A stretch of DNA of 64,000 nt from Sphingomonas asaccharolytica NBRC 15499. GTDB lineage: Bacteria > Pseudomonadota > Alphaproteobacteria > Sphingomonadales > Sphingomonadaceae. Where the stretch lies: positions 20,001-84,000 of the forward strand of contig NZ_BCYU01000001.1 in the NCBI RefSeq assembly GCF_001598355.1, written 5' to 3'. The notes beneath the pieces are model-generated. The model was not told the origin of the DNA and did not search any database. It was given only the letters and a program-made list of their open reading frames with translations. The first letter of the stretch is position 1; every line of letters begins with the position of its first letter. Below are positions 1-64,000 of this stretch, one piece after another. Made by a program: the position numbers and the translations under genes.

Positions 1-1
1 G

Positions 2-772
2 ACCTTCAAGACGATGGTCGGCCTGCTCGGCTTTCTCGGTGCAACGACGCTGGCGTTCGGCGCGATCCTCAAGAGCATCTTCGTGCCCCCACGCCGCTTC
101 CGCTTCAACGCGACGGTACAGCGATTCGAGGTGGTCGGCGTCTCGGCGCTCGGCATCATCGGCCTGATGAGCTTCCTGATCGGCATCGTCATCGCGCAGC
201 AAGGCGCAGTGCAGCTGCGTCAGTTCGGCGCCGAGGTTTATACGATCAACCTGGTCGGGCGCCTGTCGATGCGCGAACTCGGCGTATTGATGACCGCGAT
301 CATGGTCGCGGGGCGATCGGGATCGTCGTTCGCCGCGCAGATCGGCACGATGAAGCTGACCGAGGAAATCGACGCGATGCGGACGATCGGCGTGTCGCCG
401 ATGGAGGCGCTGGTCGTGCCACGTGTGCTCGCCGCGGTGGTGATGATGCCGTTGCTCGGCTTCTATTCGGCGCTCGTTGCAATGATGGGCGGCTGCCTGT
501 TGTGCTGGATCGCGCTCGGCATTCCGCCGGTCACCTATATCCAGCGCATCCGCGAAGTCGTGCCGATCAGCGACGTCTATGTTGGGATGATCAAGGCGCC
601 GGTGTTCGGCGCGATCATTGCGATCGCCGGGTGCTTCCAGGGTATGTTGGTCGAAGCCGATGCCGAACAGGTCGGGCTGCGCACCACCGCCGCGGTGGTC
701 CAGGGCATCTTCCTGGTGATCGTGCTCGACGCCTTCTTCGCGGTGTTCTTCTCGTCGGTCGGATGGATTTGA
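2..772 (+). CDS. MlaE/YrbE-family ABC transporter permease (5' end outside window)
   Basis: Integral inner-membrane permease of an Mla-type (MCE) ABC transporter that moves phospholipids or related lipids between the envelope membranes. The reading frame is open to the first base of the window, so the start is probably missing; an in-frame ATG at 14 exists but family members in this group often carry an N-terminal STAS-like part. Visible MlaE features are the conserved stretch around VAGRSGSSFAAQIGTM, the EEIDAMRTIG loop (coupling to the ATPase) and five hydrophobic segments. The stop overlaps the ATG of the ATPase gene by one base, so the two are translationally coupled. Sure of family, unsure of start and exact substrate. 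Confidence 0.88.
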   Translation, partial: TFKTMVGLLGFLGATTLAFGAILKSIFVPPRRFRFNATVQRFEVVGVSALGIIGLMSFLIGIVIAQQGAVQLRQFGAEVYTINLVGRLSMRELGVLMTAIMVAGRSGSSFAAQIGTMKLTEEIDAMRTIGVSPMEALVVPRVLAAVVMMPLLGFYSALVAMMGGCLLCWIALGIPPVTYIQRIREVVPISDVYVGMIKAPVFGAIIAIAGCFQGMLVEADAEQVGLRTTAAVVQGIFLVIVLDAFFAVFFSSVGWI

Positions 773-1575
773 TGGCGGACGACGACATCGTCATCCGCGT
801 GCGCGGTTTGAGGAACAGTTTTGGCGAGCAGGTCGTGCACGAAGGGCTCGACCTCGACGTCCGGCGCGGCGAGATACTGGGCGTGGTCGGCGGGTCGGGC
901 ACCGGCAAGTCGGTGCTGATGCGGTCGATCATCGGGCTGCAGATACCCGATGAGGGCGAGATCACCGTGTTCGGCGAAAACACGGTCGATCTTGAGGAAA
1001 ATGAGGCGATCGAAATCCGCAAGCGCTGGGGCGTGCTGTTCCAGGGCGGCGCTTTATTCTCGACGCTGACCGTCGCCGAGAATGTCGAGGTGCCGATCAA
1101 GGAATTTTATCCCAACCTCGACCCCGCGCTGCTCGACGAAATCGCGTCGTACAAGGTGGTGATGACCGGCCTGCCCGCCGATGCCGGGCCAAAATATCCC
1201 GCCGAACTGTCGGGTGGCATGCGCAAGCGCGCCGGGCTGGCGCGCGCGCTGGCGCTCGATCCCGAATTGCTGTTTCTCGACGAGCCGACTGCGGGCCTCG
1301 ACCCGATCGGCGCGGCGGCGTTCGACGAGCTGACGCTCTCGCTGCAGCGGACGATGGGCCTGACCGTGTTCCTGATTACGCACGATCTCGACTCGCTTTA
1401 CGCGATCTGCGACCGTGTTGCGGTAATCGCCGACAAGAAAGTGATTGCGGTTGGCACGATCGACGAGCTGGTTGCGTTGGATCATCCGTGGATCGAAGAA
1501 TATTTCAAAGGCCCCCGCGGCCGTGCGGCGGTGGCGACGCAGGAAGCGGGCAAGGGCAAGGCAGGGGCTGACTGA
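772..1575 (+). CDS. Mla-type ABC transporter ATP-binding protein
   Basis: Cytoplasmic ATPase that powers the MCE lipid transporter together with the permease before it and the MCE protein after it. About 267 residues, normal for MlaF. It shows a Walker A motif GGSGTGKS, the ABC signature LSGGMRKRAGLARAL, Walker B LLFLDEPTAGLDP and the switch His in ITHD. The frame is open far upstream, but that part is a shadow of the permease. I place the start at the ATG overlapping the permease stop; a second ATG at 763 is possible. The C-terminal tail (after GPRGRAAVA) is Gly/Ala/Lys-rich. The next gene starts on its last base, so the operon is tight. Confidence 0.93.
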   Translation: MADDDIVIRVRGLRNSFGEQVVHEGLDLDVRRGEILGVVGGSGTGKSVLMRSIIGLQIPDEGEITVFGENTVDLEENEAIEIRKRWGVLFQGGALFSTLTVAENVEVPIKEFYPNLDPALLDEIASYKVVMTGLPADAGPKYPAELSGGMRKRAGLARALALDPELLFLDEPTAGLDPIGAAAFDELTLSLQRTMGLTVFLITHDLDSLYAICDRVAVIADKKVIAVGTIDELVALDHPWIEEYFKGPRGRAAVATQEAGKGKAGAD

Positions 1576-2525
1576 TGGAAACGCGTTCCAACCATGTGCT
1601 GGTCGGTGGGGTCGTCCTGATCCTTCTCGCCGTGCTCGCCTTGTTCATGGTGTGGATCTCGCACTTCGGCGCCGAGGGCAAGCGCGAGTACGACATCCAG
1701 TTCAAGCAATCGGTCGACGGCCTGGCCAAGGGGTCGGCGGTCAATTTCTCCGGCGTGCCGATCGGCCAGGTCAAGGACATCAAGCTCGACGCCAAGTCTC
1801 CCGAATTCGTCAGGGTGCGGGTGTCGGTCGACGACAAGACGCCGATCCTGCTCGGCACCACCGCGGCGATCCAGGGCAGCTTCACCGGTCCCTCGACCGT
1901 CCAGCTCGACGGCGCCCAGGCCGGCCGGCCGCTGATCGATTGCTCGAATAGCGCCTGCCCGTTGGGCGTACCGCTGATCCCGGCCAAGCCCGGCGGGCTT
2001 GGTGCGCTCTTGTCCAACGCGCCGCAATTGCTCGAGCGGCTGACGACGCTGACCGAGCGGCTGACCGCTCTGCTCAGCGATCGCAACCAGGCGTCGATCG
2101 CCGGCATCCTCGACAACACCAACAGGCTGAGCAAGGCGCTGTCGGACCGCGGGCCGGAAATCGCAGCAACACTGGCCGAGACGCGCATCGCGATCCAGAA
2201 GGCGGGCGTGGCATCGCAGCAGATTGGCGAGCTGGCGGCGACGACCAACGGTCTGCTCGCCAACGACGTCAAGCCGACCCTCGGCAATTTGAACAAGGCG
2301 GTCGCGTCGGCGCAGAAGTCGATGGACACGCTCGACGCCGCGATCGGCGATGCCCGGCCGGGGCTGCAAAGTTTCTCGAAACAGACCATTCCCGAGCTCG
2401 GCCAGTTGATCCACGATCTGCGCCAGATGTCGCAGTCGCTGTCGTCGGTCGCCGACAAGGTCGATCGCGGCGGCGCCGGGTCGATCGTCGGCAGTCCCAA
2501 GCTCCCCGATTACAAGGGCAAGTAA
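1575..2525 (+). CDS. MCE (MlaD) domain lipid-transport protein
   Basis: Periplasmic substrate-binding component of the Mla-type system, anchored to the inner membrane by one N-terminal helix (about residues 10-28, preceded by a short cytoplasmic stretch). The MCE/MlaD domain follows at about residues 38-118. The rest (roughly 140-300) is a long helical region with repeated LERLTTLTERL-like and heptad-like patterns, as in MCE proteins that form extended tubes or bridges. 316 residues, longer than E. coli MlaD (about 180). The start ATG overlaps the stop of the ATPase gene by one base. It belongs to one operon with the permease, ATPase and the lipoprotein that follows. Confidence 0.9.
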   Translation: METRSNHVLVGGVVLILLAVLALFMVWISHFGAEGKREYDIQFKQSVDGLAKGSAVNFSGVPIGQVKDIKLDAKSPEFVRVRVSVDDKTPILLGTTAAIQGSFTGPSTVQLDGAQAGRPLIDCSNSACPLGVPLIPAKPGGLGALLSNAPQLLERLTTLTERLTALLSDRNQASIAGILDNTNRLSKALSDRGPEIAATLAETRIAIQKAGVASQQIGELAATTNGLLANDVKPTLGNLNKAVASAQKSMDTLDAAIGDARPGLQSFSKQTIPELGQLIHDLRQMSQSLSSVADKVDRGGAGSIVGSPKLPDYKGK

Positions 2526-2526
2526 G

Positions 2527-3108
2527 ATGACGAAGCGCTTTCTTCCCCTGTTCCTGGCCCTGCCGCTCGCGGGCTGTCTCAGCTTTGGCGGCAAGCCGCC
2601 CAAGGTGTTGTTGACGATCAACTCGACCGCGGCCTTGCCGGTCGGGTCGACGCAGAATTCGGCGAACGCCAAGACCGTGACCATTCAGGTGCCGGTAGTA
2701 CCGCAATCGCTGGCGGTCGCGCGCGTGCCCGTCCAGACCGGCGACCAGCTTGCTTACGTCACCGATGTCGCCTGGGTCGAAGCACCGCAGCGGCTGTTCG
2801 CGCGGCTGATGTCGGACACGATCGCCGCCAAGACCGGCCGCGTCGTGCTGACCCCGGCGCAGTCGTTCAGCGACCCCGGCGCACGCCTGTCGGGCGAGCT
2901 GCGGAATTTCGGGATCGACGGCAGCACGCACGAGGCAGTGGTGACGTTCGAGGGCTCGCTGATCCGGAGCGATGCGAGCAAGGTCGAGAAGAAGAAATTC
3001 GAGGCACGCGTCCCGGTAACCCAGATCGACGCCAATTCGGTCGGCCCGGCGCTCAACCAGGCCGCCAACCAAGTCGCCGGCGAAGTCGCCGACTGGGTTG
3101 GGAGTTAA
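2527..3108 (+). CDS. ABC-type transport auxiliary lipoprotein (PqiC/ABC_trans_aux-like)
   Basis: Predicted outer-membrane lipoprotein partner of the MCE transporter. The N-terminus MTKRFLPLFLALPLAGCLS is a typical lipoprotein signal with lipobox LAGC, so Cys17 would be the lipidated residue. The middle has the pattern of the ABC_trans_aux family: a strand-rich domain with QLAYVTDVAWVEAPQRLF, then L..L...F..... It starts one base after the stop of the MCE gene, completing a permease-ATPase-MCE-lipoprotein operon. Function is inferred from family and position: it probably receives or delivers lipid at the outer membrane. Confidence 0.85.
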   Translation: MTKRFLPLFLALPLAGCLSFGGKPPKVLLTINSTAALPVGSTQNSANAKTVTIQVPVVPQSLAVARVPVQTGDQLAYVTDVAWVEAPQRLFARLMSDTIAAKTGRVVLTPAQSFSDPGARLSGELRNFGIDGSTHEAVVTFEGSLIRSDASKVEKKKFEARVPVTQIDANSVGPALNQAANQVAGEVADWVGS

Positions 3109-3127
3109 GTGTTCCCGCGACTTTAAG

Positions 3128-3267
3128 CCCTCTCCCGCTTGCGGGAGAGGGTTGGGAGAGGGTCTTCTTTCCTCTTTTTCGACGAGTCCGCTTGGAAGAA
3201 GAGAGAAGACCCTCACCTTCCCACCGCTCCGCGGCGGGCCCCTCCCTCTCCCGCACGCGGGAGAGGG
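3128..3267. repeat. REP-like paired palindromes at a convergent gene end
   Basis: Two perfect 11-bp stem palindromes with 2-base loops, CCCTCTCCCGC/GCGGGAGAGGG, lie at 3128-3151 and 3244-3267. The DNA between them is itself an imperfect large dyad: GAGGGTCTTCT near 3155 pairs with AGAAGACCCTC near 3207. The block sits between the convergent lipoprotein and DUF2147 genes. This type of GC-rich intergenic repeat is common in alphaproteobacteria; it may also terminate transcription from both sides. Confidence 0.75.
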
Positions 3268-3286
3268 GATTTACCAACCAGGTGTA

Positions 3287-3703
3287 TCAGCGCGCCGACA
3301 TCGCCGCCGGGCTCGCGACACGGCGCCAGATCTGCGCCTTGCAGAACAGCCCGCCCAGGATGCAGCCCTTGATGTTGAGCGTCTGGCCATCGACCATGGT
3401 GATCGTCGAATAGAAAGCGGATTGCATGTCAGGCACATAGACCTGCCCTGCCCAATGCCCGCGATCGGTCGCGCGATAGCTGCGTAACAGTTCGGTGCCG
3501 ATCAGTTGGCTCACGCCCTTCTTGCGCGCATCGTCCTGCGCCTTGGGGCTCGCCCAGACGATCCAGCCGCAGATCTTGTCGCCGCACGACCCGGTGCGCA
3601 CCTGGACCGTTCCCTTGGGATTGGCCCACACGCCATCGACCGATGGCGCTACCGGCGGGGTCTGGTCGGCAAGCGCCAGCGCCATGGTAAGCAGCGACAA
3701 CAT
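3287..3703 (-). CDS. DUF2147 family exported protein
   Basis: 138-residue protein with a short hydrophobic leader (LLTMALALA) followed by a DUF2147 domain: DGVWANPKGTVQVRTGSCGDKICGWIVWA and a C-terminal GCILGGLFCKAQIWRRV. The family is a small lipocalin-like beta-barrel fold of unknown function, usually periplasmic and common in sphingomonads. Paired cysteines may form disulfides outside the cytoplasm. An AGGAAA ribosome site lies about 5 bases before the ATG. It is convergent with the Mla-type operon and separated from it by the palindromic repeat. Confidence 0.85.
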   Translation of the reverse strand: MLSLLTMALALADQTPPVAPSVDGVWANPKGTVQVRTGSCGDKICGWIVWASPKAQDDARKKGVSQLIGTELLRSYRATDRGHWAGQVYVPDMQSAFYSTITMVDGQTLNIKGCILGGLFCKAQIWRRVASPAAMSAR

Positions 3704-3834
3704 AACGATTTCCTGATTTTCCCGCCTGGCGCGGCTAGCGTGCTTTGCCGCGAATATGGGGCGGCAATGCGGCGCTGCCGATATCGATCATGGCAAGAAT
3801 TCGTATGCGCGCATCAAGTCTTGCGATGCGCCGG

Positions 3835-4731
3835 TCAGGTCTTGCGACGTACAGGGACGGGCACGTTGCAGATATCCGCCCCGCCGGCGGGAACGGTGAA
3901 GAACGGCGGCTCGCGGTTTTCGCGCGCGTGGAGATAGCGCGCGAAATCGGCACTGGCAGGCGAGAGATATTCGAAACGCGGACGCTCGCCTGCCGGCAAG
4001 GCGCTCGCCAGCCGTGCGCTGACGATCGGTGTCGGCTTCTGCCCGTCGCCGTAGAAGCCGAGCTTGCCGGTGCCGCGTTCGAGCGAGGACAGAGCATCGA
4101 TCCCCTCGATCACGCGCCCGACCAGGGCGATATTGCGATCGAGCGCGCGCGGCGCGTGGCCGATCACCGCGTACAGCTCGGCGCTGCTGCCGATCGATGG
4201 CGCGAGGTCGCGGCCGACCCCGACCATCGCATAGCAATGCGTCAGCCAGCTACGCTTGCCGTCGGACGCGACCTGCCAACCGTCGGCGGTGAAGCCTGCG
4301 ATCGAGGCGAAGCTGTCGGGTCGGGTCATGCGCACCACCGGCAGGCCCCCTGCCCGCGTATATTCGCTGGGCCCTTCATCGGCGACGCCTTCGGGCAGCT
4401 TCTTCTTCTCGGTGACGTCGCCCCATTGCGCGACATAATTGTCCTGGATGCGATAGACGCTGGTGTCGTCCCACCATTTCCTGTTGGCGAGAGTCCGCAT
4501 CCGCGCGACGTGCTGGGGCGCGAAAGCGGGCGCGAGCTGGATGATCACCTTGCGCCCGTTCGCGAGCGTGAAGATCAGGATGTCGTCGTCGGCGATCGTC
4601 CGCCACGCGGCGGACGGCGCCTTGTTGGCGATCTCGGTCGGTGACAGCGGCGGCGTGGCCGCGGGCTTTTTTGAAGCGTCGGCGGCGGGCTGGCCGGCGA
4701 GCGCGAGGGCGAGCGAGAGCAGGATCGGCAT
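3835..4731 (-). CDS. Cyclophilin-type peptidyl-prolyl cis-trans isomerase, exported
   Basis: Predicted periplasmic PPIase (EC 5.2.1.8), 298 residues. I start at the ATG giving MPILLSLALALAGQPAA, a clean signal peptide; a start 36 bases upstream would put charged residues before it. The cyclophilin domain runs from about residue 50 (TLANGRKVIIQLAPAFAPQH) through the substrate loop YRIQDNYVAQWGD, the Pro-isomerase core, and LVGRVIEGIDALSSL. There is a longer than usual insertion (PSEYTRAGGLPVVRMTRPDSFAS) and a C-terminal extension of about 60 residues. Several canonical active-site residues of CypA are not obvious, as is usual for this divergent bacterial branch. Confidence 0.85.
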   Translation of the reverse strand: MPILLSLALALAGQPAADASKKPAATPPLSPTEIANKAPSAAWRTIADDDILIFTLANGRKVIIQLAPAFAPQHVARMRTLANRKWWDDTSVYRIQDNYVAQWGDVTEKKKLPEGVADEGPSEYTRAGGLPVVRMTRPDSFASIAGFTADGWQVASDGKRSWLTHCYAMVGVGRDLAPSIGSSAELYAVIGHAPRALDRNIALVGRVIEGIDALSSLERGTGKLGFYGDGQKPTPIVSARLASALPAGERPRFEYLSPASADFARYLHARENREPPFFTVPAGGADICNVPVPVRRKT

Positions 4732-4819
4732 GGACCGAAGCTGCCACACCCCCGCCCGATCCGGCAAGCGCTTGCGTGGACGCGCGGGTATCTCTAGGGG
4801 CGACGCTTCCCGGCAATGC

Positions 4820-4910
4820 GGAGCGGTGGCCGAGTGGTCGAAGGCGCTCGCCTGGAAAGTGAGTATACGTCAAAAGCGTATCGAGGGTTCGAATCCCTCC
4901 CGCTCCGCCA
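4820..4910 (+). tRNA. tRNA-Ser (anticodon GGA)
   Basis: Complete class II tRNA with long variable arm. Acceptor stem GGAGCGG (4820-4826) pairs with CCGCTCC (4900-4906), discriminator G at 4907 and an encoded CCA at 4908-4910. The anticodon stem CTCGC/GTGAG (4847-4851/4859-4863) contains one G-T pair; the loop is CTGGAAA with GGA at 4854-4856. T-loop GGTTCGAATCC is intact. It lies at the left edge of the accessory island, so it may mark the boundary, but I found no repeat of its 3' end downstream. Confidence 0.96.
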
Positions 4911-5356
4911 GTCGGTCTTTATTTTCGCCGAAGATATAGGAAGAGGCCAAAATCCCGGGCAGTTTCGCGAGTTCTGGCGATAATTGCGTACCGCGGAGAA
5001 CGAGTGCGGGGCCAGAATGAGAGAAATCTGGCGGCTTTTCTCTACGCCGCGCTGTGACGGTACGGTTTGCGTTCCGCGATCGATTTCCCGGTTCAGGAGA
5101 AGAAACAGCGAATTCGCACCTATGACCTATGAGCTCTCACGCGGTAAGCTGCGCTAATAGCGCGTATTTATTGAGTAGTTGCTAGTTCCTACCCGATCTA
5201 AACTGGGAATTCATTCCATGCGAAACCGGGAAGCGTCGGCCGAGGAAATCGGATCATTCTGGCCAGAACCGGGAAAAAATTTGCACTGTTCGCCATCTGA
5301 AACCTGGGATTGAAGTTTCTGTGCCAGAACAGGGCTCCCCAGCGACCGGAACGAAG
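4911..5356. other. Non-coding left flank of the island
   Basis: No convincing gene. It holds a small inverted repeat GCCAGA...TCTGGC near 5020-5041, the sequence CGTACCGCGGAGA at 4987-4999 that recurs at 54094-54106, and the GAACCGGGAAA motif cluster described separately. This is probably the junction between chromosome and island. Confidence 0.5.
5084..5334. repeat. Cluster of degenerate GAACCGGGAAA motifs
   Basis: An 11-base motif GAACCGGGAAA occurs at 5266-5276 and, exactly, on the minus strand at 5084-5094. Variants in the plus orientation are AAACTGGGAA (5200-5209), AAACCGGGAA (5223-5232), AAACCTGGGA (5300-5309) and a weaker GAACAGGG (5327-5334). Spacing is irregular (23, 43, 34 and 27 bases). 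They lie just upstream of the first island gene. They could be binding sites for an element-encoded regulator or recombinase, or the decayed end of a mobile element. Confidence 0.5.
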
Positions 5357-5815
5357 ATGCACCACCCGCACTCCCTCCATTACCAATTCGACCCCAACAG
5401 CCCTGGCTGGCTGCACCGCAAGCACGAGAAAAACAAGCGGCGCAGGAAAGGCGAGAAGGAGGACCCGATCCGCGCCTCCGAGGTGCTGCGCGTCATTGAG
5501 TCCGATCCCGCAGCTTTCCTTGATCCGATAGTGCAGCACTATGCGACGCTAGCGCTGAAACGAAAGTTGAAGTCGTCCCGCGGACGCAAGCGTGGCGGAG
5601 TCTCGCGCGCCATCAAATTGGCCATTGCGGATGTGATGATCGAGGATCGCGCGGCTGAGATCAGGGCGGAGCGAAAGCGGAGTGGGCAAAAGCACGTTCG
5701 CGGCGATCTCGAACCCTGCCGCCAGGCAGCCGAAGAAGTCAGCCGTTTCCTAAGTTTCAATATGACCGGTCCGGCTCTCCTCAACGCGATCTCGAAGGAC
5801 GCGTTCGTCATCTAA
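5357..5815 (+). CDS. Hypothetical basic protein
   Basis: 152 residues from the ATG at 5357 (a GTG at 5321 is also in frame). Not recognised. The first third is rich in Arg, Lys and His (HRKHEKNKRRRKGEKEDP), followed by a predicted helical region and a second basic patch (LKRKLKSSRGRKRGG). The composition fits a nucleic-acid-binding protein. It precedes the ParB-methyltransferase gene by about 75 bases in the same direction and is preceded by the motif cluster. It may belong to a phage-like module, but nothing in it names a function. Confidence 0.6.
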   Translation: MHHPHSLHYQFDPNSPGWLHRKHEKNKRRRKGEKEDPIRASEVLRVIESDPAAFLDPIVQHYATLALKRKLKSSRGRKRGGVSRAIKLAIADVMIEDRAAEIRAERKRSGQKHVRGDLEPCRQAAEEVSRFLSFNMTGPALLNAISKDAFVI

Positions 5816-5891
5816 AACCCACGCTATTCCATGAATTCGCCGGCAGCGCAGATCTGACAATCGAACACCTCCTTTATGCATGGAGGCGACT

Positions 5892-7211
5892 TTGAACGAA
5901 ATGGTCAGATTGGGCACACGGCAGATTGAGGAGCGCGCCGTCGCTCTCTTGAAGCCCCGGAAGAACAACCCGCGCACACACTCGCCGGCACAGCTCAAGC
6001 AAATCGAAGCCAGCATTCAGAAATTCGGCTTCGTGAATCCAGTTCTTGTCGATGAAGGCGACAGGGTGCTTGCAGGGCACGGCCGACTGGCGGCGGCGAA
6101 ATCCCTAGGCATGCAGTCGGTCCCGGTGGTCCGGATCGAGGGAATGACCGAAGCCGATCGCAAGGCATACGTCATTGCCGACAATCGGCTGGCCGAGCTC
6201 GCGGGCTGGGATCAGCAACTGCTCAAGCTTGAGCTGGGCTCGATCATCGAACTCGATCCGGCGTTCGATCTCGCGCTCACCGGTTTTGCGGACGCGGAAC
6301 TGGAAGGTCTGCTTGCCGCGATCGATGCAGCGGAGCGGCCGTCAGCGGATGAGATTCCGGAGCCTGCGATCGATGGCGCCTCGGTATCAGCACCGGGCCA
6401 GCTTTGGACGCTGGGCCGCCACCGGCTGATCTGCGGCGATGCCCGCGATCCCGCGGTCTACGCAAGGCTGCTGGGTGGCGAGCGCGCAGGGATGGTGATC
6501 ACGGACCCGCCATACAACGTGCCGATCAGTGGCCACGTCTGCGGGCTCGGAAAGGTTCAGCACCGCGAGTTCGCAATGGCGTCGGGGGAAATGAGCGGGG
6601 CCGAGTTCGAAGGCTTTCTCAAAGAAGTGCTGCAAAACCTCTCGGACGCCAGTGTCGATGGCTCTATCCACTACGTGTTCATGGATTGGCGGCACATTCG
6701 CGAGGTGATGGCGGCAGGGGACGCGGTCTACGATGAGCTCAAGAACCTCATTGTCTGGAACAAAGACAATGGCGGCATGGGGACCTTCTACCGCTCGAAG
6801 CACGAACTGGTGTTCGCCTTTAAGAAGGGGACGAGCCCGCACGTCAACAATTTCAAGCTTGGCCAACACGGCCGCTACCGCACGAACGTGTGGGATTACG
6901 CCGGGGTCAATTCGCTGAAGGCGGAGCGGGACGAAGAGCTTGCGATGCACCCGACAGTGAAGCCGGTTGCGATGATCGCTGATGCAATCCGCGACTGCTC
7001 CAAACGCGGCGGTATCGTGCTGGATGCGTTTTCCGGTTCAGGAACGACGATAATGGCGGCGGAGGAAACCGGCCGGCGCGCATGCGCGGTCGAGATTGAC
7101 CCTCGCTACGTCGATGTGGCGATACGGCGCTGGCAGACTACCACCGGCGGCAAGGCCATTCTGGATGGAATAGGCTGCACGTTCCAGGACGTCGAGACCG
7201 CGCTCGACTGA
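5892..7211 (+). CDS. ParB-like nuclease domain / DNA methyltransferase fusion
   Basis: Predicted phage- or element-borne DNA (adenine-N6 or cytosine-N4) methyltransferase with an N-terminal ParB/sulfiredoxin-fold domain. The ParB part covers about residues 10-105 (LKPRKNNPRTHSPAQ, then VLAGHGRLAAAKSLG). The methyltransferase part has motif IV DPPYNVP near residue 205 and motif I LDAFSGSGTTIMAAEETGR near residue 380, the motif order IV...I of the beta class. I choose a TTG at 5892 because a GGAGG sits five bases before it; an ATG at 5880 adds four residues. Such fusions are common in prophages and islands. Methylation target unknown. Confidence 0.88.
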   Translation: MNEMVRLGTRQIEERAVALLKPRKNNPRTHSPAQLKQIEASIQKFGFVNPVLVDEGDRVLAGHGRLAAAKSLGMQSVPVVRIEGMTEADRKAYVIADNRLAELAGWDQQLLKLELGSIIELDPAFDLALTGFADAELEGLLAAIDAAERPSADEIPEPAIDGASVSAPGQLWTLGRHRLICGDARDPAVYARLLGGERAGMVITDPPYNVPISGHVCGLGKVQHREFAMASGEMSGAEFEGFLKEVLQNLSDASVDGSIHYVFMDWRHIREVMAAGDAVYDELKNLIVWNKDNGGMGTFYRSKHELVFAFKKGTSPHVNNFKLGQHGRYRTNVWDYAGVNSLKAERDEELAMHPTVKPVAMIADAIRDCSKRGGIVLDAFSGSGTTIMAAEETGRRACAVEIDPRYVDVAIRRWQTTTGGKAILDGIGCTFQDVETALD

Positions 7212-7324
7212 CCTTGGCGGGACCGGCACTTCGGAGCCGGTCCTCATATAAATCAGTCTTCATTTGCAGGAATGCGCGCTGGTCAGGGCGACAGTAATCA
7301 AAACGTTTTCGTAACGGAGCAGCC

Positions 7325-7765
7325 ATGGACGACAATGATGATTACGAGGTCGGTTACAAAAGACCGCCCAAAACAACGCGGTTCAAAAAGGGCCAATGTG
7401 CCAATCCGACCGGGCGACGTGGCAAAAAGCAGAAGCCAGCCCCACAGGACAATTCGGATCGCGCCATAATCGAGCGGCTTTCCGAGGAACTGATCGAACA
7501 CAATGGACGGATGATCACTGTTCGTGAGGCCGAATTGCTGGTGATCCGGGCCAAGGCGCTGAAGGGCGATTTGAAGGCCATACAGATGTGGCAGGCTCTT
7601 CGCGAGAAACTCGCTCCAAAGAACGAAAAGCGTGGCGGCGTATTGCTGGTTCCATGTTCGGTTCCTCTCGACGAATGGGAAGCATCCACTGCTCGGCAGC
7701 AAGCTCCCTTTCGGGAGCAGACTTTCGAAAAGTTCTCTAGCGGCTCGAAGGAGGACGAGAGATAG
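7325..7765 (+). CDS. DUF5681 domain protein
   Basis: 146 residues. The N-terminal segment YKRPPKTTRFKKGQCANPTGRRGKK is the hallmark of DUF5681 (pattern P..T.FKKGQ..NP.GR). The domain continues with a helical part (NDSDRAI-like IIERLSEELIEHNG and LLVIRAKALKGDLKAIQMW). Function is not established; members usually lie in prophages and genomic islands, often close to methyltransferases or terminase genes, as here. A GGAG ribosome site precedes the ATG. Its last 29 bases overlap the convergent gene at 7737-8384. Confidence 0.78.
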   Translation: MDDNDDYEVGYKRPPKTTRFKKGQCANPTGRRGKKQKPAPQDNSDRAIIERLSEELIEHNGRMITVREAELLVIRAKALKGDLKAIQMWQALREKLAPKNEKRGGVLLVPCSVPLDEWEASTARQQAPFREQTFEKFSSGSKEDER

Positions 7766-8384
7766 CGCTGATGCCGCACTGGCCAAGCGCATCTCGGAAG
7801 CTCGCATCCAGTGGATATGGCCGCAGACCGTCCTTTGTCAGCCGTCCGGTCATTTGCTCCCTGTCGTCCGGCAATCCATAGCTTGCGGTTAAATTTGCCG
7901 AGCGGAACTGGAGAGACGAGCCGGCGATCATCTCATCGAGCATGTCGCGTGCCTTGTCGCTGCTAGCGACCGTGCTCGTGGCCGAGTACGAACGGATCAG
8001 GGCAAGCGTCTGGCTCATTGCGCGCGCGGCGGGGTCGTTCGAGGTCGATGCCGCGACAGGGCTATCCGCGGCCTTCAGTTCCCGGAACGGGCGGTCGTCA
8101 ACCCGCCAGACGATGTCCCCGGTCGGCAGTCTCGCCTTGCCGCCGCTGCTGACGCCGACCAGCAGGCCGAGTTCCGAGTTATTCTCGACGAACGGGTAGA
8201 TCGAACCTGTCGTAGTAAAGGAGAGGCCGGCGGCATGATCGATGGCAGCGACCACGCAGCTGTTCTTGCCGGTGATCGGATCGCTGGTTCGCATCACCTG
8301 CCAGGCAGGAGGCGGAAGCTTTCTTGCGGTAGCGGACGCGACGATTGTCAGGCCAACAAGCGATGCCAGTACGAGGCGCCTCAT
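7737..8384 (-). CDS. Hypothetical exported protein
   Basis: 215 residues with a clear signal peptide (MRRLVLASLVGLTIVASATA). No recognised domain. The mature part is mixed alpha/beta, with KNSCVVAAIDHAAGLSFTTT and GDIVWRVDDRPFREL, resembling envelope proteins that read out residue modification or oxidation state, but this is only an impression. Its start overlaps the stop of the upstream gene by four bases (ATGA), so it is translated with the PD-(D/E)xK-like protein. Confidence 0.6.
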   Translation of the reverse strand: MRRLVLASLVGLTIVASATARKLPPPAWQVMRTSDPITGKNSCVVAAIDHAAGLSFTTTGSIYPFVENNSELGLLVGVSSGGKARLPTGDIVWRVDDRPFRELKAADSPVAASTSNDPAARAMSQTLALIRSYSATSTVASSDKARDMLDEMIAGSSLQFRSANLTASYGLPDDREQMTGRLTKDGLRPYPLDASFRDALGQCGISAISRPPSSR

Positions 8385-9007
8385 GCCGCGATCTCCGCGA
8401 CATTCACCGATCCGAACAGTCGATCGACCAGATCGCCCATTGTCTCGACGCGGTCGAATTGCGAAAGCCGCACAGTCCTGTGATCGGGGCGCTCGGTTCT
8501 CGCGCCTCGCGCGTGATAAGCTGGCCGCTCACCCAGCGGTCGGATCGGAAACCCCGGTGGTCCGCCTAGCCAGCGGTAACCCGTCGGCTGCAGCGTCGCG
8601 CGGTCATAGACGGTCGCGATAACGCAGGCCGAAGGTCGGGACGTCAGGCCTTGATGGAGCGTGAAGTCGCTACGGCGGCCTCCTTCGCCCAAGCCCTTCA
8701 GTTGGATGTGGCGAAGAACGCCGCCAGCCTCGATCACGAGATCGTGGCCACGGGCATCGACATCGGGCCTAAGGATTTCAAAGGGGATGCCGCGCATCAG
8801 CAGCATTGCCGTCAGATCGGCGAGGAAGCGATATTCCAGCGCTTTCTCGACCTCGCTCGATTGATGCGTGAACAGGTCGGGAGATGCGACTGGCGCCGTC
8901 CTATCCGTCACCCGATCAATTTTTGGCTCCACCGCGTCGCTCCTATGTCCTCTCGGGGCGACGGCCGAAGCCGGATGTTGGAAACCCTGGCAATGCACAG
9001 AGCGCAT
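8381..9007 (-). CDS. Hypothetical protein with PD-(D/E)xK nuclease-like motif
   Basis: 208 residues. The segment DVDARGHDLVIEAGGVLRHIQLK matches the core of a PD-(D/E)xK fold: an upstream helix with Glu (SSEVEKALEYRFLADL), then G.DLV.E and QLK after a short hairpin. This resembles DUF4365-type or other restriction-endonuclease-like proteins. A ribosome site AAAGG lies before the ATG at 9007; the first 45 residues are low in structure, so a later start is possible. It is coupled by a four-base overlap to the exported protein downstream. A role in defence or DNA repair is inference. Confidence 0.6.
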   Translation of the reverse strand: MRSVHCQGFQHPASAVAPRGHRSDAVEPKIDRVTDRTAPVASPDLFTHQSSEVEKALEYRFLADLTAMLLMRGIPFEILRPDVDARGHDLVIEAGGVLRHIQLKGLGEGGRRSDFTLHQGLTSRPSACVIATVYDRATLQPTGYRWLGGPPGFPIRPLGERPAYHARGARTERPDHRTVRLSQFDRVETMGDLVDRLFGSVNVAEIAA

Positions 9008-9448
9008 GCGCCTTTACCGGCAAGCCGGCTGGACATGCGCGCATGCCACCCGGCCACCGATATTCGGACGACCGAGATGCATTGCTTCGGGGTTTCCACG
9101 CCCCGCCCCCGGCTTTCACGGGAGCGGGACCAAATTGCTCTGTTTGGCCCGACTGGCAAGTCTATTCTGGCTATATGTTCGGCAGATTCTGGGCCGTCTG
9201 CTGCCTGTCCGGTTTAGGGCAAAACGCTGAGCTAAGCAGACATTGCAAAGCAATTCAGCGAAGTCTGTAAGCGTGGACAAGGTTATCATCAGTGCCCACT
9301 CTCGGTGCGCAAAAGTCCATGCGGTCATTGCCTCCGATACCGACATCATTCGCACCGACCTCATGGGCCCGGGCTGGTAAAAAGCTAGGGCGTACCGATC
9401 AAAACGGCTCTTCTTGTAGATAGCTCCGCTCTTGCTAGGTGAGCAGGT
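9008..9448. other. Divergent intergenic region upstream of the defence operon
   Basis: No supported gene in 440 bases. It must hold divergent promoters for the nuclease-like gene (minus) and the AvcD operon (plus). Known AvcD genes are controlled by a small RNA encoded upstream; nothing here lets me place such an RNA by eye. Confidence 0.4.
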
Positions 9449-11092
9449 GTGCGCGATGACGTCTGGATGGCAACAACATCCACATCCGCTGTCGAGGAAA
9501 CCCAGCACTCAGCTCTGTCCGCGAAGCCGTCGCGCGAGGTTGTGTTGGAAGCGACGGCGAACGAGCTGATCGTAGCGGTGGTTGGACATGTGGGGTCGGG
9601 CACAAGCGAGATTGCGGAAGCCCTTCACAACCTACTTGAAGAAGCTGACCTACCCGGCGGCCCCTACGAAGCCGAGGTCCTGAAAGCGCGCAATGAGATC
9701 GAGCAGTGGGCGACGGACGTAGGAGAGGCGCTGCCAACGTCTGACAGAAACGATCTGGAGACCACGAAGAGCCTTCAAGATCTCGGCGACAAGATGCGCG
9801 TCGCATCAAACGATGCGTCCGCCGTAGCACGCGCCCTTGTTAAAAGAATACGGTCCACGCGCGCGGAGAAGATCGGGAGTGAGTTGAAGGCGGGCGTGGC
9901 CATTGCCCCCGATGGCAAACGTAGAGCCTACATCTTGGACGCGATCCGGAATCCGGCTGAGGTCGATTTGCTGCGACATGTTTATCAGGATGCGTTCGTT
10001 CTCATCGGTGTTGTTTGCGATGAAAAGGTCCGCCTCCAGCGAATCATGGAGAAGTATAAGAATGCCGGAAGGACGGACGGCGAGGATTTGATGAAGCGAG
10101 ATGCGAAGGCCGCTTCAAGGTTCGGCCAGCGAGTCACGGACGCTTTTCATCTCTCGGACTTCTTTATCGATAACACGCCTGATCGAACCACAGATAGCGG
10201 CGCCGCAAATCCCGATTGGAACGTGAACGACCATCTGTCCAGGCTGGTCAAAATCGTGAGCCATTCGGAAATCGTCCGGCCGTCGACCGAAGAAACTGCA
10301 ATGCATCATGCTTATGGCGCGGGGCTGAGAAGCGCGTGCCTCTCTCGACAGGTCGGCGCAGCGCTGGTGGACAGTACGGGGAATGTCGTCTCAACCGGTA
10401 CGAACGAGGTCCCGCGCGCCGGCGGCGGCGTCTATGGCGAAACATTCGATACCGACCACACGGACCATGTGGACGATCACCGATGTGCCTATCGGAAATT
10501 GAATGGGTCTGACCCTTTTTGCAGCAGCACAAGGGAACAGAACTCCCTGATTGAGCGGTTCATTGACGAGATACCGGAACTCAAGGCGGCAGATAGAATA
10601 CGGAAGCAGAAGCTACTCCTAGAATTGCGTTCTAGCGGTGTTGGGGACCTTCTGGAATTCAGCCGGGCGGTCCATGCGGAAATGGACGCCCTGCTTTCTG
10701 CGGGCCGTGAAGGTATAACAACGGTTGGCTGTCGCCTCTTTGTTACGACCTTCCCCTGCCACTATTGTGCTCGACACATTGTCAGCGCCGGCCTGGATGA
10801 GGTCCAGTTTATCGAACCTTATCCGAAGAGTCGGGCTATCGATCTGCACGCTGACTCCATTCAGGTTAGCGTCAAGGACTGGTCGCCGCCGAGCCGAGCG
10901 GGTAAGCGCGTCCTGTTTCGCCCGTTCGTAGGTGTGGCGCCGCGCATGTATCGGCGGGCCTTTATTAAGGATCGTGACCTTAAAAATTCGATGTTCGGGC
11001 AGTTACAGCAGGGCGAACCGGATTGGGGCACGCCATGGCATTTGCGCGCGGTCAGCTATTCCGACCTTGAAGCCAAACTGGCTGAGAGCTGA
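9449..11092 (+). CDS. AvcD-type anti-phage dCTP/dCMP deaminase
   Basis: Two-domain antiviral cytidine deaminase. The N-terminal P-loop/kinase-like domain starts with GHVGSGTS (residues 46-53 from the GTG start). The C-terminal zinc-dependent dCMP-deaminase domain has HAE at 409-411 and PCHYC at 436-440; these give the His and two Cys zinc ligands and the catalytic Glu411. Known homologues convert deoxycytidine nucleotides to deoxyuridine forms on phage infection and so starve phage replication. 547 residues is the family's normal size. The start is GTG 9449 or ATG 9467. The next gene begins one or two bases after the stop. Third-position AT use is higher than in the surrounding chromosome, in line with transfer. 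Confidence 0.9.
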   Translation: MRDDVWMATTSTSAVEETQHSALSAKPSREVVLEATANELIVAVVGHVGSGTSEIAEALHNLLEEADLPGGPYEAEVLKARNEIEQWATDVGEALPTSDRNDLETTKSLQDLGDKMRVASNDASAVARALVKRIRSTRAEKIGSELKAGVAIAPDGKRRAYILDAIRNPAEVDLLRHVYQDAFVLIGVVCDEKVRLQRIMEKYKNAGRTDGEDLMKRDAKAASRFGQRVTDAFHLSDFFIDNTPDRTTDSGAANPDWNVNDHLSRLVKIVSHSEIVRPSTEETAMHHAYGAGLRSACLSRQVGAALVDSTGNVVSTGTNEVPRAGGGVYGETFDTDHTDHVDDHRCAYRKLNGSDPFCSSTREQNSLIERFIDEIPELKAADRIRKQKLLLELRSSGVGDLLEFSRAVHAEMDALLSAGREGITTVGCRLFVTTFPCHYCARHIVSAGLDEVQFIEPYPKSRAIDLHADSIQVSVKDWSPPSRAGKRVLFRPFVGVAPRMYRRAFIKDRDLKNSMFGQLQQGEPDWGTPWHLRAVSYSDLEAKLAES

Positions 11093-11093
11093 G

Positions 11094-13043
11094 TTGTCCA
11101 AAACACCCCCGAAACACCTCAGAATTGTCGAGACGGCTCCCCGTCCGGTCGAACATGCGCCCGAAGCCTTTGAACCGATGGCCAGCGAGCGATCGCTATT
11201 TGCGCGGGCTGATCCCAATATCCTGATGTTCATCGACTTCACGACCGTCGACGAAGCCGAGCTTTTGTCGCTGATTATTTCATCACAGCCAACGCACGTC
11301 ATAGATTTGCGCGTCGTCCCGCGCTTTGACATCGGAACGCTCAATCGAAAGCTTGTCTTTTCCATCTTCGAGAAGGCTGGCGCCAAATATCATGATCTGG
11401 GCGCCCTTATCGGACCGGCGCACATGAGGCAAAATGCGGGGGCGCCCGAGCCATTGGCGCGGGCGGTGCTGGAGCGCGTCTTCAAAACGGACACCGCTGT
11501 AAAAGGCCCAGTCGCGATCCTCCTTGATGCCAAATGCTCGTCTGCCGCCTTCATGGATGCATTCGCCGCCATCTTGGATCAAGCCAACCCAGCCGGTTGG
11601 CAGACGATGCGCGTTCCGGCCGTGCGAAGCGCACCGGTGTCGGACAGCAGATCAATCGTCTTCATCAGCCATGCAACGCCGAACGACAATCCCTTTGCGA
11701 GCTGGCTTTCGACGCAGCTCACTCTTAGCGGATATGAAGTCTGGACCGATTTCGAGCGCTTGGGCGGCGGCGAGCTGTTTTGGGACACGATAGAAGACAT
11801 TATCCGAAACCGCGCGGCCAAGGTCATTGTCGCCGCCAGCGGCCTCGCCCAGACGCGGCCGGGTGTGCTCGACGAAATCGCCCTCGCTCTCTCAATCGAA
11901 CGCAATCTTGGTCTCACCAATTTTGTCATTCCGCTTCGAATTGATGAAACCAATTTTCTTGACTTTCGTGCCAATTTGCAGCGCCGAAACATCCTCGATT
12001 TTCACGGAAATTGGGCTGCGGGGCTCGCGCAGTTGCTCAAAGTGCTCGAGAGCGACCGCGTGCCGTCGGACGTGAAGGATATTGCCTCGAATGTGGGCAA
12101 GATCATCCACGATCGCCTCCAAAGCAAATTGGGCCTGATCGACAGAGCGGATCCGGTGTCGGTTAATTGGCTCCAAGTGCGGCGCTGGCCGTCGGCGGTC
12201 TACGCCTCGACCCTTCCCGTCCCGGCCAATCGGATCGCCGATTATACGAAAACGCTTCAGCTCCCCCATGTGCAGTTCGGAGACCTGCTCCTCTCCTTTG
12301 CGCCCACCACGGCGCTATCGGCAACATTGACGGGGGTAAATGCCAGCTCGTCCGGAGCTGTGGCGACGAGCGAGTTTCTCAAAGGCCGATGGAATCAGAT
12401 CCCGACTCTCAAATCCCATATCGCGCAGCGGATGATCTCCAATCTTGTCCGCCAAGCTTGGGCGCGGACCGCCCAGCAGCGAAATCTCTCTGCCTTTGCA
12501 TTGGCGTCCGGTGCGAGTTGCTGGTTTCTGAAAAACGGCCAGCTTGAAGGCAACAAAGCGTCGTTCATAGATCGCGAGGGCAAAAAACGAACAAAGTCCC
12601 TCGTAGGCTTTAGTCAGAAGCGAGGTGTTTTCTGGCATTTTGCAGCGGAGCTAAGGCCCCTCCCCAACCATCCCGAAACGCTGGTGATCAAGCCGCATGT
12701 AATCTTTTCGGAAGATGGGATCACACCGCTCGAAAGCGCGGCTCGCATGCACGCCTTGCGACGCGGTTTCTGCAAGAGCTGGTGGAACGATCGATGGCGC
12801 GACCTGATCGCTGCCTTTCTATTCTTCCTGTCAGAAGGTTCTGACGAAATCAGCTTGGATGCCGGCGATGGTGGAATAGGCCTGTCACCCACCATGAGCG
12901 ATTTCGAATGCCCGGTCTCGCCTCTGGATGCGGAAACAATCTTGATTGAGGAAGCCACGACGGGTGATGAGGAGGATCCGGATATCGATGAAGAGGAGGT
13001 CGGCCTTACGCTTGCATTTGACTCGCAGGACCGCGAGCAATGA
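11094..13043 (+). CDS. DUF488-like / TIR / APAZ protein (SPARTA effector subunit)
   Basis: Partner of the short Argonaute that follows. From the TTG at 11094 it has 649 residues: a DUF488-like domain at about 41-178 (HVIDLRVVPRFD, AKYHDLGALIG, GPVAILLDAK), a TIR domain at about 186-288 (SIVFISHATPND; candidate catalytic Glu261 in LDEIALAL), an APAZ region at about 362-600, and a strongly acidic tail (DEEDPDIDEEEVG). In SPARTA systems the TIR domain degrades NAD(P)+ when the Argonaute meets guide-matched foreign nucleic acid. Typical TIR-APAZ proteins have about 450 residues and begin with TIR; the extra domain is unusual. An ATG at 11178 would keep all domains. The open frame before 11094 is a shadow of the deaminase gene. 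Confidence 0.88.
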   Translation: MSKTPPKHLRIVETAPRPVEHAPEAFEPMASERSLFARADPNILMFIDFTTVDEAELLSLIISSQPTHVIDLRVVPRFDIGTLNRKLVFSIFEKAGAKYHDLGALIGPAHMRQNAGAPEPLARAVLERVFKTDTAVKGPVAILLDAKCSSAAFMDAFAAILDQANPAGWQTMRVPAVRSAPVSDSRSIVFISHATPNDNPFASWLSTQLTLSGYEVWTDFERLGGGELFWDTIEDIIRNRAAKVIVAASGLAQTRPGVLDEIALALSIERNLGLTNFVIPLRIDETNFLDFRANLQRRNILDFHGNWAAGLAQLLKVLESDRVPSDVKDIASNVGKIIHDRLQSKLGLIDRADPVSVNWLQVRRWPSAVYASTLPVPANRIADYTKTLQLPHVQFGDLLLSFAPTTALSATLTGVNASSSGAVATSEFLKGRWNQIPTLKSHIAQRMISNLVRQAWARTAQQRNLSAFALASGASCWFLKNGQLEGNKASFIDREGKKRTKSLVGFSQKRGVFWHFAAELRPLPNHPETLVIKPHVIFSEDGITPLESAARMHALRRGFCKSWWNDRWRDLIAAFLFFLSEGSDEISLDAGDGGIGLSPTMSDFECPVSPLDAETILIEEATTGDEEDPDIDEEEVGLTLAFDSQDREQ

Positions 13044-14545
13044 CGGGCCTCTTCGTCGGCCATCATGCCGAGCCGTTCCTCGAATTTGGCTATAGTCAGA
13101 TATTGGATGACCCGAAACAGGGCTTGTTTCTCTTCGGTCCGCTCGACGCGCGTCGACCGGCGTCGATGCGCGTCGGCGTGGTTGGCACGCCGACTGGCGT
13201 CGAGCTCTACAAACAGTGGGTGAAATCCATAAACGGCTTCATTCCGGCGGCCCGCGAGGATGCCCTGCACCAGATTGGCTATCCGGGCTTCGAAGCGGTT
13301 TTTCGAACACCATGGCCGCTACAGCCAATGGCCGAACTTCCAATCTCGACCAGCGATATTTCAAGGGCGCTTCGGATCTCGGATCGTCATGTAGGCATTT
13401 ATGAAGCGGTTTCCCTCTTCGAGAGCGCTATCCGGAAAAAGACTCGTCAAGATGATGTCGATGTAGACCTATGGTTCGTGGTCATCCCAGAAGAAGTCTA
13501 TGTTTTAGGGCGGCCCCAATCCCGCATCCCCTTCGCGGAAAGAGAGCGCATAGAGAGGCGAATCGACGCGCGGATCGCGCGGCGGCTTCGCTCTCAGCCT
13601 TCGCTGTTTTCCGAAGATATGGATGAGGCCAAGGTCTATGCCTATGATCTCGATTTTCATAACCAACTGAAGGCACGGCTCCTCGACACAAAGGCGGTCG
13701 TTCAGATCGTTCGCGAAACCTCCCTTGAGGCACCCGCTCTTTTTGCGCGAAACAGCCGCCGCTTGCAGGACCCGGCGACCCTCGCATGGAATCTGACCAC
13801 GACATCCTATTTTAAGGCCGGCGGACGGCCTTGGAAGCTGCACGCGGTGCGAGAGGGCGTTTGCTATATTGGCATAGTCTACAAGAAGGACGCCCAAGAC
13901 CCGACGGGCACGAGCGCCTGCTGTGGCGCGCAAATGTTCCTGAACTCCGGCGACGGCCTAGTCTTCAAAGGCGCGATTGGAAAATGGCATCCTGAACGTA
14001 GAGAGTTCCATCTCAGTCGCGATGACGCCGCGGAATTGATGAAGTCGGTGCTCGAGGAATATGTTTCAGAGAATGGAAAGCCACCGAAAGAGGTTTTTCT
14101 GCATGCCCGAACGCGGTTCAATAACGATGAGTGGGAGGGCTTCACCTCCGCGCTCCCCGACGACGTAAAGTTGGTTGGCGTCCGCATTGCGCGATCGAGC
14201 GACGTTAAGCTCTTTCGGTCTGGGCGAACCCCGGTTCTGAGGGGCACGACGCTGCAGGTGGATGAGCGAGCCGCCTATTTGTGGTCATCCGGATTTGTCG
14301 CCGCCTTGAATACCTATGCGGGGCGTGAAGTCCCCAACCCGCTGTCGATCGAGATCACACGCGGGGAAGGCGATATCATCCAGGTCTGCAAGGATGTGCT
14401 TGGTCTCACTAAAGTGAATTTCAACGCCTGCATTTACGGCGACGGCCTTCCCGTGACGCTCCGTTTTGCTGATTCTGTAGGGGAAATTCTTACTGCAGGC
14501 CCGGTCGGGGCGCTGCCGCCGCTTCCCTTCAGACACTATATATAG
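13040..14545 (+). CDS. Short prokaryotic Argonaute (MID-PIWI), catalytically inactive
   Basis: Guide-binding subunit of a SPARTA-type defence complex. 501 residues, typical of short pAgos, which lack N and PAZ domains. MID occupies roughly the first half, PIWI about 245-501. At the place of the first catalytic Asp the sequence reads CYIGIVYKK, with Val280 instead of Asp. The region around FLHARTRF (353-360) lacks the second Asp too, so slicing is not expected. The C-terminus ends in hydrophobic/aromatic residues (PFRHYI), as in other pAgos. The ATG overlaps the stop of the TIR-APAZ gene by four bases, the standard arrangement of these pairs. It should bind a guide and trigger the TIR subunit. 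Confidence 0.9.
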   Translation: MTGLFVGHHAEPFLEFGYSQILDDPKQGLFLFGPLDARRPASMRVGVVGTPTGVELYKQWVKSINGFIPAAREDALHQIGYPGFEAVFRTPWPLQPMAELPISTSDISRALRISDRHVGIYEAVSLFESAIRKKTRQDDVDVDLWFVVIPEEVYVLGRPQSRIPFAERERIERRIDARIARRLRSQPSLFSEDMDEAKVYAYDLDFHNQLKARLLDTKAVVQIVRETSLEAPALFARNSRRLQDPATLAWNLTTTSYFKAGGRPWKLHAVREGVCYIGIVYKKDAQDPTGTSACCGAQMFLNSGDGLVFKGAIGKWHPERREFHLSRDDAAELMKSVLEEYVSENGKPPKEVFLHARTRFNNDEWEGFTSALPDDVKLVGVRIARSSDVKLFRSGRTPVLRGTTLQVDERAAYLWSSGFVAALNTYAGREVPNPLSIEITRGEGDIIQVCKDVLGLTKVNFNACIYGDGLPVTLRFADSVGEILTAGPVGALPPLPFRHYI

Positions 14546-14631
14546 CAGGTTAAAACCGCTATGCTGCGGCGCAAGCACACAAATTCATCACTCTGCGCTT
14601 TGCGACGAGCCTTTCAGATGTTGCAGGGCTA

Positions 14632-15636
14632 ATGTCCATCTCAATAGCAACAGATTTAGGAACGCCAGTTCCGCGGACGTTTAATCGGCTCCCCAGTGCC
14701 ACGAGTACTTTTTTCGGAGCCGAGCCTTCAAGGACTCCTTACAACCTACCGTCGCGTATCTGGGCGGTGGCCGAGACTCATGCGCATGTAATGGGTGTGA
14801 CAAGCCCGTCGCTGTTCTCGACGACTTGGGCAGAGATACCCGACGGTGCGGATCCGATTGTTTGCATCAGGAGCAGTTTGCAGCCGACGGCCGAGGACAC
14901 GGCTTGGACTATCGAACCGATGAACATTCCGCCGGGTCGTTATTTTGCGCGCATGGCGCGACCGAACCACCAGCATCCCGGCGATTTTCCGACGCCATTT
15001 TACCGCGGTCTTGATTTTGCCCACGAGCAGGCGAGCGCGAGCATCCAGATTGCCATGTTAGCCGATCGGTTACGAACTTGCTTCCAAGTCGTCGGCCCCT
15101 CCGAGCCCAATTTTGGGGTGTTCGGTGGCGAATTTCGTAACATCTTGCTGCTCGCTGCAACCGAGGTAGAGGCGCAATGGAAGGGTATTTTGCGGGCGAA
15201 CCATTATCAAGCTCATCTGCCCAATCCGCGTTGGTCGACCAATGACTATTTCAAGTTGGAGGCAGCGTTGCGACTTGCTGACTATGCGATCGAATTCCCG
15301 GAATATCCTTGGATCAAAGCCATTGCGCCCTTTAACGGCTGGCTTGGTGCGAACCCCACCGAGTCGATCGAATGGTATGCTGCGTACAACGCGGTCAAGC
15401 ATGACCGCGAGCAGCATGGCAACCGTGCTACACTAATCCGAGCGCTCGAAGCCGTCGCAGCTGTTGTGGTGGTCGGCGTCGCGCAGTTCGGCATCGAATT
15501 TGTGCGGCGTGCGGCACGATGGCGCGATCTGTTCCAGATCAATCAGTATCCACGTTGGAGCATTGGGGACACACATGGCCCAATCTTCGTGGAGGGCGAC
15601 GAGTTCGCCGGCGAAGCGATCGACTACCCCTTTTAG
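14632..15636 (+). CDS. Hypothetical protein downstream of the Argonaute
   Basis: 334 residues, not recognised. It contains an all-helical middle and the segment EWYAAYNAVKHDREQHGNR, a pattern (YNxVKHDR) seen in several uncharacterised helical proteins. This is followed by a hydrophobic helix (AVAAVVVVGVAQFGIEF). No catalytic motif is evident. It starts 86 bases after the Argonaute stop in the same direction, close enough to be in the same transcript, but it is not overlapped like the three preceding genes. It could be an accessory gene of the defence operon or an independent island gene. Confidence 0.6.
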   Translation: MSISIATDLGTPVPRTFNRLPSATSTFFGAEPSRTPYNLPSRIWAVAETHAHVMGVTSPSLFSTTWAEIPDGADPIVCIRSSLQPTAEDTAWTIEPMNIPPGRYFARMARPNHQHPGDFPTPFYRGLDFAHEQASASIQIAMLADRLRTCFQVVGPSEPNFGVFGGEFRNILLLAATEVEAQWKGILRANHYQAHLPNPRWSTNDYFKLEAALRLADYAIEFPEYPWIKAIAPFNGWLGANPTESIEWYAAYNAVKHDREQHGNRATLIRALEAVAAVVVVGVAQFGIEFVRRAARWRDLFQINQYPRWSIGDTHGPIFVEGDEFAGEAIDYPF

Positions 15637-15875
15637 GGCCTTACCGCACCGTCTCGATCATAGAACCAAGGTTGCGATGCTTGGTCGCGCACACTTGCGC
15701 TCTGAACCGGTCGACCACTCCTAAGACGAGCAAATCGGTTATCCGCACATAACCACGGCGCTTTAAGCAGAGATCGTGCAGTGGTCCGCGCGGCGCTAGG
15801 CGCCACGGCAGGCCGCCAGCGCACACGCCAATCATCCCGCGTTCGTCAGCCGGAGCAGCGCTAGGCGCTCCTCCA

Positions 15876-18125
15876 TCAGAGGAGATCGTCGAAAATTGAC
15901 CGGCCCGATGCGTCGGTCACGGGGGATGCCGCCTGCCGGCGGTCGCCGCCATAATAGGAACCCGGTCCGCGTCTCTCCTCCAATCCGTTGACTACCCGGT
16001 TGATCCGGTACTGCGCGTCCTCGACCGCTTCCTCGATCGTCTCATCCCCGGGAAACAGTTCGGCATGCTCGGAGATCAGGCTCCGGAGATCCTCGAACCA
16101 CTGATCGGGATCCCAGCTGTGATCGTAATTGCTGCTCTCATTGTCGATCAGCATCTCGAACCGCTCGGCGAGGCCGGTTCGCGCAAGTGCCACGAAATCC
16201 GCGCGGTTGGCATCGGTCAGGACCGGATCGAATTCGTCGCCGATGAGGAAGCTGACATCGCCAAATTCCTCGACATGCGTCCGCAGCCGCTCGAGCAAGG
16301 TCTCGCGCACCCCGTCGGGCAGACAAGCGTGCCGAGCGGCCTTGACCGCGAGGAGCGCCCAGTCGTCCCGGGCGATTGGGGCTTGGGTGAAGGATCCCTG
16401 GGTCAAAAGACCCGGATAGCGGGCGAGAAAGGCGGCAAGAAACGCCGCGCCGCTGCGACGGAGCAGGAAGCGCCGGACGGCTTCGTTGGTGTCGCCGCTT
16501 TTGGGCAACCGTGCAAGGACGATCGGGTAGAGGTCGGGCGGTACGAGAATGCCGGCCCGCGCCGACCCGCCGCAGATCGCCTCGTCGAGCAGCTGCGAGA
16601 CTCTGGCGCCGCGGACATAGAGCGTCACCAGTTCGGTCTCCTGCCCGATCAGGCGAGCATAAGCGTCGCCGATCGTTGGGTGTTTGTAGGACCAGAAGGC
16701 GCGGTCGCCTTCGCGCGCGAGGAGCACGAAGCTGCCCTCGAGCGTCTGCAATGCCTGCCGGATTTGCGCGGACGTCACACCGAAAAGGTTCTCGACCAGC
16801 GACTGCGCCTCGTCGGCTTCAATCGGCGAGGCAAGCCGGCCGCCGTTGATAAAGACGAGCCCAATCGCGGCGCGCATCTCGTCGGGCAGGTTGGTGAGCG
16901 TGTCGAGCAAAAAGGCCTCGGGACGGGCGAAGAAGTCTTTGAGGCCGTCGAGCGTCGGCATGACTCTCGCTGTGTACGCAGGATCGCCAAGCCGCCGGGC
17001 GATTTCGGGGCGAAAATTGCCCGCAGAGAGTACGCCGTCGAGATGCGGCCGGATCATCTGCTTGAAGTCGGCGGGCTGCGTCCCGAACCGGAGATGATTG
17101 TAGAGGATGCGCTGCTGCTCGGCCTCGCTCAGGCTCTCGACATCGACCACGACATGACCATGGGCGAGTGGCGGGAATGCACCGGTCTTGAGCCCCCGGC
17201 GCGCGTCGTTCCAGATGTGCGAGCGTGAGGTCAGGATGAAGCGGTTGCCGCGCTTCATTGCCGCCTGCATGGCGGAGAATGCCTTGTTCCAGGGATCGAT
17301 CAACGCGGACTCGAGCTTGGTCGCGCCGAAGGCATCGTCGATCCAGAACAACCGGTTGGCGATCTCCGGATTCCAGCTGGCGAGGAATTCGCCCGGATTG
17401 CGCACGAACATGACGTCGCAACCCTGCTCGTCGGTCGCGGCGACCGAAAGAGCTGCGGCGATCGACGACTTACCGACGGCGGGATCGCCCAGCAGCAGCA
17501 CGAAGTGATGCTTGTCGAGTGCGCAGACCGCACGATGATGGGCCGCGGTCGGGACGTAGCAGCGCAGCCCCTCGCCCATCGTGTCGAGAATCGCGATCGC
17601 CTGCTTGCGGGCGCGTTCGCTCTCGATCCAGGACAGATCACCCAGGCCGTAAACGCGCGGCGCCAGCGCACGGACCTTGGGATGCTCGAGGATTTTGGCG
17701 ACCACCCATTCGCGGCCGAACACAAATGGGTTGGCAACCCCTGCCCTTCGGAGCGCCGCGACGATCCTGACGCGCTCGGCTTCGCTCAGGCTCATGCTGC
17801 TGACTAGCACGTAGCCGTCGGCGCGGCCCGACGACACCAGAGCGCGCACCGACTCCAGTTCTTCGCCGAGCAAAGCGAGGGTCAGCTTCGTCGTCGACGA
17901 GACGCTGTGCTTCGACTGGATAGTCGTCTCGCGCGTGTCGTTCGCGACGACCGGTTCGTCGGGCACGCCATAGAAGGAACCGTCGCGCCCCTGATCCTTG
18001 ACGCGGGCGACGCGCGTCACCGGACGCGCGAACTCGACCTCGGCGATCGTTACGACCAGATCCTGGAACGCCTGCCAACCGATCGTGTGGAGCGCGAAAT
18101 CCTTGTCGTAGCCTTGCAATATCAT
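15876..18125 (-). CDS. Mrr-type nuclease / STAND NTPase fusion (Avs-like)
   Basis: 749 residues from the ATG giving MILQGYDKDFALH. N-terminal restriction-endonuclease-like domain (about 1-140): GWQAFQDL helix, then GRDGS (Asp48) and QSK (Gln70-x-Lys72), the PD-(D/E)xK core of Mrr-like nucleases. A STAND-type P-loop NTPase follows, with Walker A GDPAVGKS at 213-220, Walker B LFWIDDAFG with Asp263-Asp264, and sensor FILTSRSHIW; it resembles the nSTAND3 domain. The C-terminal 300 residues are helical and may sense a ligand. Known Avs proteins have this order of effector, STAND NTPase and sensor and recognise phage proteins; this one is shorter. Defence function is inferred from architecture and location. 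Confidence 0.8.
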   Translation of the reverse strand: MILQGYDKDFALHTIGWQAFQDLVVTIAEVEFARPVTRVARVKDQGRDGSFYGVPDEPVVANDTRETTIQSKHSVSSTTKLTLALLGEELESVRALVSSGRADGYVLVSSMSLSEAERVRIVAALRRAGVANPFVFGREWVVAKILEHPKVRALAPRVYGLGDLSWIESERARKQAIAILDTMGEGLRCYVPTAAHHRAVCALDKHHFVLLLGDPAVGKSSIAAALSVAATDEQGCDVMFVRNPGEFLASWNPEIANRLFWIDDAFGATKLESALIDPWNKAFSAMQAAMKRGNRFILTSRSHIWNDARRGLKTGAFPPLAHGHVVVDVESLSEAEQQRILYNHLRFGTQPADFKQMIRPHLDGVLSAGNFRPEIARRLGDPAYTARVMPTLDGLKDFFARPEAFLLDTLTNLPDEMRAAIGLVFINGGRLASPIEADEAQSLVENLFGVTSAQIRQALQTLEGSFVLLAREGDRAFWSYKHPTIGDAYARLIGQETELVTLYVRGARVSQLLDEAICGGSARAGILVPPDLYPIVLARLPKSGDTNEAVRRFLLRRSGAAFLAAFLARYPGLLTQGSFTQAPIARDDWALLAVKAARHACLPDGVRETLLERLRTHVEEFGDVSFLIGDEFDPVLTDANRADFVALARTGLAERFEMLIDNESSNYDHSWDPDQWFEDLRSLISEHAELFPGDETIEEAVEDAQYRINRVVNGLEERRGPGSYYGGDRRQAASPVTDASGRSIFDDLL

Positions 18126-18728
18126 CGCGATCTTTCTTGCCGCGCTCGGCAGGCAGCAAAATAACGCGCCCGGGCGCTGCTGCAAACGCTACGTCAACTA
18201 AGCAGCGGACAGTGACACAACCCCAGAGAACCGTCATCGAAATGCGGCGCCGCGGGACGCTTCCGCTAAGGTATTTTCTCAATCCTCGCCGGCAGCCTTC
18301 CGCAGTGGTCTCTTCGGCGCGGAGCGCTTCTAACAGACTCGCCAGCGTTTCCTTGCACTGTCGATAGGAATCGAGCGAGTTCGCCGTGAAAGCGCGGCGG
18401 TAGGCGCCAGCGTAGGGCAATTCGATGCCCCGTCCGTCCTGAACGACCTAGACCTTTTCCTAGACGCCGTTTCCTAGTGATCGACCCTCCGCCGGTCTGG
18501 GGCGGTTCGCGGTTCGTGGCCGCGTCCATGAATCCGTTCGAGATACAGGGTTATAAACTCGCGCCAATGTCGCCATTCCACACGGAAGAACCCGACAGCA
18601 GCACGGCGGCGAGGCCTCAACCCCCCGTGTGATCGAAGGAGTGGTAGCATCAATGGCGGCAGGTTTCGGGGTTCAAGATGCCGATAGCGAACGACTGAAT
18701 TTAGGGCGCTAACTGGCCAATCCGGATA
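18126..18728. other. Gene-free stretch between STAND gene and next gene
   Basis: No supported gene in 600 bases. The minus strand has an open stretch from about 18420 whose first residues look protein-like (AGAYRRAFTANSLDSY) but it lacks a start with ribosome site and then runs only as a shadow of the STAND gene. It could be a gene remnant. The promoter of the STAND gene should lie here. Confidence 0.4.
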
Positions 18729-19313
18729 TCATCGAAATCGGACGTCCGCAGTTGTCAAACCGCATTTGGCAAATGAATATAGCCAAGTGTCGATCTCTTG
18801 TGGTCGCCGCCCGACGTATTTGGCGATTGAACGGACGACCTCGCAAAACTTAGCGTACTCTGCCGCGCTAAATTGTAGATTAGCCGATCGACCAGATAGC
18901 AGTCCGAACTCTGACAGCGCTCTCCATGCGTGGCGATCAATAACCGGCCACCGATCGGGAAAACACCAAGAGAGGATCGCGGAGCCGACAGCTACCTGCA
19001 CTCCTTTTAGATCGAGCAGCGCTCTGATGGCAGCCTCATCAGTTTCCGATTTGAAAGCGATACTTGACGCTGAGCGAACATCGTCGTCGTCGTTCCCTCG
19101 AAGGTTTCTTTCGATTCGCGCCGGATCTTGGACTTTGAAGAGCTTTGCGCGGCCAATTTCGATCAGCTCAGTTAGGCCAATTTCCACCCTTGGCTCTGTC
19201 CTCCCTAAGCTTGAAATCACGGCTTCAGCTCCACCTGAGGATGCCTGAAAAGTCCGAAAAAGGATGGGCGTGGAGCGTATGCTCTCAGCAATCTCGTGGA
19301 GCTTTGTCGTCAC
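18729..19313 (-). CDS. Hypothetical protein, possible helix-hairpin-helix fold
   Basis: 194 residues, mostly helical. The segment LKGVQVAVGSAILSWCFPDRW, followed by PVIDRHAWRAL, has the look of a helix-hairpin-helix/GPD-type motif (L.GV....ASAIL......P.ID..AWRAL), seen in several uncharacterised proteins distantly related to DNA glycosylases. I cannot assign an activity. It stands alone on the minus strand between the STAND gene and the PIN-domain pair, within the island. Confidence 0.55.
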   Translation of the reverse strand: MTTKLHEIAESIRSTPILFRTFQASSGGAEAVISSLGRTEPRVEIGLTELIEIGRAKLFKVQDPARIERNLRGNDDDDVRSASSIAFKSETDEAAIRALLDLKGVQVAVGSAILSWCFPDRWPVIDRHAWRALSEFGLLSGRSANLQFSAAEYAKFCEVVRSIAKYVGRRPQEIDTWLYSFAKCGLTTADVRFR

Positions 19314-19402
19314 GTCAGTTGGCTATCATCGACGACAGCTTTGGGCGACCCTAATTGGACGAAAATGACCGACATTGGGGTGATAGCTCACATGTGCGTG
19401 GA

Positions 19403-19834
19403 TCATCCGGGGAGAATGACTATGCCCCGTGGCTGGCAGACGTCCTCGAAATCGCGTTCATTCCAAGTGGCTAAATAATTGATCCGCAGGTTGAGATCGT
19501 CGAGCATTAAACGAATGAGACAATCGACCATGCTAAGAGCCCGACCTTCTCTCAATGCTGCCTGGAACGTGAATTCCAAAGCGCTCGCACGATAAGGCCC
19601 ATCATCAACCCATTCGAGCTTGGTTGATTTCAAACGCCGTTCGAGCGCCTGCATGGGCAGTCGCTTCCTCGCTAGTCTCGTGCGTAACGTTTCGAAACCA
19701 ACTGGCCAAGGCAAGACAATTGTATGGCCGTGAAGTAGGTCATCGATCGCGTCCACCGTAGCGCGAGGTGCCACGCCGTCGTTCGGGTCGACGAGCGACA
19801 GCCAAACCCCGGTATCAATTAGCGTGTTCGGCAT
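19403..19834 (-). CDS. PIN-domain protein (VapC-like toxin candidate)
   Basis: 143 residues with the PIN ribonuclease signature: N-terminal DTGVW (Asp7), a central Glu (GFETLR), and C-terminal acidic residues in SMVDCLI and WNERDFEDV. Four acidic residues would bind Mg2+ for RNA cleavage. The start overlaps by one base with the stop of the upstream small gene at 19834-20169, so the two form a unit like a type II toxin-antitoxin pair, although the partner is not a known antitoxin. Located within the island near the recombinase, where such maintenance pairs are common. Confidence 0.78.
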   Translation of the reverse strand: MPNTLIDTGVWLSLVDPNDGVAPRATVDAIDDLLHGHTIVLPWPVGFETLRTRLARKRLPMQALERRLKSTKLEWVDDGPYRASALEFTFQAALREGRALSMVDCLIRLMLDDLNLRINYLATWNERDFEDVCQPRGIVILPG

Positions 19835-20169
19835 CAGCCTTCATCATCATCGACGACTGCACCAGGGGCCATACCTACCCAAGGCGCGGCACGCCGCGAA
19901 CCAACAATGAAGCGCCCTTTCATATTGTGTGCGTTGTTGCGCCAAATCACGTAAATTCGCGAGCGCTTGTCAAAAGTTACAGACTTTTCGAGATCCGCTT
20001 TTAGCTTATCCGGCAGAGTTTTGCCGTCGTGGGCATATTCGAGGAACGCGACTCCGTCGCCACATTCTTTCGCCTTGTGCTGGTCTAACCACGCATACAA
20101 TCCCTCGAGATCGCCCCGCAGTCCCATGTCGAATGACAGCCATACAATCTGTCTGCTGGGCATGCTCAC
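19834..20169 (-). CDS. Small hypothetical protein coupled to the PIN-domain gene
   Basis: 111 residues, not recognised as a known antitoxin family. Compact alpha/beta pattern: IVWLSFDMGLRGDLEGLYAWL, then ECGDGVAFLEY, SRIYVIWR and GRFIVGSRRAAPW, ending in an acidic tail. No DNA-binding helix-turn-helix is obvious. Its last base is shared with the start of the PIN-domain gene, so it is translated first, like many antitoxins. It may be the PIN partner or an inhibitor that works by protein contact only; this is inference. Confidence 0.6.
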   Translation of the reverse strand: MSMPSRQIVWLSFDMGLRGDLEGLYAWLDQHKAKECGDGVAFLEYAHDGKTLPDKLKADLEKSVTFDKRSRIYVIWRNNAHNMKGRFIVGSRRAAPWVGMAPGAVVDDDEG

Positions 20170-20390
20170 TCCCCGTGATCTTGAAGTAGAGTCGGCCTCG
20201 AAACCCTAACCAAAGCTATCTGTGCAAGCCAGCCGCTTATGACGGAGGGCTTACCGCCGACACTTCACAAGTCGGCATGAGCCTTCGGTGGCTAGGTTGA
20301 TGTCTCATCGAATAATGTTCGGTTTGCGAACAGCCGCTTTTGGCATCCCACGTCCGTCGCCTGAATGGCCGATTTTAGGGAGCAAAACAG

Positions 20391-22048
<1,658 letters not shown>

Positions 22049-22052
<4 letters not shown>

Positions 22053-22462
22053 GCCGCGACCTTCTTCTTGAGACCGAAGAAAGCTGGCCCCGACCAGCGC
22101 GTGCCAGTGATGGCCCGCGCAACTTCGCTCAGCGAGCGATAGTCGCGACCGTTCCAGCGGATGACCTTGTCCTCACCGACAGTGACGACATGGGCCTTGC
22201 CGTTCCACTCGCGCACCAGTCGCATACCGGCGGTGACCGGGCTGGTCTTGGTCTTGGCGGCGGCAAGCTGATCGAGCGTGCGCGTCGTCTCGCGCGACAG
22301 GCCGCCATACGCTCTCGCCTGGATTTCCCAGGCGAGAGCAAGCCGCAACAGGCTGGGCGAGATGCGCGGCAGCGGCGTGTTCGTCAGCCGCCGCCATTCG
22401 GCCTTGAGCTCGGCCGACGACAGGGTCGGCAGCCGAGCGAGAGCTTCCTCAACCTTCGCCAC
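22049..22462 (-). CDS. DUF2924 domain protein
   Basis: About 137 residues from the GTG at 22462, chosen because a GAGG lies eight bases upstream and because the conserved part begins VEEALARLPTLSSAELKAEW. The domain ends with VIRWNGRDYRSLSEVARAITGTRWSGPAFFGLK, a small DNA-associated-looking fold (SWI-like or winged) typical of DUF2924. Function unknown; nearly always found next to this type of serine recombinase. It overlaps both neighbours (14 and 4 bases). Confidence 0.85.
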
Positions 22463-22970
22463 GATCGGCCTCGGCGACAATGGTATAGCAGGTCTTGCCG
22501 TCGACCTTGATGCGCGCGACCTCATGGCCCTTCTTGCGCAGGCCGGTCAATGCGGCGCGTGTGGTGTGCGGGAGCCAGTCGGTCGCGGCGATCAGTTCTT
22601 CGAGGCTGGCGCCCTGTTCGCGCTTGAGCAGCTCGACGATCATCGACGCCTTGGTCACGCGCGCGGGTTTCTCGGCGGGCGGGGATGCTGTGGCAGGTGC
22701 GCCCTCTCCTGCTCCATCGCCGATACCGATTGCGGCCAGACCTGTGTCGGTCGCGAACAGGCCGTAGCGAACATCACCATCGGTGCGATGCACCGCTGCG
22801 GCGCTGACGGTTTCGCGCTCCTCGGCGAGCGCTTTCTCGACCAGGGCCGTGATCGCCTTGGTCGTCCGCGCATTGGCCTGCAGCGTATCGGGCAGCGGAT
22901 AGAGGCTGAGGTCGTCGCGCTGCGCGGCGGCCGACAGCAGGATCAGCTGGGTATCGTTGAGTTTGGGCAT
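22449..22970 (-). CDS. DUF3489 domain protein
   Basis: 173 residues from the ATG giving MPKLNDTQLILLSAAAQR; a GGAGA ribosome site precedes it. The C-terminal half is the DUF3489 domain: TKASMIVELLKREQGASLEELIAATDW and then TRAALTGLRKKGHEV, a winged-helix-like DNA-binding unit. First gene of the DUF3489-DUF2924-recombinase operon, so it may regulate or assist the recombinase. An earlier in-frame start at 23048 would add 26 unlikely residues. Confidence 0.85.
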   Translation of the reverse strand: MPKLNDTQLILLSAAAQRDDLSLYPLPDTLQANARTTKAITALVEKALAEERETVSAAAVHRTDGDVRYGLFATDTGLAAIGIGDGAGEGAPATASPPAEKPARVTKASMIVELLKREQGASLEELIAATDWLPHTTRAALTGLRKKGHEVARIKVDGKTCYTIVAEADRGEG

Positions 22971-23352
22971 GGTGGTCTCCGTCTCGGACGAGCGGCGACA
23001 TGCCGCTCCCACCAGCCTCAGCCCCGATGATCGCGTCATCCGGGGCACGTCGCCAGCCCCTCAGGCGGCGACTCGATGCCTGTGCTGTTCGCTCCGTTCG
23101 CGAGCGAAGTCGAATGCTTTGTCTAGCTCGCCCTGATTATCGGCTCCATTGCGGCGACAACCGATCTGGTAAACCACTAGGATTGAATCTCGCCAATCCG
23201 GCGGATCGATAACAGCAGTTATGTCGATTGCGGTCTGCCACGTCAAAATGGCAGCGGGGCGGTACCGTAATGGTGGCTGTTATTACCTGGGGCGCGTCCT
23301 CGTCTAACAACTTGAGAACACGCCCCGATTACCATCCTGATCCAATAATTCG
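22971..23352. other. Right flank of the recombinase cassette
   Basis: No supported gene. It must contain the promoter of the DUF3489 operon and probably the right end of the island. An imperfect dyad, GGGGCGCGT/ACACGCCCC, at 23289-23326 (8 of 9 pairs) lies after the stop of the minus-strand MBL gene and may end that transcript. No direct repeat with the region after the tRNA was seen. Confidence 0.4.
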
Positions 23353-24267
23353 TCAATAATCCCAGAAGGCAGGCACCCAGCGAAAGCGATCGCCGTTGAG
23401 GGCGACATGGCCGACCGACGGGAACGGCATATGCGTTGCCACGAGCAATTCACCGGAGGCCGCGGCTTCCTGCAACATGCGAATACGAACGCGGACCGAC
23501 TCCTCCGGGTCGTGTTCGAACCCGTTGTGCCAGTCGGGATGGTCGAACGCGACGGGGAACACGATGTCACCGGCGAAGGTCAGCCTGTCGCCGCCGGAGG
23601 TTACGCGGACCACGCTGTGTCCCGGCGTGTGACCGCCGGTGCGCATGGCGACGACGCCAGGGGCAACTTCATGCTCGTCCTCAAACGTCTGCAGCTTGTT
23701 GTGATACTGGTCGAGGAACTGCTTGGCGGTCGACCGGAGTACCTCCGGCACCGGATCCGGCATATCGGTTTGCGAGAAGTCGGGCGCCGCCCAGAAATCG
23801 ACCTCCGCGGCGGCAACGTGAATCCGCAGGTCCGGACGCAACCGGCTCTTCACGTCGTCGTCAAGCAGCCCGCCGACATGGTCCATGTGCATGTGCGTGA
23901 GCACGACGTCGGTCACCGATCCCAGATCGATGCCGGCCGCCTCGATCCGCCGAAGCGACTGGCCGGCACGCGGAAAGCCGTCGAACTGCCCGCCCAGACC
24001 GGCGTCAATGAGAATGGTTTGATCGCCGCTGCGCACCACTAGCACGTTCAGCGCCCAGTCGAACGCGTCGGGGCCAAGGAACATGTCCTTGAACCATGCA
24101 TCGCGCTCGGCGGGATCGACGTTGGTCGACATAGTTTCAGTAGACAGCGGCAGCACGCCGTCGCTGATCACCAGCACCTCGATGTCGCCGATCCGCAGCG
24201 CATAGCGTGACGGGACCAGCTCGTCAGACCCCGGTCCGACGGGGTTCGTAATATTGTCCGGCTTCAT
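23353..24267 (-). CDS. Metallo-beta-lactamase fold hydrolase
   Basis: 304-residue cytoplasmic MBL-fold enzyme. Zinc motif HMHMDH (near residue 122) in VVLTHMHMDHVGG, further ligands in GGHTPGHS, AGDIVF and the C-terminal ATHMPFPSVGH. This is the layout of the quorum-quenching lactonase/hydrolase branch, but substrate cannot be read from sequence. It is the last gene of the long minus-strand operon starting with the FAD monooxygenase, about 200 bases after the acetoacetyl-CoA synthetase gene. In that context it may open a lactone or hydrolyse a thioester in aromatic-compound breakdown. Confidence 0.85.
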   Translation of the reverse strand: MKPDNITNPVGPGSDELVPSRYALRIGDIEVLVISDGVLPLSTETMSTNVDPAERDAWFKDMFLGPDAFDWALNVLVVRSGDQTILIDAGLGGQFDGFPRAGQSLRRIEAAGIDLGSVTDVVLTHMHMDHVGGLLDDDVKSRLRPDLRIHVAAAEVDFWAAPDFSQTDMPDPVPEVLRSTAKQFLDQYHNKLQTFEDEHEVAPGVVAMRTGGHTPGHSVVRVTSGGDRLTFAGDIVFPVAFDHPDWHNGFEHDPEESVRVRIRMLQEAAASGELLVATHMPFPSVGHVALNGDRFRWVPAFWDY

Positions 24268-24465
24268 GTTTCTAACCTCCTGATCACGCTCTCAAGCGCG
24301 CCTTGCGTGGCGTCGAGAAGATTAGGTGGCGCCGGGTTTGTGGTCGATTGGGGTCGAGGCAGTGACCGAACCATACGAGGGTATAGGTCCCGCCACCCAT
24401 AATGCAGTGCGCCGTGAACCGGACACCGCCGACGGATAGTATCGCGACGTCGGACGCGCCGGCGG

Positions 24466-26508
24466 TCACGTCCGATCGGGAGCGCCAGCTTCCTGACGCA
24501 GCGCGCGGAACGCTTCGGCCAAATCGACATAATCGCCAAGGCACTCCGGATTCGCCATGGCGGCGGGGTCGATTACCTCGGTCAGCGACCGTCCCTCGAA
24601 CAGGCGCTTGATGGGCAATTCCTGCTTTTTCATCGAGAGCGTCCGGGGGATTTGGGGGACGGTATAGACATGGTCCGGGACAAAGCGCGGCGAGAGCGAT
24701 GTCCGGATCGCTTGAGCTATCCGCGAGGTCAGTTCCGGCTGCGAGGCAGGCGTCGCAGCGACGATGAAGGCAAGCAGTTCGCTTTCACCGGGCTCGGTCC
24801 GGACATCGATCACCAGGCTGTCGCCGACGCCGTCCACACGCTCGATCGCATCGTAGATTTCGCTCGTCCCCATCCGGTGGCCGCCGCGATTGATCGTGGC
24901 GTCGCTGCGCCCGAAAATCTCACAGCTCCCGTCCGCATTGAGCCGGATCCAGTCGCCGTGCCGCCAGATGCCCGGGAACATGCCGAAATAGGAATCATGG
25001 TACCGGCTCCCATCCAGATCACCCCAGAAATAGAGCGGCATCGACGGCATGGGCTTGACGCAGACGAGTTCGCCGACCTCGCCGACAAGCGGCTTACCCT
25101 CCGGGCTCCACGCCTCGACCGCCGCGCCGAGCTGGCGGCATTGCATCCGCCCAGGGGCCGGTGCCAGGTCGCGATCGCCGGTACAGAAGACGCCGCAAAT
25201 GTCGGTTCCGCCCGAACTGTTCAGCCAAAAAGGGTCGACATGGGCCGATGCCGCGAGCCGCTTCGACAGCTCGACCTGGACCTCGGCGGGCAAGTGCGAC
25301 GCGGTGCTGCCGATCGTCCTGAGCGACGACAGATCGCCGACCGCGGAAAAATCGACGCCGGACCGCAGGCATGTGGTGAAGAATTGGGCACCCGAGCCAA
25401 AGAAACTGACCTCGTGCCGCGCCGCGAAACGCCACAAGGTAGACCAATCGACCCGCTCCTTCGGCCCCGATGGGCTGCCGTCGTAAATGCAGATGGTTGT
25501 GCCGCTTAGCAGGCCCCCGATTTGGGCATTCCACACCATCCAGCCGGTCGAGCTGAACCAGTGAAAACGCTCGTGCCGGCCGACGGCGCCATAGCTCGGC
25601 CGAAGGTCCATGTGGAGCCGCATCGCGGCGGCGTTCAGGATGATCCCGCCATGCCCATGCACGATCGCTTTCGGTTTTCCTGTCGTGCCGCTCGAATATA
25701 ATATCCACAAAGGATGGTCGAACGGCAGCCATGAAGGCTCGAACAGCCGCACCTCTTCGTCGTCGCGGCTGGTGAGATCCGCAAAGTCCAGCGTGTGTCC
25801 GATATGTCCCCGCGAATGACCCGAGCGGACCAGAACGACCTGCTCGAGTGTCGGCAGCGCGGCGGCGATCGATCGTACCGTGTCCGCGAGGTCCCGCCCC
25901 TTGCCGGCATAGAATGCCCCGTCGGTTGCGATCAACAGCTTCGGCTCGACCTGGCTGAACCGATCGACAATAGCGGGCGTCCCCATGTCGGGGGCGCAGA
26001 CCGTCCAGATGACGCCGATCGACGCGCAAGCGAGAAACGCGATCACCGCCTCGACCCGGTTGGGAAGATACGCTGCGACACGGTCGCTCGGCCCCAGCCC
26101 GAGCCGCCGCAACTCGCAGGCTAGCGAGAAGGATCGGCGGCGCAGCTCATGCCATCCCAGCGAAACGACCGCGCCGCCTTCGTCTTCCGCGATGATGGCC
26201 GGTTGCCCATCGGCGTCGGCGGCATCTGCGTGCCGAAAGACCTGTCGCGCATAATTCACCTCGGCACCGACAAACCACTGCGCGCCCGGCATGCGATCCT
26301 CGGTCAGCACCTCGGAATAAGGTGACCGCGACTGAATGCCATCGAAACGCCACAGCGCTTCCCAGAAGTCAGCCGGCTTATCGACCGACCAGCGATGCAA
26401 CTCCTCGAAGCTCGCAAAGACCAGCCCATGCTCCTCGGCGACACGTGCCTCGAACTCCCGGATAAGCGTCTGCCGGGTCATCATGCGCGCACAGCAATCT
26501 GCGCCCAT
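24466..26508 (-). CDS. Acetoacetyl-CoA synthetase
   Basis: ANL-superfamily ligase (EC 6.2.1.16) activating acetoacetate with ATP and CoA. 680 residues, the family's normal length. An N-terminal acetyl-CoA-synthetase-like segment (FWEALWRFDGIQSRSPYSEVL) is followed by the AMP-binding P-loop YSSGTTGKPKAIVHGHGG, the GGTDI and GRSDATINRGGHRMG motifs, and the C-terminal catalytic region with SMKKQELPIKRLFEG. The ATG lies one base after the TonB receptor stop. Within this operon it would capture acetoacetate released by the FAH-family hydrolase; that link is inference. Confidence 0.9.
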   Translation of the reverse strand: MGADCCARMMTRQTLIREFEARVAEEHGLVFASFEELHRWSVDKPADFWEALWRFDGIQSRSPYSEVLTEDRMPGAQWFVGAEVNYARQVFRHADAADADGQPAIIAEDEGGAVVSLGWHELRRRSFSLACELRRLGLGPSDRVAAYLPNRVEAVIAFLACASIGVIWTVCAPDMGTPAIVDRFSQVEPKLLIATDGAFYAGKGRDLADTVRSIAAALPTLEQVVLVRSGHSRGHIGHTLDFADLTSRDDEEVRLFEPSWLPFDHPLWILYSSGTTGKPKAIVHGHGGIILNAAAMRLHMDLRPSYGAVGRHERFHWFSSTGWMVWNAQIGGLLSGTTICIYDGSPSGPKERVDWSTLWRFAARHEVSFFGSGAQFFTTCLRSGVDFSAVGDLSSLRTIGSTASHLPAEVQVELSKRLAASAHVDPFWLNSSGGTDICGVFCTGDRDLAPAPGRMQCRQLGAAVEAWSPEGKPLVGEVGELVCVKPMPSMPLYFWGDLDGSRYHDSYFGMFPGIWRHGDWIRLNADGSCEIFGRSDATINRGGHRMGTSEIYDAIERVDGVGDSLVIDVRTEPGESELLAFIVAATPASQPELTSRIAQAIRTSLSPRFVPDHVYTVPQIPRTLSMKKQELPIKRLFEGRSLTEVIDPAAMANPECLGDYVDLAEAFRALRQEAGAPDRT

Positions 26509-26509
26509 G

Positions 26510-28990
26510 TCAGTAACGGTAACTGAGCGTAACGCCGTAGGTCGCCGGCCTTCCCGTCAAGCGAACCACCGTGTCGATCACGTCGGTCACGTTGGTGAGG
26601 TAGAATTTGTTGGTGACGTTTCGACCCCAGATCTGGGCCTTCCAGCGCGAATCCAGAGCGCCCACGCCGAGCCGGAGATCGAGCGTGGCATATCCCGGTA
26701 TTTCGAACTCGCTCAGCCCACCGAACGCCGCCTGCGATGACGAGCGATAGCTGATATTGCCGCCCATCGTCAGTTCGACCTTGGCATTCAGCGGCACGCG
26801 ATAATCTACATCCGCGTTCGCCTGCCATTTCGGCGTGCCCGGGAATGACGCACCCTTGACGTCGATCGTCGTCCCGTTCGGGTCATTGGTCATGAAGCTG
26901 CGGTCGATCCGTGTATCGACATAGGTCACGCCGGCATTGAGTCTCAGGCCATCGATGGGCCGCCAGTTCAGGCTGAGCTCCCCGCCCCGCACGGAGGAGC
27001 GCGGGATCTGCACCAGGCTCGGCAGATTGCCGAATGCGGTGCCGACATAGCCGGCGATCTGCTTGTCGTTATATTTGTAGTAGAAGCCGGCACCGTCGAG
27101 CTGCAGCCGCCGATCGAAGGCGGCAATCTTGAAGCCGGCCTCGAACGCGAGCACCGATTCCTGCGTCACCGGATCGAACTGGGTCGGGAACAGTCCCGGC
27201 ACCGTGGGGAAACTACCTGCTTTATAGCCTTTGGTCACATTGGCGTAGAGCAGCGTGTCGCGATCCGGCTTCCAGTTCAGCCCGGCGCGCCACGAAAAAT
27301 TGTCTTCCGACAACCGCTTCGCGACGATCGGGACCGGGACATTGGGCGTTCCATAGCCGACCTCGCCCAGCGTCGCGCAGGCACCCGGCTGGAGCGCCAC
27401 CACAGGGGCGGCAAAACCGCGCAGCAGGTTGGAAACGAAGCTGAAGACCGTCGAGATGTCGCCATTGCCGCTATCGTAGAGGCAACCGCGGAACCGATTG
27501 GTCTGATCATTGTAGCGGCCCGACAATTGCAGGGTCAGGCCATGGACGAATTCATAGTCGATGCTGCCGAACCCGGCCTTCGACTCGATCTTCTGCGCGT
27601 TGCCGATGGCGAATTCGCTGTACCGGAGCGGTCCAAACCCGCTGTTGCTGGCCAGGATATTGCCGATTTCCCGGTCGTCGGTCGTGTCATTGCTGTAATT
27701 GCCGCCGATCATCCAGCGAAGCGGCCCCTTCGCGCTCGCAATGCGCAGTTCCTGCGAGAAGCTCTTGATCCGCGCATCGATCGTCAGCCGCAAATTTGTC
27801 TCGGGAACGCCGTCGGTGTCGACGGGCGCCCATTGCTTGAGGTGCGAATAGGCGCTGATCGACGTCAGCGTGATCGAATCCGACAGATCGATGTCGCCGC
27901 GCAGCGAGAATTGATAGAAATGGTCGTTGCGCCTGAGGCTGACGCCAGGGTCCCAATCAGCAATCCGGCTCTTGTCCGGCGCCGGTGCGATGGCAAGCAA
28001 GGCCGCCTCGAGATCGGTATAGCCCCCGGCCGACGCCGGAATCTGCGGATCGTAGCGCATGAACTGTCCGGCTTGCGTCTCGCTCTTGTCGATCCATCCG
28101 TTGGCGATCAGTTCGAGCCGCAGACCGCTCGTGCTCCAGTCCAGGATCGCGCGGCCGGTCGTGAAATCGCGCCGTCCGAGCCGGTCCGACGGCCGGCTCT
28201 GGCTGACCTGCCATCCGTCGGCATATTCATGGCGAACCGCGATGCGTCCCTTCAGATCTCCGGAGATCGGGCCGCTGACGAACCCTTGCGCATCGACCTC
28301 ATTGAAACGGCCATAGGTAAAGTCAAAGCCCGACGTCAGAGCGTCGGTCGGCTTGGCGGGAATATAGTTGATCGCCCCGCCCGTGGAATTCTGCCCGAAC
28401 AGCGTGCCTTGCGGCCCCTTCAATATCTCAACGCGCTCGACGTCGAACGACGCGCCCTCGGTCATCGCCAGATAGGGGATCGGCACCTGGTCGCTGTACA
28501 CGCTGACCGTCGGCGCGACGGCCACCGCGACGTCATAGAATCCGATGCCCCGGATCGTGAGGACCGGCGATCCGTACGTGCTGGGTCTGAAGGTCAGTCC
28601 TGGCGCGATCTTTTCAAGATCGGCCGGGCGCGTGATGCCGGCGTTGGCGAGCTGGTCGCCCGATGCCGCGGTGATCGAGAGCGGCACGTCGCTCAATCGC
28701 TCGGACCGTTTCTGCGCGGTGACGATGATATCGTCGGGCGCGGAATCGTTCTTGCCGGTGTCGGCCGGCCGCGCGGCCGACGCCACTTGGTCGGTACAAG
28801 ACAAGCGGCCGTCCCCGGCCGTTGGGCCTGGCGCTGCCATGGATGGCGCGGGCTCCTTGGGAACACATCCCGGCGCGGTGTCCGTCGTTCCGCCTTGCCT
28901 CGTGGACGAGAGCGCTTGCTGAACGGCCCAAGCGGGTGTCGACAGGCCAAGCGCGGTCGTGCCCAACAGGATCACAAGATACTGTTTCAT
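26510..28990 (-). CDS. TonB-dependent outer-membrane receptor
   Basis: 826-residue receptor. It has a signal peptide (MKQYLVILLGTTALGLSTPAWA), a short extra N-terminal region, the plug domain beginning DDIIVTAQKRSERLSDVPLS, the ERVEILKGPQGTLFGQNSTGG motif, and a beta-barrel ending in SYRY with terminal aromatic. Sphingomonads use such receptors of the IAT..AQKR type for uptake of aromatic and hydrophobic compounds. It lies inside the catabolic operon between the Rieske oxygenase and the acetoacetyl-CoA synthetase, so it probably imports that pathway's substrate. Confidence 0.92.
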   Translation of the reverse strand: MKQYLVILLGTTALGLSTPAWAVQQALSSTRQGGTTDTAPGCVPKEPAPSMAAPGPTAGDGRLSCTDQVASAARPADTGKNDSAPDDIIVTAQKRSERLSDVPLSITAASGDQLANAGITRPADLEKIAPGLTFRPSTYGSPVLTIRGIGFYDVAVAVAPTVSVYSDQVPIPYLAMTEGASFDVERVEILKGPQGTLFGQNSTGGAINYIPAKPTDALTSGFDFTYGRFNEVDAQGFVSGPISGDLKGRIAVRHEYADGWQVSQSRPSDRLGRRDFTTGRAILDWSTSGLRLELIANGWIDKSETQAGQFMRYDPQIPASAGGYTDLEAALLAIAPAPDKSRIADWDPGVSLRRNDHFYQFSLRGDIDLSDSITLTSISAYSHLKQWAPVDTDGVPETNLRLTIDARIKSFSQELRIASAKGPLRWMIGGNYSNDTTDDREIGNILASNSGFGPLRYSEFAIGNAQKIESKAGFGSIDYEFVHGLTLQLSGRYNDQTNRFRGCLYDSGNGDISTVFSFVSNLLRGFAAPVVALQPGACATLGEVGYGTPNVPVPIVAKRLSEDNFSWRAGLNWKPDRDTLLYANVTKGYKAGSFPTVPGLFPTQFDPVTQESVLAFEAGFKIAAFDRRLQLDGAGFYYKYNDKQIAGYVGTAFGNLPSLVQIPRSSVRGGELSLNWRPIDGLRLNAGVTYVDTRIDRSFMTNDPNGTTIDVKGASFPGTPKWQANADVDYRVPLNAKVELTMGGNISYRSSSQAAFGGLSEFEIPGYATLDLRLGVGALDSRWKAQIWGRNVTNKFYLTNVTDVIDTVVRLTGRPATYGVTLSYRY

Positions 28991-29022
28991 TCATCCCTCC
29001 CAATTATATATTCTTGTTTTTG

Positions 29023-30066
29023 TTAGCTTATTTCTCTCTTCGTCAGCGGCTTCTCGATGGCCCGCTTGGCCTGCAGCACAGCGGCGACCACGCGGCGGGC
29101 CCGGACGGCGCCTTCGTCAAAGGGCAGTAAAAGGGGCTTCATCTCGTCGAACGTGCGAGCGCCCATCTGCGTCTGGACGGCTTCGAGCATCGGCAGATCC
29201 TCATGAAGGAACGCCTGCTCGGTGGCGCTGGTGATGAGGTCGTCCAGCTGAGGATTCTCCTGCCCGAAATCGCGGGTCATCGCCCAGAAATAGTGGGTCC
29301 TGGTAGCCGTTTCGGGCGTCAATATGTCGAGCCCGAGGGTGGATATGCCGTCGCTGCGCGGATGCCCGGCCGGCGTGACGCCGACATCGAGCAGCATGTT
29401 ACCCGGCGGATCCCAGCGCATGTCGAGCCAGTGGTCGACATTCTTGCCATAGTTTCCGAACAAGGCGTCCCATACCGGCGGCGCGGGCGCGTCGGGGCAC
29501 CAACGATCGGAAAAGATCGTCGTACCGTGCTGCTGGACCCGATGCTTGCCGGTGGCGATGGCGTCGCTGCCGATCCCGTTCTTGTGCAGGAAGGCGACAT
29601 GCGACAGATCCATCAGATTGTCGGTGATCAGTTCGTAATGCGCGTCGACCGTGAAGACGCCGCCGACGGTGCGCAGGCCGTCATCGACCAAGCAGGAAAA
29701 ATCGGGAATGAGGTCGGCGTCCGCCTGGTCGGGATCGCCGAACCACAGCCAGATCAGCGAATAGCGCTCGATGACCGGAAAGGACCGGACCCGTGCCGCT
29801 TTCGGCGCATGTCCATGCGGGCTATGGACGCACTGCCCCTCGCTCGAGAAGACGAGCCCGTGATAGGGGCACTGGATCCGATCGCCCTCGACGGTCCCGA
29901 GGTGAAGCGGCGCGAAGCGATGCGGGCATTGGTCGTGGAGCGCGGCGATCGCGCCATCGCCCTTGCGGTACAGCACGACGGGAATGTCGCACAAACGCCG
30001 CGCGAAGGGCTGGTCGGCGACTTCACGCGCCCAGGCAGCGACATACCATGCCTGATCAATGAACAT
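29023..30066 (-). CDS. Rieske non-heme iron oxygenase, alpha subunit type
   Basis: 347-residue ring-hydroxylating or O-demethylating oxygenase. I start at the ATG giving MFIDQAWYVAAW, as in vanillate demethylase-like enzymes. The Rieske 2Fe-2S site is QCPHRFAPL and CPYHG (two Cys, two His). The catalytic domain has the iron motif NLMDLSHVAFLH (Asp/His/His). It resembles the single-component-alpha VanA/dicamba-demethylase group. No ferredoxin or reductase gene is next to it, so reducing partners must come from elsewhere. Overlaps the FAH gene by 11 bases. Substrate unknown. Confidence 0.9.
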   Translation of the reverse strand: MFIDQAWYVAAWAREVADQPFARRLCDIPVVLYRKGDGAIAALHDQCPHRFAPLHLGTVEGDRIQCPYHGLVFSSEGQCVHSPHGHAPKAARVRSFPVIERYSLIWLWFGDPDQADADLIPDFSCLVDDGLRTVGGVFTVDAHYELITDNLMDLSHVAFLHKNGIGSDAIATGKHRVQQHGTTIFSDRWCPDAPAPPVWDALFGNYGKNVDHWLDMRWDPPGNMLLDVGVTPAGHPRSDGISTLGLDILTPETATRTHYFWAMTRDFGQENPQLDDLITSATEQAFLHEDLPMLEAVQTQMGARTFDEMKPLLLPFDEGAVRARRVVAAVLQAKRAIEKPLTKREIS

Positions 30067-31045
30067 GGGCGGTGTCCTCCACGATCGTGCTCCGCTGGCC
30101 GCCAAGACGAAGGCCTCGCCGCGCGTCACGCAGGGTCAGCGAGAGGGTTTCGCCGGGTTGCAGAAAGGCCGGCGCGCCAAGTGCCATGCGGATCTCGTCA
30201 CGGCGACGGATGTCGTCGACCAGATGTGCGCTCAATATCCCGATCACTTCTGGCGTCCCGCGGGCAATGACGCCGCCCGGCGTTCCGGTGAGAAGCAGGT
30301 CGCCGCGCTTAAGGTCCTGAAGTCCCGCGATCTCGGTCAGCGCTTCTTCGGGCGGATAGATGAAGCTTGCGCTGCTCGCCGCCTGGCGCAACTCGCCTTC
30401 CCGGCTCAACGCCAGATCGAGCTGACCGATCGTCTCGGCGACATCGCCTTGATCGAGATAATAGAAGACCGGGCCGGTCGGACAGAAGGTGCGGTAGCTC
30501 TTGCCGCGATACCATTGCAGGAACGACGCGCCGAACATCGTATCCCGCGCCGACACGTCGTTGCACAGCACGACGCCGGCGACGAACGATCCGATGTTCG
30601 AGCGATCGACCACGGCGCCCGACCCCAGCGATCTACGCAGGACAATCCCGATCTCCGCCTCATAGTCGAGCAGCTCGACACCGGCTGGCCGCACGATATC
30701 GGCATAGGGACCGCACAGCGAACTGCTCGCCTTGGCGAACAGCAGATTGGCCCTGCGCTGATGATGTCCCGCCTCGGCCGCGTGATCGCGGTAGTTCAAT
30801 CCCTGGCAGATGAGTGTCGCATCCGCCGTCACCGGGCTGAGGATCGCGCGCGCCGGCACGGCCACCGGGCCCGAGGGCAGCGCCCGCCCCGCATCGAGCT
30901 CGGCGACAAGATCGCCGAGGGTGGTGACCTCGGTCGCAAGGTCCTGCGCCTCGACCAGATCGTCAGGATGGATCGGCGCGGCGCCGGTGACGACGGCCCA
31001 TCGCGCTCCTTGTCCGACATCGTATCCAATGATCATCGAGGCCAT
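30056..31045 (-). CDS. Fumarylacetoacetate hydrolase (FAH) family protein
   Basis: 329 residues. FAH C-terminal fold: LICQGLNYRDHAAEAG, then the metal-binding ELLDYEAEIGIVL (Glu..Glu), CNDVSARD, and DLLLTGTPGGVIARG. Family members cleave C-C bonds of acylpyruvates or fumarylacetoacetate, or isomerise/hydrate ring-cleavage products, with Mg2+ or Ca2+. Its location after the ring-cleavage dioxygenase candidate and before the synthetase for acetoacetate suggests cleavage of a dienoate-type product giving a keto acid. The exact reaction cannot be told from sequence. Confidence 0.88.
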   Translation of the reverse strand: MASMIIGYDVGQGARWAVVTGAAPIHPDDLVEAQDLATEVTTLGDLVAELDAGRALPSGPVAVPARAILSPVTADATLICQGLNYRDHAAEAGHHQRRANLLFAKASSSLCGPYADIVRPAGVELLDYEAEIGIVLRRSLGSGAVVDRSNIGSFVAGVVLCNDVSARDTMFGASFLQWYRGKSYRTFCPTGPVFYYLDQGDVAETIGQLDLALSREGELRQAASSASFIYPPEEALTEIAGLQDLKRGDLLLTGTPGGVIARGTPEVIGILSAHLVDDIRRRDEIRMALGAPAFLQPGETLSLTLRDARRGLRLGGQRSTIVEDTAHVH

Positions 31046-31066
31046 TTTTCTCTCCGGTATCTTTTG

Positions 31067-32113
31067 TCAGCGCAGCCACGGCCGGGGCGGTGTTGCCAGC
31101 GCGTCGAACATCGCATGGACAGCGGCGGGTGCGTCGGCCGGCGGCGGCCCCGGCGGCCGCATCGAATCCGGCAAGTCGTCGCCCCAGGCCCAAAGCCCGC
31201 CGCGCGTCAGCGGGTGGACACCGGTCGGGTAATCGGACGTCATCACGTCCCCGTCGGCATAATGCTCCCACTCGTCGCCGGCGCCGTCTTTCCAATAATC
31301 GAAGATCTGACTGCCAAGGACGTGCCGGCCGATCCCCCAATGATGGCTCCAGCCCTGCGCCCGGAGATGCTGTTGTCCTTGCCCGACGGCGTCGAGATCG
31401 ATGGTTTCGGTCGAGACATGGAGCATCCGCGCTTCCGGCCCGGCCAGCAAAGCGAGGCTATGGTGATCGGCGGGCTGATCGCCGCGGTCGAGCCGGAAGA
31501 AACCCAACACCGGTATGCCATCGGCAATCGTGGCCACATCCGATGCCAGGAAGCCGAACCGCTGGCGGTACCACTCCATCATGTCGGGAAAGGCCTGCGT
31601 CTGGAGCACGACATGGCCGATCCTGAAGACCGGCGCGGGCGCCGGATCCGACCGGACCGGCCGGTTGATCCGCGGCGTGGCGTTCGGCAGGTTGACGTCG
31701 CTGAGCGCGCTGCGTGCGGGAAGCGCCGGCAGCGGCTCTGCACCCCACAGGAAATCGACCCTGTTGCCGTCCGGATCGACAAGACGCACCCGCTCGCCGC
31801 CGCCCGGCCCGTCCACCGGCGCGACGTCGCGGCTTTCGAACCGCGCCAGCTTGTGGAGATCGTCGCGGCTGTGTGCGTTGAGGGCGAAGCCTACAAACGC
31901 ATCACGCTCGGCCGCGATCACTTCAACGCAGTAGCTGTCGCGTCCATAGCCCCGAAAATACTGCCGGCCGCGGCTGGCCGGGGCCAGCGGGATGAAGCCG
32001 AAGTCAGCGAGAAAGCGCGCCATGCCGTCCGGATCGCGGCGCTGGTAGCTGACATGCGCTAGGGCATCGGCACGGACGATCGGATTGATGGGCGGATCGA
32101 CGGGCGGGATCAT
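31067..32113 (-). CDS. VOC-family protein, extradiol ring-cleavage dioxygenase candidate
   Basis: 348 residues made of two glyoxalase-like (VOC) halves, the size and layout of type I extradiol dioxygenases. Candidate Fe(II) ligands are His in RIGHVVLQT, His in SHHWGIGRH and Glu in WEHYADGD. The N-terminal half (ALAHVSYQRRDPDGM) is the non-catalytic copy. It overlaps the FAD monooxygenase gene by four bases and precedes the FAH gene by 21, the usual order hydroxylase, dioxygenase, hydrolase for catechol meta-cleavage. Substrate unknown. Confidence 0.82.
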   Translation of the reverse strand: MIPPVDPPINPIVRADALAHVSYQRRDPDGMARFLADFGFIPLAPASRGRQYFRGYGRDSYCVEVIAAERDAFVGFALNAHSRDDLHKLARFESRDVAPVDGPGGGERVRLVDPDGNRVDFLWGAEPLPALPARSALSDVNLPNATPRINRPVRSDPAPAPVFRIGHVVLQTQAFPDMMEWYRQRFGFLASDVATIADGIPVLGFFRLDRGDQPADHHSLALLAGPEARMLHVSTETIDLDAVGQGQQHLRAQGWSHHWGIGRHVLGSQIFDYWKDGAGDEWEHYADGDVMTSDYPTGVHPLTRGGLWAWGDDLPDSMRPPGPPPADAPAAVHAMFDALATPPRPWLR

Positions 32114-33735
32114 TGCGCTGCTCCTCTGATGCGATCGATCACCGCCAGCGGGTCGTCGGGCATGGCGTTACCGCGCCAGGCGACGTGCTGGTCGGGACGG
32201 ACGAGGACGAAGTCGCGCTCGTAGATCGCGCGGGCATGGTCGTCGCGAATATCGAGCAGCTTGATGGGCACGCCGCGCTGCGCTGCCGCGGACAACAAAG
32301 CGTCGGCAGCCTCGTCCGTAAAACGAACGAGCGTGAACCACGGTCCAAAATGATCGAACAGCGCGCTTCCGTCCGCCAGGAACAGGTGCGGCGCACGCGC
32401 ACCTGGCCAGGTGCTCGGCACATAGGCACGCGGCGTCCATTCAGGTTCGTCGGCTTCGGTGCAGACGATCGGCGAATGGCGGTAGCGATAGCCGAGCTCG
32501 ACGCCGCGCGCCTCGTTTTCCAGATTGCCGAGCGAGGTGATCAGCTCGCCATATCTCGTTCGGGCGGCGTCCCCGTCCGGCGTCGCTTCATGGATCACCG
32601 GATCATAGGCATTGGCGATTTCGAAGCGTACCTGCATATGGCCGCCCGACGCTTCGACGACGCCGGCACCCACCGGCCGGCGCTCGGCTTCGATGCTCGA
32701 CAACAGCGCCGGGCCGCCCCACCCTGCGAGGACCGCGGCAAATTTCCAGGCGAGATCGACGGCATCAGCGATGCCGGTATTCATCCCATAGCCGCCGGTC
32801 GGGATGACCTGGTGCACCGCGTCTCCGGCCAGCCAGACTCGCCCCCGACCATATCCCGTCGCGAGTACCAGGTGCGGCGACCAGGGATTGGCCTGAATCA
32901 CTTCGAGCGGGAACTCGCGGCCCAGCGCGTCGAAGACGAGCTGCTCGGGCACCACCTCTTCTGCGGCGGCGCCCTCGGGCAGGATGCAGTGCAACGTCCA
33001 TATCTCGCTGTCGTCTTGCGCAATCAGCGTGGCGCCGCTCGGCGATTGATAGTGCCAGGCGATGCCGAAGCGCTGAAGCAGGTCGCGCGCCTCGGACCTG
33101 AAATGCACCATGTAGAAGGGCGCCACATTATGTATCCCCTCCCAGCGAAAGCCGAGCGCCTCGCGCACCAGGCTGCCGCCGCCGTCGCAGCCCGCCAGCA
33201 AGGCGCAGCGCTTGGTTTCGCGCCGGCCGGTCGCGACCTCGCGCAAGCTGACCTCGACACCCTCGCCATCATCCGCGAAACTCTCGAACGCCCAGCCAAA
33301 TCGGACGTCGACCAGCGGGGATTGTTCGAGAAATGCACGTAGCGTCGGCTCGAAAACGACCTGGCTCAGCCGCATATAGGGTTCGAGCGGTTGCGAGCCG
33401 TCATTGGTCTCGCGGATTTGATCGCGCCAACTGTCGACGTCAGGATAGGGGAAACGCGCTAGTTCCCATTCGTTGAGCCGCGTTACCCAGACCACGTCCA
33501 TCGGGCTGCTGCGCGGAACGGCAGCATCGCGGATCGCCTCCGCCAGGCCCATGCGGCGAAACAGCTCCATGCTCCGGCCATTAGTGACATCCATCTTGGG
33601 ATGGCGCGTCGTTGTCGGGTTCCGCTCGACGAGCAGCACGCGAATACCGCGCGACTGAAGCTCGTATGCGGTCGCGAGACCAACGGGTCCCCCACCTGCA
33701 ACAATGACAGGAATATCCAACAATGCCCTCTCCAT
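32110..33735 (-). CDS. FAD-dependent aromatic monooxygenase (MhpA/PheA/TfdB type)
   Basis: 541-residue flavoprotein hydroxylase. N-terminal Rossmann motif VIVAGGGPVGLATAYEL and Arg-rich RGIRVLLVERNPTTTRHPK, the middle GCDGGGSLVREALG (DG motif) and the FAD/ribityl motif LAGDAVHQVIPTGGYGMNTG. A thioredoxin-like C-terminal domain ends the protein. Such enzymes add one hydroxyl to a phenolic ring using NAD(P)H and O2. First gene of the seven-gene minus-strand catabolic operon and preceded by a putative TetR operator about 58 bases upstream of the start. Confidence 0.92.
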   Translation of the reverse strand: MERALLDIPVIVAGGGPVGLATAYELQSRGIRVLLVERNPTTTRHPKMDVTNGRSMELFRRMGLAEAIRDAAVPRSSPMDVVWVTRLNEWELARFPYPDVDSWRDQIRETNDGSQPLEPYMRLSQVVFEPTLRAFLEQSPLVDVRFGWAFESFADDGEGVEVSLREVATGRRETKRCALLAGCDGGGSLVREALGFRWEGIHNVAPFYMVHFRSEARDLLQRFGIAWHYQSPSGATLIAQDDSEIWTLHCILPEGAAAEEVVPEQLVFDALGREFPLEVIQANPWSPHLVLATGYGRGRVWLAGDAVHQVIPTGGYGMNTGIADAVDLAWKFAAVLAGWGGPALLSSIEAERRPVGAGVVEASGGHMQVRFEIANAYDPVIHEATPDGDAARTRYGELITSLGNLENEARGVELGYRYRHSPIVCTEADEPEWTPRAYVPSTWPGARAPHLFLADGSALFDHFGPWFTLVRFTDEAADALLSAAAQRGVPIKLLDIRDDHARAIYERDFVLVRPDQHVAWRGNAMPDDPLAVIDRIRGAAQ

Positions 33736-33793
33736 CCCCGGCCGTTCGCCGATGTTGGAGCGAGAGCTAACACAGCCTCCGCAAGAGAGTCCA

Positions 33794-33821
33794 TTAAAAT
33801 TACACGATCGTGGTGTTTTAT
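33794..33821. promoter_or_regulatory. Putative TetR operator, copy 1
   Basis: Palindrome-like site centred on ACGATCGT (33804-33811) with A/T flanks: TAAAATTACACGATCGTGG followed by TGTTTTATT. It matches sites at 36758-36785 and 38475-38502 over about 27 bases. It lies 58 bases before the monooxygenase start and overlaps the stop codon of the TetR gene. Confidence 0.75.
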
Positions 33822-34492
33822 TGAAAGACGGCGCGTTCGACCAGCTCCCAATAGCGTTCGACAGCCGCCTCGTCGGTCAGAGAAAACCCTATGGTTTGAG
33901 ACATTTCGCCGCTCAACGACGATAGAACGGAGGTCATTCCGATCAGCATATAATAGACCAGATCGGGGTCAGCGGCGATCAACTCGCCATCTTTCTGCGC
34001 CGCCCGGATCTGCGGCATGATGCGCTCGCGAGTCTTGCGCAGGATATTCTCGATGAGCCACGGGAGTCGCGGACTGGCGCCCTGATTCTCGCGAAGCATG
34101 AAATGATGGAACGCGGTGTGGTCGACCGTGAAGCGGAGGAAGCTGCGGAACTCGGTGCGCACCCGGTCGGACGCGCTCATCGTCGAGTCCGGCGGAATGG
34201 CTTCGTCCCATTGCGCCTCGATCTGTTCGAAGGCGTATTCGGCGCACGCCTTCCACAGCGCGTCCTTGGTTCGAAAATGATAGGTGATCAGCGTGTAGTC
34301 GAGCGCGGCTCGCTCGCCGATGCGGCGGACGCTTGCACCGTCGAAACCGCGCTCGGCAAATTCGATCAACGCTGCGTCCAATATCGCCTTCCGGGTTTCG
34401 ACCGCCCGCAGTTGCTCGCGCCGGTTGGTCTTGCGGCGTTGACTGGGCTGGGGCGGGGAATTGTCTTTCTGTTCCGCTGGCGTAGACGTCAT
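33818..34492 (-). CDS. TetR-family transcriptional regulator
   Basis: 224 residues from the ATG giving MTSTPAEQKDNSPPQ. The N-terminal basic stretch (SQRRKTNRREQLRAVETR) leads into the TetR helix-turn-helix: AILDAALIEFAERGFDGASVRRIGERAALDYTLITYHFRTK. The C-terminal domain carries a helical ligand pocket. The upstream part of the open frame is not coding-like. It lies upstream of the catabolic operon in the same direction, and three near-identical palindromic sites nearby are the natural candidates for its operators. It is probably a repressor released by the pathway substrate or a product. Confidence 0.9.
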   Translation of the reverse strand: MTSTPAEQKDNSPPQPSQRRKTNRREQLRAVETRKAILDAALIEFAERGFDGASVRRIGERAALDYTLITYHFRTKDALWKACAEYAFEQIEAQWDEAIPPDSTMSASDRVRTEFRSFLRFTVDHTAFHHFMLRENQGASPRLPWLIENILRKTRERIMPQIRAAQKDGELIAADPDLVYYMLIGMTSVLSSLSGEMSQTIGFSLTDEAAVERYWELVERAVFQ

Positions 34493-34689
34493 GATGTTCC
34501 TGTTCCCGGCTGGCGAAGATGCCGTAACGCCTATCGACCCTAGTGTGAATGGCGCGGCCCGCAGACGCGCTGCAACACGGCGCCAGGACGTTCCGCCAGG
34601 TCGCGACATGCCATCGTGGGGGTAAAACACTGCCTTGGAATAGTTGCCCCGAGGCGGCCGCACCGCACAAAACGGGCCTGCCGGAGGAG

Positions 34690-35634
34690 ATGAGCTTGCC
34701 CGATCGCCTTTTGAACAAATTCCCGTTCGCCTTCGTGGCGGCTGCTTTGTTGGCGGTCTCCACACCCGCTCGGGCACAGGAGCTGCCCTATCCCGCCGAC
34801 TTTCGCACCAGGAACATCGAAGCGCATGGCGTGACGATCCATGTGCGCATTGGCGGCAGCGGACCCGCGGTTGTCCTGATCCACGGCTTTGGCGAAAGTG
34901 GTGATATGTGGGCTCCACTGGCTGCAAGCTTGGTCCGAAATCATACCGTCATCGTCCCTGATCTTCGTGGCATGGGTCGATCGTCGAAGCCGGCGGGCGG
35001 CTTCTCCAAGATGAGCCAGGCCACCGACATCGCGGAGTTGCTGGACGCGCTGAAGATCGCGCAATCCGACGTCGTCGCGCATGATATCGGCAACATGGTC
35101 GCTTTTGCCTTTGCGGAAAAATATCCGACCCGGGTAACCAAGCTCATCGTGATTGATGCGCCGATCCCGGGTATTGGCCCTTGGGACGAGATCGCGAAGA
35201 GCCCGGTGACCTGGCATTTCCGTTTTGGCGGCCCCGACATGGAGCGGCTCGTGAAGGGACGCGAGCGCATCTATCTCGATCGCTTCTGGAACGAATTTTC
35301 GGCGGACCCAAAGCGCTTCACGGAACGATCGCGACGCCATTATGCCGCGCTTTATGCGCTCCCCGGCGCAATGCACTCTGTGTTCGAGCAATATCGTGCC
35401 TTTGATCAGGATGCGGACGATAACCGGGCGTGGCTGGTCGCTCACGGAAAACTGGCGATGCCGGTGCTCGCGTTGGGCGCGGAAAAGGGCCTCGGCATGC
35501 AAATGGCGGACATCATGCGCGCCGCTGCTTCCGATGTGACCGCCGGGTTGATCACCAACTCCGGTCACTGGGTCATGCAGGAGAACCCCAATGCGACCGT
35601 TCGCCTCGTCCAGGCTTTCATCGATAAGCCCTGA
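34690..35634 (+). CDS. Exported alpha/beta hydrolase (epoxide hydrolase/dehalogenase type)
   Basis: 314 residues. Start chosen at the ATG preceded by GGAGGA; it gives a signal peptide ending in ARAQELPYP. Oxyanion motif HGFGESGDMW, and nucleophile elbow VAHDIGN with Asp in place of Ser, as in soluble epoxide hydrolases and haloalkane dehalogenases. The catalytic His is in SGHWVMQE. The only plus-strand gene near the TetR regulator, transcribed divergently from it. A role in the neighbouring catabolic pathway is possible but not shown. Confidence 0.85.
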   Translation: MSLPDRLLNKFPFAFVAAALLAVSTPARAQELPYPADFRTRNIEAHGVTIHVRIGGSGPAVVLIHGFGESGDMWAPLAASLVRNHTVIVPDLRGMGRSSKPAGGFSKMSQATDIAELLDALKIAQSDVVAHDIGNMVAFAFAEKYPTRVTKLIVIDAPIPGIGPWDEIAKSPVTWHFRFGGPDMERLVKGRERIYLDRFWNEFSADPKRFTERSRRHYAALYALPGAMHSVFEQYRAFDQDADDNRAWLVAHGKLAMPVLALGAEKGLGMQMADIMRAAASDVTAGLITNSGHWVMQENPNATVRLVQAFIDKP

Positions 35635-35732
35635 GCAGCCGAACGCTCATCATGCAACCACCCGGCGCACCGCCGCCGGGCGGTTGCGGGGGCCGCTCCC
35701 GTCGTCGTCATCGACAGGAGCGCGTCGCCCCC

Positions 35733-36674
35733 TCACCTCGCGACTTCGGCGATCAGCGCCTTCAATGCCGAGAGTCCGCCATCGATGTCGTCCTTCGCAC
35801 TGGGAACGCCCCGCGCCAGGCAGATATAACCGTGAACCGTCCCCGCGGCTTCGCGGTAGATGGTCGGAACGCCCGCCGTGACCAGCTTTGCCGCATAGGC
35901 ACGGCCCTGGTCGCGCAAGGCATCCAGCCCGGCGGTCACGAGTAAAGTCGGCGGGAGACCTTCGGCCGGAAAGTCGAGCGGGGACGCACGGCGATCAGCC
36001 GGATCGGCGGCATACAGGCTGTTGAACCAGGTCATGCCATCGACCGACAGCAGATAGCCTTCGGCAAAGTCGCGAAAGCTTTGCCAATCACCCTTCCTCG
36101 TCACGACAGGGTAGATCGGATTGATCGCAAGGACCGGCTTCGATGCCGGTTTGTCGCGTAACGCCAGGGCCGTCGTAATGGCCATGTTGCCGCCCGCGCT
36201 ATCCCCCGAAAGCACGAGCCCGGTGCACGGGAAATGGTCGGCGATCCAGCGCGCGGCGGCCTCGGCGTCGTCGTGCGCCGCGGGGAAAACGTGCTCTGGC
36301 GCGCGGCGATAGTCGACCGAGACGACCGGAATGTCGAGCTGCCGGGCAGCCTCGGCGCAATAAGCGTCGTGCGTGTCGAGATCGCAAATCACCCAGCCGC
36401 CGCCATGATAGAAGACCATTACCGGTCCGGCTTCCCGATCGGGACGGTTGTCATAGACCCGAAGCTTGAGCTCGCCTCCCGGCCCCGGAACCATGATTTC
36501 TTCGACCTTGGCGATATCGCCGCGCGGCGCATCGGCCGCCTGCCCCAGCCCGGCGATCATCGCGCGCGCCGTCTCGGCCCCCAATTCCTCCATCGGCGGC
36601 CCTTCCTGCGCGTTCAGGAACCCCAGGAACTCGGCCACGTCCGGCCGTACAAAGTGAGCGGCTTGCTCCGTCAT
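35733..36674 (-). CDS. HSL-family alpha/beta hydrolase (esterase)
   Basis: 313-residue carboxylic ester hydrolase of the hormone-sensitive-lipase (bacterial family IV) type. Oxyanion motif HGGGW, nucleophile GDSAGG with catalytic Ser, Asp in VTAGLDALRDQG and His near the end in AGTVHGYI. Start at the ATG with GGGAGAAG upstream rather than the ATG 51 bases before. Cytoplasmic (no signal peptide). A copy of the putative TetR operator lies about 84 bases upstream, which ties it to the catabolic regulon; it may free an ester-linked substrate. Confidence 0.9.
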   Translation of the reverse strand: MTEQAAHFVRPDVAEFLGFLNAQEGPPMEELGAETARAMIAGLGQAADAPRGDIAKVEEIMVPGPGGELKLRVYDNRPDREAGPVMVFYHGGGWVICDLDTHDAYCAEAARQLDIPVVSVDYRRAPEHVFPAAHDDAEAAARWIADHFPCTGLVLSGDSAGGNMAITTALALRDKPASKPVLAINPIYPVVTRKGDWQSFRDFAEGYLLSVDGMTWFNSLYAADPADRRASPLDFPAEGLPPTLLVTAGLDALRDQGRAYAAKLVTAGVPTIYREAAGTVHGYICLARGVPSAKDDIDGGLSALKALIAEVAR

Positions 36675-36757
36675 CGATCTTCTCCCTCGCGCCAATCGGC
36701 GTTGCGTCCGACTTGATCTGCGCAAGCGCCGCTACCACGCGGCTCGCGCATCTGTCC

Positions 36758-36785
36758 ATAAAATTCTACGAACGTGGTGTTTAAT
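36758..36785. promoter_or_regulatory. Putative TetR operator, copy 2
   Basis: TAAAATTCTACGAACGTGG followed by TGTTTAAT, about 84 bases upstream of the HSL-esterase start and downstream of the MBL gene. Differs from copy 1 mainly in the core (ACGAACGT instead of ACGATCGT). Confidence 0.72.
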
Positions 36786-36802
36786 AGAAAAGAGCTGGGA
36801 GC

Positions 36803-37849
36803 CTAATCGACGCGGAGGCTTTGCTCGGTGGCGTAGCACTGCTCCCAGATGAAGGTATCGAAGGCGGCGAGCCGGTTTTTCCACTTGGGCGTCATCGTCG
36901 CCACGCACACGCGCGCGACCCGCGCGGTATAGTCGTTGGCCAAGGCCCAGGGATTGCCGAAATCCGCCGGATCGAGGACCTGCCCGTATGGCTGACTCTT
37001 GAGCGCCGCACCGGCGGCCGCCTGGATGTCATCATCGAACGCGATCTGCAGCTTCACGTCCGCGTGTGTGCCGATCCGGCTGACATGGCCGCCGACGAAC
37101 TTCTCGAAGGGATGACGATCGAGATCGCGGACCTGCTGGAAATATCCGGGGATGTCCTGTGCGACACCGAACGCGCGCCACGGCATCCAGCCCGGAAACA
37201 CGATGTCGACAAACATCAGGGTCTTCTGGGCCGGCGCGTAGATCTCGATATTGCCGGGCTCGTGCCCGTTGCCGGGATAGGACAGCTCGAGCGTCTGCGT
37301 GCCCAGCTTGAGGGTATAGTTCCTGTCGAACGTCACCGTCGGCAGCGGTCGCTGCGGGTCGGCGGCGCGGGCGAGCAGCCGCCTGGTCTCTTTCTGGGCG
37401 ATGATCACGGGGTGGCCACCCAGCGTCGCGGCACCGCCGATATGATCGATGTGCGAGTGACTGTAGATGAGATGGGTGATCGGCTTGTCCGTGATCTCAG
37501 CGATCGCCTGGCGGATCTTGCCCGCATAGGATGGCGGCGCGTCGACCACGACGACGCCGGTCCCATAGACCATGAACATCGACTGATAGGCGCCGTCGGT
37601 GACCATATAGAGGCCCTCCCCCAGCTTCTCGATCCGGTAGCCCTTGGCGGGGTCGATGGCCGGGCCCTGAGCCGATGCGGGGATCGGGAGATATTTGTCG
37701 ACGCGCACCCCGATCGGCGCAATGTCCGGCATGGCGGGATAGGGCGTCACCGCCTGCCCTGTGGGCGCGGGGTCTTCGGCCCGGGCAAGGCCGACGACGC
37801 AGCACGACACGATCAGCGCAAGGGCGCCATAGGTAGCACTTTTTGCCAT
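36803..37849 (-). CDS. Exported MBL-fold hydrolase
   Basis: 348 residues beginning MAKSATYGALALIVSCCVVG, a signal peptide ending near ARAEDP; an AGAGAG ribosome site lies just before. Zinc-binding HSHIDH in LIYSHSHIDHIGG, further His in GNGHEPGN and Asp in MFVDIVFPG. It resembles periplasmic MBL hydrolases of unknown substrate. A longer open frame upstream reads out of frame through the membrane-protein gene and is not coding. It follows that gene by about 70 bases in one operon under operator copy 3. Confidence 0.85.
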   Translation of the reverse strand: MAKSATYGALALIVSCCVVGLARAEDPAPTGQAVTPYPAMPDIAPIGVRVDKYLPIPASAQGPAIDPAKGYRIEKLGEGLYMVTDGAYQSMFMVYGTGVVVVDAPPSYAGKIRQAIAEITDKPITHLIYSHSHIDHIGGAATLGGHPVIIAQKETRRLLARAADPQRPLPTVTFDRNYTLKLGTQTLELSYPGNGHEPGNIEIYAPAQKTLMFVDIVFPGWMPWRAFGVAQDIPGYFQQVRDLDRHPFEKFVGGHVSRIGTHADVKLQIAFDDDIQAAAGAALKSQPYGQVLDPADFGNPWALANDYTARVARVCVATMTPKWKNRLAAFDTFIWEQCYATEQSLRVD

Positions 37850-37917
37850 CTCTCTTTTCCTTGTTTGAGTGAGCCGCGGCACGACCATGATCCCCGGTGG
37901 CCCGGCACTGGAGATCA

Positions 37918-38325
37918 TCACGCGGTCTTCATTGCCCGTCGTTCCCGGACATCGATGGCGATCCCCACGAGCCCCACGACGGCCGGCAGGTAGACGGCAT
38001 GGCCGTTCTTCAGGATGGTGTCGGCGCCGCAGATGCCGGCGCCGATTTCCCATAGATGGAAGAAGCCGTGCAGACCGAGCCAGGCAGTCGCCGCGGCCCA
38101 CAGCCAGATCCGCTGGGCGGGGAAGAAGATACCGGTCACATAGCCGGCACCGATCATCACGTAGATGAGGCCGATATCGCGGAGAAAATGCTGATTGAAC
38201 GGGCCGGTCGCCGGCACCGTCGGCACCGCATAATACCAGAATTCCGGATCGTAGAGCATGATGATGCCGTTCACGAACATGGCGATGCCGAGCAGCGCCA
38301 TCAGACCCTTGTTGAATTTGCTCAT
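37918..38325 (-). CDS. Small integral membrane protein, paralogue of 43653-44081
   Basis: 135 residues with four predicted membrane helices. Conserved loop TGPFNQHFLRDIGLIY and, before the last helix, HGFFHLWEIGAGICG, with several His that could bind metal or protons. No function known to me. The second copy in this window shares both motifs. Each lies next to hydrolase or reductase genes, here an exported MBL hydrolase. First gene of a two-gene operon about 150 bases after operator copy 3. Confidence 0.72.
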   Translation of the reverse strand: MSKFNKGLMALLGIAMFVNGIIMLYDPEFWYYAVPTVPATGPFNQHFLRDIGLIYVMIGAGYVTGIFFPAQRIWLWAAATAWLGLHGFFHLWEIGAGICGADTILKNGHAVYLPAVVGLVGIAIDVRERRAMKTA

Positions 38326-38474
38326 TGAAACCTCCCCGTTGGTGGCATTTGGCGACGACCCGCCTGCGCAACCGCGCAGGCGATCGACCTTCCCTGACCG
38401 AGTGGCTCGCGCAGTTTCGTGCGCGAGCCCGTACGGCCCTGACGATCCAGCTCAGCCAAATGTGACATGAGCTA

Positions 38475-38502
38475 GTATTTTTACACGATCGTAGAATTTT
38501 AC
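38475..38502. promoter_or_regulatory. Putative TetR operator, copy 3 (opposite orientation)
   Basis: Read on the minus strand: TAAAATTCTACGATCGTG then TAAAAATAC. The half TAAAATTCTACGA is identical to copy 2, the core ACGATCGT to copy 1. It lies about 150 bases before the membrane-protein/MBL pair. Confidence 0.72.
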
Positions 38503-38561
38503 TCGTGACGAAGGCCGATTGCAAGATGGCGCGACACGCCCAAAGTCAGATCGTCGCTTGA

Positions 38562-40511
38562 TCAGTTGGAAGAACGAAAGCCGATGCGCGCATGCGTACC
38601 GTCACAGAACGGCTTGTTGGCGCTCCCCCCACACCGACAGAGCCGGGTGCTCCGAACGCAGGAAACCCGCCGGCCGGTACCGCTGGTGATTTCCAAATTG
38701 CCTTGGATCTGCAGCGGCCCGTCGGTCTGCGGCATGACCGACAAGGGACCGTCGCGCACCGCGAGTGCCGGCGTATCCTCGCTGGCCGGCTCGCCGGTCG
38801 CGGCGAAGCCGATCCGGAGGTGCGAGTTGTCGCAGAACGGTTTGTTGGCCGACGCGCCGCACCGGCACAATGTCGCCCGAAAGCCGGCTTGCTCACCATC
38901 GATCGAGAGACTCGCGCGCACCGCATAGGGCCCGTTCTCGCGCAGCGACAACAGGTTTACCGGCGGCGGCGCCTCGTCATGACCGTCCTTTCGCTGGTAG
39001 CTCAACGCCCCCGACGGGCATTGCCGGATCGTGCCGCACAGCAGCTCGGTTTCGGTGGCGTCCGGCTGGACCCACGCGCCCGCCATATTGGCAAGAAAGG
39101 TCGCGGGCGCCTGGGTGACGCAGAAGCGGGCGTGGATGCAGCGCTTCTCGTTGAACAGGACCGTGACATCATGTCCCACGATCGTCTCCAGGCCGTCGCT
39201 AGCCTTGACTGACGGCGCAGCCGGCGCAGGCGCAGCCGGTGATGCCACAACGGCCGCTGCCTGCGGTGCCGGTGCATTGCGCAGCCGCCCGACTAGATCG
39301 TGCAGCACCTTGGCGGCGCGTTGGCCGCGCGGATCGGCCTGGTCGATCGCGTCCGCGGCTGTGCCCAGTTCTTCCATCCGCTCGAGAAAATACCGCCGCG
39401 CGCTCGCCCCTGGCGGCAACGACGCGGTATCGCGCAAGGCCGTGAACGAAACGCCGGCATGGCAGTGCGGATTGGACGGCCCGGCCGGCAGGCGCGCGGC
39501 GCGCTCCGCGAGCGGCGTGAGCGCCTGCATCAAGCCCACTGCTGTTCCGACATAGAGCAATTTGTCGTCGTCGCTCGACGGCAGAGCATAGACCTCGGCG
39601 AGCAGACGCAGCATCAGCGCATAAGCCGCATTTGCCAGGTCGATCGTCGCCACGGCATCGGTATCTTCGATCCAGACGCGCCCTTCGGGCTGTGGCGGGC
39701 GCCGCAGCACGGGATTTACAGCGGCGGGATACGCGGGCGAGAAGTCCGGATTCTTGGCTTTGAGCGCCTTATATTCTTCGCGGATCGCGCTGAACCGCTG
39801 GAAGTGCGAATTGTCGCGATCGGCCGGCGCGCCTTCGCCTTCGATGATGATGGTCTCGATTGCAGCCAGCGCGCTTTCCAGATGTATGACGGGCCGGGCA
39901 CCGACCAGACGAATCTCGGCAGGACTGAGCTGAAGGGCGGGATCGCCACAAAACACCGCTGCCTCGCCAATCTGATCGACGAACTGGCGCAAATTGCCGC
40001 TGATCTCCCCATAGAATTCGCCGACGGTGCAATAATCATAGCCGGTCGGCGTGAGCCGCAGCCCCGGAATCGCCCGCGTCAAATTGGCCGGGCTTTCGAA
40101 GCCCGGACCGTCCGGCTCGTCCGATCCCTCCGGTCGTTCCAGATAGACGAAATGCTGGATCACCGCCTCGTCGAACGGTGCCAGCCGAACGACCAGCCCA
40201 GCAGGCAGATAGCCGGGGTCGAGCGGGAAGTTGGCGCGACCAAGATGCGGCGCCCCGCCCAATGCCGCGGTAATGTTCCAGACCGCCACCAAGTGGCTCA
40301 TTTCGTCGATCGCCACGCCCAGGATCGCACGGCGCCACCGGGCCACCGCCTCCGCTTCTTCCGCCGTCAGCCCCTCGCCTTCGCCGTCGCGCAGGCTGAA
40401 GCCGGCGTAGAGGTAGGTGCACATCAGACAATGTTCGATTTCCGCCGCTTCGTAGAAGGCGTGCATGATCTTTTCCCGACTGACCGCCGGCGCGAGACTA
40501 TCCTGGGGCAT
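38562..40511 (-). CDS. Ferritin-like / 4Fe-4S / double CDGSH iron-sulfur fusion protein
   Basis: 649 residues with three parts. Residues 1-350: a ferritin-like diiron domain of the VioB/RebD C-terminal type (iminophenyl-pyruvate dimer synthase-like), with AAEIEHCLMCTY and AIDEMSHL as ligand helices. About 450-515: a divergent ferredoxin-like 4Fe-4S segment (RCIHARFC ... RQCPSGAL). C-terminus: two CDGSH-type motifs, CRCGASANKPFCDNSH and CRCGGSANKPFCDGTH, each with three Cys and a His for a 2Fe-2S cluster. A soluble, cofactor-rich redox protein; reaction unknown. The combination is uncommon. Neighbour genes are hydrolases and NmrA-like reductases. Confidence 0.85.
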   Translation of the reverse strand: MPQDSLAPAVSREKIMHAFYEAAEIEHCLMCTYLYAGFSLRDGEGEGLTAEEAEAVARWRRAILGVAIDEMSHLVAVWNITAALGGAPHLGRANFPLDPGYLPAGLVVRLAPFDEAVIQHFVYLERPEGSDEPDGPGFESPANLTRAIPGLRLTPTGYDYCTVGEFYGEISGNLRQFVDQIGEAAVFCGDPALQLSPAEIRLVGARPVIHLESALAAIETIIIEGEGAPADRDNSHFQRFSAIREEYKALKAKNPDFSPAYPAAVNPVLRRPPQPEGRVWIEDTDAVATIDLANAAYALMLRLLAEVYALPSSDDDKLLYVGTAVGLMQALTPLAERAARLPAGPSNPHCHAGVSFTALRDTASLPPGASARRYFLERMEELGTAADAIDQADPRGQRAAKVLHDLVGRLRNAPAPQAAAVVASPAAPAPAAPSVKASDGLETIVGHDVTVLFNEKRCIHARFCVTQAPATFLANMAGAWVQPDATETELLCGTIRQCPSGALSYQRKDGHDEAPPPVNLLSLRENGPYAVRASLSIDGEQAGFRATLCRCGASANKPFCDNSHLRIGFAATGEPASEDTPALAVRDGPLSVMPQTDGPLQIQGNLEITSGTGRRVSCVRSTRLCRCGGSANKPFCDGTHARIGFRSSN

Positions 40512-40557
40512 TTCTTTTCCTCACGTTCAGAGGCGCATGGTCCGCGGCTCGGCGGAC

Positions 40558-41346
40558 CTATTTCGCGCCGGCGGCTTCCTCGATCATCGCGGCGACTTCG
40601 GCGGGGTGCGACACCATCAGCGCGTGCGAGGCGCCGGCAATGGCGACGGTGTCGCGCGCACGGGCGCGCACGGCCATGAACTTCATGACAGCAGCAGGGA
40701 TGTTGCGGTCCGCCGTGCCGTAGATCACATAGGAGGGCAGCGTCTTCCAGCTGGCAGTCCGCGAAGGTTCGCCAAGTGCAGCGAGCGTGACGGGGCGCTG
40801 GCTGGCCGCCATCAACGCTGTCTTTGCCGCCGGCACGTCGGCGGCGAATTGCGCGCGGAATTTGTCGGTCTGGATGTAGAGATCCTCGCCACCATCCGGC
40901 AGCGCGACGGTGGTCAGGCTGGCGCCGAGCGTGCTTCCGGGGAATTTTGCCGAGAGCGAAAGGCTGGTCTCACCGACGTCCGGGGCAAAGGCCGCGACAT
41001 AGACCAGTGCCGTGACATTGGCATTGCCGGCCGCCGCTTCGGTGATCACGGGTCCGCCATAGGAATGGCCGACCAGCACAACCGGCCCATCGACGGATTT
41101 GACGATCCGCGACACCGCAGCGGCATCACTGGCAACGCTGCGCAGCGGGTTCGCGGCAGCGATGACCCGATAGCCGTCCTTGTTGAGCCGTGCGACGACC
41201 GAGTCCCAGCTCGACGATTCGGCGAACGCGCCGTGTACCAGCACGATGGTCGGCTTTTCCGGCCCGGATTTGTCTCCGGCGGCCGCGATGCCGGGATGAA
41301 TGAGAGCAACGGCGAACAGAAGAGTGCCGAACAGGGAAATACGCAT
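40558..41346 (-). CDS. Exported alpha/beta hydrolase (EstC-like), paralogue of 56935-57729
   Basis: 262 residues with signal peptide (LFGTLLFAVALIHPGIAAAG). Oxyanion loop HGAFAESSSW, nucleophile VGHSYGG (Ser), catalytic Asp in YGTADRNIP and His in GASHALMVSHP. This is the EstC/salicylate-esterase-like branch of single-domain hydrolases. A clearly related copy lies at 56935-57729. It follows the NmrA-like reductase gene by about 48 bases on the same strand. Likely a periplasmic esterase; substrate unknown. Confidence 0.87.
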   Translation of the reverse strand: MRISLFGTLLFAVALIHPGIAAAGDKSGPEKPTIVLVHGAFAESSSWDSVVARLNKDGYRVIAAANPLRSVASDAAAVSRIVKSVDGPVVLVGHSYGGPVITEAAAGNANVTALVYVAAFAPDVGETSLSLSAKFPGSTLGASLTTVALPDGGEDLYIQTDKFRAQFAADVPAAKTALMAASQRPVTLAALGEPSRTASWKTLPSYVIYGTADRNIPAAVMKFMAVRARARDTVAIAGASHALMVSHPAEVAAMIEEAAGAK

Positions 41347-41394
41347 TGATGCCTCCGGATAAGGGTCGTGATGGTGGAATCGATCCGGTGCCGC

Positions 41395-42165
41395 TCAGGT
41401 CGCGCGGATCGTGGCCCAGGCCGGCTGAAGGCTGTCGCGCAGCCAGTCGTCGAGTCCGTGAGAGGCAATCGACGCACCGGGGCCGGGAAGAAGCGAGCGT
41501 TCGCCCAGTTCCGCGCCGAAATATCGCGCATGAACGTCGGCGATGATCCGGCGACCGTCCTCATAGGCGGTGGCGATCTCGACAGCGACTTCATTGAGTC
41601 GCAATCGCTCGGCGCCGGCAATTTCCAGCACGGCATTTGCCGGCGCGGATGACAAGGCGGCGGTCAGCGCGCCGGCGACGTCTTCGGCCGCAACCGGCTG
41701 AACCAACGCTGGAGATATCGTGATTTCGTTCGCCGTCCCTTCCTGGACGAGATCACGTATAAATTCGAAGAACTGCGTCGATCGCTGGATCGTGAAGGGC
41801 AGGCCCGAAGCCCTGATGAGTTGCTCCTGCACCTGCTTTGCGCGAAAATAGCCGCTCTCCAGCCGATCGACACCGACAATCGATAGTGCGACATGGTGCT
41901 GCACGCCGGCGGCGCGCGCCGCGGCCAGAAGGTTGCGGCCCGACGTCTCGAAAAATCGTAAGGCGTCAGCCTCCTCGAGCGACGGGGAATTGGAGACGTC
42001 GACCACCGCCCCCGCTCCTTCCAACGCCAAGGCCAGCCCGACACCGGTCACCGAGTCGATGCCGAAGGTCGGCGACGCCTCCACGACATCCCAGCCGGTC
42101 CGCTGCAACGTCCGCACCAACTTGCAACCGATGCGGCCGCTGGCGCCCAGCACCACGACCTTCAT
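41395..42165 (-). CDS. NmrA-like NAD(P)-binding SDR protein, paralogue of 44125-44886
   Basis: 256 residues of atypical short-chain dehydrogenase fold. Rossmann motif VLGASGRIGCKLVRTL, VVDVSNSPSLEEADALRFFE, and HHVALSIVGVDRLESGYFRAK in place of a canonical Tyr-x3-Lys motif. Members act as NAD(P)H sensors or quinone/nitro reductase-like proteins. It overlaps the GST gene by four bases. The second copy in this window has the same motifs. Confidence 0.85.
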   Translation of the reverse strand: MKVVVLGASGRIGCKLVRTLQRTGWDVVEASPTFGIDSVTGVGLALALEGAGAVVDVSNSPSLEEADALRFFETSGRNLLAAARAAGVQHHVALSIVGVDRLESGYFRAKQVQEQLIRASGLPFTIQRSTQFFEFIRDLVQEGTANEITISPALVQPVAAEDVAGALTAALSSAPANAVLEIAGAERLRLNEVAVEIATAYEDGRRIIADVHARYFGAELGERSLLPGPGASIASHGLDDWLRDSLQPAWATIRAT

Positions 42166-42800
42166 ATCAATGCCTCGAAGGACGAGATGTCGATCAGGCT
42201 GCGAGCATCGGGCAGGCCTTCTTCCGACAATGCCAGCTGAACCGAAGGACGTTCGGCGACGCGCTCGAAATAGCCGTGCATTTCGGGGGAAACAGGGACG
42301 CCATACGCGCCGGCCCAGCGCAGCATTGCAAACAGATAGGCGTCCGCTACCGTGAAGCGCGGCCCGAACAGATAGAGTTCATTGATCCGCTCCGAGATTA
42401 TCTCGAGAAGCTTCGCGACTACATCAACGGCGTTTGCTCTTTCCGCGGCACGGCTGGAATCCGAGAACGGCCTGAACGCGACATGCAATTCGGTCGACAG
42501 CCAGGACAGGATCTCGATCAGCCGGGTTCGCCCCAGCAGACCTCCCGGCGCAAGGCCTGGATCGCGGTCGGCGATAAACTCCAGGACCGCGATGTTTTCG
42601 GTGATGGCATTCCCGTCGTCGAGCGCCAACAGGGGAACATAACCCCTGGGATTGATCGAGAGGTAATCATATCCCTGTTCGGTGATCTTCGTCTTCATGT
42701 CGACGCGCTCGAACTCGGCGACGATCCCAGCTTCATGAAGCGAGATGCGGCCAGCAAGGCTGCAGGCGCCTGGCGCGTAGTATAGTTTCATCGACGTCAC
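42162..42800 (-). CDS. Glutathione S-transferase family protein
   Basis: 212 residues. N-terminal thioredoxin-fold half KLYYAPGACSLAGRISLHEAG, with the Cys/Ser pair of beta-class bacterial GSTs (Cys10), the GSH-binding NITENIAVLEFIAD, and a helical C-terminal half including FTVADAYLFAML (the N-capping box S/T-x-x-D). It probably conjugates glutathione to an electrophile or acts as a glutathione-dependent reductase. Overlaps both neighbours by four bases, so it is translated with the kinase-like gene upstream and the NmrA-like gene downstream. Confidence 0.9.
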   Translation of the reverse strand: MTSMKLYYAPGACSLAGRISLHEAGIVAEFERVDMKTKITEQGYDYLSINPRGYVPLLALDDGNAITENIAVLEFIADRDPGLAPGGLLGRTRLIEILSWLSTELHVAFRPFSDSSRAAERANAVDVVAKLLEIISERINELYLFGPRFTVADAYLFAMLRWAGAYGVPVSPEMHGYFERVAERPSVQLALSEEGLPDARSLIDISSFEALI

Positions 42801-43585
42801 TCAACTCGGGGAGATGTGGGTGCTAGGGATCCGCCGACCGCCAACGGTGCGGCGATCGCCGGCAACCGCAGCGCAATCGTCGTGCCGATGCCGGGCTCGC
42901 TGTCGATCGCGATCGTTCCGCCGGCATCGCGGATGAAGCGCTCGACCATCGGCAGTCCGATTCCACCCAGCCCATCGGTCTTCGTCGTGAAGAAGGGATC
43001 GAAAACGCGTGCGAGTGTAGCTCGCGACATGCCTATGCCTTCATCCAGGACGCGTAGCTCGACCTCGCCGTGCGCGAGCGCCCGCGCGTCGATCCCGACG
43101 ATCCCGTTGCCGCCCATGGCGTCGCGGGCATTCAACAAGAGGTTCAGAACTGTCCGCCGCAATCCGACCGGGTCGCAGCGGACCGCCGGCAGATCGGGCG
43201 CGATATTCAGGTCGAGAATGAGTCCGGGCTCGTCCATCGCCCCGATCAGCGTCACAACATCGGCAACGCATGCGGCAACGTCGCTTTGCATGGCCGCAAT
43301 TGCCTGGTCGCGCAGATGACCGACATTCTGCCGGACGATCGCGCCGGCATGCTCCAAACAGAGCCGGGCGCGATCCAGAATCGAGCCGGCATCCGCGGGC
43401 GCCATAAGGGGTGAGCGCCCGACGATGTTGATCGCAGCGGACGCGATCTGGATCAGATTCCCGAGATCGTGAACGATACCGGCGGTCGCGATCCAGGCCG
43501 GCCCGCTTGCTCCGGCCGCGGGTTCGCCTTCGCCCGAACGGAAATAGTCCGGATTGGCGGGCGCGGACATCTGAAGTGGTTTCAC
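42797..43585 (-). CDS. Histidine kinase core without sensor domain
   Basis: 262 residues. H-box-like IVHDLGNLIQIAS (phospho-acceptor His), N-box LLLNARDAMGG, G1 DEGIGMS, F-box FDPFFTTK and G2 GGIGLPMVERF. It has no transmembrane segment and no PAS or other input domain; the first 30 residues are flexible. This resembles NtrB-like or hybrid-derived soluble kinases that take their signal from a partner. It overlaps the GST gene by four bases, an unusual coupling of a kinase to a GST and reductase; no response regulator is adjacent. Confidence 0.82.
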   Translation of the reverse strand: MKPLQMSAPANPDYFRSGEGEPAAGASGPAWIATAGIVHDLGNLIQIASAAINIVGRSPLMAPADAGSILDRARLCLEHAGAIVRQNVGHLRDQAIAAMQSDVAACVADVVTLIGAMDEPGLILDLNIAPDLPAVRCDPVGLRRTVLNLLLNARDAMGGNGIVGIDARALAHGEVELRVLDEGIGMSRATLARVFDPFFTTKTDGLGGIGLPMVERFIRDAGGTIAIDSEPGIGTTIALRLPAIAAPLAVGGSLAPTSPRVE

Positions 43586-43652
43586 GATCTATGTCCCTTC
43601 AAAAAAAATGGCTGCGGGGCGCTAGGGGGGCGAGGCCCCGCAGCCGCGGCGG

Positions 43653-44081
43653 TCAGGCTGTGGCCGCCGATCCCTTACCCGGATGAACCGCGCGTTCGCT
43701 CACCGACCAAAGCGCGAGCACCGCACTGATCAGCGCGGGAAGCGTCACTGCCGCGAAATCGCGGACCAGTGCCGAGGGTCCGCAAATGCCCACAGCGACT
43801 TCCCAGAAGTGAAACAGTGCATGGCCGCACAACCACAAGGATGCCGCCGACCAGAGCGCCGCGCGCCACGCCGGCTGCGCGGTTCCGACCAGGAACGCGG
43901 TGCCGATGAACAGAAAGATGAGACCGATATCGCGCAGGAAGTGCTGGTTGAACGGACCCGTCGTGGTCACGCCCGGCACCGCGAAATACCAATTCGCCGG
44001 CGAGATGAGCATGAATGTACCGTTGGCCAGCGCAGCAACGCCGAGCACGACGGCGGCCCAGAGGCATGTTTGCCGCAGCAT
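43653..44081 (-). CDS. Small integral membrane protein, paralogue of 37918-38325
   Basis: 142 residues, four predicted membrane helices. It shares VPGVTTTGPFNQHFLRDIGLI and HALFHFWEVAVGICG with the copy at 37918-38325. Function unknown. Lies 43 bases after the NmrA-like gene upstream and about 70 before the kinase core on the minus strand, so probably one operon with them. Confidence 0.72.
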   Translation of the reverse strand: MLRQTCLWAAVVLGVAALANGTFMLISPANWYFAVPGVTTTGPFNQHFLRDIGLIFLFIGTAFLVGTAQPAWRAALWSAASLWLCGHALFHFWEVAVGICGPSALVRDFAAVTLPALISAVLALWSVSERAVHPGKGSAATA

Positions 44082-44124
44082 CGTTCGATCTCCTGTAAGG
44101 TGGGTGGGTGCCGGGAGCGGACGC

Positions 44125-44886
44125 CTATCGCGCCGGCGGAGGCGGAGCGTGGGTCAGCCACCAGTCGAGACGCGTCGATCCCAGTCGGGCGCCGGCGTCG
44201 GGAACCAGCGTGCGATCGCTCACCGCGACCCCGAAATAGGGCGCCGCCGGATCGCTGATCACCTCGTGCGAGTCACCGTCGTGGGCGAGTATTCGGCGGA
44301 TCGGTTCGTCAAGCGTGAAGACCTCGGGACCGGCGACTTCGATCGTCCCGTTCAGCGGTTCGGCCAACGCCGCGTCGACGATCGCGCTCGCGACATCCTG
44401 CGCCGCCATTGGCTGGAACTGGACAGGCGGCAGACGGATAGCACCGTCGACAACCGAGAATTGGGCGATAGAGCGCAGGAATTCGAAGAACTGTGTCGCG
44501 TGAACCAGCGTGTACGGAATGGGCGACGCCTTGATCAATTGTTCCTGGGCGAGCTTGGCCCGGAAATAACCGCTCGCTTGCAGCCGCTCGGTGCCGACGA
44601 CGGACAAGGCGACGTGATGCCGGACACCCGCGGCCGTCTCGGCTGCGGTCAGATTGGCGCCGGCGGTGCGGAAGAAGTCCGTGGCAGCCTGTTCTTCGAA
44701 CGACGGCGAGTTGGACACGTCCACCACCACGTCCGCCCCGGCCAATGCCTCGGCAAGGCCTTCGCCGGTAATGGTGTTGACGCCAGTGCTTGGCGCGGCG
44801 GCGACCGCATCGTGATTCCGCTGTTTCAACAGCTCGACTGCCTTCGAGCCGATCAGGCCCGTGCCGCCGATGACGACTATCTTCAT
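44125..44886 (-). CDS. NmrA-like NAD(P)-binding SDR protein, paralogue of 41395-42165
   Basis: 253 residues. Rossmann motif VIGGTGLIGSKAVELL, then VVDVSNSPSFEEQAATDFF, HHVALSVVGTERLQASGYFRAK and IPYTLVHATQFFEFL. Same family as the copy at 41395-42165 and related over its whole length. Likely an oxidoreductase or dinucleotide sensor. First gene of the minus-strand group running to the ferritin-like fusion. Confidence 0.86.
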   Translation of the reverse strand: MKIVVIGGTGLIGSKAVELLKQRNHDAVAAAPSTGVNTITGEGLAEALAGADVVVDVSNSPSFEEQAATDFFRTAGANLTAAETAAGVRHHVALSVVGTERLQASGYFRAKLAQEQLIKASPIPYTLVHATQFFEFLRSIAQFSVVDGAIRLPPVQFQPMAAQDVASAIVDAALAEPLNGTIEVAGPEVFTLDEPIRRILAHDGDSHEVISDPAAPYFGVAVSDRTLVPDAGARLGSTRLDWWLTHAPPPPAR

Positions 44887-45225
44887 GGTCTTTCCTTCCG
44901 CTGTGGCCGGTAACGAGCTGAAGGATCGCCGGGATCTGTTCGACCGGCCATTGTGCGGATGGATGCCCGGGACTCGCTTATGGTCGGGCGACCCTCGCCC
45001 TTGGTGCAGGTGCGACGCGCCTCATGGCTGATCCGACGGCGCCTGCGTGCACTTCCCTGACCTGTCGCTGGTCCGCAGCCACGCCGCTGGTCGAGGCCAC
45101 CTCTTCCCAAGGCGGGGGTCGGGATAGCCGTCCGTGCGATCGTTAGCCCCTTCCCGCGGTCATAGGCGGTCCCTGCCGAAGGCGGCCCGTGGCGGGCCGC
45201 CAGGCGCCCAACAGAGGAGGCCCCG
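44887..45225. other. Divergent intergenic region
   Basis: No gene seen in 339 bases. Promoters of the NmrA-like gene (minus) and the chloroperoxidase-like gene (plus) must lie here, together with the stem-loop at 45181-45201. Confidence 0.5.
45181..45201 (+). promoter_or_regulatory. GC-rich hairpin in the leader of the chloroperoxidase-like gene
   Basis: Perfect 9-bp stem GGCGGCCCG/CGGGCCGCC with a TGG loop, 10 bases before the GAGGAGG ribosome site and 24 before the ATG. It could limit ribosome access or act as an attenuator. It could also be chance in GC-rich DNA. Confidence 0.5.
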
Positions 45226-46047
45226 ATGCCGACGATCACGACCAAGGATGGACATGAAATCTTCTATAAGGACTGGGGCGCCGGCCCCGTGGTGACCTTT
45301 TCGCACGGCTGGCCGCTGAATTCGGATGCCTGGAGCATCCAGATGAACTTCCTCGCCCAGAACGGTTTTCGCACGATCGCTCACGACCGCCGCGGCCACG
45401 GCAAGTCGGCGCAGACCGCAACGCGCAACGACATGGATGGCTATGCCGACGATCTCGCCGAGCTGATCGAGGCGCTCGACCTGCATGACATCACCATGGT
45501 CGGGCACTCGACCGGCGGCGGCGAAGTTGCGCGCTATATCGGCCGGCATGGCACCGGCCGCGTGGCCAAGGCTGTCCTGCTCGGTGCGGTACCGCCGGTG
45601 ATGGTCAAGAGCGACGCAAATCCGGATGGCTTGCCAATTGACGTGTTCGATGGGCTGCGCCGCGACATCATCGCCAACCGATCCCAGTTTTACAAGGACT
45701 TCGCGATTCCGTTCTACAGCGCAAACCGCCCCGGCGCCCAGGTGTTGCAAAGCCTGCTCGATGATTTCTGGCTAATGAGCATGCAGGCCGGCCTGAAGAA
45801 CGCCCATGATTGCATCAAGGCGTTTTCGGAAACCGACTTCACCGACGACCTCAAGAAGTTCGACGTGCCGACGCTCATCGTCCATGGCGAAGACGATCAG
45901 ATCGTGCCGATCCACGATTCCGCGCACAAGGCGGTCAAGCTGATCCAGGGCGCACAGACGATCTATTATCCTGGGCTCCCGCACGGCCTTACCGCCACCC
46001 ACGCCGACCGGTTCAACGCCGACCTGCTTGCTTTTCTAAAGAGCTGA
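45226..46047 (+). CDS. Alpha/beta hydrolase, non-heme chloroperoxidase family
   Basis: 273-residue cytoplasmic enzyme of the cofactor-free haloperoxidase/esterase group. Oxyanion [10 protein letters not shown], nucleophile [10 protein letters not shown] (Ser98), Asp in HGEDDQIVP and His in [10 protein letters not shown]. Members hydrolyse esters and can form peracids that halogenate in vitro. A strong GAGGAGG ribosome site is present. It converges on the histidine-kinase operon, with a perfect hairpin between the two. Confidence 0.92.
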
Positions 46048-46056
46048 CACCGTGTC

Positions 46057-46083
46057 GCCCGGCACCCACGCCGGGTGCCGGGC
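46057..46083. terminator. Bidirectional hairpin terminator
   Basis: Perfect 11-bp stem GCCCGGCACCC/GGGTGCCGGGC with loop ACGCC, exactly between the stops of the convergent hydrolase and kinase genes. No T-tract, as is common in these bacteria. Confidence 0.8.
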
Positions 46084-46084
46084 A

Positions 46085-47779
46085 TCACTTCTTCCCGGCG
46101 GCCGGCAGCGCGAAGCGGAAGATCGCGCCTCCTTTCGGATGGTTCCCGGCAACGATGGTGCCGCCATGCGCGGTGATGATCGACTGGCAGATCGCCAGCC
46201 CGATGCCGATCCCTTCTTCCTTGGTGCTGAAGAAGCTGCCGAAAACGCGGCCGAGATTCTCGTTCGCGATGCCCGGTCCGCCGTCATGGATGGTGAGTTG
46301 GACGGTCCCGTCGAGCGCCGCCAGCGTGCTGATATCGATCAGGCCCTCTTGCCCGCTCTGGGCCTGAACGCCGTTCAGAAGCAGGTTGACGATCACCTGC
46401 TGCAATTGAACGCGGTCCGCCAACACCGACGGCAGCCGGCGGCCGGACTTGACCGAAAGCTTGATCGACCGCGATTCAAGTTCGTGGCGAACGAATTGCA
46501 GCGCTTCCTCGACGACTTCGTTGAGGTCCAGCTCGACCCGCTCCGGCGGGCGACGCGCCGCCATGCTGCGGATACGCTGGACGATGTCGCTGGCGTGCCG
46601 CGCGCTATCGACGATCCGTGTCGTGAGCTGGTGTACCTTGGGGAGATTGGGCTCGGCGCGCGACAACCAGCGCAGGCTGGTCTCGGCATTGGTCACGATC
46701 GCGGAGAGCGGTTGATTGACTTCATGGGCTATCGACGTGGCAAGTTCGCCCAGCATCGAGATCCGCGTCGCGCGGGTATAATCGGCCTGCAACTGGCGCA
46801 GTTGTGCCTCGGTGCGGAGCCGGTCGGTAATGTCGATGAGGCTGATGAGAGTCACGTCCACCCGCTCCGGCGGCGTCGGATAGGTGACCGCCATCTCGAC
46901 ATCGCGCACGCGGCCGCCGAGCGTATATATCTTGGTGACTTCAGCATGAGTCCGTTGCTCGGCGAAATGCGCAGCGATCACTCGCTTTGCGGTGTCGACC
47001 GAGGCCGCGAACAGGAAATTGACCGGGCCGATCAGATCTTCAACGCGATTGACCCCGAACAGCTTTAGCGCGTCACGGTTCGCGTCGGTGACCTGAACGA
47101 TGCCTCGCGAATGCCCGACAAGATCAGGATGCGCATCGAGATAGGCGCCGATATCCGTAACGCCATCTTGCCGCAACTTGTCGAATATCGCGGTCATCGG
47201 CCGGGAATCGACCTGGAGCAGCGCACCGGGGAGATGGTGGATCAAGGTGCGATACCGCTCCTCGCTGGCGCGGACAGACCAGAAGGAGCGATCATCGGCC
47301 ACAGTGCCGCCGACCGCAATGAAGACGATGTCGGGATGTGCCTCATCGGTTGAGACCTCGGCCCAGCCGTCATGGAAAGCGATCGACGTAATGGGCCGCG
47401 ACCGGGGTGCTCCCGGAGGATAGTTAGCGACCGCCGCCAGGATGAATTCGGCGCCGATCTGCCAGCTCTCCGGCGGACAATAACCGGTGAATGGCTGCCC
47501 GATCATCCGCGCGCGGCCGCCAGCGCGCCCGAGGAAATGGAGGTTGTTCTCGTCAATGTCGGCGATGGTGACGTCCGCCAGCAGTGCCTCAACCCAATGC
47601 GTCGGACCATCGCCGCGCGCTATTGCCGCGATGGTGGCACGGGCAGCCGATACGTCGAGCGCCCACCAGGCCGTTGTTTCGGCGAACAGCGTCGCCCCGT
47701 TCCGGGGCGGCACCAATCGCTCTAGGCCCTCGTCGCGCGCCTGAGCAGCCTGGGTGAGCGGGACAGGAGCGATGCTCAT
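46085..47779 (-). CDS. PAS-containing sensor histidine kinase (FixL-like)
   Basis: 564-residue soluble kinase. N-terminal two-thirds hold PAS-like domains (about 30-170 and 175-330, with ERYRTLIHHLPGALLQVD and a PAC-like segment). Then the HisKA motif SIAHEVNQPLSAIVTNAE, N-box NLLLNGVQAQSGQEG, G1 HDGGPGIANE, F-box FGSFFSTKEEG and G2 GIGLAIC. The EVNQPL type of H-box is the one that pairs with FixJ-type regulators. No membrane helix is seen. It starts in a four-base overlap with the receiver gene; last gene of the Rrf2-FixJ-receiver-kinase operon. Confidence 0.88.
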   Translation of the reverse strand: MSIAPVPLTQAAQARDEGLERLVPPRNGATLFAETTAWWALDVSAARATIAAIARGDGPTHWVEALLADVTIADIDENNLHFLGRAGGRARMIGQPFTGYCPPESWQIGAEFILAAVANYPPGAPRSRPITSIAFHDGWAEVSTDEAHPDIVFIAVGGTVADDRSFWSVRASEERYRTLIHHLPGALLQVDSRPMTAIFDKLRQDGVTDIGAYLDAHPDLVGHSRGIVQVTDANRDALKLFGVNRVEDLIGPVNFLFAASVDTAKRVIAAHFAEQRTHAEVTKIYTLGGRVRDVEMAVTYPTPPERVDVTLISLIDITDRLRTEAQLRQLQADYTRATRISMLGELATSIAHEVNQPLSAIVTNAETSLRWLSRAEPNLPKVHQLTTRIVDSARHASDIVQRIRSMAARRPPERVELDLNEVVEEALQFVRHELESRSIKLSVKSGRRLPSVLADRVQLQQVIVNLLLNGVQAQSGQEGLIDISTLAALDGTVQLTIHDGGPGIANENLGRVFGSFFSTKEEGIGIGLAICQSIITAHGGTIVAGNHPKGGAIFRFALPAAGKK

Positions 47780-48144
47780 CTTCCGGTGTTCCGGCGTTGT
47801 AGCGCGGCCCGCAATTCGAGCAACAATTCCGCGTCGGCGACCGGCTTGGTGAACCACGCAACCGCGCCGTCCGACAGCGCTCGCTCGCGTGTGCCTTCAT
47901 TGACCGAGGAAGTAATGAAGATCACGGGGATGGCCGAGCCCGAGCCGCGCAACCGCCGCTGGAGTTCGAGGCCGTCCATTTCAGGCATCCTGACGTCGGT
48001 GACGATGCAACCGAACTCCAGACAATGCGCGTCGGCCAGGAAAGTGGCTCCGTTCTCGAACATCCGCGCAGCCAGGCCTTCGACTTGCAGCAGATCGAAG
48101 AGTGCCTCGCGTACTGCCTGGTCGTCGTCCACGATTGCAATCAT
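47776..48144 (-). CDS. Single-domain response regulator
   Basis: About 122 residues from the ATG giving MIAIVDDDQAVREAL. TTG codons at 48216 or 48159 could extend it, so the start is uncertain. Receiver features: the DDD acidic pocket, phospho-acceptor Asp in CIVTDVRMPEMDG, Ser/Thr in FITSSV and Lys in WFTKP. No output domain, so it is a phosphate shuttle or sink for the adjacent kinase. Downstream of the FixJ-like gene, overlapping the kinase gene. Confidence 0.85.
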   Translation of the reverse strand: MIAIVDDDQAVREALFDLLQVEGLAARMFENGATFLADAHCLEFGCIVTDVRMPEMDGLELQRRLRGSGSAIPVIFITSSVNEGTRERALSDGAVAWFTKPVADAELLLELRAALQRRNTGR

Positions 48145-48241
48145 TGGCGGTTGGGGCAAGCGAACGGGCCTTACTGACGCGGCCGGATTGGCCGCCCCCG
48201 CATGTCGCTGAGTCAAGACCAGATTGGAACCATACCATGGT

Positions 48242-48889
48242 CTAGGTCGCCGTTTCGCGGAGGGCCGCCGGAAGCGTATTCCAGACGCGAATGAGTTCGC
48301 CGATCGTCGACACTTCCATCTTCTTCATAACGCTGCTGCGGTGCAATTTGACCGTCACCTCGGTGATGCCGAGGTCGAACGCGACCTGCTTGTTGAGCCT
48401 GCCCTGGGCAACGAGGTGGAAGACCTGCCGCTCGCGCGGTGTGAGCGTATTGTGGCGATCGGCATATTCCTTCACCAGCCGCGCATCGGCTCGCTGCGCT
48501 ACATCGCGTTCGATCCCTATAGTAACGGCGTCGAGCAGCGATTGATCGCGGAACGGCTTGGTCAGGAAATCGACCGCGCCGGCCTTCATTGCCTGCACGG
48601 TCATCGGAATGTCGCCATGTCCGGTCAGGAAGACGATAGGCTTGGGATTGCCGGTCGCGGCGAAATGTTGCTGCAGATCCAGTCCGCTCGACCCCGGCAT
48701 GCGGACATCCAGGACGAGGCAGCCCGGGCGCTCCGGCAAATCGGCCTCGAGCAACTCGCGCGTCGAGCCGAAGCCGGCAGCCTCGATGCCTACCGACAGC
48801 ATCAGTTCCTCGAGGGAGGTTCGGACGGCTTCGTCATCGTCGACGATCACGACGAGGGGCCGTCCCTCTTCGATGGCTGCATGGTTCAT
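48242..48889 (-). CDS. FixJ-type response regulator with LuxR HTH
   Basis: 215 residues. Receiver with IVDDDEAVRTSL, phospho-Asp in CLVLDVRMPG, Thr in FLTGHGDIPM and Lys in FLTKPF. Output domain LTPRERQVFHLVAQGRLNKQ and ITEVTVKLHRSSVMKKM, the LuxR/FixJ helix-turn-helix. The start overlaps the Rrf2 stop by four bases. It probably receives phosphate from the FixL-like kinase two genes downstream and activates target genes in response to redox or energy state. Confidence 0.92.
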   Translation of the reverse strand: MNHAAIEEGRPLVVIVDDDEAVRTSLEELMLSVGIEAAGFGSTRELLEADLPERPGCLVLDVRMPGSSGLDLQQHFAATGNPKPIVFLTGHGDIPMTVQAMKAGAVDFLTKPFRDQSLLDAVTIGIERDVAQRADARLVKEYADRHNTLTPRERQVFHLVAQGRLNKQVAFDLGITEVTVKLHRSSVMKKMEVSTIGELIRVWNTLPAALRETAT

Positions 48890-49434
48890 GAAAGGACCTC
48901 CTCGCCGGACGACGACGTTGACGGCTTTCCGAGACGCCCGCTCAGCCGCGCGGTGATCCAACCCTCGACATCGGACGAAAAATGGGACGGTGCCTTTTTG
49001 GCAACGGTTTGCCCGATATCGGCGAGCGACTGACTCGCCAGAGTGTCGCGCATCGCCTTTTCGGCGCGCAGCATGACGAGGTGGATCGCGCAAACGCCGT
49101 CGGTCGCCCATTCAGGCGGCGCGCCGCCGAAAACTGCGCAGCGCCCCCGGATCTCCTGACAATCGAACAGCGGCTTTCGACCTTCGATCGCGTCGACAAT
49201 CTGCAGGACGCTGATGTCCTCCGGCGCGCGGGCCAGGAGATATCCGCCACGCACACCGCCCGATGCCTGGACGATCCCGGCCTTTTCGAGCTTGGGAAAG
49301 ATCTTGGCGAGGAAGCTGTGCGAAATACCCTGGAAATCCGCGAGATCGCGGCTGCTGAGCGGTTTGTCGCCGGACCCGGCCAGCCACAAGAGGCAGTGAA
49401 GGCCGTATTCCACACTGACCGTTAGATGCGCCAT
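48886..49434 (-). CDS. Rrf2-family regulator with possible Fe-S cluster
   Basis: 182 residues. Winged HTH start MAHLTVSVEYGLHCLLWLAG and HSFLAKIFPKLEKAGIVQASGGVRGGYLLA, characteristic of Rrf2 proteins (IscR, NsrR, RirA). Three Cys in LFDCQEIRGRC and DGVCAIHL could hold an iron-sulfur cluster (spacing C-x6-C-x15-C, wider than in IscR). A near-perfect inverted repeat covers its start codon, so self-control is likely. First gene of the signalling operon. The open frame continuing upstream overlaps cytochrome b in another frame and is not coding. Confidence 0.9.
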   Translation of the reverse strand: MAHLTVSVEYGLHCLLWLAGSGDKPLSSRDLADFQGISHSFLAKIFPKLEKAGIVQASGGVRGGYLLARAPEDISVLQIVDAIEGRKPLFDCQEIRGRCAVFGGAPPEWATDGVCAIHLVMLRAEKAMRDTLASQSLADIGQTVAKKAPSHFSSDVEGWITARLSGRLGKPSTSSSGEEVLS

Positions 49435-49463
49435 AATGCGGACAATATCAGTCCGCGTTATGG
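49431..49463. promoter_or_regulatory. Inverted repeat over the Rrf2 start: probable operator
   Basis: CCATAATGCGGAC and GTCCGCGTTATGG flank a 7-base spacer AATATCA. The 13-base arms match at 12 positions. It spans the ATG of the Rrf2 gene (49434) and the bases before it, a place suited to autorepression. Confidence 0.8.
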
Positions 49464-49505
49464 CGCGCAATTCGAAACGGCAACGAACCAGACGGCGAAG
49501 CGCCA

Positions 49506-50762
49506 TTAGCCATGGACGGACAGCACAGCCGCAGTGATCGAGGTCGGTACGGGCCGGGGTTTCTCGAACCGCGCGATCAGCGGCAGGATGATCAGAAAGT
49601 GCGCGAAATAATAGGCTGCCGCGATCTGCGAGACGATAAGATACAGCGGTTCGGCCGGCGCTCCACCGCAATAGCCGAGCACCAGCACGCACGGCACCAG
49701 ACCAAACCAGAAGAACTTGCGGAAGACCGGACGATAATGCCCCGATCGCACCGGCGAAGAGTCGAGCCACGGCAAGAAGAAGAGCAGGACGATCGAGGCG
49801 AACATCGCCAGCACGCCCCATAATTTTGCCGGCAGGATGAAGTCGACGGTGAACGACCTGAGGATGGCGTAGAACGGCCAGAAATACCATTCGGGCACAA
49901 TGTGCGCCGGAGTCTGGAGCGGGTTGGCGGGTATGTAATTGTCCGGATGGCCGAACGCATCGGGCCAGAAGAAGACCAGCGCCGCGAACAACGTCATCGC
50001 GACGGCAAGGCTGAACCCGTCCTTCGCGGTGTAATAGGGATGAAACGGCACCGTATCCTGCGCCCCTTTGACGTCGACGCCGGTGGGGTTGTTCGATCCG
50101 GGAATGTGGATCGCCCAGACGTGGAGGATCGCCACGCCGGCGATGACGAACGGCAGCAAATAGTGGAGCGCGAAGAAGCGGTTCAAGGTCGGATTGTCGG
50201 GCGTGTAGCCACCCAGCAGCCATGTCTGGATCGGCTTGCCGACAACCGGGATCGCACCGAACAGTCCCGTGATGACTTGTGCCCCCCAGAAGCTCATCTG
50301 CCCCCAGGGGAGGACGTAGCCCATGAACGCGGTGGCCATCAGGAGCAGCAGGATGACCAGTCCCATCAGCCATACCATCTCGAGCGGCGCCTTGTACGAC
50401 CCGAAAAAGATACCGCGGAACATGTGGATATAGACCGAGATGAAGAAGAGCGACGCTCCGTTCATGTGCGCATAGCGAATGAACCAGCCGCTATTGACGT
50501 CGCGCATGACGTGGACGACGCGATCGAAGGCGATGTCGGTGTTCGCCGCATAGTGCATCGCGAGCACGATTCCGGTGACGATCTGAATGAGCAGCACCGC
50601 GCCGTTCAGAACGCCGAAATTCCAGAAATAGTTGAGGTTGCGCGGCACCGGATAGCCGACGCCGGTCGCGTTGTAGACGAAACGCGGCAACGGCAGCTTG
50701 TCATCGATCCAGCGCATCATCGGGTGCTTCGGCTGATATTGCCTGGCCCAGGGGAAGCTCAT
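49506..50762 (-). CDS. Cytochrome b (bc1-complex type)
   Basis: 418-residue membrane protein with eight or nine helices: cytochrome b/b6 N- and C-terminal domains. Heme ligands as paired His in helices around YAHMNGASLFFISVYIHMF and LHYLLPFVIAGVAILHVWAIH; Qo-site PEWY in HIVPEWYFWPFYAILR. Normally encoded with a Rieske protein and cytochrome c1, but neither is adjacent; the neighbours are an NTF2-like protein and the Rrf2 operon. It is either a second copy with a special partner or part of a non-standard complex. Start at ATG 50762; a TTG at 50774 is also in frame. Confidence 0.92.
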   Translation of the reverse strand: MSFPWARQYQPKHPMMRWIDDKLPLPRFVYNATGVGYPVPRNLNYFWNFGVLNGAVLLIQIVTGIVLAMHYAANTDIAFDRVVHVMRDVNSGWFIRYAHMNGASLFFISVYIHMFRGIFFGSYKAPLEMVWLMGLVILLLLMATAFMGYVLPWGQMSFWGAQVITGLFGAIPVVGKPIQTWLLGGYTPDNPTLNRFFALHYLLPFVIAGVAILHVWAIHIPGSNNPTGVDVKGAQDTVPFHPYYTAKDGFSLAVAMTLFAALVFFWPDAFGHPDNYIPANPLQTPAHIVPEWYFWPFYAILRSFTVDFILPAKLWGVLAMFASIVLLFFLPWLDSSPVRSGHYRPVFRKFFWFGLVPCVLVLGYCGGAPAEPLYLIVSQIAAAYYFAHFLIILPLIARFEKPRPVPTSITAAVLSVHG

Positions 50763-50792
50763 GAGCGCGACCAATCCTCTTGAGGTGGTGGG

Positions 50793-51218
50793 TCAGGCCG
50801 CGATCTTGCGCGGCGGCAGAAACGATCCGGCCGCGGCGCCCGGCCATGGCGTCACGGTTTCGCCGCGGACAGCCCAATGTCCGGATTGGTTGCGGAGGCG
50901 CAGCTCGTACATCACCGGCGGCGCCTCCGGGCTCATCCGCCGGTAGAGCAATGCGACCGCGTCCTCCCCCTGCTGCTCGACGAACAGGATACGGTATTCG
51001 GTGGAGAGCGGCGGTTCGCCGGCGTCGCGGCGTGCGCGGAACTCGGCAAATGCTTCGGCGCGCGTAAACCGCATCACCTCGCCTTCGCCGGTCAGGATCA
51101 GAAACGTCTGGTCGGCGGTATACAGCCGCTCCATGCCATCCAGGTCATAAGCGCTGCCGATAGTGACAACGTCGGCGATGAAGTTTTCGATCGCAGGATC
51201 GACGATGGGCGTGGCCAT
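50793..51218 (-). CDS. NTF2/SnoaL-like protein
   Basis: 141 residues from the ATG with GGAGAA upstream. Cone-shaped NTF2-like fold: IENFIADVVTIGSAYDLDGMERLYTADQTFLILTG and a C-terminal strand pair ending GHWAVRGETVTPWP. Such proteins are small-molecule binders or isomerase-like enzymes. It lies between the SDR and cytochrome b genes, same strand, spaced by about 55 and 30 bases. Substrate unknown. Confidence 0.78.
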   Translation of the reverse strand: MATPIVDPAIENFIADVVTIGSAYDLDGMERLYTADQTFLILTGEGEVMRFTRAEAFAEFRARRDAGEPPLSTEYRILFVEQQGEDAVALLYRRMSPEAPPVMYELRLRNQSGHWAVRGETVTPWPGAAAGSFLPPRKIAA

Positions 51219-51273
51219 GAGAAATTCTCCGTAACAGGCAATTGAACAAGCGATTGGACGGGCAACCGGCGCG

Positions 51274-52023
51274 TCACAGCAGCGCCATGCCGCCATCGAC
51301 GCGAAGGTTGATGCCGGTGATGAAGCTGCTGGCGTCGGAAGCGAGAAACAAAGCAGCTTCCGCCAATTCTTCCGGCCGGCCGAACCGGCCGAGCGGGATC
51401 GCCGCGGCCATTCCCGCTTCGAATGCCTCGATCTGATCGGGCGGCACGCCGAGCTTGTTGACGATGTCGGTGTCTGTCGGCCCGGGGCTCAGCACATTGA
51501 CGCGAATGCCGCGCGCCTTGAGCTCGAGTGCCCAACTCCGCGCGAATGCGCCGATCGCCGCCTTCGATCCGGCATAGACAGCATGGCCGTCCAGCACCTT
51601 CTCGCTAGCGAGCGAGCCGGTCAGGATGATCGCGCCACCGTCGCGCATGACCGGCAACATTTTCTGCACGCCAAAAAACGTGCCGCGCGCGTTCACCGCG
51701 AACTGTGCGTCATATTCCGCTTCCGCCACTTCCGCAGAGTGGCGAATGGTAATGATCCCGGCATTGGCCATGTAAATGTCGAGCGCGCCGAAGTGCACGG
51801 CGATCTCTTCCGCGACCCGGTCGCGATGCGCGGCATCCGCGACGTCGCCGACCAGTCCGAGCGTCCCCCATCCTATCTCAGCGGCGGCTTTTTCCACCAG
51901 GTCGCCGCGACGGCCCGTGATCGCGACCTGAGCCCCTTCGGCGGCGAAGCGCTTGGCCGTGACCAACCCTATACCGCTGCTTCCGCCGGTGATCAGTGCC
52001 GTCTTGCCGGTAAGTATTGCCAT
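51274..52023 (-). CDS. SDR family oxidoreductase
   Basis: 249 residues, classical short-chain dehydrogenase/reductase. NAD(P)-binding TGGSSGIGLVTAKR, NAG in YMANAGIITI, catalytic Ser in LTGSLASEK and YAGSKAAIGAF (Tyr-x3-Lys), and C-terminal FITGINLRVDGGMALL. Typical cytoplasmic tetrameric reductase; substrate not readable. First gene of a short minus-strand group with the NTF2-like and cytochrome b genes. Confidence 0.93.
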   Translation of the reverse strand: MAILTGKTALITGGSSGIGLVTAKRFAAEGAQVAITGRRGDLVEKAAAEIGWGTLGLVGDVADAAHRDRVAEEIAVHFGALDIYMANAGIITIRHSAEVAEAEYDAQFAVNARGTFFGVQKMLPVMRDGGAIILTGSLASEKVLDGHAVYAGSKAAIGAFARSWALELKARGIRVNVLSPGPTDTDIVNKLGVPPDQIEAFEAGMAAAIPLGRFGRPEELAEAALFLASDASSFITGINLRVDGGMALL

Positions 52024-52443
52024 TGCCGCGGGGCCTTTCAGGTTGTGTGCACCCGAAAGATAACGGCCGCCGCCCCCGCCAAAACCTATGCGCTGGTCGA
52101 GCCTTTCCCCGATAAAGGGTCAGCTCCTTACCTCCCAAAGCGCCAGACCGGACGGCGCGCTCCTGTGAGTGAGCGCCCACGCCCCCCCACTGTCCCATGG
52201 TTGGGGCCCACACCTTCCAAGGTCTTGGTTGAACATCCTCCTGTCTAGATGCGCGCGCCGCGCGACCGCGTCACAAGACGGAGCGAGGCTCCGGTCGAAA
52301 TACTGGAGCAGATTGTGAGCCGCGTTAGTGGGACGTGATAGAGACTACGAGCGCAGGGCTTTTTCCGATCTCACCCTGCGGCCAACGAAATGGTAGTCAA
52401 GCGTCCCACCTGTCCGGCTCTTCCAATGCCCAGGGAGAAATCC
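52024..52443. other. Divergent intergenic region
   Basis: No gene seen in 420 bases. Holds divergent promoters for the SDR group and the hypothetical gene at 52444. I found no clear repeat or operator. Confidence 0.4.
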
Positions 52444-53409
52444 ATGTCGTCACCGATCCGTATCCTGCTCCAGACGACGATCACGGGAATCGCGGACGAC
52501 TGGAATATCGGCCGCTTCTCGATGCTGCGCGACTATCTCGCCGGACTGACCGATGAAGAGGGAGCGCCGCTCTGTGACGTGACGGCCCGGGATCGCACTG
52601 CTCCGGGCAGCCCCGATCCGATACTCTCGACAATCGACCGCTCGGATTTCGACGAGCTCTGGCTGTTCGCTGTCGACACCGGCGACGGGCTCGATCCCGA
52701 AGACTGCGCCGCGATCGGCCGGTTTCGCGAGGATGGGCGCGGCCTGCTGGTGACGCGCGACCACATGGACTTGGGCTGCTCGGTCTGCACGCTGGGCGGC
52801 GTCGGCGCCGCGCATTTCTTTCACAGCAGCCATCTCGACCCCGATCCCACCCGACACGTGATCGATGATCGTGAGACCAGCTACATCCTCTGGCCCAATT
52901 ACCATTCCGGCGCGAATGGCGACTTCCAGCAAGTCAGCGTGGTCGATCCGCCCCACCCAGTGCTGCAGGACCGGGGCACGCCGAACGGGCTGATCCGCTA
53001 TTTCCCCTCACATCCGCACGAAGGAGCGGTCGACGCGCCCGCCGAAGATCCTACCGCGCGCGTCATCGCCACGGGCGTGAGCAGGGTGAGCGGCAGACAG
53101 TTCAACCTTGTGGTGGCCTTCGAGCCGACGCCGAACGGTGGGCCCGCGATTGCCCAGTCTACCTTCCACCATTTCGCCGATTACAATTGGGACCCGAACA
53201 AGGGTTGCCCGAGCTTCGTCAGCGAGCTGCCGGGCGACGGGCTCGCCCATTCGCCGGAAGCGCGGGCTTCGATCCGAACCTATGTGCGCAACCTGGCGCT
53301 ATGGTTGGCCGGGCGGCCGACCGAAGGCCGACAAATGCGCCTCGAGCATGAGCTCGATGAGGCGCTCGAGGAAAGCCTTCCGGCCAGCGATCCACCCGCG
53401 ATCGGCTAA
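52444..53409 (+). CDS. Hypothetical protein
   Basis: 321 residues from the ATG with GGGAGAA upstream. Not recognised with certainty. It starts with strand/helix units (IRILLQTTITGIADDWNIGRF), has FDELWLFAVDTGDGLDPED and RGLLVTRDHMDLGCSVC, then HFFHSSHLDPD, and ends in an acidic tail. The layout recalls ThuA-like or glutamine-amidotransferase-like folds, in which a flavodoxin-type core presents a Cys or His, but this is not established. Cytoplasmic. Followed after 11 bases by a VOC protein, so probably co-transcribed. Confidence 0.6.
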   Translation: MSSPIRILLQTTITGIADDWNIGRFSMLRDYLAGLTDEEGAPLCDVTARDRTAPGSPDPILSTIDRSDFDELWLFAVDTGDGLDPEDCAAIGRFREDGRGLLVTRDHMDLGCSVCTLGGVGAAHFFHSSHLDPDPTRHVIDDRETSYILWPNYHSGANGDFQQVSVVDPPHPVLQDRGTPNGLIRYFPSHPHEGAVDAPAEDPTARVIATGVSRVSGRQFNLVVAFEPTPNGGPAIAQSTFHHFADYNWDPNKGCPSFVSELPGDGLAHSPEARASIRTYVRNLALWLAGRPTEGRQMRLEHELDEALEESLPASDPPAIG

Positions 53410-53420
53410 CGGCATACGAC

Positions 53421-53804
53421 ATGCTCAAAAACTACGCTTCGTCGGCGATCGTACCGTGCACCGATCTCGCCCGGGCCAAGGCCTTCTACGGCGACATACT
53501 CGGCCTGCCGCTAATCGCCGATCACGGCAACGGCTTCGTCTTCGGGACCGGTGAGACAAAGCTTAATATCTATCGCAGCGATTTTGCCGGCACCAATCGT
53601 GCAGATGCCGTGGTCTGGGCGGTCGGCGATGACATCGAGGCAATCGCCGCCGCCTTGCGCGCTAAGAGCGTGACGCTCGAGGAATATCCCGAGGGTTTCG
53701 ACAAGGTGGTGGAGGGAGTCCATGTCAGCGGCCAGTTAAGTGTGATCTGGTTCAGAGATCCGGATGGCAACATTCTGCACGTCACCAGCGGCCACGCGAA
53801 TTAG
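53421..53804 (+). CDS. VOC (glyoxalase/bleomycin-resistance) family protein
   Basis: 127 residues, one VOC module: SAIVPCTDLARAKAFYGDILGLPLIADHGNGFVFGTGETKL and a C-terminal WFRDPDGNILHVTS, with possible metal-binding Glu/His. Such single-module proteins form dimers with a metal or ligand site. Short 11-base gap to the gene before suggests the same transcript. Reaction unknown. Confidence 0.85.
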   Translation: MLKNYASSAIVPCTDLARAKAFYGDILGLPLIADHGNGFVFGTGETKLNIYRSDFAGTNRADAVVWAVGDDIEAIAAALRAKSVTLEEYPEGFDKVVEGVHVSGQLSVIWFRDPDGNILHVTSGHAN

Positions 53805-54300
53805 CGTCACCGGAGCAGGTAATGGCGGCCCGGCGCTTAAAACAGTGGGAGCAGCGCAGTACGTTGCGGCCTCCAAGGCGATGGACGAAACATGCCGGTG
53901 CGCGAATAGCCGCTTTTGGACGCCTAGCTGGCGCGAGACGTTACCTCGAAGCCTCATAGCATTGTCTAGAATAGCATCATCTAGAGAGCGGTTCGCGTCA
54001 GACGGACAGCACCGCCAAGCAGTCTGTAAACGCAGAGTCCCGCGCTTAAGCGGGCCGAAAGCCGGCAGTTCCTGCCAATTTGCGGCGTAAATCCGTACCG
54101 CGGAGACGCGCCCAACCGTACCTTTCGCCGCACTTTCTCTGGAGCCTTGCGGCGCAGTACGCTTTGGCATTCAACGCATCTTGCATCGGCCCGGATCGAT
54201 AATGCGTCTTACGTCGAGCGGCGGAGTTCAGTCCCTCAGCGTGCCAACGAAGCGCCGATCGCCTCGAAGCGTCCGGCCCACGGACGATGTCGGCATGGAC
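53805..54300. other. Gene-free stretch with possible mobile-element remnants
   Basis: No supported gene. It contains CGAATAGCCGCTTTTGG (53903-53919), which matches CGAACAGCCGCTTTTGG beside the recombinase (20327-20343) with one change, and CGTACCGCGGAGA (54094-54106), identical to a stretch after the tRNA (4987-4999). Confidence 0.45.
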
Positions 54301-54921
54301 TCACGCAGCGACGGTACCGGCATATCCAGCGAACGGAGCAACGGCAGCGACGGCCTGGCTGACGTACCGCTCTTTCTCACCGACCGGCGCAACGGAGGAA
54401 ATCGCCTCTTCGGCATCACGCATCGACGCCCCGCGAGCGATCATCCAGGTCGCGAGATATTGCGACGCGAGGCAGCCTCCCGCGGTCGCGACGTTGCCAT
54501 GAGCGACGAACGGCGCGTCGAGCACTTCGACCCCCGCCTCGATCACCCAGGGCTTGGTCGCGAGATCGGTGCAGGCCGGCAAGTCGCCGATCAGTCCCAA
54601 CCGGGCGAGCAGGAGAGTCCCCGAACATTGCGCACCGATCAGCTGGCGTAAGGGATCGAGCCTGATCCGCGACAGCAGGTCGGCATCGTCCGCCAACTCG
54701 CGGCTTCGAACGCCGCTGCCGATCAGCACCGCATCGGCGTCGGTGGCGAATTCCAGGGGCTTTTGGCGCCGGACGACGACGCCGTTCATCGAGGTAACCT
54801 GCCCGGTGGGCGAGGTGATGTACGCCGCCCAACCCCGCTTCTTCATGCGATTGAGGATGGTCGCAGGCACGAAGCAATCCAGTTCGTTGAAACCGTCGAA
54901 CGTCAAAATCGCAATCTGCAT
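54301..54921 (-). CDS. DJ-1/PfpI family protein
   Basis: 206 residues from the ATG giving MQIAILTFDGFNELD, a typical start of the class I glutamine amidotransferase-like DJ-1/PfpI superfamily. Nucleophile elbow GAQCSGTLLLARLG with Cys, and oxyanion-side IGSGVRSREL. Members include isonitrile hydratase-like and stress proteins. It is followed on the same strand by nothing close, and preceded by an NTF2-like gene 47 bases upstream. Activity unknown. Confidence 0.87.
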   Translation of the reverse strand: MQIAILTFDGFNELDCFVPATILNRMKKRGWAAYITSPTGQVTSMNGVVVRRQKPLEFATDADAVLIGSGVRSRELADDADLLSRIRLDPLRQLIGAQCSGTLLLARLGLIGDLPACTDLATKPWVIEAGVEVLDAPFVAHGNVATAGGCLASQYLATWMIARGASMRDAEEAISSVAPVGEKERYVSQAVAAVAPFAGYAGTVAA

Positions 54922-54968
54922 GATCGTCTCTCGAAGCAACTTTCCCAGGATTCGAAATAACGGTCGCG

Positions 54969-55376
54969 TCAGACCGTCGGATACTCCCAGACATCGGGCG
55001 GAAGCTTGTCCTTGAGCGACGCGTACATCGCGTCGCGGAACAGCTTCACCGCCGGGAACGGCCGGAGCGCGATGGTGCGCTCGACGATCAAGCCCCGCTC
55101 GTCATCCACGATGACCTCGAAGCTTTCGAGCTTGTGGCCGTCCATGGTTCCTTCCCAGCGCAGGAAGGTGGTGCGGTCGTCGATCTTATATTCTGCCGTA
55201 TAGGCGCCCGAGCCGCGCGTGGAGCTCGACTGGGCGAAGATCGCCGCGACGGCGTCGCGTCCCTCGACCGACCGTGCCAGGATAGGGCTGTTGAAGACGA
55301 CGGAGTCGGCAAGCAACTCGCGCACCTGGGCAGGCGTGGCGCCGCCGGACTCCCGTAATTTGCGCAGCGGATGCAT
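54969..55376 (-). CDS. NTF2/SnoaL-like protein
   Basis: 135 residues from the ATG giving MHPLRKLRESGG; an AGGAGA lies about eight bases before it. NTF2-like fold: VRELLADSVVFNSPILARSVEGRDAVAAIFAQ and strands TAEYKIDDRTTFLRWEGTMDG. Same broad family as 50793-51218 but not close. Upstream of the DJ-1/PfpI gene on the same strand, so probably co-transcribed with it. Ligand unknown. Confidence 0.75.
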   Translation of the reverse strand: MHPLRKLRESGGATPAQVRELLADSVVFNSPILARSVEGRDAVAAIFAQSSSTRGSGAYTAEYKIDDRTTFLRWEGTMDGHKLESFEVIVDDERGLIVERTIALRPFPAVKLFRDAMYASLKDKLPPDVWEYPTV

Positions 55377-55556
55377 GGGGACTTCTCCTGCGGTGAAAGC
55401 ATCGAAGGCCATGATCTAGGGGCGTTCACCCCGGGCGAGCAGCCGGGCGAAGTGAGAGGCTGCCTTTCGATTTCGCCATCTGCCGGTGCCGGCCAGGGCG
55501 CTTCATATTGCTGTCGTGCTTGCCGCCGTCGAAGCGGCTCCCTGGAAAGGCCAGAA

Positions 55557-56852
55557 ATGCGTTCCGATACCAATTTGAACCGGCGCGGATTCATCGTCGC
55601 CTCGTCGATCGCTGGTGCGGTCGGTATATTCTCAGAACCGCGCGATGCGATCGCGTCGGGCCGCGCAGCCATCGACTCGGCCGCGATCCGTCCGTTCCGG
55701 ATCCACGTTCCCGATGCCGCGCTCGCCGACCTGCACCATCGCATCCTGGCGACCCGCTGGCCCGACCGCGAGACCGTGGCCGACACGTCGCAGGGCCTGA
55801 AACTCGATACGATGCAGAAGGTCGCGCATTATTGGGCGACCGGTCACGACTGGCGCAAGGCCGAGGCCCAACTCAACGCGCTGCCCAACTTCGTCACCGA
55901 GATCGACGGCGTCGACATCCACTTCATCCATGTGAAGTCGAAGCATCCCGGCGCGCTGCCGATGATCGTCACGCATGGCTGGCCGGGATCAATCATCGAG
56001 CAACTCAAGATCATCGGGCCGCTGACCGACCCGACCGCTCATGGCGGCACGGCAGCCGATGCGTTCGACGTGGTGATCCCGTCGCTGCCCGGCCACGGCT
56101 TTTCGGGCAAGCCACGGCAATTGGGATGGGACCCGATCCGCATCGCCAAGGCCTGGGCCGTGCTGATGCAGCGTCTCGGCTATACCCGCTACGTCGCGCA
56201 GGGCGGCGACTGGGGCAATGCGGTGACCGAGCAACTGGCGCTGCTCCAGCCGCCGGGACTGGTCGGCATCCATACCAACATGCCCGCGTCGGTGCCCGAC
56301 GATATCGCCAAGGCGCTGGCCGCAGGCGGCGCGGCGCCGGCCGGCCTGTCGGCCGACGAGCAGCGTGCCTATGGCCAGCTCGACTGGTTCTACAAGAACG
56401 GCCTGGGCTATGCGAACGAGATGGCCCACCGGCCCCAGACGCTCTACGCGCTCGCCGACTCGCCGATCGGCCTCGCCGCCTGGATGTTCGACCATGACGT
56501 CCGCAGCATGGAACTGATCACGCGAGTGTTCGACGGCGTCGAGGAAGGCCTGTCGAAACAGGATCTGATCGACAACGTCACGCTCTATTGGCTGACCGAC
56601 ACCGCCGTCTCTTCGGCGCGGCTCTATTGGGAGAGCAAGCTGCCGTTCTTCGCCCCCAAGGGGGTGACGCTGCCGGCGGCGATCAGCGCTTATCCCGACG
56701 AAATCTACCAGGCGCCACGGAGCTGGGTGGAAAAAGCCTATCCCCGGCTGATTCACTATAACCGACTGCCCAAAGGTGGCCATTTTGCCGCCTGGGAGCA
56801 GCCGGCCTCGTTCGCCCGCGAGATGCGTACCGCGTTCAAGTCGCTCCGCTGA
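55557..56852 (+). CDS. Epoxide hydrolase (microsomal type), exported
   Basis: 431 residues. N-terminal twin-arginine-like leader (LNRRGFIVASSIAGAVG), then the epoxide hydrolase N-terminal domain (about 45-150; FRIHVPDAALADLHHRILATRW) and an alpha/beta hydrolase core. HGWPGS oxyanion motif, nucleophile QGGDWGN (Asp), and a C-terminal His in KGGHFAAWE. The start is chosen by AAAGG before the ATG. Members open epoxides to diols; juvenile-hormone-type and xenobiotic substrates are known in the family. Start of a run of three plus-strand hydrolases. Confidence 0.9.
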   Translation: MRSDTNLNRRGFIVASSIAGAVGIFSEPRDAIASGRAAIDSAAIRPFRIHVPDAALADLHHRILATRWPDRETVADTSQGLKLDTMQKVAHYWATGHDWRKAEAQLNALPNFVTEIDGVDIHFIHVKSKHPGALPMIVTHGWPGSIIEQLKIIGPLTDPTAHGGTAADAFDVVIPSLPGHGFSGKPRQLGWDPIRIAKAWAVLMQRLGYTRYVAQGGDWGNAVTEQLALLQPPGLVGIHTNMPASVPDDIAKALAAGGAAPAGLSADEQRAYGQLDWFYKNGLGYANEMAHRPQTLYALADSPIGLAAWMFDHDVRSMELITRVFDGVEEGLSKQDLIDNVTLYWLTDTAVSSARLYWESKLPFFAPKGVTLPAAISAYPDEIYQAPRSWVEKAYPRLIHYNRLPKGGHFAAWEQPASFAREMRTAFKSLR

Positions 56853-56866
56853 CCCCGAGCGGAGCC

Positions 56867-56906
56867 GGGCGGCGCGCATCGCCCCCTCCCCCAATGCGCG
56901 CCGCCC
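56867..56906. terminator. Long GC-rich hairpin between two hydrolase genes
   Basis: Perfect 13-bp stem GGGCGGCGCGCAT/ATGCGCGCCGCCC with a 14-base loop, 14 bases after the epoxide hydrolase stop. It should stop or weaken transcription into the next gene. No T-tract. Confidence 0.75.
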
Positions 56907-56934
56907 ACCCCTTCCCCCTCCAAAGGACCCTCCT

Positions 56935-57729
56935 ATGACCTTCTTCAAATTTGCTGCCATGATGGCCGGCATCATGCTGACCGCCGCCGCCGCACCTGCG
57001 GCGCCGACTGAACCGGCCAAGCCGACCGTCGTCCTCGTCCATGGCGCGTTCGCCGATTCGACCAGCTGGAACGGCGTCGTCGCCGAGCTCCGCCGCGACA
57101 GCTATCCGGTGGTCTCCGCCGCCAATCCGTTGCGCGGCGCGGCGAGCGACGCCGCCTATGTCGCCTCGATCGTCAAGTCGATCAACGGCCCGGTCGTACT
57201 CGTCGGCCATTCCTATGGCGGCACCGTCATCACCCAGGCCGCCGACGGCAAGCCGAACGTCAAGGCGCTGGTCTATGTCTCGGCCTTCGCGCCCGATGTC
57301 GGCGAAAGCAGCTTCGAGCTCGCCGGCAAATTCCCTGGGTCGGTGCTCAACACCGTTCTGGCCCAACCGGTGACCACGCCCGAGGGCAAGCAGGACCTCT
57401 ATATCCGCGCCGACCAGTTTCCTGCCGCTTTCGCCGGCGACTTGCCGACCGACCTGGCGACAATCGCCGCGTTCGCGCAGCGCCCGCTCACGCTGCAGGC
57501 CGGCGAGGAGAAGGTCAGCGTGGCAGCGTGGAAGACACTGCCGTCGTGGTTCATCTACGGCTCAAAAGATCTCGCCATTCCGCCCGCCGCGATCAAGTTC
57601 ATGGCCGACCGCGCTCAGGCCAGGAAGACCGTGGTCGTACCCGGCGCGTCGCACGTCGTGATGATCTCGCACCCGCACGAGGTCGCGGCGCTCATCGAAG
57701 AGGCTGCAAGCGCCACGACAACGCGATAA
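56935..57729 (+). CDS. Exported alpha/beta hydrolase (EstC-like), paralogue of 40558-41346
   Basis: 264 residues with signal peptide (FKFAAMMAGIMLTAAAAPAAP). Oxyanion loop HGAFADSTSW, nucleophile VGHSYGG (Ser), Asp in YGSKDLAIP and His in GASHVVMISHPHEV. Close relative of the gene at 40558-41346 along its full length. AAAGGA ribosome site before the ATG. Nine bases separate it from the next hydrolase gene, so they form an operon. Probably a periplasmic esterase. Confidence 0.87.
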   Translation: MTFFKFAAMMAGIMLTAAAAPAAPTEPAKPTVVLVHGAFADSTSWNGVVAELRRDSYPVVSAANPLRGAASDAAYVASIVKSINGPVVLVGHSYGGTVITQAADGKPNVKALVYVSAFAPDVGESSFELAGKFPGSVLNTVLAQPVTTPEGKQDLYIRADQFPAAFAGDLPTDLATIAAFAQRPLTLQAGEEKVSVAAWKTLPSWFIYGSKDLAIPPAAIKFMADRAQARKTVVVPGASHVVMISHPHEVAALIEEAASATTTR

Positions 57730-57738
57730 AGGGCCGGC

Positions 57739-58737
57739 ATGTCCACCGACCCGACTCGCCGCGCTCTGCTCGGCGCCGCCATGATCGCCACTGCCGGCCC
57801 GCTCGTGCCCGCCATCGCTAATGCGGCGGTGGCGGCGCCCGCGATGCCGCCGCTCAAGACGGTCCGCACCGACCTGCTCGAGATCGCTTATGCCGAATAC
57901 GGCCCAGCGTCCGGGCCGGCGGCGGTACTGCTCCACGGCTGGCCCTACGACATCCACGCCTTCGAGGTCGTGGCGCCGGCGCTGGCGGCGAAGGGCTATC
58001 GGGTCATCGTTCCTTATCTGCGCGGATACGGCGCGACCCGCTTCCTGTCCGCGACGACGAAGCGCAACGGTGAGCCCGCCGGGCTCGCCGACGATATCCT
58101 GGCGATGCTGGACGCGCTGGGAATACGCAGCGCGATCCTGGGTGGCTTCGATTGGGGCGCGCGCACCGCCGACATCATCGCGGCCTTGTGGCCCGAGCGC
58201 GTCCGCGGGCTAGTGTCGGTCAGCGGCTATCTGATCGGTAGTCAGGCCGCCGGGCAACAGCCTCTGCCGCCGACAGCCGAGCTGCAATGGTGGTACCAAT
58301 TCTACTTCGCGACCGAGCGCGGTCGCGCCGGCTACGAGAAGAACCGCTACGACTTCAATAAACTGATCTGGCGGATCGCCTCGCCCAAATGGGCGTTCGA
58401 CGACGCCACGTTCGACCGCTCGGCCGCGGCGTTCGACAATCCCGACCATGTCGACGTGGTGATCCACAATTATCGCTGGCGCCTCGGCCTGGCCGAGGGC
58501 GAGCCGCGCTATGCCGAGTCCGAGACTCGGCTCGCAGCGGCACCGACCATCGCCGTCCCGACGATCACGATGGAAGGCGACGCCAACGGCGCACCGCATC
58601 CGGAGCCCGCTGCCTATGCGAAGAAGTTCACCGGCCGTTACGAGCATCGCCTGATCACCGGCGGCATCGGCCACAATTTGCCGCAGGAGGCACCGGCCGC
58701 CTTCGTCCAGGCGATGCTCGACGTCGCGAAGGCGTGA
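57739..58737 (+). CDS. Exported alpha/beta hydrolase, epoxide hydrolase-like
   Basis: 332 residues. Tat-like leader with RRALLGAAMIATAGPLVPAIANA. HGWPYDIHAF oxyanion motif, nucleophile LGGFDWGAR (Asp) as in epoxide hydrolases, and C-terminal His in GGIGHNLPQEAP. Third hydrolase in the row and probably co-transcribed with the one before. It converges on the LysR regulator. Asp nucleophile makes epoxide or haloalkane substrates more likely than esters. Confidence 0.86.
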   Translation: MSTDPTRRALLGAAMIATAGPLVPAIANAAVAAPAMPPLKTVRTDLLEIAYAEYGPASGPAAVLLHGWPYDIHAFEVVAPALAAKGYRVIVPYLRGYGATRFLSATTKRNGEPAGLADDILAMLDALGIRSAILGGFDWGARTADIIAALWPERVRGLVSVSGYLIGSQAAGQQPLPPTAELQWWYQFYFATERGRAGYEKNRYDFNKLIWRIASPKWAFDDATFDRSAAAFDNPDHVDVVIHNYRWRLGLAEGEPRYAESETRLAAAPTIAVPTITMEGDANGAPHPEPAAYAKKFTGRYEHRLITGGIGHNLPQEAPAAFVQAMLDVAKA

Positions 58738-58738
58738 C

Positions 58739-58776
58739 AAAGCCCAGCTTTTACCGGACAGCCGGCGCTGAGCTTT
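58739..58776. terminator. Hairpin between convergent hydrolase and LysR genes
   Basis: AAAGCCCAGC pairs with GCTGAGCTTT at 9 of 10 positions across an 18-base loop, just after the hydrolase stop and reaching the LysR stop. It may serve both transcripts. Confidence 0.5.
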
Positions 58777-59747
58777 CAAGCCGTCGGTATGGCGGCGCTG
58801 GTCTCATCTCCAGCGTGAGCCTTCTCGATGACGGGCGATACGTCGAGCGCATCGAGATCCGCCAGCGTCTTGCGTAGCCGCGGCGTCATCCAGTCGAGGA
58901 ACGCCCGGACCTTCAGCGGCAACAGGCCTTGCCGAACATAGACGAGGTGCACCGGAAAGACCTTGGTCGCATATTCCTCGAGAATGGTGACCAACGCCCC
59001 CGTACGTAGTTCGTTCAGCGCCTGGTAGCTCGGTGCGCGCACGATACCGAGACCGCGCGCGGCGGCAGTGATCGAGCCGGTGCTGGTGTTGGTGGAGACG
59101 CGAATGTTCGGCGTCGCGCGGATCCTGCGGCCGCCGAGCTCGTAGAGCCACGTCGCGTCGCCCGTACCACGATAGAAGACGGCATCATGATCGGACAGCT
59201 CCTCCGGGGCGGTCGGCCAGCCCATGCGGTCTAGATAGGCAGGACTCGCGCACGTGATGAGGCGAAACTCCCCGACCCTAATCGCATAGAGCGAACTGTC
59301 AGCGAGCTCCCCAAGACGGACGCCGACATCGACATGCTCGTCGACGAGATTGACCACGCGATCCACCGATCTCACGTTCAGCGAGATTTCGGGATGCTCG
59401 CACAGAAAGTCATAGGCCAACGGCAGCACGCGCTGACGGCCGAACGCCAACGGCACCGTGATCGTCAGCACGCCGCGTGGCACTTCATACTCGCCCGACG
59501 CGCGCAGCTCCGCATCCTTGAGTTGGGCGACGATATGGCGCGCCGCCTCGACATAGTCGCGGCCGGCATCGGTCAACTGGACGTTGCGGCTGGTCCGGAC
59601 GAGCAAGCGCGTGCCGAGATGGCGCTCAAGATCGGCAACCTTGCGGCTGACGCTCGGCAGCGGCGCGTTGAGCTTGCGGCTGCCCGCCGACAGACTGCCG
59701 GCGTCGACCACCGCCAACAACACCTGCATCGCATCGAGACGGTCCAT
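58776..59747 (-). CDS. LysR-family transcriptional regulator
   Basis: 323 residues. N-terminal winged HTH: MDRLDAMQVLLAVVDAGSLSAGSRKL and PSVSRKVADLERHLGTRLLVRT, then the linker helix and two-lobe effector domain (GVLTITVPLAFGRQRVLPLAYDFL). The CrgA-like subgroup is the closest by look. It converges with the hydrolase run and lies apart from the genes upstream, so its target cannot be read from orientation; the neighbouring hydrolases or the CoA cluster are candidates. Confidence 0.92.
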   Translation of the reverse strand: MDRLDAMQVLLAVVDAGSLSAGSRKLNAPLPSVSRKVADLERHLGTRLLVRTSRNVQLTDAGRDYVEAARHIVAQLKDAELRASGEYEVPRGVLTITVPLAFGRQRVLPLAYDFLCEHPEISLNVRSVDRVVNLVDEHVDVGVRLGELADSSLYAIRVGEFRLITCASPAYLDRMGWPTAPEELSDHDAVFYRGTGDATWLYELGGRRIRATPNIRVSTNTSTGSITAAARGLGIVRAPSYQALNELRTGALVTILEEYATKVFPVHLVYVRQGLLPLKVRAFLDWMTPRLRKTLADLDALDVSPVIEKAHAGDETSAAIPTA

Positions 59748-59827
59748 ATGACCCCCATTCGTCCCTGCCGCCGGACGATAGCGATTTTCGCGGGGAACGC
59801 ATAGCGGGGGCGCAAGGCCCGGGATCT

Positions 59828-60541
59828 CTAATCGAATTCCACGTCGTCGATGTCGATCGAAACCATCAGCAGGTCCTCGACGGGGCGATGGTCGGGTCCG
59901 CGCACATAAGCGCGGCGGCGCGTCGGCACCCGGATGCCCTGCACCTCGACATAGTCACCGATCATCTGTGCCGCAGGAAAGCCGCCGGCGATGTCGACGC
60001 GATAATCGTGCCGCTTGAGGTCGAGGTTGCTGTCGAAGAAGAAGTCCTGTTGTCGGCTGTGCGTGACCATCGAGCCGGGAAACAAGGCGCGCAGCACGCG
60101 CCATTCCTCGTCGCCCTCGCGCCACGGATCGAGCTCGTGCACCTCTACCCCCTGCATCGCGAGGACGAACGGCGAGTTGAGGTAGAGCCACATCGCATAA
60201 CCGTTGAAATAGGCGCGGTGGAGCGGCCCCCAAAGCGTGCTCATTCCGTGCCCGGCGAACAGCGCAGGCAAGTCGCGGCTCTCGGCGACGATCGCGCCGT
60301 CGGTCTTCTCGACGGCAACGCGATCAGCGGAAAAGGCGGTTCGCTGGTCGGGCGCACCGAATGGCGATACCGACGCGCGCAAGTCGTGCAGCGATACGGT
60401 CATGCGGCGTTGCGTCGGGTCGGTCGCGAGGCCCTTGAGCGGGAATAGCCCGCCCGTAGTCACCACCGAGGCCCGGACCCGATCGAACGTCGCACGGGCG
60501 AGTCCGCCGTGCGCATAGATTATCTCTTCCAGCAGCTTCAT
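59828..60541 (-). CDS. Hypothetical protein of the CoA-metabolism cluster
   Basis: 237 residues, not recognised. Strand-rich composition with FDRVRASVVTTGGLFPLKG, FFFDSNLDLKRHDYRVDIAGGFPAAQMIGDY and LLMVSIDIDDVEFD, resembling lipid- or heme-binding outer-layer beta folds (LolA-like shape), but there is no signal peptide. It lies 14 bases after the hydroxyacyl-CoA dehydrogenase gene and is likely the last gene of that operon. Confidence 0.6.
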   Translation of the reverse strand: MKLLEEIIYAHGGLARATFDRVRASVVTTGGLFPLKGLATDPTQRRMTVSLHDLRASVSPFGAPDQRTAFSADRVAVEKTDGAIVAESRDLPALFAGHGMSTLWGPLHRAYFNGYAMWLYLNSPFVLAMQGVEVHELDPWREGDEEWRVLRALFPGSMVTHSRQQDFFFDSNLDLKRHDYRVDIAGGFPAAQMIGDYVEVQGIRVPTRRRAYVRGPDHRPVEDLLMVSIDIDDVEFD

Positions 60542-60555
60542 CGCCGACCCTCTCC

Positions 60556-61524
60556 TCAGGCCGCTTTGGCAAGCGCGGCATTGGTCCGTTCATACCGCGT
60601 CCGCAGCTCGAGCAGGCCGAGCAGCAGCGTGTCGCGCTCGGCCTCGAGCTCCTCGATCGAGCGCGACCCGACCTCTTCATGGACGCTGTCGATGAGCCGG
60701 CGTTGCACCTCCGGCGTCAGTTCGGGCTCGCCCATGCTTTTCCACGAATGCGTCATCGGCCCGGCGAACTGCTCGAAGAAATGCTCGATGCCGCCCGGCC
60801 CGCCACCAAGATGGTTGAGCATCATATTGCCCATCAGCGCCCAGCGAAGGCCGGGCCCCCAGGACAGGGCGGTATCGACATCGGCCGCGCTCACCACGCC
60901 TTCGGTGACGAGGTAATAGACCTCGCGCGCCAGCGCGCCCTGCAGGCGGTTGGCGACATGGCCCGGCATTTCCTTGTTGAGGCGCACGGTGCGCCGCCCG
61001 ATCGCGGTGTAGAAAGCGTCGGCGCGGTCGATCGCTTCCTTGGAAGTCTTCTCCCCGGCGACCAGTTCGACCAGCGGGATCAGGTGCGGCGGGTTGAACG
61101 GGTGGCCGATGATGCAGCGTTCGGGGTGCGACGTCGCGCCAACCTGGATCTGGCTCATTGGCAGCCCCGACGAACTCGACGCGATGATCACATCGGGCGG
61201 CAGCAAGGCGTCGAGCTGAGCATAGAGTTTTTGCTTCAGCTCGATCCGCTCGGGTCCGTTCTCCTGCACGAAATCGACCCCGGCCAACGCCTCGGCAAGA
61301 TTCGCGTTGAACGAGAGGTTCTGCATCGAACCGTTGCGCGAGAGCCCGAGGCGCTCGAGCGCGGGCCAGGCCTTCTGTACGAAATGGTACAAGGCCGCTT
61401 CCGCGCCCGGCGCGGGATCGGTCGCGACAACCTCAAACCCCTTTGCGAGAAACAAAGCGGTCCAGCTGGCGCCGATGACGCCGGTGCCAACCACGGCGAT
61501 GCGGCGGATATTTCGGTCGGTCAT
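60556..61524 (-). CDS. 3-hydroxyacyl-CoA dehydrogenase/L-carnitine dehydrogenase-like
   Basis: 322 residues. N-terminal NAD-binding domain VVGTGVIGASWTALFLAKGFEV, catalytic GHPFNPPHLIPLVELV (His of the HPxNP motif) and a C-terminal 3HCDH domain with NRLQGALAREVYYLVTEGVVS. The size fits the lambda-crystallin/carnitine dehydrogenase branch. Neighbours are a CaiB-type CoA-transferase and small proteins, so oxidation of a CoA- or betaine-like hydroxy acid is plausible. Confidence 0.9.
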   Translation of the reverse strand: MTDRNIRRIAVVGTGVIGASWTALFLAKGFEVVATDPAPGAEAALYHFVQKAWPALERLGLSRNGSMQNLSFNANLAEALAGVDFVQENGPERIELKQKLYAQLDALLPPDVIIASSSSGLPMSQIQVGATSHPERCIIGHPFNPPHLIPLVELVAGEKTSKEAIDRADAFYTAIGRRTVRLNKEMPGHVANRLQGALAREVYYLVTEGVVSAADVDTALSWGPGLRWALMGNMMLNHLGGGPGGIEHFFEQFAGPMTHSWKSMGEPELTPEVQRRLIDSVHEEVGSRSIEELEAERDTLLLGLLELRTRYERTNAALAKAA

Positions 61525-61539
61525 GTCATGTCTCCTTAG

Positions 61540-62451
61540 TCAGATGTCGGCGTAGGCGATGCCAGCAAGGTTGCCTTGCGCGCCCAACAGGGTGCGCTTG
61601 TTCGATCCGTCGAGATCGGCGCGGTAGATCGAGCCGCCCAAATCGGTGACGAACATCCGGTTGCCCGGCACATCGAGCGCGATGCCGATGCCTTCCATCA
61701 GATCGGTGACGAGGATCTGCGGCGCGGCGTCGCTTTCGTCGATCGCCGCACAATTGACTGTGTTGCCCGCGGGCGGATTGCCGCGATCGGTCCAGTAGAG
61801 GATGCGGTTCTCGGCATCGAGTTCGAGGTCGATCGGCTCGGGCAAACCGTCGAACAGCAGCTCGACGTCCGAACGGCCGGCCGGGCTCTCGTCGCACGAC
61901 ATGTCGATATTGGCGCGCAGGATGCGACCGACGCCTTCATTGTCGCCGCCCTTCTGCGTCCAGTAGAATTTACCGCCGACCGGATCGACAGTGATCCCGA
62001 CGCACCAGCGCTTTGCGTCGCGACGGTCGTCATCGCCAAGGCCGGTCTCGATCAACGTCTCGACATGCGATCCGTCGAGGTTGGCGCGCATCACGCGCAT
62101 CCCCTCGCGGTCCGACCAGTAGAGCTTGCCGTTGGCCTTATCGAGGTGGAGCTGTTTCGGTGTGAACGCGACGCCGGGCGGCACGATCATCGTGCGGTTG
62201 CCGCCGTCGAGCTTGGAGCGCTCGATCGAGCCGTCGGCCTCTTTCGGCGACCCCATGTTGGTCCAGTAGATATGCCCGGCCACGGCATCGGCGACGATGC
62301 CGTCGGGGTGGCGGCAATCGCTGACGATGACCCGGCTGTCGGATCCGTCGGGGTTCATCGCGTGGATTCGCCCGCCGCTCAGTTCGAGGACGAACAGGCG
62401 GCCAGTGCGGGTCCGGCCCGGTCTGGGCGTGATTGGCTGTTGCACCGTCAT
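61540..62451 (-). CDS. YWTD-type beta-propeller protein
   Basis: 303 residues from the ATG with GGGAGA upstream. LDL-receptor YWTD-like repeats: IYWTNMG, LYWSDRE, FYWTQKG, LYWTDRG and MFVTDLGG, each followed by an R-type ..R..LDG motif. Six blades are expected. No signal peptide. In operons like this such proteins are thought to be lactonase-like or binding partners, but the activity is not known. It lies 15 bases before the dehydrogenase gene. Confidence 0.78.
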   Translation of the reverse strand: MTVQQPITPRPGRTRTGRLFVLELSGGRIHAMNPDGSDSRVIVSDCRHPDGIVADAVAGHIYWTNMGSPKEADGSIERSKLDGGNRTMIVPPGVAFTPKQLHLDKANGKLYWSDREGMRVMRANLDGSHVETLIETGLGDDDRRDAKRWCVGITVDPVGGKFYWTQKGGDNEGVGRILRANIDMSCDESPAGRSDVELLFDGLPEPIDLELDAENRILYWTDRGNPPAGNTVNCAAIDESDAAPQILVTDLMEGIGIALDVPGNRMFVTDLGGSIYRADLDGSNKRTLLGAQGNLAGIAYADI

Positions 62452-62780
62452 GATATCGTCTCCCGATTGGGGATTTTGGTTTGCCGATGGTCGCGTTCGG
62501 ATTGCGCGGCATCCGTCACCTGTTGGTCGACACCGCTCTTGTCGCTGAAGAAGGCGAGCGCGAAGAGCCCACTGCCCAGCACGACCGAGAAGAACACGCC
62601 GCCTGCAGTCGCAATGATGGTGGTCGGGGTGAGCGTACCGAACGCCTGGAGATAGCTCAGCGCACCGACCACCATTAATACGGCGACGATCACGATCCAT
62701 CGCATCGCGCGCTTGAAATCCGCGAGCGCGGCCTCGCCTTCATCCATGGGAGTTCGATTCACGGTTGGGACCTGGTTCAT
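62448..62780 (-). CDS. Small membrane protein
   Basis: 110 residues with two predicted helices (WIVIVAVLMVVGALSYLQAF and a second near residue 56-78), and a polar C-terminal tail. No family recognised. The stop overlaps the start of the beta-propeller gene by four bases, so the two are coupled. Confidence 0.65.
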   Translation of the reverse strand: MNQVPTVNRTPMDEGEAALADFKRAMRWIVIVAVLMVVGALSYLQAFGTLTPTTIIATAGGVFFSVVLGSGLFALAFFSDKSGVDQQVTDAAQSERDHRQTKIPNRETIS

Positions 62781-62811
62781 GGTCTGCTTCCTTGTTCGGA
62801 CAGGCGAGGCG

Positions 62812-64000
62812 TCAGGCCGCGCGTTTCACGGTATCGGGAATGGCGCCGCTCGCGCGCAGGCTCGCGATGGCTGTCGCGTCGAAGCCAAGCTCGCGAAGCA
62901 CTTCCTCGTTATGCTCGCCGAGTCCCGGTGCCCGGCGCGCCGGCGTCTTGGCGACGCCGTGCACCTGGATCGGGTTACTGATCGTCGAGACGAGCTTGCC
63001 ACCCGCGCCTTCGAGCGGAACGACGATGCCGTTGGCCTCGAGCTGCGGATCAATGATCACTTCTTCGGCGCTACGCACCGCCCCGAAGGTGACGTCGATG
63101 CTCGCGAAAACCTCGGTCCAGTGCGCCATCGGCTGCGCGGCGAAAGTCTCGTCGAGGATCGCGGTCAGCTGCGGCCGGTTCGCCGCCAGCGTCGCCGGAT
63201 CGGAGAAGCGTGGGTCGGTCAGCAGGTCCGGACGGCCAATGGCCTGCGCGACCTCCGCCACCTGGTTGGGTCTGACGATGAGAACGAACCAGGTGCCGTC
63301 CGCAGCGCGATAGACGTTCAGTCCTGCGTTGAAGGGGTGCGCCCGATCATGTTCAAACAGTTTCGCACCAACCAGCGCGGCCTGGATCGAGACGCTCGCC
63401 GACCACACGCCCTGCGCCAGCAGCGAGGTGGTGACGTAGGAGCCCTTGCCGGTGCGCTCGCGATTGTAGAGCGCCGTCGTGATCGCCGCATAGAGGCCCA
63501 TCGCGGTGGCGTTGTCGCCGCTCCCGCCCACCGGCCAGGTCGGCGAGGCACCGGCATCCCGCGTCATCGAGAGCAGGCCGCTGCGCGCCCAATAGGACGT
63601 GATGTCGAAACCCGGCAGGCCGGCGTCGGGGCCGTTCTCCCCAAAGCCGGTGAGATCGGCATAGACCAGCCGCGGGTTCCATTTGGCGACATCGTCATAT
63701 TCGAGGCCGAGCTTCTTGCGCGCCTTGTGCGGCGTGTTGACGATCAGCACGTCGGCCCAGTTGACGAGCCCGAACAGCACCTGCGCTGCATCCGCGTTCT
63801 TGAGATCGAGCGCGATGCTGCGCTTGTTGCGATTGGCGAGGTGCCATTGATAGGCATCCTCGGCCAATGGCTGCGGCGGAAAGCGATGGGCGTGACGCCA
63901 CGCATCGCCCTGCGGCGGCTCGACCTTGACTACGTCGGCGCCGAAGTCCGACAGGATCACCGCGGCGCCGGGGCCGGCGACGAAGCTCGACAGGTCGACG
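62812..64000 (-). CDS. CaiB/BaiF family CoA-transferase (5' end outside window)
   Basis: Class III CoA-transferase moving CoA between carboxylic acids. The frame stays open to the window end, reading SSFVAGPGAAVILSDFGADVVKVE, so the true start lies beyond it. Family features: VVKVEPPQGDAWR with the usual catalytic-Asp region just after (NRNKRSIALDLKN), GLPGFDITSYW, and a C-terminal HNEEVLRELG. It precedes the membrane-protein, propeller and dehydrogenase genes on the same strand, making a CoA-ester cluster, possibly for a carnitine-like or branched-acid substrate. Confidence 0.92.
   Translation of the reverse strand, partial: VDLSSFVAGPGAAVILSDFGADVVKVEPPQGDAWRHAHRFPPQPLAEDAYQWHLANRNKRSIALDLKNADAAQVLFGLVNWADVLIVNTPHKARKKLGLEYDDVAKWNPRLVYADLTGFGENGPDAGLPGFDITSYWARSGLLSMTRDAGASPTWPVGGSGDNATAMGLYAAITTALYNRERTGKGSYVTTSLLAQGVWSASVSIQAALVGAKLFEHDRAHPFNAGLNVYRAADGTWFVLIVRPNQVAEVAQAIGRPDLLTDPRFSDPATLAANRPQLTAILDETFAAQPMAHWTEVFASIDVTFGAVRSAEEVIIDPQLEANGIVVPLEGAGGKLVSTISNPIQVHGVAKTPARRAPGLGEHNEEVLRELGFDATAIASLRASGAIPDTVKRAA

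Follow-up and report, generated by a model that had tools for sequence, protein, structure and literature searches.

KstR2 and NicR2 are TetR-family proteins that act as local repressors of catabolic gene clusters. The regulator described here, encoded in a 64,000-nucleotide stretch of Sphingomonas asaccharolytica NBRC 15499 DNA (the window), resembles both in its TetR fold and in having palindromic operators that are predicted to sit where adjacent catabolic genes have their promoters, and differs from them in pathway and in operator sequence; in structural alignments its identity to KstR2 is 20-23% and to NicR2 18%. By sequence its best solved relative is RutR, the pyrimidine-utilisation regulator (1.5e-9), which also ranks first in the two fold comparisons, sharing that place with other structures in one of them, the second. 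The rut genes, however, are absent from the window's targets, and the protein falls short of the NCBIfam cut-offs for RutR, at 42.9 versus 368 bits for TIGR03613 and 40.2 versus 230 bits for NF011584.

A plasmid cluster of Sphingopyxis granuli RW412 (NZ_CP063840, locus L029) shares with the window the gene order TetR, FAD-dependent monooxygenase (FMO), VOC-family protein (VOC) and fumarylacetoacetate-hydrolase family protein (FAH). Its TetR and FMO are 54% and 59% identical to those of the window, and here too a palindrome overlaps the TetR stop codon. The cluster differs in the palindrome itself, TGTCAACTGACA, in a TetR recognition helix that reads QQLVPYH, in the presence of a second divergent TetR gene and in the absence of Rieske and acetoacetate-CoA ligase (AACS) genes from the stretch. 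The fde naringenin cluster of Herbaspirillum seropedicae brings an FAD monooxygenase, an extradiol-type dioxygenase and a Rieske protein to bear on one phenolic ring, according to the available portions of PMC11069340 and PMC8552027; its likeness to the window is one of gene types taken from descriptions rather than of Fde sequences, and it differs in that its regulator, FdeR, is a naringenin-dependent activator in the available portion of PMC10799723.

The features of the window that bear on this comparison are as follows.

23353 to 24267, minus strand: metallo-beta-lactamase-fold (MBL) protein, last in the presumed operon, preceded by a 198-bp gap without a site
24466 to 26508, minus strand: AACS, passing the TIGR01217 equivalog cut-off (643.5 versus 520.9 bits)
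26510 to 28990, minus strand: TonB-dependent receptor, named from sequence and matching annotated TonB receptors of L029
29023 to 30066, minus strand: Rieske oxygenase, VanA type; the frame is open from 30129 and the start at 30066 is assumed
30056 to 31045, minus strand: FAH
31067 to 32113, minus strand: VOC (glyoxalase / extradiol dioxygenase)
32110 to 33735, minus strand: FMO, an FAD-dependent aromatic monooxygenase
33794 to 33821, minus strand: operator 1, between the TetR and FMO genes; counterpart at 10671 in the Sphingomonas lycopersici locus (L034)
33818 to 34492, minus strand: TetR-family regulator, 224 aa, identified by TetR_N, fold model and structure matches
35733 to 36674, minus strand: HSL-type esterase (Abhydrolase_3)
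36758 to 36785, minus strand: operator 2, 5' of the esterase gene; counterpart at L034 8689
36803 to 37849, minus strand: MBL-fold protein, paired with the membrane protein
37918 to 38325, minus strand: small membrane protein, without an NCBIfam match, its membrane nature read from sequence
38475 to 38502, minus strand: operator 3, 5' of the membrane-protein/MBL pair; counterpart at L034 6974
38496 to 38524, minus strand: promoter-like TTGCAA-17-TAAAAT, its second hexamer within operator 3

Direct reading of the sequence confirms the three sites, which the sequence-only reading had called near-identical. That description is somewhat strong: compared with site 1 over 32 nt, site 2 matches at 84% and site 3 at 66%. 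Each site is an imperfect 28-bp palindrome around ACGAWCGT, in which 18 to 20 of the 28 positions match their own reverse complement. Gene coordinates bear out that all three lie 5' of minus-strand genes, the operator centres standing ~72 nt from the FMO start, ~97 nt from the esterase start (assuming the ATG at 36674), and ~163 nt from the membrane-protein start (38325). The TetR gene does adjoin site 1, as had been claimed; more precisely, the site overlaps its stop codon (33818-33820).

The sites are also rare. At up to three mismatches, a 20-nt pattern matches the three sites and nothing else in the window (mean of 0.00 in 100 dinucleotide-preserving shuffles). The genome scan for further copies that had been proposed likewise returned none at this threshold: two different 26-nt consensus patterns find just the three sites in the genome's 4,608,803 bases and 191 contigs, with no match for the reversed-pattern control. 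When the scan was widened to 100 genomes (this one and 99 relatives, none of which has the TetR at E 1e-30), one relative gave a single one-orientation match at three mismatches, and the reversed control also gave one.

In the regulator itself, the N-terminal TetR-type helix-turn-helix (Pfam TetR_N) scores 46.7 bits against a cut-off of 24, the model is an all-helical TetR fold (pLDDT 89.5), and its residues 28-224 match TetR-family structures with Z up to 19.0. Upstream of the TetR gene no operator is found, the best score being 7.8 bits, and there is thus no sign of autoregulation in the window. A search of viral contigs gave 0 relatives.

In S. lycopersici, counterparts of all three sites lie ahead of the same genes. 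Over a wider set, the best 80 of 201 TetR matches, a matrix built solely from the window's three sites exceeded 40 block shuffles at 8 of 9 loci of close relatives (clade A), 28 of 33 loci of a sister group (clade B), compared with 1 of 36 where the locus belongs to another TetR, with the groups fixed after the matrix scores had been seen. The 36 controls include L070 and L071, which are 41% and 40% identical and have the helix HTTVTHH, as well as L073 and L075 (36%); if these are counted as orthologues the total becomes 36/46 instead of 36/42. L029, L030 and L033, all without an ACGWWCGT site, are in none of these groups. The matrix test included L045 and other clade-B loci, whereas the tree took in only 20 of clade B. 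Five of the 33 clade-B loci fail the shuffle test. The genomes of two other orthologue loci that lack a clear site, L041 and L037, give no match to the operator pattern, and their best matrix scores lie slightly above (18.9) and slightly below (21.3) their respective shuffle maxima. With the window included, 8 of 10 clade-A loci carry the operator ahead of the FMO gene. The operator consensus for the clade of the window's TetR is WWAAAAYTCYACGWWCGTRGARTTTTWW; the 19 and 44 sites on which the consensus rests were hand-picked from the matrix scores.

The pair of TetR and operator, taken as one subfamily, would be present in Sphingomonadales, Burkholderiales and Bradyrhizobium, as well as at one actinobacterial locus (L072) and on a contig of one Acidobacteriota MAG (L063), which may be misbinned. 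The accompanying genes differ by clade, being FMO-VOC-FAH in one and a CocE/NonD hydrolase, often with an acyl-CoA ligase and an intradiol dioxygenase, in the other. Near clade-A FMO operons, six BKACE proteins tested (L035, L036, L037, L039, L040 and L042), together with that of L029, pass the cut-off of NF053538, '3,5-dioxohexanoate:acetyl-CoA acetone transferase'. We rejected this as a functional label, because one genome holds nine copies above the cut-off, and take it to mean no more than 'beta-keto acid cleavage enzyme'. The S. asaccharolytica genome has no such protein and that of S. lycopersici has one, away from the TetR locus.

Among 146 Bradyrhizobium genomes the operator is present in 13/13 with the TetR and 0/133 without it; the clade-B pattern, which also served in the search of orthologue-bearing genomes, was written after viewing the loci of four of the 13 positives (G503, G505, G506 and G510), and with these removed the count is 9/9 versus 0/133. 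Across 23 searched orthologue-bearing genomes, 26 of 27 operator places fall inside TetR loci, as judged by positions irrespective of contig number. Related genomes make the samples in these counts non-independent. Such co-occurrence and confinement, the retention of the full trio in S. lycopersici and the occurrence of another palindrome beside TetRs with another recognition helix all support the sequence-only reading that the sites define a TetR regulon.

Could the sites instead bind a regulator encoded elsewhere, the adjacent TetR controlling something else? The genome does hold at least seven more TetR-like genes (E <= 0.001), and that this TetR occupies the sites is a prediction from sequence. 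Yet relatives that lack the TetR yield just the one stray match noted above, and in Bradyrhizobium the operator tracks the TetR even though its surroundings there hold other genes than in the window; we therefore regard another regulator as improbable. Three such similar stretches in the space of 5 kb might suggest a dispersed repeat, or what is left of a mobile element, without regulatory meaning. This is scarcely credible, and we rejected it: the stretches are palindromic and lie 5' of genes on one strand, no other copy exists in the genome at up to three mismatches, they are conserved in place in S. lycopersici, and in other genera the TetR loci carry matching sites.

Some TetR-family proteins are activators, and the TetR might bind the sites and activate, or some of the three sites might not matter in the cell. 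A promoter-like pattern scan of the region recognised no promoter at sites 1 and 2, as might be expected if this were so, and found one promoter-like sequence in all, at operator 3, versus 1.4 expected from shuffles; because the count does not exceed that of shuffles, the match is weak on its own. However, L034 has TTGCAA-17-TAAAAA at the equivalent place, so that a -10-like hexamer inside the operator is conserved, and S. lycopersici keeps all three sites. Activation or partial function is accordingly unlikely, though less so than binding by another regulator.

We hold with considerable confidence that the TetR encoded at 33818-34492 binds the three 28-bp palindromes as a dimer and is probably a ligand-released repressor of three minus-strand units; one TetR very probably controls genes for aromatic-compound breakdown through three matching sites. 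The units would be FMO-VOC-FAH-Rieske-TonB-AACS-MBL, the HSL esterase and the membrane-protein/MBL pair. We infer binding, repression and ligand release: the protein most likely sits over the promoters of the three units and would be freed from them by a small aromatic molecule, either the substrate of the pathway or one of its intermediates. Enzyme types suggest, as a guess, a resorcinol- or phloroglucinol-type phenol as inducer. Along an equally conjectural route, the FMO would hydroxylate the phenol, the VOC protein cleave it and the FAH hydrolyse the product to pyruvate and a beta-keto acid, which AACS might then activate.

More broadly, we lean towards an undescribed TetR subfamily with a kept 28-bp ACGWWCGT operator, differing ring-degradation gene sets and an operator and helix switch in L029, L030 and L033. 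Since such a subfamily would stand over different ring-degradation gene sets, the ligand probably belongs to one common phenolic class. Six operator strings occur in no paper of the open-access library searched, which is weak evidence because such strings are seldom printed in text and many subscription journals lie outside the search. The titles and abstracts listed on flavonoid TetRs, FrrA, BKACE with extradiol dioxygenases, carbofuran, orcinol and resorcinol name no regulator with the window operator, and 'tetr' has no occurrence in the main text of PMC6449761, on aromatic-metabolism regulation in Betaproteobacteria.

In the branch formed by L029, L030 and L033, TGTCAACTGACA would have replaced the ACGWWCGT operator, and from sequence the altered recognition helix seems to go with the altered palindrome; the existence of two kinds of operator could be a naturally occurring example of a switch in a TetR recognition helix. 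For the aromatic-degradation cluster the result is a well-supported predicted pairing of regulator and operator, which opens the way to looking for the substrate by means of a simple reporter, and the window operator predicts regulons in other bacteria.

The window contains three imperfect 28-bp palindromes, centred on ACGA^TCGT or ACGA^ACGT and self-complementary at 18 to 20 of 28 positions, which are the predicted operators of a nearby TetR gene:

33794-33821, operator 1, before a seven-gene minus-strand unit
36758-36785, operator 2, before a minus-strand gene for an HSL-type esterase
38475-38502, operator 3, before minus-strand genes for a small membrane protein and a metallo-beta-lactamase-fold (MBL) protein
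33818-34492, TetR gene

Direct reading bears out all three sites, which the sequence-only reading had called near-identical and assigned to one regulon; that description suits operators 1 and 2 (84%) but is less apt for operator 3 (66%). With a 20-nt pattern and up to three mismatches, the window yields these sites and no others (shuffle mean 0.00, n=100), and a symmetric matrix built from them gives the sites 37 to 42 bits, against 14.1 for the next best window position and at most 16.8 across 30 simple whole-window shuffles. The proposed genome scan for further copies, run with two consensus patterns at up to three mismatches, returned only the same three sites from the whole genome of this strain (control 0). 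Among 100 related genomes, this one included, there was a single stray match in one orientation, and the reversed control also gave one.

Downstream of operator 1 stands the seven-gene unit of the sequence-only reading: an FAD monooxygenase (FMO), a glyoxalase/extradiol dioxygenase family protein (VOC), a fumarylacetoacetate-hydrolase family protein (FAH), a Rieske protein, a TonB receptor, an acetoacetate-CoA ligase (AACS) that passes its equivalog cut-off, and an MBL protein. The first six genes overlap or are tightly spaced, and the MBL gene follows a 198-bp gap that holds no site. The small membrane-protein gene behind operator 3 (37918-38325) shares 150 nt at 70% DNA identity with a second one (43653-44081), and only the first is preceded by an operator. 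A ferritin-like domain, a divergent 4Fe-4S domain and CDGSH iron-binding fingers are fused in a single gene (38562-40511) of the same strand, which lies immediately upstream of operator 3. An alpha/beta hydrolase gene divergent from the TetR gene (34549-35634) has no operator and no counterpart at the syntenic Sphingomonas lycopersici locus, L034, which otherwise reproduces the gene content and order of the window, with AACS in its operon and counterparts of all three operators.

The regulator has 224 residues, a TetR_N domain and a predicted TetR fold (pLDDT 89.5). By sequence, its closest solved relative is RutR, which also tops both fold-match lists, sharing first place with others in the second; the protein scores far under the RutR family cut-offs. 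At E 1e-30 it matches only its own genome in the set of 100; at 1e-25, 17 of 397 family genomes match, all except its own at 27-34% identity. Matches also occur in 15 plasmid records, five of them at 47-54%. The best 80 of 201 relatives in a species-genome scan gave 76 loci; among these 80, identity is 87% in S. lycopersici, 69-80% in Sphingobium, 69-72% in Burkholderia and Paraburkholderia and 53-57% in two MAGs, and a sister group at 42-51% includes Bradyrhizobium, Paraburkholderia, Cupriavidus and others. A 42-protein tree has one branch (82/98) that splits off clade A, ten rows with the recognition helix [YF]TLI[TP]YH and including the window TetR, and another (98/92) that groups 19 of 20 clade-B rows; the L043 protein falls outside both.

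An independent test of the operator used the matrix from the window sites alone. It exceeded all 40 block shuffles in 8/9 clade-A loci, 28/33 clade-B loci and 1/36 loci of other TetRs, the groups having been set after the scores had been seen. Sites picked by hand gave the consensus WWAAAAYTCYACGWWCGTRGARTTTTWW for clade A (19 sites) and WYTAWACTTTACGATCGTAAAGTWTARW for clade B (44 sites). Genome-wide, these patterns have matches in 6/8 and 9/15 orthologue-bearing genomes, respectively, and 26 of the 27 distinct places lie within the fetched TetR loci, the remaining one 1.8 kb beyond a locus. In Bradyrhizobium, where the TetR (E at most 1e-50) occurs in 13 of 146 genomes, the operator is present in 13/13 bearers (9/9 excluding the four that informed the B pattern) whereas it is found in 0/133 others; free mixing would give this overlap with probability 8e-19, a figure to be read with kinship in mind, as related genomes are not independent samples. 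Of the 15 operator places, 14 are no farther than 8 kb from the TetR gene; the sole remote one, an operator-like site near 2220479 on contig C2 of genome G569, is 47 kb away.

The targets recur as well. An operator precedes FMO in 7/9 other clade-A loci (L034, L035, L036, L038, L039, L040 and L042), the match at L037 is weaker, and no FMO was found within the fetched stretch of L041. Several clade-A loci have a beta-keto acid cleavage enzyme (BKACE) gene close to the FMO operon; none was found in the genome of this strain. AACS and BKACE have beta-keto acids as common substrates. Among eight clade-B loci inspected gene by gene (L031, L032, L043, L044, L047, L049, L050 and L052), a CocE/NonD hydrolase gene is present in seven, a site standing immediately before it or inside an over-extended start of its open frame, and L043 has FMO-VOC-FAH instead; several have an acyl-CoA ligase, enoyl-CoA hydratase, intradiol dioxygenase, FMO or Fe-ADH gene nearby.

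FMO directly follows the TetR gene in eight loci (the window, L034, L035, L036, L039, L042, L043 and L029, a Sphingopyxis granuli RW412 plasmid). Seven of these have a clear palindrome over the TetR stop codon, with TAA forming part of the left arm, and L043 has just a weak one; the ACG-N2-CGT type, or a form close to it, accounts for six of the seven. L029 instead has a TGTCAACTGACA palindrome, which also occurs at a different gene in L030 and L033, and the TetRs of these three loci have the recognition helix QQLV[PV]YHF. This pairing of palindrome and helix has the pattern expected of regulator-operator co-variation. The TGTCAACTGACA palindromes could also be bound by a second TetR, whose gene adjoins in all three. 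Paired adjacent TetR genes are likewise seen in L043 (9108-9776 and 9986-10651), in a similar cluster type.

Operator 3 overlaps a promoter-like TTGCAA-17-TAAAAT, which taken alone is no commoner than in shuffles; its L034 equivalent is TTGCAA-17-TAAAAA. The putative -10 element lies within the operator, a geometry that suits repression. No recognisable promoter was found at operators 1 and 2, nor any operator upstream of the window TetR gene, unlike in L039 and L042. Just past the right arm of many operators stands RGAC, perhaps a transcript start: at 33789-33792 (operator 1) and 36754-36757 (operator 2) on the minus strand, and in L034, L035, L036, L039, L042 and L029 (for example TTTTAATGGACTC and TTTTATGGACAG). 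It is absent at operator 3.

From this anatomy of genes and operators, the TetR dimer most likely sits over the promoters when substrate is absent, and an aromatic inducer would release it, giving joint production of the pathway proteins. The TonB receptor would serve uptake and the esterase and MBL proteins hydrolysis; FMO would hydroxylate the ring, VOC cleave it, FAH hydrolyse the ring-fission product and AACS activate the keto acid. Pathway chemistry raises the possibility, which we hold tentatively and consider less than even, that these enzyme types convert a resorcinol- or phloroglucinol-type ring to pyruvate and a beta-keto acid.

Local TetR regulons are common. For six strings of the operator the open-access literature gave no match, and the topic searches listed no paper on a regulator of this sort. 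There is a well-supported case that the window holds a new instance of a local TetR regulon, behind which there is apparently a broader TetR subfamily, undescribed so far.
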